Assembly (NCBI GenBank): GCA_030835385.1
Contig: JAURPI010000040.1
Span: forward strand, 142,735 to 191,624
Length of the DNA: 48,890 nucleotides
Direction of reading: 5' to 3'
Source: Alphaproteobacteria bacterium
GTDB lineage: Bacteria > Pseudomonadota > Alphaproteobacteria > Rhodospirillales > Rhodospirillaceae
Shown here one piece after another: positions 1-48,890 of the stretch. Below the pieces are notes generated by a model. It saw only the letters and a program-made list of their open reading frames with translations, was not told where the DNA came from and did no database searches. The position numbers and the translations under genes were made by a program. Every line of letters starts with the position of its first letter. Position 1 is the first letter of the stretch.

Positions 1-1
1 G

Positions 2-382
2 CGTTTCCGAACTGTGTGGGAGTTCACAGCCTTCGGTGGATTCCTGTGCGGCCGGGCGGCGGCCCAACGCATGCAGACGCGAGGGCATGGCACCATCTTG
101 TTTACGGGGGCGACGGCGTCGTTGCGCGGCGGAAAAGGGTTTGGCGCGTTTGCTTCTGGCAAGTTTGCTCTTCGAGCATTAGGTCAATCCATGGCACGTG
201 AATTGGGTCCTGAGGGCATCCATGTTGCGCATGTTAATATCGATGGAATGATCGGCGAGTCCGATGACGGCTCTAAGCTTGATCCCGCAGACATTGCAGA
301 GACCTACTATGGCCTGCACACGCAGTCGAAAACCAATTGGACCCATGAACTTGATATCCGGCCCTGGTCGGAGACCTGGTAG
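2..382 (+). CDS. SDR-family protein, C-terminal part (5' end outside window)
   Basis: The frame is open from the first bases and stops with TAG, so only the C-terminal half of a short-chain dehydrogenase/reductase is present. The Rossmann-fold serine region is recognisable (TGATASLRGG), followed by FASGKFALRALGQSMAREL and the strand GIHVAHVNIDG. In a classical SDR the motif would read YxxxK. Here it is F-A-S-G-K, so the catalytic tyrosine is replaced by phenylalanine while the lysine is kept. From memory, an SDR subfamily with this FASxKFALRAL segment exists, so this is probably inherited and not decay. Its substrate is unknown and it may not be a classical dehydrogenase. It converges on the downstream GST-like gene across a shared hairpin terminator. 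Confidence 0.75.
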   Translation, partial: RFRTVWEFTAFGGFLCGRAAAQRMQTRGHGTILFTGATASLRGGKGFGAFASGKFALRALGQSMARELGPEGIHVAHVNIDGMIGESDDGSKLDPADIAETYYGLHTQSKTNWTHELDIRPWSETW

Positions 383-404
383 ATAGTGCCATACACCTAG
401 CAAC

Positions 405-444
405 AAAAAACGGCGGCTCTGTGCAGAACCGCCATTGATTTTTG
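405..444. terminator. Bidirectional intrinsic terminator
   Basis: A hairpin with GGCGG (412-416) paired to CCGCC (429-433), extended by TCT/AGA after one mismatch, is flanked by an A-run on the left (405-410) and a T-rich stretch on the right (434-444). It sits between convergent genes, the SDR ending at 382 and the GST-like gene ending at 461, so it can terminate both strands. The minus strand has the cleaner U-tract. Confidence 0.6.
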
Positions 445-460
445 TCTTTGAAGTATCTGG

Positions 461-1111
461 CTAAAGGCTGCCTAACCGATCCTTCATGATCTTTTGTGTC
501 TCGGCTATGTGCGCCTTTGCAGCAGTATGCTTTTTGATTGCTGCATAGTACTTCTTCACGTTCGGTCGACCTTTAAGTGGGTCCTTGAGACCGAAGAGTG
601 GCCCAACCGATGTCGCAAAGAGTAATGCCGGAATGGCATAGCAATCTGCGACGGTGAAGCTCTTGCCTGTCGCGCACGGCCCAGGGCTGATGTAGCTGTT
701 GAGAATGTCCAGTGCGACTTCCATATCCGCTTTGGCCTTATCGGCTGCAGTCTTGTCCTTCGGTGCTCGCCCGACAACTTGCCGGAACAAATCAAGGGCG
801 GGCTCCTGAACGTATAGATCGCAGACTTTGGCGATCAAGTTCGCTTTACCAGATGCCGCCGGAGAAGCTGGGATGACCTTCTTTTTCTTCGGGTACTTAT
901 TATCCAGGTAAGCAACGATGACGTTGGATTCATAGACGATGTTGGCCCCGTCCTTTACCGTTGGAATTTTACCAAAAGGATTAAGAGCCAAATACTCCGG
1001 CGTCTTTAAACCGCCTTCGGGCATTGAGATCGTAAAGGCCAATCCTTTATGTTCGCAGGCCAGGATGACCCGAGCGACAAAGGGGGAGAGTGGACTGCCA
1101 TAAATGTGCAT
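461..1111 (-). CDS. Glutathione S-transferase-like protein (paralogue 1)
   Basis: A 216-residue cytosolic protein with GST architecture. It has an N-terminal thioredoxin-like domain (MHIYGSPLSPFVARVILACE, then the cis-Pro region FGKIPTVKDG and ESNVIVAYLD, which matches the glutathione-binding E-S signature) and an all-helical C-terminal domain from about residue 90. The serine in SPFV is the likely glutathione-activating position. GSTs conjugate glutathione to electrophiles or act as peroxidases or isomerases; the substrate cannot be told from sequence. The ATG at 1111 has GGAGC about 8 nt upstream. It lies 26 bp downstream of a clear paralogue on the same strand, so the two are probably co-transcribed and arose by tandem duplication. 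Confidence 0.8.
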   Translation of the reverse strand: MHIYGSPLSPFVARVILACEHKGLAFTISMPEGGLKTPEYLALNPFGKIPTVKDGANIVYESNVIVAYLDNKYPKKKKVIPASPAASGKANLIAKVCDLYVQEPALDLFRQVVGRAPKDKTAADKAKADMEVALDILNSYISPGPCATGKSFTVADCYAIPALLFATSVGPLFGLKDPLKGRPNVKKYYAAIKKHTAAKAHIAETQKIMKDRLGSL

Positions 1112-1137
1112 CGTCTATGCTCCAATATGCCTAGGGG

Positions 1138-1782
1138 TTAGCTTCCGAAGAACTGCTTCGCCATAACAGTCATTTCTTTAATGGCTTGCTTTGTCATTGG
1201 CTCACGCTTCAGCGACGCCCAATATTTCTTGACCTTCTTATGACCCGCGAATGGATCTTTGACGCCGAAACTCGGTGTAACCAGTTGAACGAAGAACAAC
1301 GCTGGAAGTGCGTAGCAGTCTGCGATGGTAAACTTCTTTCCCATTGCCCATGGCCCACCTGGGGTGAGGTATCCATCAAGAATAGCCAAGCCTTTTTGTG
1401 TTTCGGCGAGCTTTTCTTTCACCAACTTTTTATCACGCTTCTTTGGATCGCGTTGTCCAAACAAGCTGGTGACGACCCCCTGCACGTAGAGGTCGGAAAT
1501 TGTTGCGATGAGGCGAGCCATCCCTGCGGCTTTGGCCGAGGCCGGGATAATCGATTTCTTAGGGTACTTTGCATTTATGTATTCGACGATGACCGAAGAT
1601 TCCGGCAGAACTGTTGCGCCGTCCTTCATGGTTGGCATTTTACCCATAGGGTTCATGGCCAGGTATTCCGGTGTCTTCATGCCGTCCTTGGGCATGATCA
1701 CTTCGTGCTTGACCCCTTTGTGGCGAAGGGCAAGCAGAGCCCGACAGACAAAAGGTGATAAAATGGCGCCATAAACTTTCAT
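1138..1782 (-). CDS. Glutathione S-transferase-like protein (paralogue 2)
   Basis: A 214-residue GST-like protein sharing the layout of its downstream neighbour: KVYGAILSPFVCRALLALRH at the N-terminus, MGKMPTMKDG around the cis-proline, PESSVIVEYIN for glutathione binding, and a helical C-terminal domain ending in a basic segment. It is first in the two-gene unit and has a good ribosome binding site (GAGGAT, 8 nt before the ATG). The divergent spacing to the gene starting at 1988 leaves about 205 bp for two promoters. The two copies keep the same motifs but differ widely in the helical domain that normally carries substrate specificity. This suggests an old duplication with diverged substrates (inference). 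Confidence 0.8.
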   Translation of the reverse strand: MKVYGAILSPFVCRALLALRHKGVKHEVIMPKDGMKTPEYLAMNPMGKMPTMKDGATVLPESSVIVEYINAKYPKKSIIPASAKAAGMARLIATISDLYVQGVVTSLFGQRDPKKRDKKLVKEKLAETQKGLAILDGYLTPGGPWAMGKKFTIADCYALPALFFVQLVTPSFGVKDPFAGHKKVKKYWASLKREPMTKQAIKEMTVMAKQFFGS

Positions 1783-1987
1783 GGTGTGTGCATCCTCAAT
1801 TTATAAAATTTGTGTCCCAACAGCCTTCAAGCCGTGATGGCCGAGAGCGGCGCGTATCATATCGGAACCGTATCAAAAATCACGTGCGATTATCTGGCAG
1901 CGATTCAGGTCGTTTTGCCATTGCTCAGGGCTATTAATGGCTCATATTTCGTGGTTTTCTCTGCTGTCATAATTGAGGAGGAAACTG

Positions 1988-2689
1988 ATGGATAATCGCA
2001 ATATCAGGGGAAAAATTCTTTACATCGGCGGTGACGATGAGGAGCGGGGACGGGAGTGGTTTTCCATGACTTTCCACGAAGACGGCCAGCGCACTCTTCG
2101 CGCCCACTGTGAAATCGACGACACGGAGGTTTTGCGGGAAACCGTTTATACCATGGACGAGAACTGGCGGCCGTTGGACTGCTTCAACAGACTTCATGTG
2201 GAACGTAAGTTTCTTGGTACGGGGTGGGTAAGGGCTTTTGGAAACGAGGCTGAATGCGAAGTACTCAACACCACTCTCGGCCGTGTCTCCCAAACCGTCA
2301 GCATGGACGGACCCGCACAGAGTTTGACCGTTCACCCGTTGACGTGTGACGTTTTTCATTGTGCTGGAAATGATCATACCAAGTCTGAGAACCCGCAGAC
2401 TTTGAATAACGTTCTTTCTACATCACCGTTACCCAACGGGGGCAGCGGACCATTTCTGAGTGTCGGTAAAGTAACTGTGATGTATGACGGTCGTGAAGAA
2501 ATCACCGTGCCCGCAGGAACTTTTGAGGTAGATCACTACCACTTTGTTTTGAAGCCACAGCCCGACGGTACACCCCGACGTGAAGATGTCTGGTGTATTC
2601 CGGAAGACTATACCTTTGTGAAGGTGACAGTTGATGGCTTCTTAAAAAATTCCCGTTACGAATTAGTAGAGTACGAGACGGAATTCTAG
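1988..2689 (+). CDS. Unrecognised protein, tandem paralogue A
   Basis: A 233-residue soluble protein with no signal peptide or membrane segment; I do not recognise the family. The ATG at 1988 is preferred over an in-frame TTG at 1973 because that TTG lies within the AGGAGG ribosome binding site. Conserved blocks shared with the next gene are REWFSMTFHEDGQRTLRAHC near residue 25, RPLDCFNRLH, a Cys-His pair in SCD/TCDVxHCA near the middle, ITVPAGTFEVDHY in the last third and EDVWC near the end. The VPAGTFExDHY segment resembles motifs in beta-rich DUF3108-type proteins, but that link is weak. Paralogue B and a sulfotransferase-like gene follow closely, so they probably form one transcript. Confidence 0.75.
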   Translation: MDNRNIRGKILYIGGDDEERGREWFSMTFHEDGQRTLRAHCEIDDTEVLRETVYTMDENWRPLDCFNRLHVERKFLGTGWVRAFGNEAECEVLNTTLGRVSQTVSMDGPAQSLTVHPLTCDVFHCAGNDHTKSENPQTLNNVLSTSPLPNGGSGPFLSVGKVTVMYDGREEITVPAGTFEVDHYHFVLKPQPDGTPRREDVWCIPEDYTFVKVTVDGFLKNSRYELVEYETEF

Positions 2690-2698
2690 GAGCTGGCC

Positions 2699-3406
2699 AT
2701 GAATTACCGGAATGTTCGAGGTAAAATCGCGTATATCTTTGATCCTGATGGTGAACGGCGGGATTTCGGCCGCGAGTGGTGGTCGGTCACGTTTCATGAG
2801 GATGGTCAGCGGACTCTGCGCGCCCACTGTGAAATAGAGCCTGGTGTTGTTGCGGATCGTTCTGTACTGCGGGACACGGTTTACACGACGGACGTTGACT
2901 ATCGTCCGTTGGACTGTTTTGTCCGGCTGCATGAGAGTGGCAAATTTCTGGGTAGCGGGTGGTTTCGGTTCACTGATGGATGGGCAGAGTGTGAAGCCGT
3001 TAACGTGACGTCTGGACGCATGAGCCAGCGTATGGACCTGGATGGTCCACCACTGTCATTCGGTGCGCATCCTGTTTCCTGCGATGTGTTGCACTGCGCG
3101 CGATTCAACCACAGTATAGGTCAAAAGATTCAGCCATGCGAGGGGGTTTTGATGTCATCGCCTGAACACGATGGCTGTTCGGGTCCCAGCCTTTGCACCA
3201 CGCAATTCGGCCTGGAGTATCTCGGTCGAGAAATGATCACGGTGCCGGCAGGAACGTTTGAAACCGATCACTATCGCTTTAACCTCGATCACCATCCGAC
3301 CGAAGACGTATGGTGCACCATCGATGGATTTCTGTTCGTCAAAATAACGGTGGCTGGCTATATGAACGCTCACTTCGATCTTGTCGAATACGAAGAGGAC
3401 TTCTAA
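2699..3406 (+). CDS. Unrecognised protein, tandem paralogue B
   Basis: A 235-residue protein clearly homologous to the gene 9 bp upstream. Both keep FHEDGQRTLRAHCEI, the RPLDCF-RLH block, CDVLHCA, TVPAGTFETDHYRF, EDVWC and a C-terminal F-x-LVEYExxF signature. The invariant cysteines and histidines could bind a metal or line an active site (inference). The start is supported by GGAG about 6 nt upstream. The stop lies 2 bp before the ATG of the sulfotransferase-like gene, so translation is probably coupled. The function is unknown. Confidence 0.75.
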   Translation: MNYRNVRGKIAYIFDPDGERRDFGREWWSVTFHEDGQRTLRAHCEIEPGVVADRSVLRDTVYTTDVDYRPLDCFVRLHESGKFLGSGWFRFTDGWAECEAVNVTSGRMSQRMDLDGPPLSFGAHPVSCDVLHCARFNHSIGQKIQPCEGVLMSSPEHDGCSGPSLCTTQFGLEYLGREMITVPAGTFETDHYRFNLDHHPTEDVWCTIDGFLFVKITVAGYMNAHFDLVEYEEDF

Positions 3407-3408
3407 CG

Positions 3409-4041
3409 ATGAGAATAATCGGTGCCGGGTTTGGTCGCACGGGTACGAAATCGATGAAGCTTGCTTTGGAGCACATTGGATTTGGGCCCTGCTATCACAT
3501 GTTTGAGGTGTTTGCGAAGCCAGAGGGTATCCCTCTATGGCACAAAGCAGCCTTCGGCCACGACATCGATTGGGATGGTCTACTTGGCGATTACCCGTCA
3601 GGTGTAGATTGGCCGCTCTCGCATTTTTGGCAGCCCCTGTCTGAAAGGTATCCCGAGGCGAAAGTATTGTTGACCGTGCGGCCAGCTGATCAGTGGTACA
3701 CTAGCATGACCAACACTATTTTCAGTCATCTTGCCAGTAAACAGCCAGAGGATGGTTCCCGTGAGATGTGGAAAGAGATGGTCGATAAAATCGTCCTTGA
3801 GGACACGTTCGACAACCGGCCAGAAGATCGCGCCCATTGTGAAGCTGTGTTTGACCGACATGCAGCGTTAGTCAAAGAAACTGTGCCGGCTGACCGGCTG
3901 ATCGTTTATGAAGTCGGCAGTGGGTGGGAGCCGTTGTGTGAAGGCCTCGGTGTGCCTGTTCCCGAAGGTCCTTTTCCAAAAACCAATACGACAGAAGAGT
4001 TTCAACGAGACCGGGATTCTAAAGCCGCTGCAGCGTCCTAG
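3409..4041 (+). CDS. Sulfotransferase-family protein
   Basis: A 210-residue protein opening with a P-loop-like 5'-phosphosulfate-binding segment (IGAGFGRTGTKSMKLALEH) followed by GPCYHMFEV, the pattern of single-domain sulfotransferases sometimes annotated Sulfotransfer_4. The second PAPS contact is visible in the stretch KVLLTVRPADQWYTSM, where an Arg and a Ser/Thr would bind the 3'-phosphate. Family members transfer a sulfuryl group from PAPS to a hydroxyl or amine acceptor, but many bacterial members are uncharacterised. The ATG at 3409 places the P-loop at the N-terminus; the longer open frame starting at 3310 overlaps the previous gene and is rejected. The stop overlaps the convergent MscS gene stop in a CTAG palindrome. 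Confidence 0.75.
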   Translation: MRIIGAGFGRTGTKSMKLALEHIGFGPCYHMFEVFAKPEGIPLWHKAAFGHDIDWDGLLGDYPSGVDWPLSHFWQPLSERYPEAKVLLTVRPADQWYTSMTNTIFSHLASKQPEDGSREMWKEMVDKIVLEDTFDNRPEDRAHCEAVFDRHAALVKETVPADRLIVYEVGSGWEPLCEGLGVPVPEGPFPKTNTTEEFQRDRDSKAAAAS

Positions 4042-5360
4042 TCCTTAAGGCTGGGTTCAGTTTGTTCGGTCTGTGCCATATGCACCACACGTTGCGGATA
4101 TGGAATGTCTATGCCGTGTTCTTGTAGAACATCCCAGAGTTCGAGAAGAACTTCGCCTTTGACATTGGTGACTCCTTTTGCTGGATCTTTGATCCAAAAG
4201 CGAAGCACAAAATTTATGGAACTGTCTCCAAACTCAACAAGGTGACAAACTGGCGGACGATAATCGACGGACCGCTCTGGCTTTGTCGCCGCCTCCATGG
4301 CTAGTTTGCGCACGGTGTGTGGGTCGCTGTCGTAACTGGTGCCAAATTTCACTTCCATGCGGACATCGTTGTCGCTGTGAGACCAATTGATAACCTGGTT
4401 GGTTACGAAGTCATCATTAGGGATGAGAAGTTCTTTGTTGTCTCGTGTGGTCACGCCAACGTAGCGCGCACTCAAAGTATTCACCCAGCCAAAGGTCTGA
4501 CCCACTTCAATAACGTCTCCAGGCTTAATGGACTTGTCGAGCAGGAGAATGACACCGCTGATTAGGTTGGAAACCTGCTTTTGCAGGCCTATACCAATGC
4601 CGACGCCGACAGCACCAGTGAACACTGCAAGCGCCGCAAAATTTATGCCTACCGATGAAAGCGCGACCATCACAGCGACCACCACCATGATTAGGCGAAT
4701 GGTCTTGCCGATAAGAACGCGTGCGCCTGGTGTTATATCAGACACTTGAGAAAGACGGTTGTCGATCAGCTTGCTGATAGCAAGTGCAGCCCACATGAGA
4801 GTGGCAAGCAGTATTGCTCCATTGATGACTGTCAGCACTGTGACGCGAGTTTGCCCAAGCGGAATACTGACCGATTCAAGTGTATCTATTGCTGGGTCAA
4901 GTAGCCCCACAATATTCAGGGCGGCGATGGTCCAGGCCAGTGTGGCGACAAGGCGAGATAGGAAGGCATTTGCGATCAGGGCTGATGTGAGCCGGATCAG
5001 TATCCAGGCAGTCATCAAGCTGGCTACGATCTCCAACATCCCACTATCGGTGCCATCTTCAATTTGGCTGACAATGCCCGTCGCTAACCAAAGCACAAAA
5101 AGGAAGACAATAGCCGTCAGTTGATGGGATACGGCGGTTAGTACCCGTCGGAGAGGTGACAACAGGCGCAGGTTTGAGATACCTGTAGCCAGTCGTGGTC
5201 GGATTGGCTTTTGTATGAAGTAAGCAATCAAGAGTGTCAGCAGCAGAATTCCTAGCTGAGTCAGGAAATCCAAAGCTAGAATCTGCTGTTGAAACCAGAC
5301 CAGAAAATCGGCGTACAAGATTTGCCAGGTCCCAGGTTTGAAGAGCTCGTTTATCCTCAT
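4038..5360 (-). CDS. MscS-family mechanosensitive channel
   Basis: About 440 residues. Several hydrophobic segments occupy roughly residues 20-230, followed by the diagnostic pore helix (FTGAVGVGIGIGLQKQVSN) and LISGVILLLDKSIKPGDVIE at the start of the beta domain. The soluble C-terminal vestibule contains NKELLIPNDDFVTNQVINWS. MscS channels sit in the inner membrane and release solutes on hypo-osmotic shock. The ATG at 5360 is chosen; a GTG at 5402 would add 14 residues, and neither has a strong ribosome binding site. At about 440 residues the protein is larger than E. coli MscS (286 residues), with extra N-terminal membrane segments. Confidence 0.88.
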   Translation of the reverse strand: MRINELFKPGTWQILYADFLVWFQQQILALDFLTQLGILLLTLLIAYFIQKPIRPRLATGISNLRLLSPLRRVLTAVSHQLTAIVFLFVLWLATGIVSQIEDGTDSGMLEIVASLMTAWILIRLTSALIANAFLSRLVATLAWTIAALNIVGLLDPAIDTLESVSIPLGQTRVTVLTVINGAILLATLMWAALAISKLIDNRLSQVSDITPGARVLIGKTIRLIMVVVAVMVALSSVGINFAALAVFTGAVGVGIGIGLQKQVSNLISGVILLLDKSIKPGDVIEVGQTFGWVNTLSARYVGVTTRDNKELLIPNDDFVTNQVINWSHSDNDVRMEVKFGTSYDSDPHTVRKLAMEAATKPERSVDYRPPVCHLVEFGDSSINFVLRFWIKDPAKGVTNVKGEVLLELWDVLQEHGIDIPYPQRVVHMAQTEQTEPSLKD

Positions 5361-5545
5361 GCTCGAATTCTGCCACTCAAAGCCCTTGCCGTCGACCCGC
5401 ACACGCTTTTGATTGAGGTTTTACCGTCTGACTATGAGATGGTAAGTAGATACTATTCAGCAAAGAAGACGCCACGAGGACCAAACTTGCGCTCTCTCGC
5501 CGCAATGCGCTGCTCGGTGGGGCAGGACTTACAGCCACGAGCACG

Positions 5546-6453
5546 ATGTTCTCCTCTGAGCCCGTCTCGGCATCAGCATGGTCAGACCGAAAAAAGTACG
5601 TCGATGTCGGTGATGGTCTGAAGATGGCATATATCGAAATGGGTGATCCTGACGAAGATCCGATTGTCTTGGTTCATGGCAATCCGACATCATCCTATCT
5701 GTGGCGTAATGTCGTTCCCCACTTGATCGATAGCGTCCGGTGCTTGGCGCCTGACCTTGTTGGCATGGGGCAGTCAGACAAACTGCCGGACGAGGGGCCA
5801 CGAACTTACTCTTACTTTGTTCACCGTGAGTATTTTGATGGCTGGCTGGATGCCATGAATCTGTCAGGACCAATTACGTTTGTAGGGCATAATTGGGGCG
5901 TACCGCTGTTCTTTTATTGGGCTATGCGCAATCTCGGCAGAATCGAGGTTTCGTTCATATGGAGGGGCAAATATCACCAGTGACAAAAGCCATCGCGGGT
6001 GATCGTTTTCGGGCCTTTAACGCTCACATGAGCTCACCAGAAATGGAACAGGACGTTCTCCAGAACAATTTGTACCTAAAACACTACTTCTTTCGCTATG
6101 TCGACAAGACCCTGTCCGATGAAGACAGGCGTGTTTATGAGTAGCCCTATCTGGATGCCGGTCCTGACCGTCGCCCCACCATTGATTGGCCTTGCGAAAT
6201 ACCAGTTGATGGCGAACCAGCAGATGTTCGCGCCCGCTTAACTGAGTTGATCGATTGGATGGCGAACAACGACATTCCAAAACTCTGGTTGGTGCCGGAT
6301 ACTGCGAGCATCATGACAGGCGAGCGAAAGGAAGCCGCTGAATCTTTTTCCCAGCAGACGACGGTAGAAATTGATAGCGGGCATTACACACCCGAGACAT
6401 CGCCAGACGCTATTGGCCGGACGATTGCCGAGTGGTTAGAGGCTTTAACTTAG
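5546..6453 (+). pseudogene. Haloalkane dehalogenase-like alpha/beta hydrolase, decayed
   Basis: The protein is recognisable across the whole length of the family but in pieces. Frame 2 runs from 5546 to about 5940 (LVHGNPTSSYLWRNV, APDLVGMGQSDKL, FVGHNWGVPLFFYWAMRN). It then continues in frame 1 (RGFVHMEG, PVTKAIAG) to an in-frame TAG at 6142. Beyond that the same frame carries the C-terminus (PYLDAG, IPVDGEPADV, SGHYTPETSPDAIG), with the family histidine in SGHY. Lesions visible: one frameshift near 5940, one amber codon, and Asn instead of Asp in the nucleophile motif GHDWG (codon AAT at 5891, one transition from GAT). No in-frame start is available for the Tat-like stretch just upstream. 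It is very unlikely to make an active dehalogenase. Confidence 0.8.
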
Positions 6454-6457
6454 AACT

Positions 6458-7156
6458 TTAGCTAAGTGCACTCTTGAATAAGTCGAGTGTGCGTCCGTGG
6501 GCTAGCTCAGTCGCGGCTTCATCATAGTGATTTGTATCGGTGTCCCGCGCGAAACCGTGATCACATCCCTCATAGGTATGTATCGTTACCGTTTCGTGAC
6601 CCTGGAGGGCCTGCCGCACTTGGTCAGACGCTTCTTTTGGGACAAATGAGTCTTCATCAGCGATGTGGAGGATTGTCGGCTTAGAAATTTTGTCAGCTTC
6701 GCCAAGTAACCCTTCAATGCCGACGCCATAATAACCGGCGTTTGCATCAGCGTCTGTACGAGTAGCAGCAAGATAAGTGAGAACACCGCCGAGACAAAAA
6801 CCTGTCGTGCCTACCTTTCCATTACATCCTTTGCGACCCCGAAGTTCGTTTATGGACGCTTGAATATCTTCAACGCCCTTGTCCACATTAAACTTACCGT
6901 AGATTTCGAGACCCTTATTGAAGTCTGCTTCTACCGTTGCGTCGAGTTGCACACCTGGTTCAATCGGCCAGAATAGATCAGGCGCGAGGGCCATGTACCC
7001 TTGCTCTGCCAACATATCGCACACGCCACGAAGCCAATCATTTACGCCAAAAATTTCTTGAATGACGATTACTCCCGGTCCGCCGCCATCAGGCGCAGAC
7101 AGATAGCCCATGAAATCTCCGTTGGTACCCTTGATTGTAATTTCTTGTGAACTCAT
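6458..7156 (-). CDS. Dienelactone hydrolase family protein
   Basis: A 232-residue cytosolic alpha/beta hydrolase of the dienelactone-hydrolase type. The cysteine nucleophile is in GFCLGG (Cys121), an acid in HIADEDSFVP (Asp167 or Asp169) and the histidine in CDHGFAR (His200), with the family's QEIFGVN segment near residue 33. Such enzymes open lactone or ester bonds, classically in chlorocatechol breakdown. It follows the GntR gene by about 110 bp in the same direction, so it may belong to the UbiD catabolic operon or have its own promoter. The ATG at 7156 has GGGAGC about 9 nt upstream. All catalytic residues are present. Confidence 0.88.
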   Translation of the reverse strand: MSSQEITIKGTNGDFMGYLSAPDGGGPGVIVIQEIFGVNDWLRGVCDMLAEQGYMALAPDLFWPIEPGVQLDATVEADFNKGLEIYGKFNVDKGVEDIQASINELRGRKGCNGKVGTTGFCLGGVLTYLAATRTDADANAGYYGVGIEGLLGEADKISKPTILHIADEDSFVPKEASDQVRQALQGHETVTIHTYEGCDHGFARDTDTNHYDEAATELAHGRTLDLFKSALS

Positions 7157-7268
7157 AGCAGCGTGCTCCCTGTTAATATTCGTGCTAGAGTTTTAGATGG
7201 ATTCAAGTGGATTGACCAGACGCCTGGTGGGCAAATTTTCACCCAGCACCTTATTCCGTAGCACTTTT

Positions 7269-8039
7269 TCAGGAACTGTGGCGTCCTACATTTTCGTGGG
7301 TGAGGGATGTCCGCATGGCATAACGGTCGCCGCGATAGAAGGACGTTAACCACTCAACAGGCTGATCAGAATCGTCGAATACAAGACGTGTCAATTTTAA
7401 TAGAGGGGCACCAACCTCCAGGCCCAGCGGTGCAGCGACAGCCGGGTCGGCCAGTGTGGCTGTTACTTCTTGCTCGGCTCGTGCGACGGGCACGCCAGCC
7501 ATATTCAGGCGAACGAGCATCGGCAGGTTTTCTGTTTTCGGATCAAGTTGAGATGCAATGTTTTCTGGAACGTAAGCGATGATCACGGCCAAGGGCTCAC
7601 CGTCGGAAAGACGGAGTTGGTTGGACCGCAGAACTTTTGTGTCACCTTTAAGCTCTAGCATTGAGCCGACATCGGCCGCGGGTATCTGTATTTCAGATGC
7701 TAGATGTTGCACATCGGTAGCAGCCCCGATTGCCTGAACACTTTGCAAAAGATCGTCTAGTGCGTTTCTTGCAGGACCCGGCGCATCATCGGCGACGAAA
7801 GTGCCTTTGCCTCGTTGTCGAACAACAAGTCCATCTGCCACCAGTTCTCGCATGGCGCGTTTTACTGTAATCCGCGACACACCAAATTCAGTACACAAGG
7901 TAGATTCAATAGGGAGGGCAGACCCAGCGCTATAGGTGCCCGACCGAATACCTTCCTTCAGTATCAGGTAAACTTGGTGATACAGCGGAATCGCCAGGGT
8001 TTCGTCAACCGGATGACGGATGTCCGAGATTTCATTCAC
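7269..8039 (-). CDS. GntR-family regulator with UTRA domain (HutC subfamily)
   Basis: A 256-residue regulator. The N-terminal winged helix-turn-helix includes PLYHQVYLILKEGIRSG, the recognition helix FGVSRITVKRAMREL and the wing VVRQRGKGTFV. A UTRA ligand-binding domain fills the remainder (LRLSDGEPLAVIIAYVPENI, then LEVGAPLLKLTRLVFD near the C-terminus). The start is the GTG at 8039, which overlaps the upstream SDR stop as GTGA; a longer open frame to 8282 has no coding character. HutC-type regulators bind short dyads with GT...AC ends and are released by a pathway metabolite. A candidate operator lies at the head of this operon (13593-13614). It is likely a local repressor, and its position as the last tightly coupled gene would give autoregulation (inference). 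Confidence 0.88.
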   Translation of the reverse strand: MNEISDIRHPVDETLAIPLYHQVYLILKEGIRSGTYSAGSALPIESTLCTEFGVSRITVKRAMRELVADGLVVRQRGKGTFVADDAPGPARNALDDLLQSVQAIGAATDVQHLASEIQIPAADVGSMLELKGDTKVLRSNQLRLSDGEPLAVIIAYVPENIASQLDPKTENLPMLVRLNMAGVPVARAEQEVTATLADPAVAAPLGLEVGAPLLKLTRLVFDDSDQPVEWLTSFYRGDRYAMRTSLTHENVGRHSS

Positions 8040-8785
8040 GAATCTAAGACCAATCCTGAAGATATATTGGTGTTCGTACCGGTCATGGACGCGGCATGGG
8101 CAGAACACAAAAACAAGACTGCACCAGCACATTCTTCTACTGATGCGTATCGCCCAAGAGGGAGGGCGTCTTTTAGCCCTTCGTGTTGATCCTCTGAGAG
8201 GCGGTCCAGCATCGGAGTATCGACAGGGCCAGGCGATACAAGGTGAACGCGAATGCCGTCCGGTGCCCACTCTTTCGCGCAATAGCGTGTCAGATTAACC
8301 AAAGCAGCTTTAGATGATGCGTAAGCTGCACCCGAAAGGTAACTGCCTCCGTTGTAGCCGTTAGATGAGCCACACAACACCGCTACGCCTCCAGGCTTCG
8401 TAACGTGTTTGTACGCATGCTTTAGCAACAGGAATGAAGACGTCAGGTTGGTGTTGACGACTGTATTCCAATCTTCCAATGGCATTTCATCAAGGCGCCC
8501 TTTGCCGACCATACCTGCCATGTGAATGACATAGTCCAGGCGCCCAAACTGATCGACACAACTTTTAACCGCTGACGCCACCTCGTCTTCGTCTGTCACC
8601 TCAAGGGTAAGAGGAAGTACGCGATCATCATCAAAGGGCACAGCTCTTCTGCCGGTCGCAGCAACCTGCGCACCGGCGTCGAGCATCATGCGAACGACAG
8701 CCTGGCCTATACCTCCAGTCGCGCCGGTAACAAACGCGACGCGACCGGAGGCATTAAGCAAGGCAGGAGAAGGTGAGTCGCTCAC
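8036..8785 (-). CDS. SDR-family oxidoreductase
   Basis: A 249-residue classical SDR. The cofactor motif is TGATGGIGQA near residue 20, the beta4 motif MAGM replaces the usual NNAG, the active-site Ser is in CGSSNGYNGG, and the Tyr/Lys pair is in YASSK, followed by SPGPVDTPM. It probably oxidises a secondary alcohol or reduces a carbonyl with NAD(P). The start overlaps the upstream diiron-protein gene stop by 4 bp (ATGA), and its stop overlaps the GntR start, so it sits inside a tightly coupled operon. The substrate should be an intermediate of the UbiD-linked pathway. It is not closely similar to the exported SDRs at 15-21 kb. Confidence 0.87.
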   Translation of the reverse strand: MSDSPSPALLNASGRVAFVTGATGGIGQAVVRMMLDAGAQVAATGRRAVPFDDDRVLPLTLEVTDEDEVASAVKSCVDQFGRLDYVIHMAGMVGKGRLDEMPLEDWNTVVNTNLTSSFLLLKHAYKHVTKPGGVAVLCGSSNGYNGGSYLSGAAYASSKAALVNLTRYCAKEWAPDGIRVHLVSPGPVDTPMLDRLSEDQHEGLKDALPLGRYASVEECAGAVLFLCSAHAASMTGTNTNISSGLVLDS

Positions 8786-9507
8786 TCGGCAGCCTGAGCG
8801 ATGCCTTGAACAAAGGCTTCATTAATGCCGTCGAGCATGCGCCAGCGCATTTCCGTTGATGCACGAACAGCGGAAATAGCCTTTTGTTGCAGTTCTGGTG
8901 TGGTTGAGTATTGCGTGGTGATTTCCAAGCCAACATGTGCGTGCTCGGTATCTCCTTCGATGTGCACATGGAAAAACTCCATGTCATCATCGGACAAGCC
9001 CATTTTACGCATGGCGTCTACGTACTTGGGGTACAGCGTTGGCAACTGTCCTTCGAGCGCAACCATAATTCCGGCGGCTCCTTCGGCAAGGTGACGGACA
9101 TTGACCAGTTCCCAAATCCATGAGCGCATGGCGCGGGTCGAAGCCAAGACTTTGCCGTTGTGCTCGGCGTTGGTGAAGTCTTCTTCTTTCATGCCGCATG
9201 CGATACCAAACTTGACCAACAAGTTTGGGTGGCGCTTTTCAGGTGTGTCAGGCATTTCTTCGCCCAGCAGATTTTCAAGCATATGCTGACGGGCTTCGAG
9301 ATCGTCTAAACGGCAGAAGAACTGCGCAAACTGCTGAGGAATCGAATCGATGTAATAGAAATGCTGCACGGCCCATTCGCCGATTTGCTTAAGGCTGAGT
9401 TCTTCATTCGCCCAGGCAACGCTGAATGGATGGCCGCCTGAGTGGACTGTCGTACGCGCATCTTCAAGCGCTTTGTAAAAGTCTGGCTGGTTCATGAATG
9501 TAGACAT
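8782..9507 (-). CDS. Haem-oxygenase-like diiron protein (PqqC/TenA-like superfamily)
   Basis: A 241-residue all-helical protein. The N-terminal segment GGHPFSVAWANEELSLKQIG resembles PqqC/TenA-fold proteins, followed by QHFYYIDSIPQQFAQFF. Candidate metal ligands are spread over several helices as in haem-oxygenase-like diiron oxidases: His49, Glu83 or Glu84, His93, Glu152 (ALEGQLP), His182, Asp186 and His189 (HVHIEGDTEHAHVG). Known members cleave C-C bonds, decarboxylate, or carry out oxygen-dependent ring chemistry, so this one could be the oxygen-using step of the pathway (inference). It sits between the aldehyde dehydrogenase and SDR genes, sharing 4 bp with the latter. The ATG has AGGAGA about 8 nt upstream. 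The ligand assignment is by eye. Confidence 0.75.
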   Translation of the reverse strand: MSTFMNQPDFYKALEDARTTVHSGGHPFSVAWANEELSLKQIGEWAVQHFYYIDSIPQQFAQFFCRLDDLEARQHMLENLLGEEMPDTPEKRHPNLLVKFGIACGMKEEDFTNAEHNGKVLASTRAMRSWIWELVNVRHLAEGAAGIMVALEGQLPTLYPKYVDAMRKMGLSDDDMEFFHVHIEGDTEHAHVGLEITTQYSTTPELQQKAISAVRASTEMRWRMLDGINEAFVQGIAQAAE

Positions 9508-9555
9508 GGTCTTCTCCTAGTGGTCTTCAATGCTTGAGAGAGGGATCTTAGAAAG

Positions 9556-11076
9556 TCAGTCGCTGGCGCCCCATTTGGCCAACGGGAACGTGCTCATTGG
9601 TATGGTCGTTGTTTTTTCTTCTGTAAAAAATTGCAGGCAGTCTTTCGCGCTATCTCGTCCAATGCCTGATTTCTTGTAGCCGCCAAACGGAGCGCGCAGT
9701 TCACGTGTCATGGGTGTGTTGACCCAAATTGTACCCGCGCGCATTTCCTGGGAGGCTTTCATGACGGTAGGCAAGTGGTCTGACCAGATGTACCCCACCA
9801 GGCCAAACTCGGATGCATTGGCAATAGCCAAGGCTTCATCAATATCATCGTATGTAAGGAACGTTGCGAACGGTCCGAAGATTTCTTCTTGGCAAACTTG
9901 AGCGTCGTTTGACTTTGCCATAACAGCAGTCGGCTCAAGGTAAAGGCCAGTTTCGTGACGACTGTCGCGTGAGCCGCCGGTTAGAAGTTCGCCGCCGTCA
10001 TTCTTTGCAATATCAACGAAACTTAGTACGCGATCCATGTGAGCACGGTAGCAGACCGGTCCAATTTCAGTCGCGGCATCCATCGGGTCGCCAACTTTAA
10101 TATTTTTCGAACGCGCAACAAACTTTTCGATGAATTCATCGGCGATTGAACGTTCGACAAGAATGCGAGATCCGGCGAGACACTGTTGGCCGTTGTTAGA
10201 GTAAATGCCGAGAATGGCGCCATTGAGTGCACGGTCCATGTCCGCTGTTGCGGTAATGATGTTCGCTGATTTGCCACCGAGTTCGAGACCTACTGGTTTG
10301 AGACCTTCGCCGGCACGGGCCGCAATCATTGCGCCCGTTTTTGTGCCACCGGTGAATGAAACCACGTCAACTTCAGGGTGAGAGACAAGAGCATCGCCGG
10401 TCACGTGTCCCCGACCATTGACCAGGTTGACGACCCCTTTTGGTATGTCTGTTTCGTGGATCAACTCAACGACACGACGAAGTGATAATGGTGTGAATTC
10501 GCTAGGTTTCAAAACGCATGTGTTGCCAAAGGCGATGCACGAGGCAATTTTCATTGAGCACAAGGCTAGGGGCGCGTTCCAAGGGCCGATAAGCGCCCCA
10601 ACACCAATAGGCTCTCTCGTCACGACTGAGAGATAGGGCTGCGTTTGGGTGTACGCTTCACCCGAAGCCTGGCTCGCAACTTCAGCGAAGAACTCGAAAT
10701 TCCATCCGGCGCGTTTTACGTGAAACCCTTTGACGTAGTTTAAGGTCAGACCAGCATTGAGGCTTTCTAGATAGGCCAATTCATCGGCATTAGCTGCGAT
10801 CACATCTCTGATCTTCAGCATGATGGCTTTACGCTCGTCGACGGACATGTGCCGCCAAGGGCCATTCTCAAATGCTTCCCGGGCGTTACGGACGGCTTGA
10901 TCGACCTCGTCGACTGATGCTTCGCGCAACAGGGATATCTGGCCTTCAGTGATCGGGCTAATCACTGCTATGTCTTCACCAGACCCTGAGGGGCTGACAG
11001 AATTTCCATCAATAAAACTGGTGACGTGCTGATTGACGCTGAACTTCTTCATCATGTCTTGCGTGACTGCGTTCAT
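9556..11076 (-). CDS. NAD(P)-dependent aldehyde dehydrogenase
   Basis: A 506-residue member of the aldehyde dehydrogenase superfamily, full length. Visible catalytic elements are Asn167 in GPWNAPL, Glu265 in GLELGGKSAN and the nucleophile Cys299 in NNGQQCLAGS, plus the C-terminal PFGGYKKSGIGRD and FTEEKTTTI. It oxidises an aldehyde to the acid, and overall resembles betaine- or hydroxymuconic-semialdehyde-type enzymes. The operon context (UbiD, two SDRs, diiron protein) suggests it handles an aldehyde intermediate of an aromatic or unsaturated-acid pathway (inference). It is spaced about 50 bp from genes on either side in the same orientation. Confidence 0.93.
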   Translation of the reverse strand: MNAVTQDMMKKFSVNQHVTSFIDGNSVSPSGSGEDIAVISPITEGQISLLREASVDEVDQAVRNAREAFENGPWRHMSVDERKAIMLKIRDVIAANADELAYLESLNAGLTLNYVKGFHVKRAGWNFEFFAEVASQASGEAYTQTQPYLSVVTREPIGVGALIGPWNAPLALCSMKIASCIAFGNTCVLKPSEFTPLSLRRVVELIHETDIPKGVVNLVNGRGHVTGDALVSHPEVDVVSFTGGTKTGAMIAARAGEGLKPVGLELGGKSANIITATADMDRALNGAILGIYSNNGQQCLAGSRILVERSIADEFIEKFVARSKNIKVGDPMDAATEIGPVCYRAHMDRVLSFVDIAKNDGGELLTGGSRDSRHETGLYLEPTAVMAKSNDAQVCQEEIFGPFATFLTYDDIDEALAIANASEFGLVGYIWSDHLPTVMKASQEMRAGTIWVNTPMTRELRAPFGGYKKSGIGRDSAKDCLQFFTEEKTTTIPMSTFPLAKWGASD

Positions 11077-11131
11077 CGTGCGCTCCCTGAATTCGTGTGT
11101 TGAGGATGTGCGTATTTCATTGTTTCAACTG

Positions 11132-11935
11132 TCATGGCATGAAACCACCGCCATTAATGTGAATGACCTGCCCTGTGATGAACCGTGCTGCATGGCCACT
11201 GAGAAAAAGAATGGGGGCCACAACATCATCGGCAACGGCGAGACGTTTCAGAGGTGTTGCATCAGCGTAGCGCACAGGATCGATATGAGTTGGGTTGCTG
11301 TCGTCTTCTCCGGTTCGGCTGGTGCCACCCCTTAGGAATGCGGTATCTACCGCGCCTGGGGCGATCACATTTACGCGAATATCCGGTGCGTTTTCATTAG
11401 CCAGTGACTTCGACAAAGCAATAACTCCGGCTTTGGCGGCACCATATGGCGATGTTCCAGGCAGACCTTTGTATGCAAGGCCAGACGCTGTATTGATGAT
11501 CGCTCCGTTACCTGATTTTTTTAGCAGTGGTAATGCGGCGCGGGCGCACAAAAATGCTGAGCGAAGATTACCGTCGGTGATCTCATCCCATGTCTCAGTG
11601 GTCATCTCTGCAACAGGTTCAAATTCGTTGGTGAACCCGCAAAGATTTACCATGGCATCAAGGTTGCCCCAGGATTGATCAATCACATCAAAGGCCGCTG
11701 CCACTGACTCTTCGTCTGTCGCATCAACAGCATGCTGCAGGCACGTGTTTGGCGGTGCATGCCGCTGGAGGGACGAGGTCAAGTCCAGCACAGCAACTTT
11801 CAATCCAATTTCAACGCTGGCGTTGACGAGCGCGCGTCCGATGCCACCACATCCACCCACGATTGCTATGCGTGCGCCTTTAGGCGGTCCAAGACGCGTA
11901 AAATCAAGGTCTGTTATAGCGGTGGCATCCATCAT
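11132..11935 (-). CDS. SDR-family oxidoreductase
   Basis: A 267-residue SDR with a short N-terminal extension before the Rossmann strand. The cofactor motif is VGGCGGIGRA, the active-site Ser is in NTASGLAYKG, the Tyr/Lys pair in YGAAK, and the C-terminal segment GQVIHINGGGFMP is typical of FabG-like members. It follows the zinc-ribbon gene by one base, so translation is probably coupled. A Met pair at 11935/11932 offers two adjacent starts. It is presumably a dehydrogenase of the same catabolic route as the second SDR of the operon; the two differ clearly, so they probably act on different steps. Confidence 0.87.
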   Translation of the reverse strand: MMDATAITDLDFTRLGPPKGARIAIVGGCGGIGRALVNASVEIGLKVAVLDLTSSLQRHAPPNTCLQHAVDATDEESVAAAFDVIDQSWGNLDAMVNLCGFTNEFEPVAEMTTETWDEITDGNLRSAFLCARAALPLLKKSGNGAIINTASGLAYKGLPGTSPYGAAKAGVIALSKSLANENAPDIRVNVIAPGAVDTAFLRGGTSRTGEDDSNPTHIDPVRYADATPLKRLAVADDVVAPILFLSGHAARFITGQVIHINGGGFMP

Positions 11936-11936
11936 C

Positions 11937-12152
11937 TTAACCTGACGTTACCAGTCGTTTTGCCGCGTCTTGCGTGAATTCATGATGACAACCGGGGCAA
12001 TGCATTTTGACATCGGGTCTATCCAAAAGACCGGGACCAACATGAAACCAATCGTCGCAATTCGGACACTGGGTCCACGACGTATTGCCTGTTTTTTCCC
12101 ATGACGCGCCGAGCCGAACGTTCTCGCGATTGTTTTGAGATGACTCAGTCAT
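11937..12152 (-). CDS. Small zinc-ribbon protein coupled to UbiD
   Basis: A 71-residue protein with two paired-cysteine knuckles, CPNC and CPGC, about 22 residues apart, around a WFHVGPGLLDRP segment; four Cys fit one structural zinc. The ATG at 12152 overlaps the UbiD stop as ATGA, favouring this start over a Met four codons upstream. Hydroxyarylic-acid decarboxylases of the UbiD family sometimes come with a small extra subunit (the D subunit of VdcBCD/BsdBCD systems). This protein does not look like those, but the position invites the same idea: an accessory or electron-transfer subunit for the decarboxylase (inference). I do not recognise the family. Confidence 0.7.
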   Translation of the reverse strand: MTESSQNNRENVRLGASWEKTGNTSWTQCPNCDDWFHVGPGLLDRPDVKMHCPGCHHEFTQDAAKRLVTSG

Positions 12153-13561
12153 AGCGTTGGCCAATCCGACATATCGGTTCCCGCAAGAAGTTTCGCCGCG
12201 CGCTCCATCGCTTCATTTGGCACTTTTGAGCGAGGTGGAACTGGAGGCGGTGCACCAGGTCTCCCAGGCAAAGGTAGACTGGCATCAATGCCCATCTTGG
12301 AAAGGGTCTTCGAACCCGCCGGTGTCGACGGATCGAGCAACGATCCTGAAAGACCATCGACTGTGAAACTGTCACGGCTCCACTGCACGCGAGTTGCTAA
12401 GGCAAACATCAATTCAGAATCGTCGAAAAGGTCGATGTCATGATCAACAGCGATGGCCATTTTCAATCGCCTGTAGGAGAGGGCTGCCATCAGCGCGTCG
12501 CGCACTTCTCCAGGTCCTGGGTTCTCGACCTGAATATAACCGTGGAAACGTCGCCCCTGGGCCGGAACGTGGACGTTGGTTACGCTTGGGGCGACCTGTT
12601 TGCAAAGGCCATAAACCTTGCCTTCCATCGCCATGTTGTCAGGGACCAACATGTCCGTCAGACCGGACCCGTAGTCATGATAAAGCGCGCCTTTGCGCAT
12701 GGTGATGCACGAAACATCTACTACCGGCGCAGCCACTTGAGGTCCCGAATACCCCGTGTACTCACCGAAGGGACCGTCTGCTTCTAACACATCGCGCGGA
12801 GCATACCCTTCAATAACAATTTCAGCGTCGGCCGGGACCATAATGGCATCACCAAACGTGCGACTTGGGGTCACGCGCAACGGTTCACCCAGCAGCCCCC
12901 CGCAGGCGCCCCAGTGGCTTTCTGGATAATTCAGCTTGGCTTGGGTGCCCATAAGCACGGCTGGGTGATGACCAATCCAAAACACCACAGGGCAGTCTTC
13001 GCCCTTGGCCCAAAACTGTCTCATGTTGCGATTGTTGTGGGACGCCGGATACGGAAAATACGACATGCGTTTTTCTGACTTTATCCAGCAGCGTTGTATC
13101 GCTGTATTGTCAGTCTGCGTTTCTGGATCATAGGTGGTCGCGTGCGCGGCGGTCAGATAGGGACCTGGATCTGTGACATGCTGGGTTAAGGCGGGTAAGC
13201 GTGTGAGATCAACATCATCGCCCTCAATGACGATCTCCTGAACCGGTGACGTATTTCCATCGATAATCTCAGGGGCAATATGGCTGCCCGTGCGTTGTGC
13301 ATATATCGGGGCAGCAGTTTGATGATCATTGATGCCCAGGGATCTCGCAACGATGGCTCTGCTGGCGGTCAGATTTGTGACCACAGGAATATCGCTGGTC
13401 CCGCCGTCAGCCATTGTTGGTTTGTCTACGACGAGGATAGGGCGACGACCCGTCTTCTCGAGGGCATATTGAAGAGCTGTGATCTCATGGGTGAGTGATA
13501 GAGAATCGTCTGGTCTAAAGACCGAAGCCTTCTCTGATTCCAAGAATGTTCTCAAATCCAA
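12149..13561 (-). CDS. UbiD-family (prenyl-FMN dependent) decarboxylase
   Basis: About 470 residues, full length for the family. UbiD enzymes use prenylated FMN to (de)carboxylate aromatic or alpha,beta-unsaturated acids. Seen here: N-terminal DLRTFLE, the QRCWIKSEKRM segment carrying a conserved Arg, and the GPFGEYTGYSGP motif with the catalytic Glu. NESHWG-like YPESHWGACGGL and AVDHDIDLFDD follow the family pattern. No ATG precedes the conserved start. The TTG at 13561 with AAGGGGG about 11 nt upstream is chosen; a TTG at 13618 would lie upstream of the putative operator. It heads the leftward operon and is divergent from its likely cofactor supplier at 13788. The substrate is unknown. Confidence 0.85.
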   Translation of the reverse strand: MDLRTFLESEKASVFRPDDSLSLTHEITALQYALEKTGRRPILVVDKPTMADGGTSDIPVVTNLTASRAIVARSLGINDHQTAAPIYAQRTGSHIAPEIIDGNTSPVQEIVIEGDDVDLTRLPALTQHVTDPGPYLTAAHATTYDPETQTDNTAIQRCWIKSEKRMSYFPYPASHNNRNMRQFWAKGEDCPVVFWIGHHPAVLMGTQAKLNYPESHWGACGGLLGEPLRVTPSRTFGDAIMVPADAEIVIEGYAPRDVLEADGPFGEYTGYSGPQVAAPVVDVSCITMRKGALYHDYGSGLTDMLVPDNMAMEGKVYGLCKQVAPSVTNVHVPAQGRRFHGYIQVENPGPGEVRDALMAALSYRRLKMAIAVDHDIDLFDDSELMFALATRVQWSRDSFTVDGLSGSLLDPSTPAGSKTLSKMGIDASLPLPGRPGAPPPVPPRSKVPNEAMERAAKLLAGTDMSDWPTL

Positions 13562-13592
13562 AATGACGCCCGCCCCCTTGTGTTGCCAAAAG

Positions 13593-13614
13593 GTATAAAA
13601 GTATGACTTTATAC
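13593..13614. promoter_or_regulatory. 22-bp dyad, candidate GntR operator
   Basis: The sequence GTATAAAAGT-ATG-ACTTTATAC is a nearly perfect inverted repeat: arms GTATAAA(A)GT and ACTTTATAC differ by a single extra A. It lies just upstream of the UbiD start and within the divergent UbiD/UbiX intergenic region. Half-sites beginning GT and ending AC, with this overall length, suit GntR/HutC-type dimers. The operon encodes one such regulator (7269-8039). The assignment is inference; the dyad itself is directly visible. Confidence 0.55.
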
Positions 13615-13730
13615 TCAAGAGGATTCTTTTGGCGCCTTTAACAATAGCAAATACAATGGCTTAGCGGTTCGCAGCGGACATGTTTACCCTGCGTCTGTGC
13701 GGGGTTCAGAAATCCTTTACGGACTATGGT

Positions 13731-13778
13731 TTAGGGTCCAGCCCACAAGAAAGGTTAGGGTCCAGCCCACAAGATAGG
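13731..13778. repeat. Two tandem 24-bp repeats upstream of the UbiX-like gene
   Basis: Units 13731-13754 and 13755-13778 match at 23 of 24 positions; each begins TTAGGGTCCAGCCCAC. The second unit ends in TAGG, 9 nt before the ATG at 13788, so the duplication copies the region around the ribosome binding site. It may be a recent slippage duplication or a repeated protein/RNA binding site. Confidence 0.85.
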
Positions 13779-13787
13779 AATGTAGGA

Positions 13788-14414
13788 ATGACACAGAAGA
13801 ACCGGCTTATTGTCGGCATCAGCGGCGCTTCCGGAATCATCTATGGAATACGTCTTCTGGATGTCTTGAGGGAAACGCCGTTTGAGACCCATTTGGTGAT
13901 GTCTCAATCGGCGGAAGTAACCCTGGCGCACGAGTCTAAGCTCAAGGTCGCAGACGTGAAATCCCGTGCCGATGTGGTCTATACAAATGGAGATATCGGC
14001 GCCGCAATTTCGTCTGGGTCCTTTGCCACCGCTGGCATGGTCATAGCGCCCTGTTCAATTCGATCAGCATCGGAAATCGCGACCGGTGTGACGTCGACAC
14101 TCCTGACGCGAGCTGCTGATGTTGTACTTAAAGAGAGACGTCGCCTTGTTCTCATGGTTCGTGAAAGCCCGCTGCATACGGGGCACCTCCGCACGCTAAC
14201 CCATCTATCTGAAATCGGAGCTGTAATTTCTCCTCCCGTACCGGCTTTTTACTCAAATCCTGATTCCGTTGACGATATCGTGAAACACACCGTTGGCCGA
14301 GTGCTCGATATGTTCGACATTGATGCCGGGCTCGTAAGGCGATGGGGAGAGCTGGGCGGCTCTGGTAAAACAGCGAAGCGAGCCACGACTAAACAGGAAT
14401 TCAAAACAAAATGA
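13788..14414 (+). CDS. UbiX-like flavin prenyltransferase
   Basis: A 208-residue flavoprotein of the UbiX/Pad1 family, which prenylates FMN with dimethylallyl phosphate to make the cofactor used by UbiD enzymes. Seen: VGISGASGIIYGIRLLDVL (FMN-binding loop) at the N-terminus, MSQSAEVTL, APCSIRSASEIATG and the family motif RRRLVLMVRESPLHTGHL near residue 120, followed by SPPVPAFYSNP. The ATG at 13788 follows AGGA in the second tandem repeat; the open frame extends upstream but without family similarity. It is divergent from the UbiD gene and overlaps the next gene by 4 bp (ATGA). A C-terminal basic tail (KTAKRATTKQEFKTK) exceeds the family core. It probably serves the neighbouring UbiD and may also serve ubiquinone synthesis. 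Confidence 0.9.
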   Translation: MTQKNRLIVGISGASGIIYGIRLLDVLRETPFETHLVMSQSAEVTLAHESKLKVADVKSRADVVYTNGDIGAAISSGSFATAGMVIAPCSIRSASEIATGVTSTLLTRAADVVLKERRRLVLMVRESPLHTGHLRTLTHLSEIGAVISPPVPAFYSNPDSVDDIVKHTVGRVLDMFDIDAGLVRRWGELGGSGKTAKRATTKQEFKTK

Positions 14415-14971
14415 ATGAGTCTGCGGGTAACGAAATCGCTAAAGGCAACCCGTTCTGGGAATTTGCGACCTGGGCCTATAGTCAGCCCGGCGTCGATAAA
14501 GCCATGTTGTCGCTGCAGAATCGCATGGGCGTTGATATCAACATGGTTTTGTTTTGTGTGTGGCTGGCCTACCGGGGGTCTAACGGCAACGACCTCGCGC
14601 AGCATTTGGCAAGTGCCTTGAAGATGTCCCGCGAGTGGCAACGTGATCTGGTAGAGCCGGTGCGAACGTGCCGCGAAAACCTCAAGGTTATTGTTGAAGG
14701 CCCTGACCTAATTGGCCGCAATCGCGAAGCGGCAACAGCACTTCGAGAAAGACTTAAAGCTAATGAGCTGGATCTAGAAGCGCTTCAAATCCTCGGTTTA
14801 TATGGTTTGGTCAGCACGGGGGATCACGACGAGGGTGCGCCAGTTGATATCGCAACTCAGAAAGAAGACGCGCAGAATAATCTGAACGTCTATTTTGCGG
14901 CTACAGGTGTGACTCTTGACCACCTTGCTCAAAGCCACGTCCTGCGCCTTTTAAACGGTGTCTTTCAGTAG
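14411..14971 (+). CDS. TIGR02444-family protein
   Basis: A 186-residue soluble, mostly helical protein. The N-terminal segment NPFWEFATWAYSQPGVDKAM, then LLxLQNRMGVDINMVLFCVW and the REWQRDLVEPVR stretch, match a conserved proteobacterial family known as TIGR02444 (DUF2390), which has no established function. It is translationally coupled to the UbiX-like gene (ATGA overlap), so the two are probably made together. Whether it has a role in flavin prenylation is not known. A C-terminal part after residue 140 is less like the family core. It converges on the first exported SDR gene. Confidence 0.8.
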   Translation: MNESAGNEIAKGNPFWEFATWAYSQPGVDKAMLSLQNRMGVDINMVLFCVWLAYRGSNGNDLAQHLASALKMSREWQRDLVEPVRTCRENLKVIVEGPDLIGRNREAATALRERLKANELDLEALQILGLYGLVSTGDHDEGAPVDIATQKEDAQNNLNVYFAATGVTLDHLAQSHVLRLLNGVFQ

Positions 14972-14992
14972 GCGCGCCACGCAGCAAATTCG

Positions 14993-15772
14993 TTACCAAG
15001 GAATTTCTTCTCCGTCCCATTCGAATGATGGCGTGGACCCATCGCGCGGGTAGTTCTCAATTTGTCTAATCATGCCGGCAACACGTTCCTTCGGGTCACC
15101 CAGCGGCATCCGGCCTCGGACCTCGGCCATAAAGTCCGTATCGGTTGCGCCCGGAGCGACAAGTCCGATTAGAATAGCGTTCTCAGTGACTTTCGGATGT
15201 TGGGCGAGGTTGCGCATCACCATATTCACCGCAGACTTGGATGCACGATAGTAAAATAGCCCTGGGCGATTCACAGACCCAATCGACCCTTGGCTCGACG
15301 TCACGGTGAAGATCATTTTGCTTTCACTGGCCGCGACGTGATCTAGAAACGCCTCTGAAATCTTCAGAGGTCCGGCGACATTGATATCCATAACGCCTTG
15401 AAAGGTTGAATAGTCCAGCTTACCGAATTGCTGTATCGCTGAGCCTCCGCCCGAAATACCAGCGTTGTGGACAATGAGGTCAATCGGAACGCCTTCTAGG
15501 TTCTTAGCTAACGCGTCTATGCCGGTATGGTCTTTGACGTCCAGTGTTTCTATGCGAACCAGGTCAGGATATTGGGCTTTTAATGACGCCAAACTCTCTG
15601 GAATATTTGTGCGCCTGTGTGTGGCAAATACCATCCAGCCTTTGTCTGCATATTGACGGGCAAATTCAAGACCGATCCCACGGTTAGCACCGGTCACCAT
15701 AACGGTGGCGGCTTCCGCCATTGAACCAATAACTAAGAAGATAAGGCCTGCGTAGCCGATCAATCGATTCAT
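14993..15772 (-). CDS. Exported SDR, array member 1
   Basis: A 259-residue SDR with a Sec-type signal peptide: MNR, a hydrophobic core (LIGYAGLIFLVIG) and an AEA|A cleavage site immediately before the first Rossmann strand (TVMVTGANRGIG). The cofactor glycines, HNAG and the active-site YRASK are intact, and the protein ends with EEIPW, the C-terminal Trp signature shared by the array. The ATG at 15772 has AAGGAT 9 nt upstream. The nearest characterised relatives I can name are C-factor/CsgA-type and sniffer-type SDRs. Substrate and periplasmic cofactor source are unknown. It is the last gene of the leftward array. Confidence 0.85.
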   Translation of the reverse strand: MNRLIGYAGLIFLVIGSMAEAATVMVTGANRGIGLEFARQYADKGWMVFATHRRTNIPESLASLKAQYPDLVRIETLDVKDHTGIDALAKNLEGVPIDLIVHNAGISGGGSAIQQFGKLDYSTFQGVMDINVAGPLKISEAFLDHVAASESKMIFTVTSSQGSIGSVNRPGLFYYRASKSAVNMVMRNLAQHPKVTENAILIGLVAPGATDTDFMAEVRGRMPLGDPKERVAGMIRQIENYPRDGSTPSFEWDGEEIPW

Positions 15773-15793
15773 GGCTTTGATCCTTAATTGCAA

Positions 15794-16570
15794 CTACCAG
15801 GGGATGGCTTGGCCATCATAGTTTATCGGTAGCCCCACAGTTTCAGCGTTGACGCTGTCAATGACATTCAAGAGACCAGCGACGCTCTCATCAACCGTGA
15901 TTGAGCCCGGTCCTCGAAATCCTGATGCAAACAGAAGTTCTGTTTGAACTTGGCCAGGGGCGATGAGGCCAATGACATAGCCTTGACCCTTGAGGTCGGC
16001 GTGCATGGCCCGCATGGCCATGTTCACGGCTGCTTTTGACATACGGTACCCATAAAACCGACCAAGTCGTTGCGTCAGAGTCATTGACCCCAAGCCTGAT
16101 GTCATCGTCAGAATTTTTTTCTGTTCACTGGCGCCCACATGACTAAGGAATGCTTTGGCCATTTTCATTGGGCCATACACATTGACATCCATGATGAATT
16201 TGATCTCGTCATAGTCGATGTTCTGGGCGTTCTGCTTGTCGATATCGCCAAGTATGCCGGCATTATTGAGTAAGACATCAATTGCGGTGCCGTTATATTT
16301 CTCGGCTAACGCTGCAATTTCACTGTCATCGGTAACGTCCAACTCGTCGACCGTCAGATTATCGTGCTTGGCGGCCAGAGCGTTCAGCTCTTCTGCTCGC
16401 CCAGGATTACGGGCGGTGGCAATAACGCGCCATCCTTTTTCTGCGTAAGATTCCGCCAGACCTAGTCCGATACCTCGATTTGACCCAGTTATAAGAATGG
16501 TTTCGGCGCTAACGATTGATGGCAACAAAACTGCCAATACGACTGTGATTGTGCGTATGAATTTATGCAT
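15794..16570 (-). CDS. Exported SDR, array member 2
   Basis: A 258-residue paralogue. Signal peptide MHKFIRTITVVLAVLLPS with VSA|E cleavage directly before TILITGSNRGIG. The catalytic motif YRMSK and the NNAG strand are intact; it ends QAIPW. The ATG at 16570 has AAAGGA 11 nt upstream; a longer frame to 16612 would bury the signal peptide behind 14 extra residues and is rejected. It lies 21 bp upstream of member 1. The mid-section (GLGSMTLTQRLGRFYG) differs from its neighbours, so substrate specificity probably differs. Confidence 0.85.
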   Translation of the reverse strand: MHKFIRTITVVLAVLLPSIVSAETILITGSNRGIGLGLAESYAEKGWRVIATARNPGRAEELNALAAKHDNLTVDELDVTDDSEIAALAEKYNGTAIDVLLNNAGILGDIDKQNAQNIDYDEIKFIMDVNVYGPMKMAKAFLSHVGASEQKKILTMTSGLGSMTLTQRLGRFYGYRMSKAAVNMAMRAMHADLKGQGYVIGLIAPGQVQTELLFASGFRGPGSITVDESVAGLLNVIDSVNAETVGLPINYDGQAIPW

Positions 16571-16605
16571 TAGGACGTGTCCTTTATTGAATGCCTTGTC
16601 ATTTA

Positions 16606-17385
16606 CTACCAAGGTACAATTTCACCGTTATGAAGAATGTATTGACCTGAATGTTCGACATTCAGGTTTTCTATATTGCGGATAACATCTGTTACGCTTT
16701 GTTCGGTGGTCATGCCCATGCCTCCATATCCGGCTTGCTGCAGCAAGCGTGTTTCAACGACACCAGGCGCCAGTATGCCTACAGACACGCCCTTGGGCGC
16801 GACTTCAAGGGATAGGGCCCTATACCCCATGTTAATGGCGGTTTTGGACATGCGATAAAGATACAGCGCTTTGTAAAACGGTGACGGTCGGACGTTCGTG
16901 AGTGAGGCTGTGCCAGACGTAATTACTGTTATCTTTTTCTGATCACTAGCTTCCACGTGGGGGAGAAACGCCTCCGCCATTTTCATCGGACCGATCGCAT
17001 TGGTCTTGTAGACCTGCGCCATCGAATCAAAGTCGATAGAACCGATGGTTTGGACATCAGGTTCTCCGCCAAGTATGCCAGCGTTATTGAGAAGAACATC
17101 TATAGAGGTGCCCGAAAGCTTTGCCGCTAAGCTGTCGATCTGTGCATGATCACTGACATCAAGCGATTCAACGCGCAGATTGCTGTATTTAGATGCTAGT
17201 GCTTGAAGGTCATCGTCGTCTTCTGGTGTTCGGCTGGTTGCTATGACATCCCAGCCCAGTGCTGCGTACTGGCGTGCAAACTCCAGTCCGATGCCGCGGT
17301 TTGATCCCGTAATGAGCACGGTCGCGGCGTTGGCCGACGTTGCAGCAAGTGCCGCGAATGCCGCAATAACGATAGTGAGGCGCAT
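16606..17385 (-). CDS. Exported SDR, array member 3
   Basis: A 259-residue paralogue. Signal peptide MRLTIVIAAFAALAATS with ANA|A cleavage just before TVLITGSNRGIG. NNAG and YRMSK are intact; C-terminus EIVPW. The ATG at 17385 has a weak AGGGACA about 8 nt upstream. A roughly 110-bp gap upstream leads to the broken membrane-protein gene that interrupts the array, so a promoter could lie here. It carries a longer loop before the Tyr (RPSPFYKALYLYRMSK) than the other members. Confidence 0.85.
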   Translation of the reverse strand: MRLTIVIAAFAALAATSANAATVLITGSNRGIGLEFARQYAALGWDVIATSRTPEDDDDLQALASKYSNLRVESLDVSDHAQIDSLAAKLSGTSIDVLLNNAGILGGEPDVQTIGSIDFDSMAQVYKTNAIGPMKMAEAFLPHVEASDQKKITVITSGTASLTNVRPSPFYKALYLYRMSKTAINMGYRALSLEVAPKGVSVGILAPGVVETRLLQQAGYGGMGMTTEQSVTDVIRNIENLNVEHSGQYILHNGEIVPW

Positions 17386-17494
17386 GATTATGTCCCTTGG
17401 TCGGATTGTTCATTAGCGGCGATCATAGCGCCGGTTTAATGCTTGCAGACTCCGCCAAACGCTATGTCCGCAGGGCGGAGCCATCCATCGCTTA

Positions 17495-17872
17495 TTATTG
17501 AGAGGCTTTGGGAGATAGAAACCAAAGTACTGCGGCTACCAACAAAAGTGCCGGCACATCTCCAACTACATGGCCTGTTTCATGCTCATCCATAACTGCT
17601 TGGATGGCCATGATTCCCGCATGTACGACGCTTGACCAAATCTTGAACGAGATAAGGCTGCGGTGGTCAGCCGGGTTTTTTGCTGCTCAAATGAGAAAAA
17701 TGCCCGGTACCGCGTAAACACCGCAGATCATATGAAGGTAATATTGTCCGTCACCTCCGTGCCAAACTCATCCTGACGGCCACGCGATGCCAATTGGGTA
17801 AACCAACAAAAATATAACGCCAAATGCGATCATGGCTTTGCTAAGAAAATTGGTTTTTGTAGTTTCGTCCAT
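17495..17872 (-). pseudogene. Small membrane protein (DUF6632-like) with two in-frame TGA codons
   Basis: The minus strand carries a 126-codon frame with a good ribosome binding site (GGGGGAG, about 8 nt before the ATG at 17872) and a natural TAA end. It is interrupted only by TGA at codon 35 (17768-17770) and codon 62 (17687-17689). Conceptual translation gives a protein with four membrane segments: AMIAFGVIFLLVYPIGIAWP, MICGVYAVPGIFLI, WSSVVHAGIMAIQAV and GDVPALLLVAAVLWFL. The pattern (ICGVYAVPG, AAKNPADHRSLISF, WSSVVHAGIMA) fits what I remember of DUF6632. Both TGA positions lie where Trp would fit, and TGG to TGA is one transition each. There is no frameshift, so inactivation looks recent or the stops are read through. 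Confidence 0.7.
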
Positions 17873-17908
17873 AAGTCAGTCTCCCCCAAAATTGAATAGC
17901 GCGCTAAA

Positions 17909-18673
17909 TTACCACGTCATTTCTTCGCCCGTGTTGGCGAAGTATTTGCCAGACATCTCAAGATCGTACTTCTCAATCATTGCCATAGATCGGGAGACGC
18001 TGGTTTCTACGTCGATCATCATTTGTTTTGGCAAGCCGGCAGTGAAATCCGTATCAACAAATCCTGGCGTCAGTATTCCGATGATGATCCCTTGCTCTTG
18101 GACTAATGGATGAATGGACACGTTTTTCATCACCATATTCAAGGCTGACTTGCTCGCCCGGTAAAAGGGTTGACGGGCACCCCGCACAAGGGACAAGCGG
18201 CCTTCAGAGGACGAAATGTTGATTATCTTTTTCTGATCACTGGCGCCGACGTGTTCGAGAAAAGCCTCTGTTACCTTTAATGGTCCCAACACATTGATGT
18301 TCATGACATCATTGAACACAGAAAAATCGATATTACCGAACTCTTGCGTATTCCGGCCTCCTGATATACCGGCGTTATTGATGAGCACGTCAATTGCCGT
18401 ACCACTCAACTTGTCTGCAAGCGCATCAACACCGGTGTGGTCGGTCACATCGAGCGTTTCGATGCGAATATTGCTGTTATCTGCGGCAAGTGCCTGGAGT
18501 TTCTCATCGTCTTCAGGTGATCTTGCGGTTGCGATGACATCCCAGCCTTGTTCTGCATATCGCTTGGTAAATTCTAGCCCTATCCCTCGGCTCGCGCCCG
18601 TGATCATCACTGTGGCGGCTTCAGCTGTGCTCCAGAATAGAATGGCCGTAAAAAGTGTGACAGTACGCAGCAT
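17909..18673 (-). CDS. Exported SDR, array member 4
   Basis: A 254-residue paralogue. Signal peptide MLRTVTLFTAILFWS with AEA|A cleavage just before TVMITGASRGIG. NNAG and YRASK are intact; C-terminus EEMTW. Two Met codons two residues apart (18679, 18673) are possible starts; AAGGA is 8 nt before the second and only 2 nt before the first, so 18673 is preferred. The gene lies about 30 bp downstream of member 5 and upstream of the two-TGA gene, in the same orientation. Its catalytic region (FYRASKSALNMVMKN) is closest to member 1, including the AEA|A cleavage site. Confidence 0.85.
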   Translation of the reverse strand: MLRTVTLFTAILFWSTAEAATVMITGASRGIGLEFTKRYAEQGWDVIATARSPEDDEKLQALAADNSNIRIETLDVTDHTGVDALADKLSGTAIDVLINNAGISGGRNTQEFGNIDFSVFNDVMNINVLGPLKVTEAFLEHVGASDQKKIINISSSEGRLSLVRGARQPFYRASKSALNMVMKNVSIHPLVQEQGIIIGILTPGFVDTDFTAGLPKQMMIDVETSVSRSMAMIEKYDLEMSGKYFANTGEEMTW

Positions 18674-18703
18674 TTTCATTTTCCTTCTAACAGATGGCAA
18701 ACC

Positions 18704-19477
18704 TTACCAAGGAATCTCTTTGCCGTCATAGTTGAGGAAACGACCAGATGTTTCCAAACTTAATGCGTCTATCAGCGGTATCATGCCGGATACGCTTTGA
18801 GTGGCCGTGATTGTTGGCAAGTCTCGATAGTCAAAGTTTTCTGCCTTTTCCGCCTCTTCTAAGGGGAGTCCAAATGTTTGCCGTAGCATTCGGGTTTCGA
18901 CCAGCCCAGGCATAAAAACAACCACGGCAATACCTTTGTCTTCTAGCCGTTTTCCAATTCCACGCATGACCATGTTTAAAGCCGCCTTACTGGCGGCGTA
19001 AAAGGGCGTGCTAGGTGATTTGCTGACAGAAGAGATGGACCCTAAAAAGCTAGTGATCGAGACTATTTTTTTGTCGAGCCCTTTGTAGAGATGAGGCGTG
19101 AACGCTTCGCTCACTTTCATCGGACCGATTACATTGACGTCCATAATTTCGTGAAACAGAGCAGGGTCTAGTGATCCCCAACTCTGACGGTCCAGGTCGC
19201 CGTATTGCCCTGCGTTGTTGATCACAACGTCAACGGCTGTGTTGTCATATTTGCTCGCGAGGGCGCCGATTTGACTGACGTTCGTAACATCGAGTGGCTC
19301 AACGGTAATTTTTGAATCTGATGCGGCAAGATCCTGCAAGTCTTGCGCTTTCTTCGTATCTCTACAGCCAGCGATAACAGTCCAACCCCTGGCCGCGTAT
19401 TGAGTGACGAACTCTAATCCGACGCCGCGGTTCGCCCCAGTGACTAGAACTGTTCTTTGTTCATCGGCTGTTACCAT
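18704..19477 (-). CDS. SDR array member 5, no signal peptide
   Basis: A 257-residue paralogue whose N-terminus is the short charged MVTADEQRTVLVTG, without a signal peptide, so it should remain cytoplasmic. NNAG and YAASK are intact; C-terminus KEIPW. Its ATG lies inside the last codons of member 6 (CCATGGTAA), so it depends on translational coupling. It shares with member 6 a unique insert before the C-terminus (GLPLEEAEKAENFDYRDLP versus GLTQEEAEAATDYDYKRFK), showing that this pair duplicated most recently. The signal peptide was probably lost at the duplication junction (inference). Confidence 0.85.
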   Translation of the reverse strand: MVTADEQRTVLVTGANRGVGLEFVTQYAARGWTVIAGCRDTKKAQDLQDLAASDSKITVEPLDVTNVSQIGALASKYDNTAVDVVINNAGQYGDLDRQSWGSLDPALFHEIMDVNVIGPMKVSEAFTPHLYKGLDKKIVSITSFLGSISSVSKSPSTPFYAASKAALNMVMRGIGKRLEDKGIAVVVFMPGLVETRMLRQTFGLPLEEAEKAENFDYRDLPTITATQSVSGMIPLIDALSLETSGRFLNYDGKEIPW

Positions 19478-20280
19478 GGAATTGTTTTGCCATCATAATT
19501 CAAGAAGTCACCGGAAAGATCGAGTGTTAGGGCGTCCAGCGTTGATATCATTTGTGAAACGCTCTCCTTCGTGGTGAGCGGCTTGAAGCGTTTGTAGTCA
19601 TAGTCCGTGGCTGCCTCTGCTTCTTCCTGAGTAAGGCCGACCGCTTCTCGCAGCATGCGGGTATCGACCGCACCGGGCATAAAAATAGCGACAGCTATCC
19701 CACGATCTTTAAGACGCATAGCGGTACCGCGCATTGCCATATTCACCGCAGCCTTGCTAATGGCGTAATAGGGTGCGCCGGGTGGATTGCGAATTGATGC
19801 TAATGACCCGGCCGTGCTTGAAATGACGGCAATTTTTTTGGTTTCACTCGCGGCAATGTGGTCAGCGAAGGCCTCAGAAATTTTCAATGGACCAAAGACG
19901 TTGATATCCATGACTTGGCGAAAGAGATCGCGGTCCAATGTCCCCCAAGTCTGACGAGGTCTATCGCCAAACACACCGGCGTTGTTCATCAATACGTCTA
20001 TTGCTGTGCCACGATATTTGTCAGCCAGCGCGGCAATTTCCTCTAGATCTGCGACGTCGAGCTTTTCGATGGTGATGCTTTCGTTCGCAGTCGCCAGTGC
20101 CTGCAAATCTGCGTCGTCTTCGGGAGAGCGGCTGGTGGCGATGACGTTCCAACCCAGGTCTGCATATTGCTTGACGAACTCTAGGCCAAGGCCCCGATTA
20201 GACCCTGTGACCAGAACTGTTTCAGCTGCGGCACCGTGCGACCAACACAAGGCCAGCGACAATACTAGAATTCTAAACAT
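19471..20280 (-). CDS. Exported SDR, array member 6
   Basis: A 269-residue paralogue. Signal peptide MFRILVLSLALCWSHG with AAA|E cleavage directly before TVLVTGSNRGLG. NNAG and YAISK are intact; C-terminus KTIPW. The ATG at 20280 has AAAGGAT about 10 nt upstream; the open frame to 20379 is discarded because its extra 33 residues overlap the upstream gene's end. It carries the acidic insert shared only with member 5. The gap to member 7 is about 30 bp. Confidence 0.85.
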   Translation of the reverse strand: MFRILVLSLALCWSHGAAAETVLVTGSNRGLGLEFVKQYADLGWNVIATSRSPEDDADLQALATANESITIEKLDVADLEEIAALADKYRGTAIDVLMNNAGVFGDRPRQTWGTLDRDLFRQVMDINVFGPLKISEAFADHIAASETKKIAVISSTAGSLASIRNPPGAPYYAISKAAVNMAMRGTAMRLKDRGIAVAIFMPGAVDTRMLREAVGLTQEEAEAATDYDYKRFKPLTTKESVSQMISTLDALTLDLSGDFLNYDGKTIPW

Positions 20281-20311
20281 CAAAGATGATCCTTTGCATT
20301 CATCAATAGAT

Positions 20312-21064
20312 TTACCAAGCCATCGGCTCACCTGTGTACTGCATAAACGTGCCTGAAGTTGCTTGCGTATACCAACCAATCACGTCGCGGACACCAGTGG
20401 CGCTTTCTCGTACCGACACCTTAGGAATATCGAATGGTGCAGACATATCCGTATCAACGACGCCAGGATGGATCATACCAATAACGAGACCGCCGCTTGC
20501 TGTGTCTTTGGCAAAGTTGCGCATCATCATGTTCAAAGCTGTCTTGCTGGCGCGATAGAAATAAATATTGCCGCCTGTCAGTGTGATTGAGCCGACAATG
20601 CTGGAGATGTTCATTATCTTTTTGGTCTGGCTCAAGGCCACGTGTTCAATGAAAGCATCCGCGATTTTGAGCGGGCCCAGGGTATTGGTTTCGAACAGCT
20701 GATGAGCGATTGAGAAATCAAGATTGCCTAGTCTTTGGATGTTGGGGTCACCCAAAACGCCGGCATTATTGATTAAGACATCGATTGGTGTTCCACGCAG
20801 TTGAGTGGCAAGGGCATCGATCTGGGCGTGGTCTGTCACGTCAAGAGCTTCAATGCGCACCGTCTCGTATTTGGCGGCGAGATTTTGAAGTGCCTCATCA
20901 TCTGCCGGAGACCGCGCTGTCGCGATAACGATCCAGCCATCTGCCGCGTATTGGGTAGCCAGTTCCAGTCCCAGGCCGCGATTAGAACCGGTAATGAGGA
21001 CCGTTTCCGCACGGATTGGCAAAGATGCTAAAGCCAGCAAAGCTATGATTGCCCATATTTTCAT
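20312..21064 (-). CDS. Exported SDR, array member 7 (first of the array)
   Basis: A 250-residue paralogue. Signal peptide MKIWAIIALLALASLP with IRA|E cleavage directly before TVLITGSNRGLG. NNAG and YRASK are intact; C-terminus EPMAW. The ATG at 21064 has a weak GAGAGA 4-5 nt upstream. It is the promoter-proximal gene of the leftward array and diverges from the solute-binding lipoprotein gene at 21167, leaving about 100 bp for both promoters. The divergence suggests co-regulation of uptake and SDR genes (inference). Confidence 0.85.
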   Translation of the reverse strand: MKIWAIIALLALASLPIRAETVLITGSNRGLGLELATQYAADGWIVIATARSPADDEALQNLAAKYETVRIEALDVTDHAQIDALATQLRGTPIDVLINNAGVLGDPNIQRLGNLDFSIAHQLFETNTLGPLKIADAFIEHVALSQTKKIMNISSIVGSITLTGGNIYFYRASKTALNMMMRNFAKDTASGGLVIGMIHPGVVDTDMSAPFDIPKVSVRESATGVRDVIGWYTQATSGTFMQYTGEPMAW

Positions 21065-21166
21065 GGCGTCTCTCTGAGGGGTTTTGAAAAGAGAAAGATG
21101 GTATGGCGCCCGCTGAAGCAAGGGAAGGGGCTTGCCTTTCCGGCGCTGATGCCAATGCTAGGTGTC

Positions 21167-22744
21167 ATGAGAGGTGTAACAACTCGTTTCCACTTTATAG
21201 CCGTCGTTTGCGCCGGGCTTTTTCTGAGTGCCTGTGGTGAAGATGGAGGAGGGACTGACCCAAATACGTCAGCATCAGACACCTTGCGCGTTGGCGTGAT
21301 GGGGCTTCCGGCGATGCTTGGGAACCCCTATGCCTCCCTTAACGCGCCCACGATATTCACTTGGTCCGCGGTTTTCGACAGTCTGACCTATGTAGGAAAT
21401 GACGGGTTAGTTCAGCCTTGGTTAGCCACGTCATGGGAAGCGACCAGTCCGACAACGTGGGTCTTCAAGCTGCGAGAAGGGGTAACTTTCTCTAACGGTG
21501 AGCCGTTCAATGCCGAAGCTGTGGTCAACGCTGTTGAATACTTGATCAGCCCGGACGCCCTCACTGAAGTCGTTGCTCAGATGCTGAGTTCCATGACTGG
21601 CGCGCGCGCTCTGGATGAGCATACGGTTGAAATTACGATGTCCGCGCCAAACGTGCTGTTTCCTCGAGAGGCCGCCAGTCTTCGGATCGTAGCTCCAGAA
21701 CATTGGCGCAGACTAGGGCGAGAAGGGTTTGCCCAAGAGCCGCACGGAACTGGTCCGTTCCGGGTCACCGCGTGGGAACCAGCTGTGGTGCGCATGGAAG
21801 CATTCGAAGAGTCCTGGAGACGTCCTCATTTTAAGAAGCTTGATATTTATGCCGTTCCAGAAGGGCCGCAGCGTATCCAGGGCGTGATCAGTGGCCGGTT
21901 AGATGTGGTGCTCGGAACGATTCCTGACCAGATGGCGGAGTTGGAGGCCGCAGGACATCAGTGGGTCAGTATTCCGGGTGGCGGCATTTATACGTTTTCG
22001 ATGATCTTAAACCCGGATCATCCGGCCTTCGGACCCGAAAATGAGCCACTCACAGACGTCCGGGTGCGGCGGGCCATTAACTATGCCATCGATCGGCAAG
22101 CCTATATCGAGCTACTGCTCAGCAACACGTCCCGTGCGCCGTCTCAGCCGGTGCCGTCAACTGTGTTCGGCTACAACCCCGATCTTGAGCCATATCCCTA
22201 TGATCCGGATCAGTCACGTGCGCTATTGGCAGAGGCGGGATATCCCGACGGGTTTGATCTGGTTTTTGAAATCGTCCCTGGGACGTCCATACCCAATGGG
22301 GTAGCTATCTATCAGAAAGTTGCGGAAGACCTCCGGGTCGTCGGCATAAACCTGGAACTCAAGACCTTTCCATTACCCCAGTATTTTAATGCTGTGCACA
22401 CCGGAGAATTCAAGGGGCAGGGGTTCATGATGGATTTCCCGGCGGCACCTCAACTCGATGCCTTGCGCGGCATGCGACTCCATAGCTGCCTATGGAAAAC
22501 GCCTTGGTTATGTGACGAAGGTGATCAAGCAATGATCTCTGCGGCATTAGCTGAGCCTGATTTGGAGCGCCGGAGGGCGTTAACCCAAGATATAATGCGC
22601 CGTTACCATGAGCAGGCCTACATGATTTATCTGTTTGAACGGGTCGATTACTACGGCGTAAGAGGTGGCTTAGAAGGCTTCGAAGCCGAGGGCTTATTCA
22701 TCCAATATGATAAGGTTCACGAAGCCGAAAAACGATTCAATTAG
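21167..22744 (+). CDS. ABC-type solute-binding lipoprotein (SBP_bac_5, oligopeptide/nickel type)
   Basis: About 525 residues. A lipoprotein signal (RFHFIAVVCAGLFLSAC, lipobox LSAC) precedes a family-5 solute-binding domain: DTLRVGVMGLPA, the typical WVFKLREGVTFSNGEPFNAE, HGTGPFRVTAWEP, DVRVRRAINYAIDRQAYIE and LLAEAGYPDGFDL. It would sit in the periplasm anchored to the inner membrane and present peptides or other amphiphilic ligands to an ABC permease. No permease or ATPase gene is adjacent. Several Met codons are possible starts (21098, 21155, 21167); 21167 gives the best signal peptide. It is divergent from the exported SDR array. Confidence 0.88.
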   Translation: MRGVTTRFHFIAVVCAGLFLSACGEDGGGTDPNTSASDTLRVGVMGLPAMLGNPYASLNAPTIFTWSAVFDSLTYVGNDGLVQPWLATSWEATSPTTWVFKLREGVTFSNGEPFNAEAVVNAVEYLISPDALTEVVAQMLSSMTGARALDEHTVEITMSAPNVLFPREAASLRIVAPEHWRRLGREGFAQEPHGTGPFRVTAWEPAVVRMEAFEESWRRPHFKKLDIYAVPEGPQRIQGVISGRLDVVLGTIPDQMAELEAAGHQWVSIPGGGIYTFSMILNPDHPAFGPENEPLTDVRVRRAINYAIDRQAYIELLLSNTSRAPSQPVPSTVFGYNPDLEPYPYDPDQSRALLAEAGYPDGFDLVFEIVPGTSIPNGVAIYQKVAEDLRVVGINLELKTFPLPQYFNAVHTGEFKGQGFMMDFPAAPQLDALRGMRLHSCLWKTPWLCDEGDQAMISAALAEPDLERRRALTQDIMRRYHEQAYMIYLFERVDYYGVRGGLEGFEAEGLFIQYDKVHEAEKRFN

Positions 22745-22748
22745 AATC

Positions 22749-22773
22749 ACTTAAGGAATTCACTTAAGTTTTT
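22749..22773. terminator. Weak hairpin between convergent genes
   Basis: ACTTAAG (22749-22755) pairs with CTTAAGT (22763-22769) across a GAATTCA loop and is followed by a short T-run on the plus strand. The stem is AT-rich, so it is a weak terminator at best for the solute-binding protein gene. Confidence 0.35.
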
Positions 22774-22795
22774 GTGTAAATCGAAAATGAGGGTT

Positions 22796-24391
22796 TTAGA
22801 GTCGACCTTCTTCAAATAATGCGTTGAAAAAGTCTTGTCGTTCTTTGCGAAAATCGCGACGAACAATAGGCTCCGTTTGACTAAAATCGAGCATCAAGTC
22901 GTTTTCGACCGATACCGCCGGCCAGCCGGGAAGACCACTCATATTTGGGTCTCCGGTTTTGGCGAATTGAACCCAATAGCGACTTAGCATCTTGGCGTAG
23001 TCTCTATCCGATTGATTTACCCGGTACCCGAAAACGCCAATATTTTTGGCATTGCCGATGATCGGAAAAGTATCCGTTGTGTCGAAAACGTAACGTGTTT
23101 CTACTCCATGGGCAGCACCATAGAAATCTCCCTGGTGTTCATCCAAGACCCTCGAGAAATGATAGACATACGTGGGGAGACCGACTTTGGCATGATGTTT
23201 GGCTAGATATCTTTGTGACCCGGAGAAAAAGTCGGTATAGAGCTTGTTGTTAAGAGTCTTGTCATCAATTTCGCCATAGATGGAATTGGCTTCTTCACGT
23301 GACAACCGCATCAGCCCTAGCACGGGGTCAGCGGAACTGGCCCAACCGAGAAGGCTTCCCTCCCAGCTGGTTGCACCCGTCATATAGGGTACAGGGTTTT
23401 GCTCGCCATCTACAAAAGTCGCTCCAACGGCCCTCACAACGATGCGGTTATCGACCACGGGATTCAAAGATCCTCCGACGCCGAGCATGTTGTTGCGCTG
23501 AAATTCGAGTATCTGATCGACCGCCAGGTCCCTAAGCGCAGAAACAACCGCCTCATTGTCGCCCTCAATTCCTAGCTTTTTGGCGATAGTTTGACCTTCA
23601 GTCTCTAACGAAGGCACCCCGGGTGTGTCTATTGAGATATGCCTAGGCAAGCTGACCCGTATGCCTGAGCTTTGCGATATTGCCTTGTGAAACAAGCCAG
23701 CGCTGACAGGACTGGCCATGTGGTAATTTACAGACACACCGCCGGCAGACATTCCAAATATAGTGACGTTATCCGGGTCCCCACCAAATGCCGCAATGTT
23801 GTCTTTCACCCATTCAAGAGCGGCAATCTGATCCATCATGTAGTAGTTGCCTCGTGGCTCGTTTTGTTGAGTAGAAGAGAGCGCGGGGTGGGCAAACTGC
23901 CCTAGCATGGCGAGCCGGTAATTGAAGGTAACGGCCACAACTCCTTGTTTTGCCAAGTTTGTTCCGTCATAGCGGGGCATTGACCCATCACCGACTTGAA
24001 AACCGCCGGGCAGTATCCAAACCATGACTGGAAGCTTGGATTTTGGTTTTGTGTCTGGCGTCCAAACATTAAGAAATAAGCAATCCTCATCCATCGGCAT
24101 GTCGCCAAGGACTTCCAAAGAATATCCGGCTGACAGAAGTTGAGGACACACCGCCCCATAGGAGCGGGCGTCCCGTGTGCCTCTCCATTTTTTAGGGGGT
24201 TGAGTCTGACGCCATCTCAACTCTCCAATGGGCGCGGCTGCGAATGGAATGCCTCGAAATTTGTGAACGTCATTCTCGACAAAACCCCGCAACTTGCCTT
24301 GGTTTATGTCAACGATGGATCGATCTTGGGCGTTGGCATTGGATCCAAAGACAATCAACAGCGCGCAACAGGCTGCAATTAGCTTTTTCAT
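22796..24391 (-). CDS. Exported type-B carboxylesterase
   Basis: A 531-residue carboxylesterase/lipase of the cholinesterase-like fold. Signal peptide MKKLIAACCALLIVFGSNANA, then FRGIPFAAAPIGELRWR, EDCLFLNVWTP, the oxyanion region WILPGGFQVGDGS, the nucleophile elbow FGMSAGG (Ser near residue 212) and the histidine region GAAHGVETRYVF. Most relatives have GESAGG; Met replaces Glu at the elbow. It should hydrolyse esters in the periplasm or outside. The start overlaps the stop of the TRAP-type binding protein gene by 4 bp (ATGA), so release of an acid by hydrolysis and its capture could be linked (inference). Confidence 0.9.
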   Translation of the reverse strand: MKKLIAACCALLIVFGSNANAQDRSIVDINQGKLRGFVENDVHKFRGIPFAAAPIGELRWRQTQPPKKWRGTRDARSYGAVCPQLLSAGYSLEVLGDMPMDEDCLFLNVWTPDTKPKSKLPVMVWILPGGFQVGDGSMPRYDGTNLAKQGVVAVTFNYRLAMLGQFAHPALSSTQQNEPRGNYYMMDQIAALEWVKDNIAAFGGDPDNVTIFGMSAGGVSVNYHMASPVSAGLFHKAISQSSGIRVSLPRHISIDTPGVPSLETEGQTIAKKLGIEGDNEAVVSALRDLAVDQILEFQRNNMLGVGGSLNPVVDNRIVVRAVGATFVDGEQNPVPYMTGATSWEGSLLGWASSADPVLGLMRLSREEANSIYGEIDDKTLNNKLYTDFFSGSQRYLAKHHAKVGLPTYVYHFSRVLDEHQGDFYGAAHGVETRYVFDTTDTFPIIGNAKNIGVFGYRVNQSDRDYAKMLSRYWVQFAKTGDPNMSGLPGWPAVSVENDLMLDFSQTEPIVRRDFRKERQDFFNALFEEGRL

Positions 24392-25401
24392 TGGGTGTTC
24401 TCCTGTTGCCGCGCGAAAGCAGCCTTTCCCTGAAGTATCAAATCGTAAAGACGGGCGCCTTCACTGCCGGTGTCGTCTAAAATCCGTTGCAGGCTATTGG
24501 CAGACGCATTTTTCCATCGCTCCCGCTGAGCTGGGGTCAGGTCCAAATAGGTGAGACCGGCGGCTTCACCTTCCTGGACAACCTCCTCTACATACGCTCG
24601 GACGTTTTTGCGCATGCTCTTCAAATCGACGTAAGCATCAATCAGTGCCGCCTTCTGAGCGTCGGTCGCCGACTCAAACCACCGGGCGTTGGCCATGTTG
24701 ACCCCCATTTCGTACATGCCTTTTAGACGAGAGACGCAGCAGACCTGGGAATTTAGAGCATTGTGCACCATCACCACGTTGGTCAGGCCACCCTGAACCA
24801 GCCCAGTCTGTAATCCAGGGATCAACTCGCCGAGTTCCAGAATCGCATAATCCGCGCCGACTGACTCCACGAAGGATTGGAGGATAATTGAAGGTGAAAT
24901 TCGCAGGGTCATGCCGTCGAGGTCTGCAGGTTCCAAGACCGGCTTGTCTACCGAGTATAAGACTCCCCAACCAACTTCCGTGAACTGAATGACTTGGAGT
25001 CCGAGTTCGCCAAACATTTTTGTGATCGGCTCAGACAGGTAATTATCCAGGACAAAGTCCGCCTCTTCGAGACTCTCGAATATGTAGGGCGCCAGAATCA
25101 CTCCCATTTCTGGAACCAATGACGTCATGCCTTGGGACGAAATACTGATGACCTGGATGCGGTTGCGCCGTGCGCCAGTTATGAGTTGCTGTTCTGAGCC
25201 AAGTTCGCCGAGCAGATACCATTCAAAGTCAAACTCAGGATTGGCTTCGATCTCTGTCTGGAACCCCATCCATTGGTCCCACCAGACGCTGTCGGGAAAT
25301 GAGTAGACGCCAACCTTACCCTTGAGTGGTTCGGCGAGGACCGGTCCAGCAAGGGTGATCAACACTAAGGCCAATAGGCAGCGGGCGACTTTCGTATACA
25401 T
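24388..25401 (-). CDS. TRAP-transporter DctP-type solute-binding protein
   Basis: About 337 residues. Signal peptide with hydrophobic core LLALVLITLAGPVLA cleaved before EPLKGK, then the DctP fold: GELGSEQQLITGARRNRIQV, APYIFESLEEADFVLD, the substrate-arginine region DLDGMTLRISPS, and GLVQGGLTN. DctP proteins bind carboxylates or other small ligands for TRAP permeases. No DctQ/DctM genes occur here, so it is an orphan or works with a distant permease. The ATG at 25401 is chosen for signal-peptide length; an upstream Met at 25458 would add 19 residues, and no ribosome binding site is clear. It is translationally coupled to the carboxylesterase. Confidence 0.85.
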   Translation of the reverse strand: MYTKVARCLLALVLITLAGPVLAEPLKGKVGVYSFPDSVWWDQWMGFQTEIEANPEFDFEWYLLGELGSEQQLITGARRNRIQVISISSQGMTSLVPEMGVILAPYIFESLEEADFVLDNYLSEPITKMFGELGLQVIQFTEVGWGVLYSVDKPVLEPADLDGMTLRISPSIILQSFVESVGADYAILELGELIPGLQTGLVQGGLTNVVMVHNALNSQVCCVSRLKGMYEMGVNMANARWFESATDAQKAALIDAYVDLKSMRKNVRAYVEEVVQEGEAAGLTYLDLTPAQRERWKNASANSLQRILDDTGSEGARLYDLILQGKAAFARQQENTQ

Positions 25402-25563
25402 AGCGTCGAGATTAGGGCGGCGTTTGGCGTGAGGCAACGTTTCAAGACGCTGCTGCATACAGGTGGATTGGTGTTTTGACTTATCTCGACGATAGCAGAT
25501 GATGTGGGTAATCAAGGGGGAGACGTGCGGATGAACCGCACAAGGCTGGGTAAGGAGAGCAAA

Positions 25564-26283
25564 ATGCCGACAGTTTTGATCACCGGTGCCAATCGTGGCA
25601 TCGGCCTAGAGTTTGCTAAGCAATACGCTGAAGACGGGTGGGTTGTGGTCGCCTGCTGCAGAGATCCGGAAGGAGAAAGTGCTAAGGATTTACAGGTTAT
25701 CGCTGACGGTGCAGATGGTCGTGTCCATTTAGAAAAAATGGATATGCTTGATCACAGCTCGATAGACGCAGTCGCTGACAAGTACAAAGGTAAGCCGATT
25801 GATATTCTTTTGAATAATGCTGGCATTATTGGTCCAGTGCCGATTCAAGATCATCTTGATGCTCAGCACTTCGGCACCATCGACTATGATGTTTGGGATA
25901 CGGTTGTTCGGACCAACACTTTTGCCCCGGTAAAAATGGCTGAAGCGTTCTTGGAGAACGTTCAGGCGAGTGCGCAAAAGAAAATCATTACGCTCTCGAG
26001 CACTGTCGGGTCATTGCAAGAAGATAAAACGGCAGCGTTTTGTTACTGCACGTCTAAAACGGCTGTGAACAAGGCGGTGCAGCTTATCTCTGAAGTTCTG
26101 CTAGATAAGGGTGTGATCGCCATGGCGTTTTGTCCGGGCTACGTTAAGACCCGAATGGGGGTAGGTGGGGCAACGGTTGAAATACCCGATAGCGTGTCTG
26201 GAATGAAGGGTCTCATTGACACCTTCACCATGGGTGACACCGGAACGTTTCGCCGTTTCAATGGCGATACGGTGGCGTGGTAA
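25564..26283 (+). CDS. Cytosolic SDR, eighth paralogue of the array family
   Basis: A 239-residue SDR that starts directly at the Rossmann strand (MPTVLITGANRGIGLEFAKQ), exactly where the exported paralogues are predicted to be cut. NNAG is intact; the catalytic motif is YCTSK, and the C-terminus GDTVAW keeps the terminal Trp. The ATG at 25564 follows AAGGAGAGCAAA, a strong ribosome binding site; the frame open to 25504 is not needed. It is on the opposite strand from the array, separated by three exported-protein genes, and is followed by a DUF1330-like gene. It is probably the form nearest to the ancestral cytosolic C-factor-type SDR (inference). Confidence 0.85.
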   Translation: MPTVLITGANRGIGLEFAKQYAEDGWVVVACCRDPEGESAKDLQVIADGADGRVHLEKMDMLDHSSIDAVADKYKGKPIDILLNNAGIIGPVPIQDHLDAQHFGTIDYDVWDTVVRTNTFAPVKMAEAFLENVQASAQKKIITLSSTVGSLQEDKTAAFCYCTSKTAVNKAVQLISEVLLDKGVIAMAFCPGYVKTRMGVGGATVEIPDSVSGMKGLIDTFTMGDTGTFRRFNGDTVAW

Positions 26284-26648
26284 CGGGTTCAGTGTCCACT
26301 TTATTTAATCATTCGAGAGAAGTTCCTGAGTTCTTCAAAAGCGGGCCCTTTCTAAGTGTCTTTATTGCTCATAATGTTATCGATGAGACGGCTTACGAGG
26401 CTTACCAGGCGATTAGTGATGGTGACACTGTCAAGCCATCTCAATTCGGCGGAGAGGTCTTAGGGTTTTCTAAGCCTGCGTTTCGCTTTGTCGGTCCGGA
26501 AGAGGCTTATGCTGTGGCTGTTATTCGGTGGCCGAGTTTTGAGGCTTTTAAAGCTTGGCGTACTCAGCCCGTCTATGCGGCAGACGGGGTGGCAGACCTG
26601 CACGCCACAGCGGAGCGCGAGAGCGTCTATTTCCTGCCCAGTATTTAG
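26277..26648 (+). CDS. DUF1330-like small protein
   Basis: A 123-residue protein of the dimeric alpha+beta barrel type. FLSVFIAHNVIDETAYEAYQ at the N-terminal strand-helix, GEVLGFSKPAFRFVGPEEAY in the middle and AVIRWPSFEAFKAWRTQPVY near the C-terminus match the DUF1330 pattern, whose function is unknown. The GTG at 26277 overlaps the stop region of the SDR gene; an alternative GTG at 26292 is equally possible. The overlap indicates a two-gene unit with the cytosolic SDR. Confidence 0.7.
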   Translation: MVTGSVSTLFNHSREVPEFFKSGPFLSVFIAHNVIDETAYEAYQAISDGDTVKPSQFGGEVLGFSKPAFRFVGPEEAYAVAVIRWPSFEAFKAWRTQPVYAADGVADLHATAERESVYFLPSI

Positions 26649-26689
26649 GCTTGGCCCTCATCGTTTCTCGTGGTTTTCTTAGAGGCTAA

Positions 26690-26720
26690 AAAAAAGTGGG
26701 CGGGGCACAGCCCCGCCCCA
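26690..26720 (-). terminator. Strong intrinsic terminator acting on the minus strand
   Basis: GGGCGGGG (26698-26705) pairs perfectly with CCCCGCCC (26711-26718) around a 5-nt loop. On the minus strand the stem is followed by AC and then a run of T (complement of the A-run ending at 26695). The plus strand has no U-tract. No protein-coding gene on the minus strand leads into it, so it implies a non-coding or unrecognised transcript. Confidence 0.7.
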
Positions 26721-27030
26721 AGTTTCAGGGACGCACCTCTGAACGTGGTTCAGACGCTACCTCGCCTCCATTAAGTGGAGATTGAGGGGCGTCTGCCCCA
26801 CGAATTTAGTGAAACCTCAGACCCAATATCTGGTAATGATCGACTGGCGGACGGGCGCCGGTCTGGGGCGTTACTCTCAGTCTTAGAGTGGCCGATCAGG
26901 ATGGTCCTGATACTAGCTGAAGTGCTGAGTTGCATTGCTTTAAGGCTCCCCAAGACCCATCGCAAAAGAAACTTGAGTGTCCCAGAGATGGGCTAAAATG
27001 TCACTATGTTTTGCGGTTTTGGCACATTCG
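26696..27030 (-). ncRNA. Candidate structured small RNA (unidentified)
   Basis: The 26649-27275 gap holds no convincing protein gene. Between 26720 and 26800 there are several perfect hairpins: TCTGAAC/GTTCAGA (26738-26744 with 26748-26754), CTCCA/TGGAG (26766-26770 with 26776-26780) and GGGGC/GCCCC (26786-26790 with 26795-26799). They lead, on the minus strand, straight into a strong terminator. A TATA-rich palindrome (ACTATATATAGT, 27035-27046) could supply a -10 element, so the transcript might start near 27030; both that end and the existence of the RNA are inference. I found no SRP RNA, tmRNA or RNase P signature and could not match it to 6S RNA. Confidence 0.4.
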
Positions 27031-27046
27031 ACACACTATATATAGT
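27019..27046 (+). promoter_or_regulatory. Possible promoter with TATA palindrome
   Basis: TTGGCA (27019-27024) and TATAGT (27041-27046) are 16 bp apart on the plus strand, within a 12-bp perfect palindrome ACTATATATAGT. It could drive the [2Fe-2S] subunit gene with a long leader of about 225 nt, or the palindrome could serve the putative minus-strand RNA. This is pattern only. Confidence 0.25.
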
Positions 27047-27275
27047 AGCGGCCATGAGCCTGAAACCCTCGCGAATCCTCGGGCGAATCTGATCTCTGAG
27101 TGTTGGGAGCCTGCTCCATTGCGGATCCGCGAGATGACGCTCTTGTGATGGAAATATGACAGTTTTTCGCGAATCGTGCCGCTTGCGTCGGAGTTCTTCA
27201 GGGGTAGAATGGAACAACGGTTGAAAAGACCTCCGGCGAGTCTTACACCCCTATATGGTTATTAAGGAGATTCAG

Positions 27276-27728
27276 ATGGCAATAACCCTGCGCGTAAACG
27301 GCCAAGAACACATTGTCGATGTGGACCCAGAAACCCCGCTATTGTGGGTTTTGAGGGATAATATTGGCCTTACGGGAACAAAATACGGATGCGGAATCGC
27401 AGCCTGTGGAGCCTGTACAGTACACGTGGACGGGGTTGCCGAGCGGTCCTGCTCTGTGCCGGTGGAATTCGCCGATGGGTCAGAGATAACAACGATCGAA
27501 GGGCTTTCAGAAGATCGGAGCCATCCGGTTCAGGAGGCTTGGATTGAAGAAGATGTCCCCCAGTGTGGGTATTGCCAGTCGGGCATGATTATGTCGGTTG
27601 CTTCATTGCTCAAGGAGATCCCTGAGCCAACCGATGAGGATATAAACGCATACATTACAAACATATGCAGATGCGGGACCTATACGCGCATCCGTAAAGC
27701 AATCAAGAGAGCTGCCGCTCTCCAATAA
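27276..27728 (+). CDS. [2Fe-2S] small subunit of a molybdenum hydroxylase (xanthine-dehydrogenase family)
   Basis: A 150-residue iron-sulfur subunit. The plant-type ferredoxin cluster is [15 protein letters not shown] plus a downstream Cys in RSCSVP, and the second cluster domain has [11 protein letters not shown] and [13 protein letters not shown]. This is the small subunit layout of IorA/CoxS-type enzymes. The ATG at 27276 with AAGGAG 7 nt upstream is clear. A strong terminator follows. The catalytic molybdopterin subunit that must partner it is not in the window; maturation genes follow instead. The subunit would pass electrons from the Mo centre to an acceptor. Confidence 0.92.
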
Positions 27729-27757
27729 AAAGCAACAGAGACGCCGAAAATAATTTG

Positions 27758-27790
27758 CGGGCGCGGGTTAAACCGCGCCCGTTTTTTTTT
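27758..27790 (+). terminator. Intrinsic terminator after the [2Fe-2S] subunit
   Basis: CGGGCGCGG (27758-27766) pairs with CCGCGCCCG (27773-27781) around GTTAAA and is followed by nine T. It is a textbook terminator, separating the iron-sulfur subunit gene from the maturation operon. Confidence 0.9.
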
Positions 27791-27836
27791 GCTCGAATGT
27801 GCTTAAAATATCTGTCATCAAACGTTATTCCAGAAC

Positions 27837-28754
27837 GTGGACAGCGCCGTGCCGAATAGCCTTCCTGCAACAATCGACGAGACAGACGCCCTGCTGCGTG
27901 GTGGTGGATACGTTCCAGATAGGTCGCTGACCACGGCCGCGTTCTTAAGCCTCAAACTAACGCGTCCCTTATTCTTGGAAGGCGAAGCTGGCGTCGGTAA
28001 AACGGAAATTGCCAAAGTTTTGGCGGCATCGCTTGGACGTAAGCTAGTTAGGTTGCAATGTTACGAAGGTCTGGATATTACGTCTGCTGTATACGAGTGG
28101 AATTACCCCCGCCAGATGATGGCCATCCGGCTTGCCGAATCAGGAGATGCGCACGACAAAGAATCTATGTCGGCGAATATTTACGGCGAGGAGTATCTTG
28201 TCGAACGTCCGTTACTTTCTGCACTTCGTCCTGATGCTTGTGGTCCTCCGGTTTTATTGATCGATGAATTGGATCGAACCGACGAACCGTTTGAGGCTTA
28301 CCTTCTAGAAGTTTTGTCTGAGTATCAGGTTTCCATTCCTGAACTCGGCTCCGTACGGGCAGAAACGCCTCCTATCGTCGTCATTACGTCCAACAGAACG
28401 CGGGAAATCCATGACGCATTGAAGCGGCGCTGCCTGTATCATTGGGTGGACTACCCTGACGCTGAACGAGAACTAGCGATACTTCAAGGGAAGGTGCCAG
28501 AGGCGGCGGCGAGTCTTAGCCGTCAAGTTGTAGCGGCTGTCCAGCATTTGCGTGACCAGGACCTATTCAAGCCACCGGGCATTGCAGAGACAATCGACTG
28601 GACCAGAGCGCTAATGGCTCTCGATAAAAGGCAATTAGATCGGCAAGGCTTTGAGGACACCCTAGGAGTGATCCTGAAATATCAAGATGATATTAGCCAT
28701 GTACGACAGCGGGCGGCGGAAGACGCGCTTGCGGCTTCATCATCTGCGAAATGA
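27837..28754 (+). CDS. MoxR-type AAA+ ATPase, CoxD-like
   Basis: A 305-residue AAA+ ATPase. Walker A is in EGEAGVGKTEIAK, Walker B in PPVLLIDELDRTD, and sensor-1 in VVITSNRTREIHDALKRRC. In carboxydotrophic bacteria CoxD is a MoxR ATPase needed to finish the Mo-Cu centre; the pairing with a CoxE-type gene here supports the same class of job for another molybdenum hydroxylase. It starts with GTG at 27837 and has no strong ribosome binding site; the CoxE gene overlaps its stop by 4 bp. It is the first gene of the maturation operon. Confidence 0.88.
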   Translation: MDSAVPNSLPATIDETDALLRGGGYVPDRSLTTAAFLSLKLTRPLFLEGEAGVGKTEIAKVLAASLGRKLVRLQCYEGLDITSAVYEWNYPRQMMAIRLAESGDAHDKESMSANIYGEEYLVERPLLSALRPDACGPPVLLIDELDRTDEPFEAYLLEVLSEYQVSIPELGSVRAETPPIVVITSNRTREIHDALKRRCLYHWVDYPDAERELAILQGKVPEAAASLSRQVVAAVQHLRDQDLFKPPGIAETIDWTRALMALDKRQLDRQGFEDTLGVILKYQDDISHVRQRAAEDALAASSSAK

Positions 28755-29944
28755 GCGCGCAGGATACATCTGGGGCGTTGGCCCTAAATGTCATGAATTT
28801 CGCCCGGCTGTTGCGAACGGCAGGGCTTCCCGTCGGGCCAGGTAAGTTACTGGTAGCGATCGAAGCGCTAGAGGTTATAGATCTAACCCGAAAAGAAGAT
28901 ATGTATTGGGCGCTTCATGCCGTATTTGTTGAGAGACACTCTCAATCAGAACTTTTTGCGGTTGCGTTCGAACGCTTTTGGGTCTCACGTCCGAGTGCTC
29001 ATGAAATCGCTTCTTTAGTTGATAAAGAGACAACTCCTTCCTCATCTCACCAAGGGCCTGCGTTGCCCCGCCGGGTCGCCGACGCGATGGTTGAGGCTGG
29101 GTTAGCAAGTTCGGCGCCGATTAATGAAAAGAACATAGAGATCGAAGTCAGTGATACGTGGTCAGCGAAAGAGCGACTTAAATCAACAGACTTTGAATCA
29201 ATGTCTATTGAGGAACTCACGGCGACACGACGGATCATGGCAGATCTGCGTTTACCTATTCCTGAATTGCCAAGCCGACGCTTTCAACCCCATGCGTCTG
29301 GGCGCCGCATAGACATGAGGTCCAGTTTGCGAAGTACCGTCCGTGCTGCGGGCGCTATCGACCTAAAACGAAAAAGGCGAGTACGCCGTCATCCACCTCT
29401 AGTCGTGTTGTGCGATATATCGGGGTCCATGGAAGCCTATGCACGCATGATGCTGCACTTTCTGCATGCCATTACCAATGATCGTGACCGTGTGCACACG
29501 TTTTTGTTTGGAACGCGCTTAACCAATGTATCCCGTCATTTGGCACACACCGATCCCGATATCGCGCTCGCTCGCGTGGGGTTAGCGGTACAGGATTGGT
29601 CTGGGGGGACAAGGATTGGTGAGACCATTGCATCTTTCAATCGCCGGTGGTCGCGTCGCGTTCTAGGTCAAGGGGCGGTGGTGCTGCTTATTACAGATGG
29701 TCTCGATCGTGATGGGGGCACTGGACTAGCAGAAGAGATGGAGCGGTTACAAAAATCATGTCGGCGGCTCATATGGTTGAATCCCTTGCTAAGGTATAAA
29801 GAGTTCAGTCCAAAATCCGCGGGCATCAAAGCGATTCTCCCGTATGTTGACGACTTCCGCCCAGTGCATAGTCTCGATAGTTTAACTGACTTAGCGGAAG
29901 CGCTCGGCAAGGCCTCTGATTTGAGATCTTGGCCGCGCCAATAA
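28751..29944 (+). CDS. CoxE-like VWA-domain protein
   Basis: A 397-residue protein with a C-terminal von Willebrand factor A domain. The metal-ion-dependent adhesion site DISGSMEAYARMMLHF is near residue 220, followed by the MIDAS Thr region SGGTRIGETIASFNRRW and LLITDGLDRDGG. The N-terminal helical part is typical of CoxE/DUF58-like partners of MoxR ATPases. MoxR-VWA pairs act as chaperone systems for metal-cofactor insertion. The start overlaps the CoxD-like stop (ATGA), consistent with a complex formed cotranslationally. Confidence 0.88.
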   Translation: MSAQDTSGALALNVMNFARLLRTAGLPVGPGKLLVAIEALEVIDLTRKEDMYWALHAVFVERHSQSELFAVAFERFWVSRPSAHEIASLVDKETTPSSSHQGPALPRRVADAMVEAGLASSAPINEKNIEIEVSDTWSAKERLKSTDFESMSIEELTATRRIMADLRLPIPELPSRRFQPHASGRRIDMRSSLRSTVRAAGAIDLKRKRRVRRHPPLVVLCDISGSMEAYARMMLHFLHAITNDRDRVHTFLFGTRLTNVSRHLAHTDPDIALARVGLAVQDWSGGTRIGETIASFNRRWSRRVLGQGAVVLLITDGLDRDGGTGLAEEMERLQKSCRRLIWLNPLLRYKEFSPKSAGIKAILPYVDDFRPVHSLDSLTDLAEALGKASDLRSWPRQ

Positions 29945-29957
29945 GCGGGAGAGTCAT

Positions 29958-30281
29958 ATGCATAATGTGGACGCAGATCCGTTAGACCGACTGACTGAAT
30001 GGCACGCCGCAGGAAAAAAAACGGCTCTTGCCACTGTCATCAAAACTTGGGGTTCTTCTCCGAGGCCCGTTGGAAGCCATCTCGCCGTTAGTGAGGACGG
30101 CGATTTTGCGGGTTCGGTATCGGGGGGCTGCATCGAAGGCTTAGTCATTGAGGCCGCGCTGGCAACGATTACATCTGGTGAGCCGGCGCAACTGGAGTTT
30201 GGCGTCACCAACGATATGGCGTGGGAAGTCGGACTAGCGTGCGGAGGGAAAGTGCAAGTCTATGTTGAGAGCATCTCATGA
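29958..30281 (+). CDS. XdhC/CoxI N-terminal-domain protein
   Basis: A 107-residue protein consisting only of the XdhC_CoxI domain: ALATVIKTWGSSPRPVGSHL, GDFAGSVSGGCIEG and the C-terminal CGGKVQVYVE. In typical XdhC this domain is fused to a Rossmann domain; here the second half is a separate gene sharing 4 bp with this one. XdhC proteins bind the sulfurated molybdenum cofactor and deliver it to the enzyme. A GGGAGAG ribosome binding site lies about 8 nt before the ATG. Confidence 0.88.
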   Translation: MHNVDADPLDRLTEWHAAGKKTALATVIKTWGSSPRPVGSHLAVSEDGDFAGSVSGGCIEGLVIEAALATITSGEPAQLEFGVTNDMAWEVGLACGGKVQVYVESIS

Positions 30282-30970
30282 AGGCGGATCTGTTTGAGGC
30301 CTTAAGTCTCAATATTGCGGCACACAAGGCCTGTGCAGTGGTAACGGATATTGAGGCGGGTAGTCAGATTCTTATCGGAGCCGACACACGCATAGGTGAT
30401 TTAAAGCTGAAGGAAGAACAGCTCGCAGTAGTCAATCAATTGATTGTTGGGGACGTCTCTGGTCAGATTGATGAGACTAACCTCTTTGTTCGCGTTTATG
30501 GCCCAGCTTTGCGTCTCATCATTGTTGGAGCAGTACACATTGCGCAAGCCTTGGCGCCCATGGCGCAACTGGCGGGCTTTAAAGTGACCGTTATTGATCC
30601 AAGAGAAGCATTTGTCCGGGCGGGTCGTTTATCTGAAGTAGAAGCATTAACAGATTGGCCCAACGAAGGAATGCATAAGCTTCAACCGGATTCTCGAACT
30701 GCCGTCGTCACTTTGACCCATGATCCAAAACTAGATGATCCAGCTCTGGCGGCGGCTTTGCGCTCAAAGGCCTTTTATATTGGATCATTGGGAAGCAATC
30801 GAACTCACGCGAAGCGGTTAGCACGCCTGACGGAAGATGGTTTTTCAGAACGTGATCTGGATAGAATTCATGGACCGGTTGGATTAGATATTAAAGCGAA
30901 GACGCCCTCTGAAATCGCTGTCTCAATATTAGGTGAGATTGTGGCCACGCGGCGTCGAGCTGCCGCTTAG
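30278..30970 (+). CDS. XdhC Rossmann-domain protein
   Basis: A 230-residue protein with an N-terminal region of unclear fold (to about residue 80) and the XdhC C-terminal Rossmann domain: LIIVGAVHIAQALAPMAQ, VIDPREAFVRAGR, TLTHDPKLDDPAL and IGSLGSNRTHAKR, then IHGPVGLDIKAKTPSEIAVS at the end. With the preceding gene it makes up a split XdhC. It probably handles sulfuration or insertion of the molybdenum cofactor together with the other operon products. The ATGA overlap indicates equal synthesis of the two halves. Confidence 0.87.
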   Translation: MKADLFEALSLNIAAHKACAVVTDIEAGSQILIGADTRIGDLKLKEEQLAVVNQLIVGDVSGQIDETNLFVRVYGPALRLIIVGAVHIAQALAPMAQLAGFKVTVIDPREAFVRAGRLSEVEALTDWPNEGMHKLQPDSRTAVVTLTHDPKLDDPALAAALRSKAFYIGSLGSNRTHAKRLARLTEDGFSERDLDRIHGPVGLDIKAKTPSEIAVSILGEIVATRRRAAA

Positions 30971-30978
30971 GTTCGCTG

Positions 30979-32613
30979 ATGATTTTCTCTGAAGTTTCTG
31001 TCGATGATGCTGAAGACGCGATCCTCGCCCATACAATTCGCGGGGACGGCTGGATACTGAAGAAAGGCCACCGCCTTGCGGCGGAAGATTGTAAGGTTTT
31101 ATCTGAGGCACAAATTAAGACGATATTTGCAGCTGTTCTGGAAGAGGGTGACGTTGGAGAGGACAGTGCTGCACAGTCCGTGGCCAACGGCATTTCGGGT
31201 GCTGGTGTGTCGCTTTCCGCAGCTCATACTGGCCGATGCAATCTCTTTTCAGATTTTGACGGTGTGTTTCGTGTTAATGCCGACGCAATCAATCGCCTCA
31301 ATGCAGTGGACGAGTCTATTACAATTGCGACACTACCTGATTATGCAAATGTACGCGTAGGGCAGACGGTTGGCACTGTTAAGATTATTCCGTTTGCGGT
31401 TGATGAACGCGTTTTGTCGGCTGCCACGCAAAGCTTAGGTGAGAGCGCATTTGCTGTTTCTGTCGAGACCTTCCAAGCGCTTTCGGTCGTACTCATAAAT
31501 ACAACACTCCCAACGCTAAAAGAATCCGTAGTATCCAAAACAACGGCACTTACTGAACGTCGTTTGCAGAGACTTGGAGCTACCGTCGAGAAGGTGGTCA
31601 CCTGCGACCACAAAAACTCAGATATAGCGGAGTCAATTCACCAAGCCAGAGAAAGTGGCCCGGACCTGATTTTAGTTGTCGGTGCATCTGTTACGGTCGA
31701 CCGCAGAGATGTTGTGCCATCTGGTATCGTTAAGGCAGGTGGAGAAATTGAGTATTTTGGGATGCCTATTGATCCCGGCAACCTGATGCTCTTAGCCAAG
31801 CATGACAAGACGCCAATTCTTGTCCTGCCAGGTTGCGCAAGGTCTCCTAAGCTAAACGGTATTGATTGGGTGCTCGAACGATTAGCGGCAAGATTGCCGG
31901 TCACGAAAAACGTAATCTCTGGTCTGGGTGTCGGTGGGTTGCTTGTTGATAGCCCCATGCGGCCGATGCCGCGAGATGAAGCAGTGAGAGGACCCGACGG
32001 CGAGAAGACGAACGACGACATTGGCGCGGTTGTGCTCGCGGCTGGACAATCTCGGCGGATGGGTGCGGTCAACAAACTGCTACAGCCAGTGAACGGTATT
32101 CCGTTAATTAGACATACCGTCGAACAAGTGCTGGCCTCGAAGGTATCCTCCGTTGTTGTGGTAACGGGATATGAGAGTGCTGAGGTCGAGTCCGCGCTTT
32201 CTGGGTTGAATATTTCTTTTGTCCACAACTCAGAATTTGATGGCGGGTTATCTACTTCTCTGGTTTCCGGATTGGCCATTGTGCCGCAAACCTGCAAGGG
32301 GGCAGTTGTGTGTTTAGGTGATATGCCCGGGATATTGTCTGATCATATTGATGCGCTAGTTGATCAGTTTGACCCAGACGCTGGAAGGTCCATTGGGGTC
32401 CCTGTCCATAGGGGTAAGCGGGGCAACCCCATTTTGTGGGCGAGGCGTTTTTTTGACGCCATGGCGGACGTCTCAGGAGATGTCGGTGCGCGGCATCTCA
32501 TTGGGGCCAACGCAGACCTTGTCTATAAAGTAGAATTTGACGACACTGCGGTTCTGACAGATTTGGATACGCCAGAAGAATGGAAAAGGTTCCGCGAAGC
32601 GGAGCCATCGTAG
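30979..32613 (+). CDS. MoeA-like / MocA-like fusion (molybdenum cofactor cytidylylation)
   Basis: A 544-residue two-domain protein. The first about 330 residues form a MoeA/MogA-like molybdopterin-binding part (DDAEDAILAHTI at the N-terminus, then DLILVVGASVTVDRRDVVPS). From about residue 347 a MobA-like nucleotidyltransferase follows: VVLAAGQSRRMGAVNKLL is the NTP-binding loop, with CLGDMPGI as the metal-binding motif and RGKRGNPILW further on. MocA adds CMP to molybdopterin to form the dinucleotide cofactor of xanthine-dehydrogenase-family enzymes, so the fusion fits the operon. The start follows the XdhC gene by 8 bp. Confidence 0.85.
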   Translation: MIFSEVSVDDAEDAILAHTIRGDGWILKKGHRLAAEDCKVLSEAQIKTIFAAVLEEGDVGEDSAAQSVANGISGAGVSLSAAHTGRCNLFSDFDGVFRVNADAINRLNAVDESITIATLPDYANVRVGQTVGTVKIIPFAVDERVLSAATQSLGESAFAVSVETFQALSVVLINTTLPTLKESVVSKTTALTERRLQRLGATVEKVVTCDHKNSDIAESIHQARESGPDLILVVGASVTVDRRDVVPSGIVKAGGEIEYFGMPIDPGNLMLLAKHDKTPILVLPGCARSPKLNGIDWVLERLAARLPVTKNVISGLGVGGLLVDSPMRPMPRDEAVRGPDGEKTNDDIGAVVLAAGQSRRMGAVNKLLQPVNGIPLIRHTVEQVLASKVSSVVVVTGYESAEVESALSGLNISFVHNSEFDGGLSTSLVSGLAIVPQTCKGAVVCLGDMPGILSDHIDALVDQFDPDAGRSIGVPVHRGKRGNPILWARRFFDAMADVSGDVGARHLIGANADLVYKVEFDDTAVLTDLDTPEEWKRFREAEPS

Positions 32614-32682
32614 TTGAGTTTGTGATTGAATTTGAGGGTCCTTGCGAGTGGAGGGCCCGGGTTGTTTTTGGGGAGAATGTTT

Positions 32683-33732
32683 GTGGTCGACGCAGCTGAA
32701 GCCGGTGAGGGCATAACTAAGACTGACGTTATTATAATTGGAGCAGGGCCGGTCGGCTTGTTCGCCGTATTTGAGCTTGGCCTGCTTGGGCTTCAAAGTG
32801 CCGTCATTGACATCCTAGATCGCCCCGGCGGTCAATGTGCGGAGTTGTATCCTGAGAAACCTATCCTGGATATTCCAAGCCGCTTGAAAGTGACTGGACA
32901 GGAACTGACGGATGATCTGATGAAGCAGATTGAGCCGTTCTCACCAATCATGCATTTCAACCAAATGGCCGATAGCCTGGTTAAGCAGGACAATGGGCAT
33001 TGGCGTATGACCACTGATATGGGGATTGTGATTGAAGCGCCTGTTGTTTGCATTGCTGGAGGCGGGGGCAGCTTTACACCGAAGAAACCAAAGATCGAAG
33101 GTATCGAACCGTTTGAAAATAAATCTCTCTTTTATGCGGTGCGTAAGATGGAGCAGTTCAAAGGAAAGAATCTGCTGGTTGCTGGTGGTGGGGATTCTGC
33201 TTTGGATTGGGTGGTAGCCTTAAGCGACCATGTTGAAAGCATGCACCTCGTACACCGTCGGGCCGAATTCAGAGCCGTACAGGATACGGTGGATAAAATG
33301 CGGGAACTAGAAGCGGCGGGTAAAGTAACCGTTCATGTTGCCGACGTGCCCCGTCTCAATGGATCAGACGGACAAATTGCGTCTGTTACTCTCAAAAGTA
33401 AGGAAAGCGGCGAAGAGTACGATGTCAAATGCGACACGATGCTGGCATTTTATGGATTGACCATGAAACTCGGTCCTATCGCCGGGTGGGGTATCAACAT
33501 GGAGAGTAACCGGGTCGCTGTTGATACGGAAAAATTCGAGACCTCAGAGCCGGGCATATTCTGTATTGGTGATATGTGTACTTACCCAGGCAAACTAAAG
33601 CTGATCTTGTCTGGCTTTCATGAGTCTGCGCTGATGGCTCATGCTTGTTTTCATTACGCCCGCCCAGACCAGAAACTCAAGTTCGAACACACAACATCAA
33701 GTTCCAACATTCAGCAAAAACTAGGTCAGTAA
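32683..33732 (+). CDS. Ferredoxin/flavodoxin-NADP reductase, thioredoxin-reductase-like
   Basis: About 349 residues. The FAD-binding dinucleotide motif IIGAGPVGLFAVFEL is near the N-terminus, then GGQCAELYPEKPILDIP, the NADPH site VAGGGDSALDWVVAL and a C-terminal FAD contact FCIGDMCTYPGKLKLIL. It lacks the redox CxxC of thioredoxin reductases, which marks it as the TrxR-like ferredoxin-NADP reductase class. The GTG at 32683 is about 7 nt after GGGGAG; an ATG two codons upstream is 1 nt from it, so GTG is preferred. It could supply low-potential electrons to the oxygenases and iron-sulfur proteins encoded nearby, but it is probably a general enzyme. Confidence 0.88.
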   Translation: MVDAAEAGEGITKTDVIIIGAGPVGLFAVFELGLLGLQSAVIDILDRPGGQCAELYPEKPILDIPSRLKVTGQELTDDLMKQIEPFSPIMHFNQMADSLVKQDNGHWRMTTDMGIVIEAPVVCIAGGGGSFTPKKPKIEGIEPFENKSLFYAVRKMEQFKGKNLLVAGGGDSALDWVVALSDHVESMHLVHRRAEFRAVQDTVDKMRELEAAGKVTVHVADVPRLNGSDGQIASVTLKSKESGEEYDVKCDTMLAFYGLTMKLGPIAGWGINMESNRVAVDTEKFETSEPGIFCIGDMCTYPGKLKLILSGFHESALMAHACFHYARPDQKLKFEHTTSSSNIQQKLGQ

Positions 33733-33744
33733 CAGGCACAGCAA

Positions 33745-33765
33745 CCCGCGACGTTTGGTCGCGGG
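33745..33765 (+). terminator. GC-rich hairpin after the reductase gene
   Basis: CCCGCGAC (33745-33752) pairs perfectly with GTCGCGGG (33758-33765) around a 5-nt loop, shortly after the stop codon. There is no T-run, so it may be a pause or a weak terminator only. Confidence 0.4.
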
Positions 33766-33884
33766 ACGGTAACTTCACTGTCGAGTGGATGGTTGCTTGA
33801 TAGATTGCGCTACAGCCTGTGATGGCGTACACGTCGCGCTCACATGAAACATCCGCTCGTTCAAACAATTTAAAGAGACCCACA

Positions 33885-35474
33885 ATGGCCTCCCTTAAAG
33901 ATGAGGTGGCTCGACGCCGGACTTTTGCGATTATTTCGCACCCTGATGCTGGCAAGACCACCTTGACTGAGAAACTGCTACTTTTCGGTGGCGCTATTCA
34001 ATTGGCCGGCGCTGTTAAGGCCAAAGGTGAGCGCCGGCGTGCGCGATCTGATTGGATGAAGGTGGAGAAGGAGCGGGGCATCTCAGTGGCTTCGTCCGTT
34101 ATGACCTACGATTACGACGGCAACACGTTTAATCTTCTGGACACACCTGGCCACGAAGATTTTAGCGAAGATACCTACCGTACTCTAACGGCTGTAGATT
34201 CTGCGGTGATGGTGATGGATTGTGCGAAGGGTATCGAAGCGCAAACGCTCAAACTGTTCGAGGTCTGCCGGCTTCGGGACATGCCCATCGCAACATTTAT
34301 CAACAAAATGGATCGCGACGGGCAGGACCCATTTGACCTACTTGACGAGATTGAGCAACGGCTGGCGTTGGACGTCACTCCTGCAAGTTGGCCTATTGGT
34401 ATGGGGCGGCATTTCCTCGGATGCTACGACCTTTTAAACGACCGACTGGTATTGGTTGCGCGCTCTAAGGGCGAACGGCCCGACCAGGGAACAGTGTGTG
34501 AAGGAATTGACGATCCGCAGCTTGACGCACTACTGCCTGCCGACGCTGTTGCCAAGTTACGTGAAGAGGTGGAGATGGTGCGTGGGCTTTGCCCACCCTT
34601 CGATCGCGACGCCTACCTTGAAGGAACGCTGACACCTGTTTGGTTTGGTAGCGCGGTCAATAATTTTGGAGTGCAAGAACTGCTTGAAGGCTTGTCGAAA
34701 CTGGCGCCTTCACCGCGCCTTCAACCAACCGTTGAACGTAAAATTACACCTGATGAAGAAAAAGTGGCCGGATTTGTTTTCAAGATCCAAGCCAACATGG
34801 ATCCCAAGCACCGGGATAGAATTGCTTTTTTCCGCCTAAGTTCAGGCCATTTCAAAAAAGGCCAGAAGCTTCTGCACGTTAGGTCTGGAAAGACCTTGTC
34901 TATTCACAATCCAGTTCTATTTCTGGCTCAAGACCGTGAAACTGCAGAAGAGGCATGGCCGGGTGACATCATTGGTATCCCTAACCATGGAAATCTAAGA
35001 ATTGGCGATGCTTTGACAGAAGGCGAGGCTCTAAATTTTTCGGGGATTCCTAGTTTTGCGCCGGAGCTCTTGCAGGCCGCGCGTCCAGAAGACCCCATGA
35101 AAGCCAAGCATCTTGGGCGGGCGTTGCAGCAGCTTGCAGAAGAGGGGGCCGCTAGCGTCTTTCGACCACGCATCGGGTCAGATTGGATTGTTGGTGTTGT
35201 AGGTGGTTTACAATTTGAAGTGATGGCTGACCGTATACGTACCGAATATGATGTCCCCGTGCACTTTGAAGCGACTTCCTTATACACGGCACGATGGATT
35301 GAGGCCGATGACCCTGCATTAATTAAGCAATTCATCAACAAGAATGAAGCAAGTGTGGGCCAAGATCATGATGAGGCCCCCGTATTTCTAGCGCGAAACG
35401 CCTGGCATATGGGGAAAGCGGAAGAAGATTGGCCAAAAATTAAATTTCGAAAAACGAAAGAGCAGCTACACTAG
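33885..35474 (+). CDS. prfC: Peptide chain release factor 3
   Basis: A 529-residue translational GTPase. G1 is in SHPDAGKTTLTEKLL, switch I follows with RARSDWMKVEKERGISV, G3 is in DTPGHEDFSEDTYRT and G4 in FINKMDRDGQDP. The C-terminal domains II and III include FKIQANMDPKHRDRIAFFR and VGGLQFEVMADRI, specific to RF3. It recycles RF1 and RF2 from the ribosome. The ATG at 33885 starts at the family N-terminus (MASLKDEVARRRTFA); 22 extra upstream codons are not used. Confidence 0.95.
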   Translation: MASLKDEVARRRTFAIISHPDAGKTTLTEKLLLFGGAIQLAGAVKAKGERRRARSDWMKVEKERGISVASSVMTYDYDGNTFNLLDTPGHEDFSEDTYRTLTAVDSAVMVMDCAKGIEAQTLKLFEVCRLRDMPIATFINKMDRDGQDPFDLLDEIEQRLALDVTPASWPIGMGRHFLGCYDLLNDRLVLVARSKGERPDQGTVCEGIDDPQLDALLPADAVAKLREEVEMVRGLCPPFDRDAYLEGTLTPVWFGSAVNNFGVQELLEGLSKLAPSPRLQPTVERKITPDEEKVAGFVFKIQANMDPKHRDRIAFFRLSSGHFKKGQKLLHVRSGKTLSIHNPVLFLAQDRETAEEAWPGDIIGIPNHGNLRIGDALTEGEALNFSGIPSFAPELLQAARPEDPMKAKHLGRALQQLAEEGAASVFRPRIGSDWIVGVVGGLQFEVMADRIRTEYDVPVHFEATSLYTARWIEADDPALIKQFINKNEASVGQDHDEAPVFLARNAWHMGKAEEDWPKIKFRKTKEQLH

Positions 35475-35502
35475 GCCACTCGCTAGGCACGAGGAGAACG
35501 CG

Positions 35503-35847
35503 ATGCAGATCGAAAGAACAGATATTGGCGACATCATGAGCCAGGCGGTTGTGCATGGTGATATGATTTACCTTTCTGGGCAAGTGTCTTCCAATTCCGA
35601 TGATGTCGCGGGACAGACGCGGGATATTTTAGACAAAATTGACACTTTGTTGAGCCGCTTTGGGGTGCAGAAAACCCGTATTCTTTCAGCAACAATCTAC
35701 CTCGCCGATATTTCTACGTTCTCGGAGATGAACGAGGTATGGAAAAAGTGGGTGCCTGTTGGCGCGACACCTGCGCGAACGACCGTTGAGGCCAAATTGG
35801 CGATGCCCGAATTTCTAGTGGAAATTACGGTCGTAGCCTGCCGTTAG
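35503..35847 (+). CDS. RidA-family protein
   Basis: A 114-residue member of the RidA/YjgF/UK114 superfamily, trimeric enzymes that hydrolyse reactive enamine/imine intermediates. It shows GDMIYLSGQVSSNSDD near residue 20, AGQTRDILDKIDTLL, and the C-terminal strand with the substrate Arg region GATPARTTVEAKL, including the Glu expected in EITVVACR. The ATG has GAGGAG about 9 nt upstream, 28 bp after prfC, so it may be read from the same transcript. Confidence 0.9.
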   Translation: MQIERTDIGDIMSQAVVHGDMIYLSGQVSSNSDDVAGQTRDILDKIDTLLSRFGVQKTRILSATIYLADISTFSEMNEVWKKWVPVGATPARTTVEAKLAMPEFLVEITVVACR

Positions 35848-35907
35848 GATTAAGCCGGTCCATGAATAGTCTGGTAGCGGGATCGAAATGGGCTAACCGC
35901 TACCACT

Positions 35908-37512
35908 ATGTATATTTTATCTGATGTCATTATCTTTCTCGCTGCTGGAGTCTCGGTAGTAGGCCTTTTTCAGTGGCTAGGATTAGGTGCGGTCCTTGGC
36001 TATTTGATCTCTGGAAGCCTAATAGGTCCTTACGCTTTTGGCCTGATCACCGAAACTGAGATTATTACCCTGATTGGTGAGTATGGTGTTGTCTTCCTGC
36101 TATTCATCATCGGCTTAGAATTACCTCTCGAGAGAATTCGGGTGATGCGCGGGCCAATATTTGGTCTAGGCTTGGTGCAGGTGCTGATCTCGACCCTGCT
36201 TATTTTTCTCGTCGCCCTTTGGGTCAATGTCCTAGTACCGACAGCTCTGTTAATTGGCGCTGCTCTGTCTCTTTCATCAACAGCAGTTGTTTTGACCCTG
36301 TTGTCTGATCGAGGGCGGTTGACCACTCGAATGGGCCGTAGCGTATTTGGCGTTCTGCTTATGCAAGACCTAGCCGTAGGTCCATTGTTGGCAGTCGTTG
36401 TAGCTGCGGGCATTGGCGGAGAATCGTTAGTCGGGATACTCGGAACGGCCTTCTTTAAAATGCTGGCCGCAATTCTCGTTATACTGGTTCTTGGCCGTTG
36501 GCTTCTTGAACGTGTGTTCAGGACGATCAGTAGTATTCGCAGCACTGACGTGTTTGCAGGTTTCACATTGCTTGTTCTTTTTTGTGCCGCTGCCTTAACC
36601 GAGTACGCTGGCCTTTCACTTGCGTTTGGCGCGTTTCTGGCAGGAATGCTTTTGGCAGACACCCCATATCGTCATCAGGTGGCCGCAGAAATACTGCCGT
36701 TTAGAGGTCTGCTTCTTGGGTTGTTCTTTATGGGCGTCGGCATGGGGATTGATATAGACCTTGTGCTGAATAGAAGCAGAGATATTGCTTTGTTTGTGGT
36801 CAGTATAATGACGCTTAAGGCAGTTACTATGTTTGTAATTGCACGTTTGTCTGGTCTGATGACCGTCGATTCAATTGAGTCCGGCGTCTATTTGTCCCAA
36901 GGCGGAGAATTTGCGTTTGTGTTGCTCGCTGCCGGAGCGAGTTCAGGCCTGGTGGACGGACCAACCGTTCAAGTAATCGCTGTTGCAGTCGCTCTTTCTA
37001 TGTTGGTAACGCCCCTTTTAGCGAGAGCAACCGCTTTCCTCATTGCACGATGGGAGTTGGCGACAGTCATTGATGTTGGTGCCATCGAGCAGGATTCAGA
37101 TGAGCTGAACAACCATACTGTTGTTATTGGCGTCGGTAGGGTTGGTAGAGAAGTTGCAATTAGACTCCAAGAAGCGAACCGTCCTTATGTTTGCCTTGAT
37201 ATTGACCCTCATGCGATAGCGGTGGCGCGACAAGAGGAAATCTCTGTCTATTTTGGTGATGCAACACGGCCGGAGGTGTTGGAAGCCGTTGGCTTAAACC
37301 GAGCCCAGGCGTTGGTTATCGCAATTGATGATCCGCGCCACGCTGTTCAGATGATGAATTTAGTTAAATACATACTACCCAACCTTACGGTCTACGCCCG
37401 AGCTCGCGACGCCCAGCATGCAAAAATGTTAGAGCGGGCAGGGGCAGCTTCGACTGTGCCGGAAGTTATCCCAACTGCGACACAACTGGCGGACCTCGCC
37501 ATGAAAAATTAG
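35908..37512 (+). CDS. KefB/KefC-type cation:proton antiporter (CPA2)
   Basis: A 534-residue membrane protein with about 12 hydrophobic segments to residue 385 (for example LLFIIGLELPLERIRVMRG and LTEYAGLSLAFGAFLAGMLL) followed by a TrkA-N/RCK nucleotide-binding domain starting VVIGVGRVGREVAIRLQ. It exports K+ or Na+ in exchange for protons at the inner membrane. The conserved GLELPL and LLMQDLAVGP stretches are present. It resembles Kef transporters but I cannot tell whether glutathione gates it. The ATG has no strong ribosome binding site. Alone in its transcript apart from possible read-through from RidA. Confidence 0.88.
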   Translation: MYILSDVIIFLAAGVSVVGLFQWLGLGAVLGYLISGSLIGPYAFGLITETEIITLIGEYGVVFLLFIIGLELPLERIRVMRGPIFGLGLVQVLISTLLIFLVALWVNVLVPTALLIGAALSLSSTAVVLTLLSDRGRLTTRMGRSVFGVLLMQDLAVGPLLAVVVAAGIGGESLVGILGTAFFKMLAAILVILVLGRWLLERVFRTISSIRSTDVFAGFTLLVLFCAAALTEYAGLSLAFGAFLAGMLLADTPYRHQVAAEILPFRGLLLGLFFMGVGMGIDIDLVLNRSRDIALFVVSIMTLKAVTMFVIARLSGLMTVDSIESGVYLSQGGEFAFVLLAAGASSGLVDGPTVQVIAVAVALSMLVTPLLARATAFLIARWELATVIDVGAIEQDSDELNNHTVVIGVGRVGREVAIRLQEANRPYVCLDIDPHAIAVARQEEISVYFGDATRPEVLEAVGLNRAQALVIAIDDPRHAVQMMNLVKYILPNLTVYARARDAQHAKMLERAGAASTVPEVIPTATQLADLAMKN

Positions 37513-37580
37513 CGGCATGCTCTTTGTTAAAAAGAGAGAGTCTTTACCGACCCGCGATACTGCGCATAGGCTAGCGCATC

Positions 37581-37934
37581 ATGACTGACACACAGAAATT
37601 AGATTTGAAGACGTTCCGAAAACAGTTGGAAAAGCGGCGATCTGAGCTTTTAGATACAGCCGCAATGACAACAGGTGATCGTAAACCTGTCGAGTTGGAT
37701 CAGACCGTTCAAGGGCGTCTGTCTCGAATGGATGCGTTACAGCAACGAGAAATGGCACTGGCTACTCAGAGAAGACGTGACGTGGAATTGGCCCGCATTG
37801 AAGCTGCTTTGATACGGCTTGATACAGACGATTATGGATATTGTGCTAGCTGTGACGAAGATATCGCTGTTGGTCGTCTCAAGTCAGACCCCGCTGAACC
37901 GCTGTGCGTTGAATGCGCAGCCGAGAGCCGATAA
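37581..37934 (+). CDS. TraR/DksA-family zinc-finger regulator
   Basis: A 117-residue protein with an N-terminal helical hairpin (FRKQLEKRRSELLDTAAM, QREMALATQRRRDVELARIE) and a C-terminal four-Cys zinc finger (CASC ... CVEC, about 17 residues apart). DksA-type proteins enter the secondary channel of RNA polymerase; the short length and the missing DxxDxA-like acidic tip suggest a DksA paralogue of unclear role. The stop lies 7 bp from the convergent egtD stop. Confidence 0.85.
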   Translation: MTDTQKLDLKTFRKQLEKRRSELLDTAAMTTGDRKPVELDQTVQGRLSRMDALQQREMALATQRRRDVELARIEAALIRLDTDDYGYCASCDEDIAVGRLKSDPAEPLCVECAAESR

Positions 37935-37941
37935 TCCGGCC

Positions 37942-38889
37942 TCAGGCGGCTACTTTGAGGTAGTGCACGCTGAATAGATTGTTTTTGTCTGTCCACGTGC
38001 GATCAGGCTCAAAGCCAGTCTCGCGGCCGATTTGATGAAACTCATCAATATCGTACTTGTGCGAATTTTCTGTGTGAATGCTTTCGTCTTTCTGAAAGGC
38101 AAATGGCTTTCCATCAACTGAGACGACCTGTTCTTTAAGGCTCACCAAGTGCATCTCGACGCGGCCCTTGTCTTCCACATAGCGTGCATCATGGGCAAAG
38201 GAGTCCAGGTCAAACGTTCCCGATAGTTCGCGATTGATTCGCGCGAGCAAGTTGAGGTTAAAGTCCGCTGTGACACCCTGTTGATCGTTGTAGGCGGCCT
38301 TCAATATTTCTGGATCTTTTTTAAGGTCTACGCCAATGACCAGGCCACCGCCATCACCAAGCATGCCCGCAGCCATGGCCAGGAAATCATGGGCTTCATT
38401 CCTGGAAAAGTTGCCAATTGTTGACCCTGGAAAGAAGCCGGCTTTAGCCCCTTGATCAACGATGTCAGGAAGATCAAAAGACCTCGTGAAATCAGCGCAC
38501 ACAGGTATGACGTCAAGATTGGGATAATCTTTCGAAATGGATTCCGCGGCTCCGAACAGGTGTTCTCGAGAAATATCTACGGGAACGTAGCTGGTTAATC
38601 CCTTAGCTGCATTCAACAAAATCCGTATCTTGACGCTGGACCCAGAGCCAAACTCGATAAGATGTTGACCGTCTACTAGCTCCGCAATTTCGCCAGCTCG
38701 ATCCGATAGCAGTCCCACTTCTGTGCGTGTTGGGTAATATTCATCAAGTGCGCATATCTTGTCGAATAGTGCTGAACCGGTAGCGTCGTAAAAGTACTTT
38801 GGCGCTAAGGTTTTTTGTGTTTGAGACAGGCCCTGAATCACATCCGATAGAAACTGATCGTCAGCGCCTTTATCTTTGGAGTCTAGCAT
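37942..38889 (-). CDS. egtD: L-histidine N-alpha-methyltransferase (ergothioneine synthesis)
   Basis: A 315-residue SAM-dependent methyltransferase. It shows APKYFYDATGSALFDKICAL at the start, EYYPTRTEVGLL, the SAM loop LIEFGSGSSVKIRILL, and FFPGSTIGNFSRNEA. EgtD trimethylates histidine to hercynine, the first step to ergothioneine. The ATG at 38889 overlaps the egtB stop as TAATG, with GGAGGAT just upstream, so a longer frame to 38928 is rejected. The pairing with egtB makes the assignment strong. Confidence 0.93.
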   Translation of the reverse strand: MLDSKDKGADDQFLSDVIQGLSQTQKTLAPKYFYDATGSALFDKICALDEYYPTRTEVGLLSDRAGEIAELVDGQHLIEFGSGSSVKIRILLNAAKGLTSYVPVDISREHLFGAAESISKDYPNLDVIPVCADFTRSFDLPDIVDQGAKAGFFPGSTIGNFSRNEAHDFLAMAAGMLGDGGGLVIGVDLKKDPEILKAAYNDQQGVTADFNLNLLARINRELSGTFDLDSFAHDARYVEDKGRVEMHLVSLKEQVVSVDGKPFAFQKDESIHTENSHKYDIDEFHQIGRETGFEPDRTWTDKNNLFSVHYLKVAA

Positions 38890-40190
38890 TAGATATCCTC
38901 CGCCAAACGTACACCGGCGAACATCCATCGCTGATGAGGGTAAAAGAAGTTTCGGTAACTCTTACGTATGTGTCCAGCTGGTGTGGCGCAACTCCCGCCG
39001 CGCAATACCATCTGATTCGACATGAATTTACCGTTGTATTCACCCACAGCACCCACTGCTACTTTAAATCCAGGGTAGGGCACATATGGTGATTGAGTAT
39101 GCTCCCATACGTCGCCAATCATCTGGGACAAATTTTCATTTTTGGAGATTGGAATAGGGCGTAGCGCGCCACTTGGTAGAAGGTTGCCATCAATGGCGAT
39201 GGTATTCGCCGCCGTTTCCCATTCCGCTTCTGTCGGAAGGCGTTTTCCTGACCACGAAGCGAAGGCGTCTGCCTCGTAATAGCTCACGTGGCTGACCGGT
39301 GCATCAGGGTTAATGGGTTGTCGTCCCCGCAGTCCAAAGGCAGACCACTGGTCGTCTGCGCTCTTGCGCCAATACAAGGGGGCTGACCAGCCGCTGGTTT
39401 GTACATGGGCCCATCCGTCTGCCAACCAGAACTCAGGTCGCGCGTAGCCACCATCATCGATAAAGTTAAGCCATTCCTGATTGGTGGCCAGGCGGTTGGC
39501 TATACGAAAGGGTCTGATAAGAATTTCATGCCGAGGTTCTTCGTTGTCGAAGGCGAATTCATTTTCTGTGCGCGAGTCAAAACCTATTTCAGAAATTCCA
39601 CCGGGAAATTCCTTCCAAGTCATTGGTCCGGGGCTTTGGGCAGGAAGAGGGGTTGTTCGCGCGTAAGCTGGTTCGGTTGGGTTGCAAGAGAATGCGTGGA
39701 GAATGTCCATGAGCAGCAGTTCTTGATGCTGCTGTTCGTGATGAATACCGAGAATAATTAGGGGGTTGATGGCGCTCCATACGTCTTCACTACAATTTTC
39801 AATGAGGGTGGAGATGACCCCATTTACATGGGATCGATATTTGCCAATTTCTTCTGAACTGGGGCGGGTTAATATGCCTCGCTCAGGACGAGGGTGCCGG
39901 GCTCCAATCGCCTCGTAATACGAATTGAAGAGGTACCCATAGGTTGTGTCATAGAGGTCGTAGTCTTGAGCATGTGGAGTTAGGACGAATGTCTCGAAGA
40001 ACCATGTTGTATGCGCTCTATGCCACTTAACAGGGCTCGCATCTGGCATGGATTGAATGGTTTGATCTTCTGGGGTGAGGGGCGCGCAAAGCGTTTCGGT
40101 TAACGCTCGCGTTTCCTCCAAGCGGGTCAATATCTGACTGCGTGAAGCGCTAGGTGTGGTCTCTGGGGTTATTGAGGGGATAACAGACAT
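38889..40190 (-). CDS. egtB: Hercynine sulfoxide synthase
   Basis: A 433-residue protein. N-terminal DinB-like domain: SPVKWHRAHTTWFFETF and the metal-ligand stretch GIHHEQQHQELLLMDILHAF, giving the three-His iron site. The C-terminal sulfatase-modifying-factor domain (FGE type) carries LPTEAEWETAA, GDVWEHTQSPY and LRGGSCATP. EgtB uses iron and O2 to join hercynine to a thiol (cysteine or gamma-glutamylcysteine). The ATG at 40190 has GGGGAAG 3 nt upstream. The gene partner EgtC is not seen, as in the variant that uses cysteine directly; EgtE is also not in the window. Confidence 0.93.
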   Translation of the reverse strand: MSVIPSITPETTPSASRSQILTRLEETRALTETLCAPLTPEDQTIQSMPDASPVKWHRAHTTWFFETFVLTPHAQDYDLYDTTYGYLFNSYYEAIGARHPRPERGILTRPSSEEIGKYRSHVNGVISTLIENCSEDVWSAINPLIILGIHHEQQHQELLLMDILHAFSCNPTEPAYARTTPLPAQSPGPMTWKEFPGGISEIGFDSRTENEFAFDNEEPRHEILIRPFRIANRLATNQEWLNFIDDGGYARPEFWLADGWAHVQTSGWSAPLYWRKSADDQWSAFGLRGRQPINPDAPVSHVSYYEADAFASWSGKRLPTEAEWETAANTIAIDGNLLPSGALRPIPISKNENLSQMIGDVWEHTQSPYVPYPGFKVAVGAVGEYNGKFMSNQMVLRGGSCATPAGHIRKSYRNFFYPHQRWMFAGVRLAEDI

Positions 40191-40309
40191 GAACTTCCCC
40201 AGTTCTATTCTATTCTTGGAACGGCGCACCCTAGCCGATGGGACCCCAAAACAAAACTGTGAGCCCCTGATAGTTCTTGGAGCCAGTTATGTAAATTACG
40301 CGGAGCGCC

Positions 40310-40412
40310 ACTAACTAATTGATTAATAAAGATATTATTATTGATAAGGTTGGCGAAATAATATAAGATAAATCTAATATATGTTTACAAAACCCCTCTA
40401 TTAATCTATTAT
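40310..40412. other. AT-rich stretch in the egtB-rpoH intergenic region
   Basis: The 453-bp gap between egtB and rpoH is strikingly AT-rich from about 40310 to 40412, with many TTAAT, AATAAT and TATATA runs, unlike any neighbouring sequence. It probably contains the divergent promoters of egtB and rpoH and may bind nucleoid proteins (inference). No gene fits in it. Confidence 0.5.
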
Positions 40413-40510
40413 CCTTTTCCAAGACGGTGCTCAGTATTGAGGTCGTCGTTCCGGTTCGACCTTCGGGTGGACCCTAATTTTTGGTCATGTTGCTCAAGGA
40501 GGATATGACA

Positions 40511-40570
40511 ATGACATCCGGAGTCCGGCTCTGTTTCCGACCCATTTTGGCGCTTACGTCCGCTTTTTAG
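40511..40570 (+). CDS. Short ORF (leader peptide candidate) upstream of rpoH
   Basis: Nineteen codons, MTSGVRLCFRPILALTSAF, ending in TAG. Its ATG is 8 nt after AAGGAGG (40496-40502), the best Shine-Dalgarno sequence in this intergenic region, and the ORF ends 73 bp before the rpoH start. It may be a leader ORF controlling rpoH, or a small peptide; no conservation data are available to me. Confidence 0.4.
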   Translation: MTSGVRLCFRPILALTSAF

Positions 40571-40643
40571 CGCGTTTTGCTCTGCCCTTTTTGTCCCTAT
40601 TTTCAAGACATGGGGCCTATCGAATGTGTGAAGGAAACATCCA

Positions 40644-41558
40644 ATGACAACCACTACTCTCCCTATTTTAGCGTCTGACCGCGGTCTGTCTGCGTATATG
40701 CAGCAAATCAAGCGCTTCCCAATCCTCGAGAAAGAAGAGGAGTTTATGCTGGCGAAGCGATTGGTCGAGCACGATGACACCGACGCGGCTCATAAATTGG
40801 TGACCAGCCATCTTCGTTTGGTGGCCAAAATTGCCATGGGCTATCGGTTTTATGGCCTGCCTGTCTCCGACCTCATTTCAGAGGGCAATGTCGGATTGAT
40901 GCGAGCTGTTAAGAAGTTTGACCCTGATCGTGGTTTTCGTCTTTCCACATACGCGATGTGGTGGATCAAGGCGGCTATCAACGAACACGTCCTGAATTCC
41001 TGGTCGTTGGTGAAGCTCGGTACTGTGGCTGCGCAGAAAAAGCTGTTTTTCAATCTGCGCAAGCTTAAGGCCAAGCTGAACATCTATGAAGATGGCGACC
41101 TAAGCACAGAGGCTGCTGACGATATCGCAGAACGTTTGGATGTGAGCCGTGCAGAAGTGCACAGCATGAATAGGCGCTTATCCAGATCAGATGCGTCCCT
41201 TAACGTGCCTGTCGGCGAAGACGGGGATCTTGATCGCATTGATTTTCTGATGTCTGACACCCCGGATCAGGAAACGGTCTTGGCGGAGGAAGAAGAGCGC
41301 ACCGTTGGCCACTCCTTGTTGCGAAAAGCTTTGGCCACTTTGAATGACCGTGAGCGTCACATCATAGAGCAGCGTCGTCTAACCGATGAGCCTCGCACGC
41401 TAGAGGACTTGGGCGTTGAGTACGGTATAAGCCGTGAGCGTGTTCGTCAGATTGAAAACAGAGCATTTGAGAAGCTGCAAGCCGAGGTTCGAGCAGCAGC
41501 CGAAAGTCTGGATGATCAAACCAAAGAGCCAATGTCACTGCTGACATCACCGTCCTAA
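40644..41558 (+). CDS. rpoH: RNA polymerase sigma-32 factor
   Basis: A 304-residue heat-shock sigma factor. Region 2 includes LRLVAKIAMGYRFYGLPVSD and STYAMWWIKAAINEHVLNSW. The diagnostic RpoH box QKKLFFNLRKLKAKL follows. Region 4 has LNDRERHIIEQRRL and EYGISRERVRQIENRAFEKL. It directs transcription of heat-shock and periplasmic-stress genes. The AT-rich 453-bp upstream region and the short ORF suggest complex control. The ATG has AAGGAAAC about 8 nt upstream. A terminator follows at 41591-41620. Confidence 0.96.
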   Translation: MTTTTLPILASDRGLSAYMQQIKRFPILEKEEEFMLAKRLVEHDDTDAAHKLVTSHLRLVAKIAMGYRFYGLPVSDLISEGNVGLMRAVKKFDPDRGFRLSTYAMWWIKAAINEHVLNSWSLVKLGTVAAQKKLFFNLRKLKAKLNIYEDGDLSTEAADDIAERLDVSRAEVHSMNRRLSRSDASLNVPVGEDGDLDRIDFLMSDTPDQETVLAEEEERTVGHSLLRKALATLNDRERHIIEQRRLTDEPRTLEDLGVEYGISRERVRQIENRAFEKLQAEVRAAAESLDDQTKEPMSLLTSPS

Positions 41559-41587
41559 TTTTTCAGCTCTTACGTTGAGATGCCTAA

Positions 41588-42427
41588 TTAGGGTGGTGGA
41601 TTTTCTTCGCCACCCTTTTTATCGTTTGTATTCCGGTCTTTGGCGAAAGGCTGAATCAACAAGTGGACTAGATTTGTAGCTCTCTTATCACGAAAGATTG
41701 GCAGGCCTACGGTCATCGACCGGTGCCCATCGTCGGGTTCAGCTAGGTATGTGCCAAAGAGACGGTCCCACCATGGAATGTTGAACCCAAAATTTCGATC
41801 CGTTTCAATCGGTCTGATTGAGTGATGTACGCGGTGCATATCCGGTGTTACGAGGAATAGGCGTAAGACCGAGTCCAATTTGTGGGGCAGGGCGAAATTT
41901 GAGTGATTGAACATGGACGTTGCGTTCAGAATGACCTCAAAGAAAAGCACAGCTACCAGTGGCGCACCTAGAATGCAGACAGCCGTAATCTTAAGAATCA
42001 GAGACAGTATAATTTCAATCGGGTGGAATCGAAGACCACTAGTTACATCAAGGTCCATGTCTGTGTGGTGCATACGATGCAATCGCCACAAGATGGGTAC
42101 GGCGTGGAATAGACGATGTTGTCCATATATTAAAAGGTCGAGCAGTAGAAAGGCGAGGAAGCCTGCCACAAGAATGGGCATGTCTATCGCATTAAAAATA
42201 CCGAAGCCTTGCTGTTGAGCCCACATAGCTGCGCCGATTGGAGCAACTGGAAGAATGACGCGGGCTAACATAGATCCAGCTGCCAAAATGCCTAAATTCC
42301 CGAGCCAACGGTCTGAGCGCTGCAACGTTCGTTCCCGGCGAGGCCATAGGCTCTCCAGTATCGCAAACAAAGCAAACAATGTGGCGAACACCAGTAGGCG
42401 CAGAAGCGATGGATCAGAGGTTGTCAT
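41588..42427 (-). CDS. Sterol desaturase / fatty-acid hydroxylase family membrane protein
   Basis: A 279-residue di-iron membrane protein. Eight-histidine motifs HRLFH, HRMHH and HRVHHS lie at about residues 104, 119 and 204 of a protein with several hydrophobic segments near the N-terminus and middle. The family inserts a hydroxyl group or double bond into lipids. The ATG at 42427 is chosen; the longer frame adds 12 residues. Its 3' end contains the plus-strand rpoH terminator, and the two genes converge. Confidence 0.87.
   Translation of the reverse strand: MTTSDPSLLRLLVFATLFALFAILESLWPRRERTLQRSDRWLGNLGILAAGSMLARVILPVAPIGAAMWAQQQGFGIFNAIDMPILVAGFLAFLLLDLLIYGQHRLFHAVPILWRLHRMHHTDMDLDVTSGLRFHPIEIILSLILKITAVCILGAPLVAVLFFEVILNATSMFNHSNFALPHKLDSVLRLFLVTPDMHRVHHSIRPIETDRNFGFNIPWWDRLFGTYLAEPDDGHRSMTVGLPIFRDKRATNLVHLLIQPFAKDRNTNDKKGGEENPPP
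41591..41620 (+). terminator. Intrinsic terminator of rpoH
   Basis: GGGTGG (41591-41596) pairs with CCACCC (41610-41615), followed by five T on the plus strand. It overlaps the last codons of the convergent desaturase-like gene, whose C-terminal Pro run is read from the complement of the same bases. Confidence 0.7.
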
Positions 42428-42627
42428 GACATTCTGATAGCGGCTTGGCGCTCGTGCAGACAACCCCTAGCGAATGAGAGAAACTGTTGATTCGATGCGT
42501 CCGCCATGCTTAACCTATTGTTTTTTCAGTATTATCATGGGGTAAATGGATCAAGTCGAAACCTTTGTGGGCGCGAGATTTATGCCTACTTTTGCACTAC
42601 CCTGTATTTTTTGGGGGCCGTTCCGGC

Positions 42628-42998
42628 ATGTCCAAGACCATTCTAATCGTTGAAGACAATGATCTGAACATGAGGCTGTTCAATGATCTTCTTGAGGCGC
42701 ACGGATACGTTACGTTGCAAACAAAGGATGGTCGCGAGGTCATGATTTGACACGCAAACAGCGACCAGACCTTATTCTCATGGATATTCAATTGCCTGAA
42801 ATGTCAGAGCTAGAAATTACCAAGATGCTGAAAGCGGATGACGATTTAAAAGTTATACCTGTTATCGCGGTAACGGCATTAGCGATGAAGGGTGATCAAG
42901 AGAAAATTCGGGATGGCGGCTACGATGGATATATCGCAAAGCCAATTTCTGTTTCGAATTTCTTGCAGACGATTTCCAAATACTTGGATGCTGCTTAG
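42628..42998 (+). pseudogene. divK: Single-domain response regulator DivK, frameshifted
   Basis: The two halves together match DivK over its full length of about 123 residues. Frame 1 gives MSKTILIVEDNDLNMRLFND through TKDGREVM and then hits TGA; frame 0 gives [18 protein letters not shown] (phospho-acceptor Asp in LILMD), then [10 protein letters not shown] and [12 protein letters not shown] (Lys in AKP). The junction reads ATG-ATT-TGA where ATG-GAT-TTG would be expected, so one G is missing near 42744. DivK is a central cell-cycle regulator in many alphaproteobacteria, so this may be a sequencing error. The shift needed is -1, and no standard slippery heptamer is visible. A CtrA-like half-site TTAACC lies upstream at 42510-42515. 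Confidence 0.8.
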
Positions 42999-43010
42999 GC
43001 CTAATTCAGC

Positions 43011-43178
43011 CTATTTGATTTTTGCTTCTTTAAAAAGAACGTGTTTCTGTACCTTCGGATCATACTTCCGAACTTCCATTTTCTCTGTAAGAGTCCGTGG
43101 ATTCTTACGTGTGGTATAGAAGTATCCAGTGCCCGCAGTGCTTTCGAGCTTGATTTGAATTGTCGCCGGTTTGGCCAT
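43011..43178 (-). CDS. rpmG: 50S ribosomal protein L33
   Basis: A 55-residue protein that matches L33: [20 protein letters not shown] at the start, then [20 protein letters not shown] and the C-terminal VLFKEAKIK. The Cys-less form is typical of many alphaproteobacteria. The ATG at 43178 is preceded by GCGAGAC. It converges on divK with only 12 bp between them, and the rpmG-divK neighbourhood is characteristic of the class; pleD, often next to divK, is missing. Confidence 0.95.
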
Positions 43179-43270
43179 GTTCGGTCTCGCGGAAAACGTT
43201 ATGAGTGAAGCGCGGCAACATACTCTGCCGGGCCCAGGTGTCAAGCCTGAGCTGAATATTAGGTGATGGG

Positions 43271-44875
43271 CTAGGGGAGCTGTTCAGCAGCGCTTGTAGC
43301 GGTGAGCCCTACGGCTTGTGCATACAGGGAATCTTTTAAAATCAAACGCCTAGCAAGCTCCAAATCTATTGAGGCTTCCGTCCTAATCTCAGCTGGGCAG
43401 TGGCTGCGAAGGCTTGCACGGGCACTTACGTCGTCAGGGGCAACGGTTCGCCAGTCTGCCTTCCGCGCCACAAATTCGCTGCCAGTTTGTTGCCACTGCT
43501 CAAGGGTATCTTCGATGGATCCCTCAATCCCGCTGGTGCAAACCAGGGGCAGAACGCCCAAGTCCTCAATGGCGTAGCCCAATGGCGCGTGAAACCGTGA
43601 CCAGGTCAACGTGATTTCTCCGTCGTTTGGAAGCCGAACAACAGTCTGAACTGTCCCCTTGCCATAAGAGGATGTTCCAACGATCAGGCCGCGCCCCGAG
43701 TCTTGTATCGCGGCAGCGACAATTTCTGCAGCAGACGCTGAGCGACTATCAATAAGAACGATAATCGGGCGTCCTTCGGAAACGTCGCCTTCAAACGCCT
43801 GGTAACGTTGGATTGATTCTGGATGCCGCCCACGCGTTGATACGATACGACCACTCTCCATAAATAAATCGCTGACAGTTACGGCCTGGTCCAGCAAGCC
43901 ACCCGGATCGCCACGCAAATCGAGAATAATGCCTGATATTGAAGTATCCGCGCTCAATGTCTTGGACAAGAGTGACTCAACTGTCTGGCTGGTCTGCTGA
44001 TTAAAACTGTCGATTTCTATCACAGCGACCCCATCACGGACGGAGAGCTCGACAGTTTGGGGAAGGATTAGGCTTCGGACGACGGAGATAGATAATGCGG
44101 GTCGGAAACCATCTCTAATGACGGAGAAAGTCGACGTCGAGCCAATCGGTCCTCTAAGAATCCGACGTATCGTCCAACTTCGTTTGGCCGCAAGCGAGAC
44201 GCCATCAACATGAGTAATAATATCTCCGACAAGCAAACCTGCTTTCTCGGCTGGAGCTTCTGGTTGCAAAACCTGGATCTTCAGGCCGAGCTCAGTGTTG
44301 ATGTACCTAAGCCCGATACCACCAAATCCATTCCTTGTTTCGCGGTTGGTGCGTGCCTGAAGCCGGCCTGCATATCTTGAATACGGGTCGAGGTCATCAA
44401 GCGCAGCGTCGAAAAAAGCCGCGTAGATTTGCTCTAAGTCTGCGTTACCGATTAATTCGGATTTGCGACGAGCGCCGACCAGGGTTCCGTGAAACAGATT
44501 TAACCAAGCGCGAACAGATTGGTCGGTAGGCTTGGCGAGATCTGAAACGAGCTTGCTACCCACGTAGGATTGTAAGCGGTCGTCAGCATCAATGACTGAA
44601 AACAAAGGGTCGATATCAGAAAGGCCAGTAATGCCGGTTAAGACAAACCGGCCCATCAGCGGTTGCTCTAGTGCTCTGACCGATATTTGTGTGAGGCCAT
44701 GAGATAAAACTCGGTTGGACTCCGTTAGCTCGAATCCTTCAACTACATTTCGTTCTCTTGGCCAGTTTTTATTAGAGATTATGCTATTGGAAGCACAAGC
44801 AGAAAGAAGGGTAAGCGCGGTCGCGGACCACAGGACCTTCAATAAGACTCTGGAGGTGAATTTGTTCACTCTCAT
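43271..44875 (-). CDS. Lipoprotein S41 (Ctp-type) peptidase
   Basis: A 534-residue peptidase. The N-terminus is a lipoprotein signal ([14 protein letters not shown], lipobox LSAC) followed by a linker. A PDZ domain sits near residues 190-270 ([20 protein letters not shown]). The S41 catalytic domain has [19 protein letters not shown], the nucleophile Ser in [14 protein letters not shown] and the general base Lys in [11 protein letters not shown]. It cleaves C-terminal segments of periplasmic or membrane proteins. The ATG at 44875 is used; seven upstream codons belong to an unlikely extension. Confidence 0.9.
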
Positions 44876-44954
44876 GTTCCATTTTTGGCGTGCCAACCAA
44901 TCATTGAAATCATACGGAGGTCAATCTGATCACGCACGCTAAAAGTGGTTTGTT

Positions 44955-47243
44955 CTATTTATTAGCCTTTTTTCGTTTGGGTTTTCTAGCAGACCGTTTG
45001 CCAGATTTAGGACGTGCGGTCTTTGAAGATTTGTGGCGATTTCGACCCGGGCTTGCTTTTGAATCCATTCTTTCGCGAAGCGGTGCGTGCTCGATATAGT
45101 CAAACACTAAGCCACCTGTCATGGCATCAGCTTCCGATAAGGATACAGTAATGCGATCGCCGACTGAAAAGGCCATGCCCGAATGCCGGCCAGCCAACAT
45201 ATAAATGTCATCGAATACTTCATAGTAGTCTGCAGGAAGGCGCTTAATCGGCAATATGCCGTCAGCTCCCGTTTCATCTAAGGTCACAAACAAGCCAAAA
45301 CGGCTTACTCCGTTAACCCGACCTGAAAAAGTAGCTCCGATTCGATCAGTAAGAAACGCAGCGGTGAACCGATCAACAGTTTCGCGTTCGGCTCCGGCGG
45401 ATCGACGCTCGGTCATTGAGATGTGCTTCGCCGCTTCGGTTAAATCTTGATCAGTAACATCTAGCCCGCTCGGTCCAAGTTTGATTGCGCGAATCAAACT
45501 GCGATGAACAATCAAATCAGAGTATCTTCTAATAGGAGAGGTGAAATGGGTGTACTGGCTCAAGGCAAGGCCAAAGTGACCTAAGTTCTCTGTCTCGTAT
45601 CTGGCTTGCGATTGGGTTCTAAGAACCATCGTGTTGACCAATGCTTCAGCAGGCTCGCTTTTTGAAGCCGTCAGAACATAATTAAAGTCCTTGGCCTTAA
45701 TGCTGCCTGATGGAGCCAACTTAAGATCCATGCTCTGCAGCGCTGTCCTTAGCGTGCTTACACGCTCTGGGTCTGGTGGCTCATGGACCCGGTATACTCC
45801 AGAAGCGTTTGCTTTTTGGAGTGTTTGCGCCGCTGCTACATTCGCAGCCACCATGAATTCTTCAATCAGTTGGTGGCTGGCAAGGCGAGGGCGCGGCAAA
45901 ACACCCGTCATTTCACCGTTGTCGTTGACCAGAATTTTACGTTCAGGTAGATCAAGAGCAAGGGCTCCGCGCTTCTTCCGGGCCTTTTCTAGGCATGCGT
46001 ATGCGCCATAAAGTGGTTTGATGACTGTCCTGAGTAATGGCTCAGTTGCAGAATCTGTGGCGCCGTCTATCGCCGACTGAACCTGCTCATAAGTGAGGCG
46101 GGCTTGCGACCGTATAAGACCACGCACAAACTTATGGCGGGTGAGCTTTCCATGTTTGTCGATCCACATGTGCACAGCCAAACATGGGCGGTCTTCATTA
46201 GGCCGAAGGGAACACCAGCCGTTAGAAAGCGCCTCTGGCAACATCGGAACGACACGGTCAGGAAAGTAAGTTGAATTGCCTCGGTCAAAAGCGGAGCGGT
46301 CCAAGGCCGAACCGGCTTGCACATACGAAGCTACATCTGCAATTGCTACCACAAGGTGCCAGCCGCCTTCATTAGCGGTGTCTGTGTCTGGTTCGGCCCA
46401 AACTGCATCGTCAAAGTCTCGAGCGTCTTCGCCGTCAATGGTCACAAGCGGCAATTGGCGTAGATCCGTTCGCTGACCCAGATTGGCTGGCCCACAGTTT
46501 TTCGCCTCTTCCAACGCTGCGGCGGGCCATTCGTGCGGGATGCCATGACTATGAATGGCGATAAGACTTAACGCCTTCTCGATGCCAGCGTCATGAATGC
46601 GCTCGACGACACGTCCTTTTGCTAGCCCCCGCCGGGCCCCGCTATCGACCGTAACCAGGACGAATTCACCATGCCGGGCACCTTGCGTGTGCTTTTTCTC
46701 AACAGTGATCGTCTGCCGTTCTTTGCGACTGACGGGTCGAATAATCAGTCCACCCTTGTCAGTCTTTTCACAGACCCCAAGTACTTGACGAGGACCACCC
46801 GACAGTTTTCGAATGGGACGCGCTTCATATGCACCGTCTCCCACCAGTTTGAGTCGAGCCAGTACGCGATCACCGACCCCTACTGCCGCGCGGATTTCCT
46901 TTGACGGTACAATAAAGATGACAGGTGGTGGCTCTCGTTGTTCCCATCCGGCCGGCTGTCCGATGAGATCACCGTCTGAATCTATCTTGACGGCGTCAAG
47001 AACCACAACTTCTGGCAGGCGACCTAACTTTGCGAAGCGTCGTTTTCCACCTCGCTCAATGCTGCCTTCTGCCTCAAATTCCTTGAGAATTTTTTTGAAA
47101 GCCGGGCGATCCGCGCCACGGATAGTAAATGCCCGCGCGATCTCTCGCTTTCCGACACGGTTTGGTGATTTTTCGATAAATGCGAGGATATCTGCCTTGG
47201 TAGGCAGCGGATCAATGCGGGTGTCTTTTTTACGGGTTGTCAA
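44955..47243 (-). CDS. rnr: Ribonuclease R
   Basis: A 762-residue exoribonuclease. N-terminal winged-helix region, cold-shock-like domains, the RNB catalytic domain with the acidic cluster VTIDGEDARDFDDAVWAE and YFPDRVVPMLPEALSNGWCS, and TSPIRRYSDLIVHRSLIRA. A C-terminal S1 domain includes GRVNGVSRFGLFVTLDETGA, then a Lys/Arg-rich tail. It degrades structured RNA 3' to 5'. The only start available after the preceding TAG is TTG at 47243, 7 bp from the topA stop. The topA-rnr order is a common alphaproteobacterial arrangement. Confidence 0.95.
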   Translation of the reverse strand: MTTRKKDTRIDPLPTKADILAFIEKSPNRVGKREIARAFTIRGADRPAFKKILKEFEAEGSIERGGKRRFAKLGRLPEVVVLDAVKIDSDGDLIGQPAGWEQREPPPVIFIVPSKEIRAAVGVGDRVLARLKLVGDGAYEARPIRKLSGGPRQVLGVCEKTDKGGLIIRPVSRKERQTITVEKKHTQGARHGEFVLVTVDSGARRGLAKGRVVERIHDAGIEKALSLIAIHSHGIPHEWPAAALEEAKNCGPANLGQRTDLRQLPLVTIDGEDARDFDDAVWAEPDTDTANEGGWHLVVAIADVASYVQAGSALDRSAFDRGNSTYFPDRVVPMLPEALSNGWCSLRPNEDRPCLAVHMWIDKHGKLTRHKFVRGLIRSQARLTYEQVQSAIDGATDSATEPLLRTVIKPLYGAYACLEKARKKRGALALDLPERKILVNDNGEMTGVLPRPRLASHQLIEEFMVAANVAAAQTLQKANASGVYRVHEPPDPERVSTLRTALQSMDLKLAPSGSIKAKDFNYVLTASKSEPAEALVNTMVLRTQSQARYETENLGHFGLALSQYTHFTSPIRRYSDLIVHRSLIRAIKLGPSGLDVTDQDLTEAAKHISMTERRSAGAERETVDRFTAAFLTDRIGATFSGRVNGVSRFGLFVTLDETGADGILPIKRLPADYYEVFDDIYMLAGRHSGMAFSVGDRITVSLSEADAMTGGLVFDYIEHAPLRERMDSKASPGRNRHKSSKTARPKSGKRSARKPKRKKANK

Positions 47244-47249
47244 AGGACA

Positions 47250-48890
47250 CTAATCTACCTGATCTGCGCTCGCATCTGGGGCAGCTTCTTTAGCTGTTAT
47301 TTTTTTCTTAGCCGCTTTCTTTTTGGTTGTTGTCTTTTTCTTTACTGCAGTTTTTTTCTTAGCCTTGGTCTTCTTTTTCGGGGCTGCCTTCTTTTTAGTC
47401 GCTTTTTTCGCGGTTCCAGCCTTGGCTGCTTTGATTGCTAACAGTTTGATCGCTTCTTCAAGCGTAACAGCATCTTTATCTTTGTCTCGAGGCAGTGTGG
47501 CTCTTAAAGATCCGTGTTGTACGTAGGGTCCAAAGCGACCGTCGCGGACTGTGACCGCTTTCGAATCATCTGGGTGTTCACCAAGAGATTTAGCTGATCC
47601 GCCTCCACGTCGGCCCTTCTTCAGTTTACCCTCAGCAATAACAACGACCGCACGATTTAAGCCGATTTCGAGAACATTATCGTCGGCTCCGAGAGATTGA
47701 TACTTGTCACCGTATTTAAGATAGGGGCCGAAGCGACCGATACCCGCAAGAATCATTTCACCGCTTTCTGGATCGACACCAACTTCACGCGGCAGGGATA
47801 GCAGTTTTAGGCCTTGCTCTAGGTCGATGGTCGCGGGGTCCATGCCTTTTGGCACCGAAGAGCGTTTGGGTTTGGGGACTTTTGGTTTCTTTGGCTTTTT
47901 CGGTTTTTTACCTTTAGCCGGTTCCTCTTCGACGGGAGGAGGCGCTGCGGCAGCAGCGCGAGCGGCCAAGACTTCAGCATCACCCAATTGAACATAAATA
48001 CCGTAGGGGCCGGCACGCAATGTCACCATCATGCCTGTTTCAGGGTCTTCCCCGAGTTCTTTGGGTCCGTCCGCAACGGCCGCATTCGGGTCATTTCCGC
48101 TTACCGAAAGTTGCCGTGTGTAGCGGCAGTCTGGGTATTTGGTGCAGCCAACAAAACCACCGAATTTACCGAACTTGAGGGATAACCGACCGTCCTCGCA
48201 TGACGGGCATTTTCTCGGGTCTGTACCATCTTCACTGTTCGGGAATAGGTGCGGTTCTAGGAGTTCATCAAGGGTATCGATGACTTGGGTGATGCGAAGC
48301 TCGCTTGTGCCTTCAATCGCAGAAATGAAATCGGTCCAGAAATCAGAAAGAACAGTCTTCCAGCTCATGCGACCGCCGGAAATTTCATCCAATTTGTTTT
48401 CTAATTCTGCTGTGAAGGAGTGCTCCACATATTTGGAAAAGAAACTTTCGAGAAAAGCCGTTACGACACGACCGCGATCCTCTGGAATAAATCTTCGGTT
48501 ATCCATCCGTACATAATTTCGGTCTTGCAACACTTGGATGATAGAGGCGTATGTGGACGGCCTGCCAATACCCAGCTCTTCCATCGTCTTTACGAGGCTG
48601 GCTTCTGAGAAGCGGGGTGGCGGCTGAGTAAAGTGCTGTTCGGGTTTTACTTCGCTCTGCTTAAGAGCCTCTCCCTCTTCAAGGGGCGGGAGGATGCGAT
48701 CTACTTCTTCATCTTTGTTGTTGTCGGCGCCCGACTTCGGAGCGTCTTCGTATACCTTTAGGAAGCCCGGAAAACGAATAACGGAACCACTAGTTCGCAA
48801 TTTCGTAGCTTTGTCAACTGATGCTGAAACAACTGACACCTGGTTCATGATGGCGGACTCCATCTGGCTCGCAACAGTGCGCTTCCAAAT
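47250..48890 (-). CDS. topA: DNA topoisomerase I, C-terminal part (5' end outside window)
   Basis: The frame is open to the window edge, so the N-terminal toprim domain is missing. Present: the end of the catalytic core (PPPRFSEASLVKTMEELGIG, RPSTYASIIQVLQDRNYVR), a zinc-finger repeat of the topoisomerase type (CPSCEDGRLSLKFGKFGG, CTKYPDC), and several C-terminal repeats with GRFGPYLKYG and GRFGPYVQHG. It ends with a Lys/Ala-rich tail of about 60 residues encoded by AAG/AAA-rich repeats (47265-47420), typical of proteobacterial TopA. The enzyme relaxes negative supercoils. Confidence 0.95.
   Translation of the reverse strand: MWKRTVASQMESAIMNQVSVVSASVDKATKLRTSGSVIRFPGFLKVYEDAPKSGADNNKDEEVDRILPPLEEGEALKQSEVKPEQHFTQPPPRFSEASLVKTMEELGIGRPSTYASIIQVLQDRNYVRMDNRRFIPEDRGRVVTAFLESFFSKYVEHSFTAELENKLDEISGGRMSWKTVLSDFWTDFISAIEGTSELRITQVIDTLDELLEPHLFPNSEDGTDPRKCPSCEDGRLSLKFGKFGGFVGCTKYPDCRYTRQLSVSGNDPNAAVADGPKELGEDPETGMMVTLRAGPYGIYVQLGDAEVLAARAAAAAPPPVEEEPAKGKKPKKPKKPKVPKPKRSSVPKGMDPATIDLEQGLKLLSLPREVGVDPESGEMILAGIGRFGPYLKYGDKYQSLGADDNVLEIGLNRAVVVIAEGKLKKGRRGGGSAKSLGEHPDDSKAVTVRDGRFGPYVQHGSLRATLPRDKDKDAVTLEEAIKLLAIKAAKAGTAKKATKKKAAPKKKTKAKKKTAVKKKTTTKKKAAKKKITAKEAAPDASADQVD

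Follow-up and report, generated by a model that had tools for sequence, protein, structure and literature searches.

The chemistry of NADP(H) is usually regarded as cytoplasmic, and the few Tat-exported exceptions bring their own cofactor with them. Glucose-fructose oxidoreductase, a member of the Gfo/Idh/MocA fold family, holds its NADP(H) in a closed cycle in which one substrate reduces the cofactor and another re-oxidises it. In Zymomonas mobilis this periplasmic NADP enzyme is exported through Tat, and its export depends on cofactor binding, as stated by a title (Halbig 1999) cited in PMC6708511. Extracts of PMC4880591 describe the C-factor CsgA of Myxococcus as a protein resembling the short-chain dehydrogenases (SDRs), located in the envelope and matured by the protease PopC; by this description it shares its SDR-like nature and envelope location with the proteins analyzed below, whereas those extracts mention no Sec or Tat signal for CsgA. 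Among the best matches listed in the open-licence literature on SDRs that are periplasmic, exported or secreted and on NADP(H) in the periplasm, no title dealt with exported bacterial SDRs; part of the matches on exported or secreted SDRs came from the fungus Trichoderma, other passages retrieved name SDRs only in protein tables, and the terms "short-chain," "SDR" and "NADP" are absent from the main text of a Pseudomonas Tat-substrate paper.

The window, i.e. the whole stretch of 48,890 nucleotides that was analyzed, holds seven tandem SDR genes on the minus strand (14993-21064), six of which, all except P0005, carry an export signal. The first gene of the array encodes P0007 (20312..21064; signal MKIWAIIALLALASLPIRA, mature part from ETVLITG) and is followed by those of P0006 (19471..20280; signal MFRILVLSLALCWSHGAAA), which overlaps the next gene by 7 bases, P0005 (18704..19477; N-terminus MVTADEQRTVLVTG, without signal peptide), P0004 (17909..18679; signal MKMLRTVTLFTAILFWSTAEA), whose predicted structure has a mean pLDDT of 94.1, P0003 (16606..17385; signal MRLTIVIAAFAALAATSANA), P0002 (15794..16570; signal MHKFIRTITVVLAVLLPSIVSA) and P0001 (14993..15772; signal MNRLIGYAGLIFLVIGSMAEA). 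The range given in a previous sequence-only reading of this DNA began at 15737 and took in only the start of P0001, which extends to 14993. A cytosolic paralogue, P0008, is encoded on the plus strand (25564..26283); it belongs to a clade just outside that of the exported proteins and adjoins the array in six other genomes. The syntenic neighbors of the array include a UbiD-family decarboxylase (12149..13618, minus strand; Pfam PF01977), a flavoprotein that we read as UbiX-like (13680..14414, plus strand; Pfam PF02441, Flavoprotein) and a DUF2390 protein (14411..14971, plus strand; Pfam PF09523), and, by synteny also, a family-5 solute-binding protein flanks the array (21098..22744, plus strand; PF00496). 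A carboxylesterase with an N-terminus that looks signal-like by eye, MKKLIAACCALLIVFGSNANAQ (22796..24391, minus strand), is found at the same place in one of six array loci of other genomes (L126), and a DctP-type solute-binding protein (24388..25515, minus strand; PF03480) lies between the array and P0008. Nothing in Rfam matched within the window.

The sequence-only reading had assigned Sec-type signals to members 1-4, 6 and 7, and all six passed our n/h/c rule. Both the rule and inspection by eye revealed the anatomy of a Sec/SPI signal, with a basic n-region, a hydrophobic h-region and an AxA-type c-region at the domain junction. The AxA-type site, previously placed one or two residues before the first strand, is separated from the T-V/I-L/M-I/V-T-G motif of beta-1 by a single residue (A or E) in every case. 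The claim that P0008 starts at this same position is exact to the residue once Met is removed from its N-terminus, M-P-TVLITG, and it is off by one when Met is counted. In P0005 the reading frame is closed 6 codons upstream. Five of the six signal-bearing starts have a ribosome site of the AAGG(A) type ahead of them; that of P0007 is weak. None of the six window signals has the twin arginine that, ahead of a stretch of weak hydrophobicity, is the hallmark of Tat.

With the rule kept fixed, 62 of 163 distinct homologues passed, as did 1023 of 27899 internal start codons (3.7%), 1857 of 12400 shuffled sets of signal residues (15%) and one of 32 other SDRs of the same genome, a control set of 32 out of 35 loci that was anchored on hit coordinates and left out two loci with poor matches and one belonging to the family (PF13561 has 52 matches in this genome in total). 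An upstream frame that passed was found in none of the 68 homologues with a clear cytosolic start. Chance hydrophobic upstream frames were rejected on these last two counts.

The signals have diverged much faster than the proteins that they precede. Between this genome (G000) and G002, identity is 29-56% in the signals versus 82-93% in the mature parts for the four of seven genes compared, and the pooled dN/dS of G000 against G005 is 0.24 in the signal, where six codons of signal-less P0005 are taken in, and 0.063 in the mature part, roughly a fourfold difference. Mature dN/dS values ranged from 0.04 to 0.10; these calculations cover the genes with a start of equal length (seven of seven in G005, four in G002 and three in G003). 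In trees obtained by quick searches, with support by SH-aLRT only, the exported proteins form a clade of 67 rows (SH-aLRT 97), 58 of which pass the n/h/c rule, which indicates that SDR export is old and that this one clade is nearly all exported. Because P0005 lacks a signal and is nested in this clade, it represents a secondary loss, the sole clear reversal there. Of at least 555 confirmed relatives the best 80 were kept, up to six candidates were scored per genome in the wide surveys, the classification was made without an SDR frame at 2715-3522 in L195, and the analysis without the regions L262-L264.

The mature domains of exported proteins are also poor in cysteine, with means of 0.22 (Sec), 0.43 (Tat) and 2.41 (cytosolic) when relatedness is ignored; a phylogeny-aware test, with just 4-5 independent pairs, had no power and gave a median p of 0.5. 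All seven P0006 orthologues have 0 mature cysteines, the signal-less P0005 orthologues have 1, 2 and 3, and three exported homologues from beyond the clade (L043, L072 and L069) have 2, 2 and 1, respectively. Taken together, signal anatomy, the fast signal and slow mature part, the clade, the Tat and Sec relatives and cysteine depletion strongly support the predicted export of the six array SDRs.

Tat signals were recognized in 21 of 210 distinct homologues, and the syntenic locus itself carries Tat forms in five genomes and Sec forms in seven, this one included. The mean h-region hydrophobicity is 2.07 in Tat versus 2.87 in Sec signals (relatedness ignored), and the tree requires at least seven changes between Tat and non-Tat. 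Rows labelled as exported comprise 87 Sec and 21 Tat in a sample weighted toward the relatives of the window; 13 rows were relabelled by eye (seven to Sec, three of which had an ambiguous RR, a further three to cytosolic, and three unassigned), a lipobox row (L151) is counted as Tat, and L056, labelled Sec, is probably cytosolic. TatC was detected in eight of nine genomes and was not found in G324 (83% complete), though G324 carries two Tat-like SDRs. Elsewhere in its own genome the organism encodes a Tat-type SDR, P0009 (G000:C6:29995-30876; export signal MKRRDVLNGLAAAMA...), which has 12 matches and for which a twin arginine occurs in 9 of the 11 N-termini compared, its own included; P0009 shares with the array the SDR type and an export signal and differs in subfamily, being PRK08264-like (below cut-off). 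Neither the use of Tat by relatives nor the reversal in P0005 had been noted in the sequence-only reading.

The residues for cofactor and catalysis are almost unchanged in these proteins. T27, G28, G32, G34, R53, N102, N129, Y173 and K177 are present in all 108 rows labelled exported, R31 in 102 and S157 in 105, this serine being replaced by Ala in L011 and L039 and by Thr in the probably mislabelled L056. An Arg after beta-2 together with a basic residue in the glycine motif marks SDRs of the NADP(H) type, and R53 and R31 provide both. In the eight window proteins TGxxxGxG and the N-S-Y-K residues are invariant, as is NNAG except for HNAG in P0001. The two proteins run against PF00106 (adh_short), P0004 and P0008, scored 129 and 114.9 bits versus a cut-off of 26.6, as classical SDRs do, and P0004 matched only adh_short, adh_short_C2, KR and Epimerase at E 1e-5, with no match to a Gfo/Idh/MocA profile. 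PRK08177 and PRK06953 (NCBIfam) are the best-scoring models for all eight, at 119.7-176.5 bits per protein versus equivalog cut-offs of 251-254; the highest score, 176.5 for P0007, stands against a cut-off of 251. The closest structures are NADP(H) carbonyl reductases: the Foldseek matches (E 6e-20 to 6e-17, 26-34% identity) fall in the group of Sniffer, chicken-liver CBR and bacterial NADP carbonyl reductases (1sny, 3wxb, 5tqv, 5idw and 5wqo), which, with the patulin-detoxifying SDR 7xwh, have in common with the array SDRs the fold, the NADP-type motifs and the catalytic residues. The descriptions of the entries in this group speak of carbonyl reductases or SDRs and in no case of export, and the matched stretches start at chain residues 6-28. 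Among the seven paralogues the substrate loop has the highest segment entropy of the mature part (1.86), and the glycine motif (0.49) and YxxxK (0.58) the lowest.

At the level of sequence, the locus thus combines predicted signals, an exported clade, same-locus Tat counterparts in relatives and conserved cofactor and active-site residues. The explanation that we favor, and consider somewhat probable, is an array of six periplasmic, catalytically competent NADP(H)-type SDR carbonyl reductases or alcohol dehydrogenases with cleavable Sec-type signals, plus a sister, P0005, that has lost its signal, working in a closed cycle with NADP(H) that stays on the enzyme. The six would be made as precursors whose signals are cleaved to leave the mature enzyme in the periplasm, where they may act on small hydroxy or carbonyl compounds, with specificity divided among the paralogues through the variable loops. 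The closed cycle is suggested by analogy with glucose-fructose oxidoreductase and by the relatives, whose Tat forms would fit that pattern and would carry the cofactor-loaded enzyme across the membrane. In contrast to glucose-fructose oxidoreductase with its Tat signal, the window members have Sec-type signals without a twin arginine, and they are therefore expected to cross unfolded and without cofactor, so that NADP would be bound only after export. Among the three roles proposed in the sequence-only reading, the strongest support goes to use of a bound cofactor, given how little the NADP-type and catalytic residues vary and that relatives carry Tat signals; for the Sec-type proteins found here it is a tentative assignment.

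The same Sec-type signals, which mean unfolded and cofactor-free export while the cofactor residues remain almost invariant, agree with a rather unlikely alternative in which the exported enzymes are catalytic and use free periplasmic NADP(H) from leakage, lysis or porin diffusion with no special cofactor retention. The excess of Sec over Tat rows, in a sample with the weighting given above, points the same way; however, recurrent Tat signals would then be needless, and a literature phrase search on periplasmic NADP(H) found no paper.

Reuse of the SDR fold as a cofactor-independent phospholipase or contact signal, as proposed for CsgA, would remove the cofactor problem altogether and involves the same broad SDR type; a profile built from 52 members of the family hits Sniffer (1sny; E 2.9e-55), termed a cardiolipin phospholipase together with CsgA in a title cited in PMC4880591. 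We consider it improbable: the NADP-type Arg and the motif glycines, unchanged in every row labelled exported, go beyond the needs of a lipase, and the cardiolipin activity of the related HSD10 is judged in extracts of PMC9587951 to be a side reaction, slow and of doubtful relevance. The lipid-modifying or signalling role previously suggested found no specific support, and a non-catalytic signal is disfavored by the conserved active site. Exported, non-catalytic ligand-binding proteins, which the adjoining solute-binding proteins and the two exported rows lacking the catalytic Ser might suggest, appear even less probable in view of the constancy of Tyr, Lys and, nearly, Ser and of the low mature dN/dS. 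It is hardly credible that the hydrophobic stretch remains on the protein as an anchor, or that translation really begins further in, with the domain working in the cytoplasm. In-frame ATG, GTG or TTG codons do lie no more than 14 codons from the TG motif in six of the seven window genes (not P0005), but the basic n-region and the neutral or acidic mature start place the domain outside, the internal starts of the window have no recognized ribosome site, starts 1-3 residues before TG would remove beta-1, AxA sites occur in all six, this junction also comes in Tat and lipobox variants, and the exported mature domains are depleted in cysteine. Three internal starts in homologues, 2-3 residues before TG, have a 4-base ribosome-site match. 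Dual localisation through internal starts was unsupported as well, as none of the usefully placed starts in the window has a recognized ribosome site.

If the six array SDRs are indeed periplasmic NADP(H) enzymes, an ordinary reductase family would be exported as a stable lineage with its cofactor and active sites intact, through two routes that differ in whether the cofactor can travel along. Automated gene calling may clip such signals, as a cytosolic SDR would start at the very point where the mature domain does. Sec and Tat members of one locus would provide a direct test of a periplasmic NADP(H) supply versus bound cofactor. More tentatively, an NADP(H)-dependent SDR lineage may possibly have moved whole into the periplasm, expanded there to as many as eight paralogues per array, with specificities divided among them, and come to switch freely between Sec and Tat. 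If this were true, pyridine-nucleotide redox chemistry would run outside the inner membrane and, because the Sec members arrive without cofactor, the periplasm would contain a usable supply of NADP(H).

The array on the minus strand (14993-21064) consists of seven short-chain dehydrogenase (SDR) genes arranged head to tail, and the gaps between them (31, -7, 24, 523, 35, and 21 bases) indicate that they probably form one or two operons. The sequence-only reading had proposed that six of the encoded proteins carry signal peptides cut at the first strand of the fold, and this was confirmed: the six begin with predicted signal peptides of 19-22 residues with a terminal AxA-type site, and a single residue after the predicted cut (A or E) directly abuts the β1 strand, T-V/I-L/M-I/V-T-G. 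The remaining member, P0005 (18704-19477), has no signal peptide. In the predicted structure of P0004 (17909-18679; mean pLDDT 94.1), β1 starts at residue 23, two residues past the predicted cut at 21, and the signal is modelled with low confidence (10-residue blocks at 56 and 72). The further claim that the cytosolic paralogue P0008 (25564-26283) starts precisely at the mature-start position also held, because its N-terminus is M-P-TVLITG and, after Met removal, its first residue lines up with the first mature residue of the exported proteins. The region between P0004 and P0003 (17386-17908) contains a broken gene for a small hydrophobic protein, and the homologue loci L127 and L128 encode an intact 125-aa small hydrophobic protein at this position.

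Signals were detected with a simple self-written n/h/c rule, which was passed by 62 of 163 distinct homologues, 1023 of 27899 internal start codons, 1857 of 12400 residue-shuffled true signals, and one (P0009) of 32 further SDRs taken from the window's genome; none of the 68 homologues whose start is clearly cytosolic has a passing upstream frame. In 46 of the 62 passing homologues, the last AxA-type site is placed exactly five residues upstream of the TG motif. Judged by this rule, signal-like N-termini exceed the chance expectation. A break in divergence coincides with the predicted cut: the pooled dN/dS between the window's own genome (G000) and G005 is 0.24 for the signals (122 codons) and 0.063 for the mature part (1644 codons), and in the four of seven genes compared between G000 and G002 the signals, at equal length, are 29-56% identical and the mature parts 82-93%.

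A tree of 162 mature domains contains an exported clade of 67 rows (SH-aLRT 97), 58 of which pass the rule. Three of the nine failing rows are P0005, whose start overlaps the stop of P0006 (19471-20280), and its G005 and G009 orthologues; these represent a true signal loss within the exported clade. The other six comprise two Tat-like (twin-arginine) signals, three failures of the charge rule, and L105 (ORF 519-1449), whose start is ambiguous. Immediately outside this clade is the cytosolic P0008 group. L043 with L072, and L069, which also fall outside the clade, have signals of their own. A second tree (210 rows) needs five exported/cytosolic changes, four of them forced by starred branches, and one of the five is probably due to a mislabelled L056. 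Within the same family, 23 of 73 genomes have a match at E 1e-55 or better. Wider surveys at E 1e-48 gave matches in 6 of 385 genomes at class level and 2 of 398 at phylum level, counting the own genome; of these E 1e-48 matches, those in the own genome, G232, G324, and G401 include exported members, and those in G266, G336, and G736 have cytosolic starts. The same exported N-termini appear in L017 (Rhodospirillaceae bacterium, Baikal-deep-G40) and L187 (G807, of the window's family), which makes a related alphaproteobacterium the most likely source of the window. Taken together, signal anatomy, chance controls, the selection break at the cut, and the exported clade make export of the six signal-bearing array SDRs very likely.

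Some relatives carry twin-arginine signals at the same place, such as MTDTPTITRRDTVVGGIAIAAAASAG (L103), MSEQATRNSTTRRTVLQGAAALALASG (L177), and MITTSFTRRFFVSAFMALGILTAPAVAQ (L160), and L151 (minus strand, ORF 390-1329) combines RR with LAAC, which resembles a lipobox, and may be a lipoprotein SDR. Tat signals were assigned to 21 of 210 rows, three ambiguous cases being set aside, and their h-cores are less hydrophobic than those of Sec signals (2.07 versus 2.87; Mann-Whitney p 6e-10, relatedness ignored). Tat versus the rest requires 11 changes on the 210-row tree, seven forced by starred branches. At the syntenic locus, formed here by UbiD (12149-13618), a UbiX-like protein (13680-14414), a DUF2390 protein (14411-14971), and the SDRs, the own genome, G001, G002, G003, G005, G006, and G009 have Sec members (5-8 SDRs each, P0005-type copies excepted), and G011, G777, G778, G780, and G827 have Tat members (one to three SDRs; in G777, UbiD falls outside the fetched stretch). 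G779 shares the locus, with the SDR frame cut by the contig end before its start, and in G004 (same genus, 83% complete) single homologues were found and the array was not. The window's genome has TatC, and so do eight of nine tested genomes; in G324, a genome with two Tat-like SDRs, it was not found. A second, predicted exported SDR type of the window's genome is the PRK08264-like P0009 (G000:C6:29995-30876; L246, L250), which bears a twin-arginine signal. Of 11 N-termini listed for it, 9 retain the twin arginine, and 9 of 31 genomes have a match, the own genome among them. A further SDR (L034:5899-6726) has an N-terminus, ELKRREVIRVAIAYLLVAGVL, that resembles a membrane anchor belonging to a different protein family, which suggests an anchor fused to an SDR.

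Mature domains average 0.22 cysteines in Sec (87 rows), 0.43 in Tat (21), and 2.41 in cytosolic members (99), and the residue preceding the NADP-type Arg is a Cys in 78/99 cytosolic versus 11/87 Sec and 2/21 Tat rows, contrasts that are inflated by relatedness. The signal-less P0005 has this Cys, like most cytosolic members; its orthologues have one, two, and three cysteines, and all seven P0006 orthologues have none. An independent-pairs test of cysteine loss comprised 4-5 pairs (median p 0.5), and L043, L072, and L069, exported homologues that fall outside the clade, are not cysteine-poor (2, 2, and 1). Cysteine depletion may be a separate mark of the compartment, at a strength that relatedness inflates.

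The motif glycines, the Arg after β2, and the catalytic Asn, Tyr, and Lys are present in all 108 rows labelled exported, and the catalytic Ser in 105; the closest structures are NADP(H)-dependent carbonyl reductases. Among the seven paralogues, the loop before Tyr (1.80) and the substrate loop (1.86) are the most variable mature segments, and the glycine motif (0.49) and YxxxK (0.58) the least. The array members look like active enzymes with split specificity, and catalysis is likely. The array is flanked by two solute-binding proteins (21098-22744 and 24388-25515) that belong to different transporter families, likewise in six related genomes; no permease was found among ten proteins run against Pfam. 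Several relatives also have an aldehyde dehydrogenase, another SDR, and UbiD (9556-13618) next to the array, which hints at a single catabolic unit. Together with the solute-binding proteins, UbiD, the UbiX-like protein, and the aldehyde dehydrogenase suggest that small organic compounds are taken up and broken down. The NADP enzyme glucose-fructose oxidoreductase of Zymomonas mobilis is reported to reach the periplasm by a twin-arginine signal in a manner that depends on cofactor binding (Halbig 1999, cited in PMC6708511), and the Tat relatives would agree with such a route. The Sec/Tat alternation makes the case more interesting than the first reading could see, and the window's Sec members must either gain their cofactor after export or do something else.
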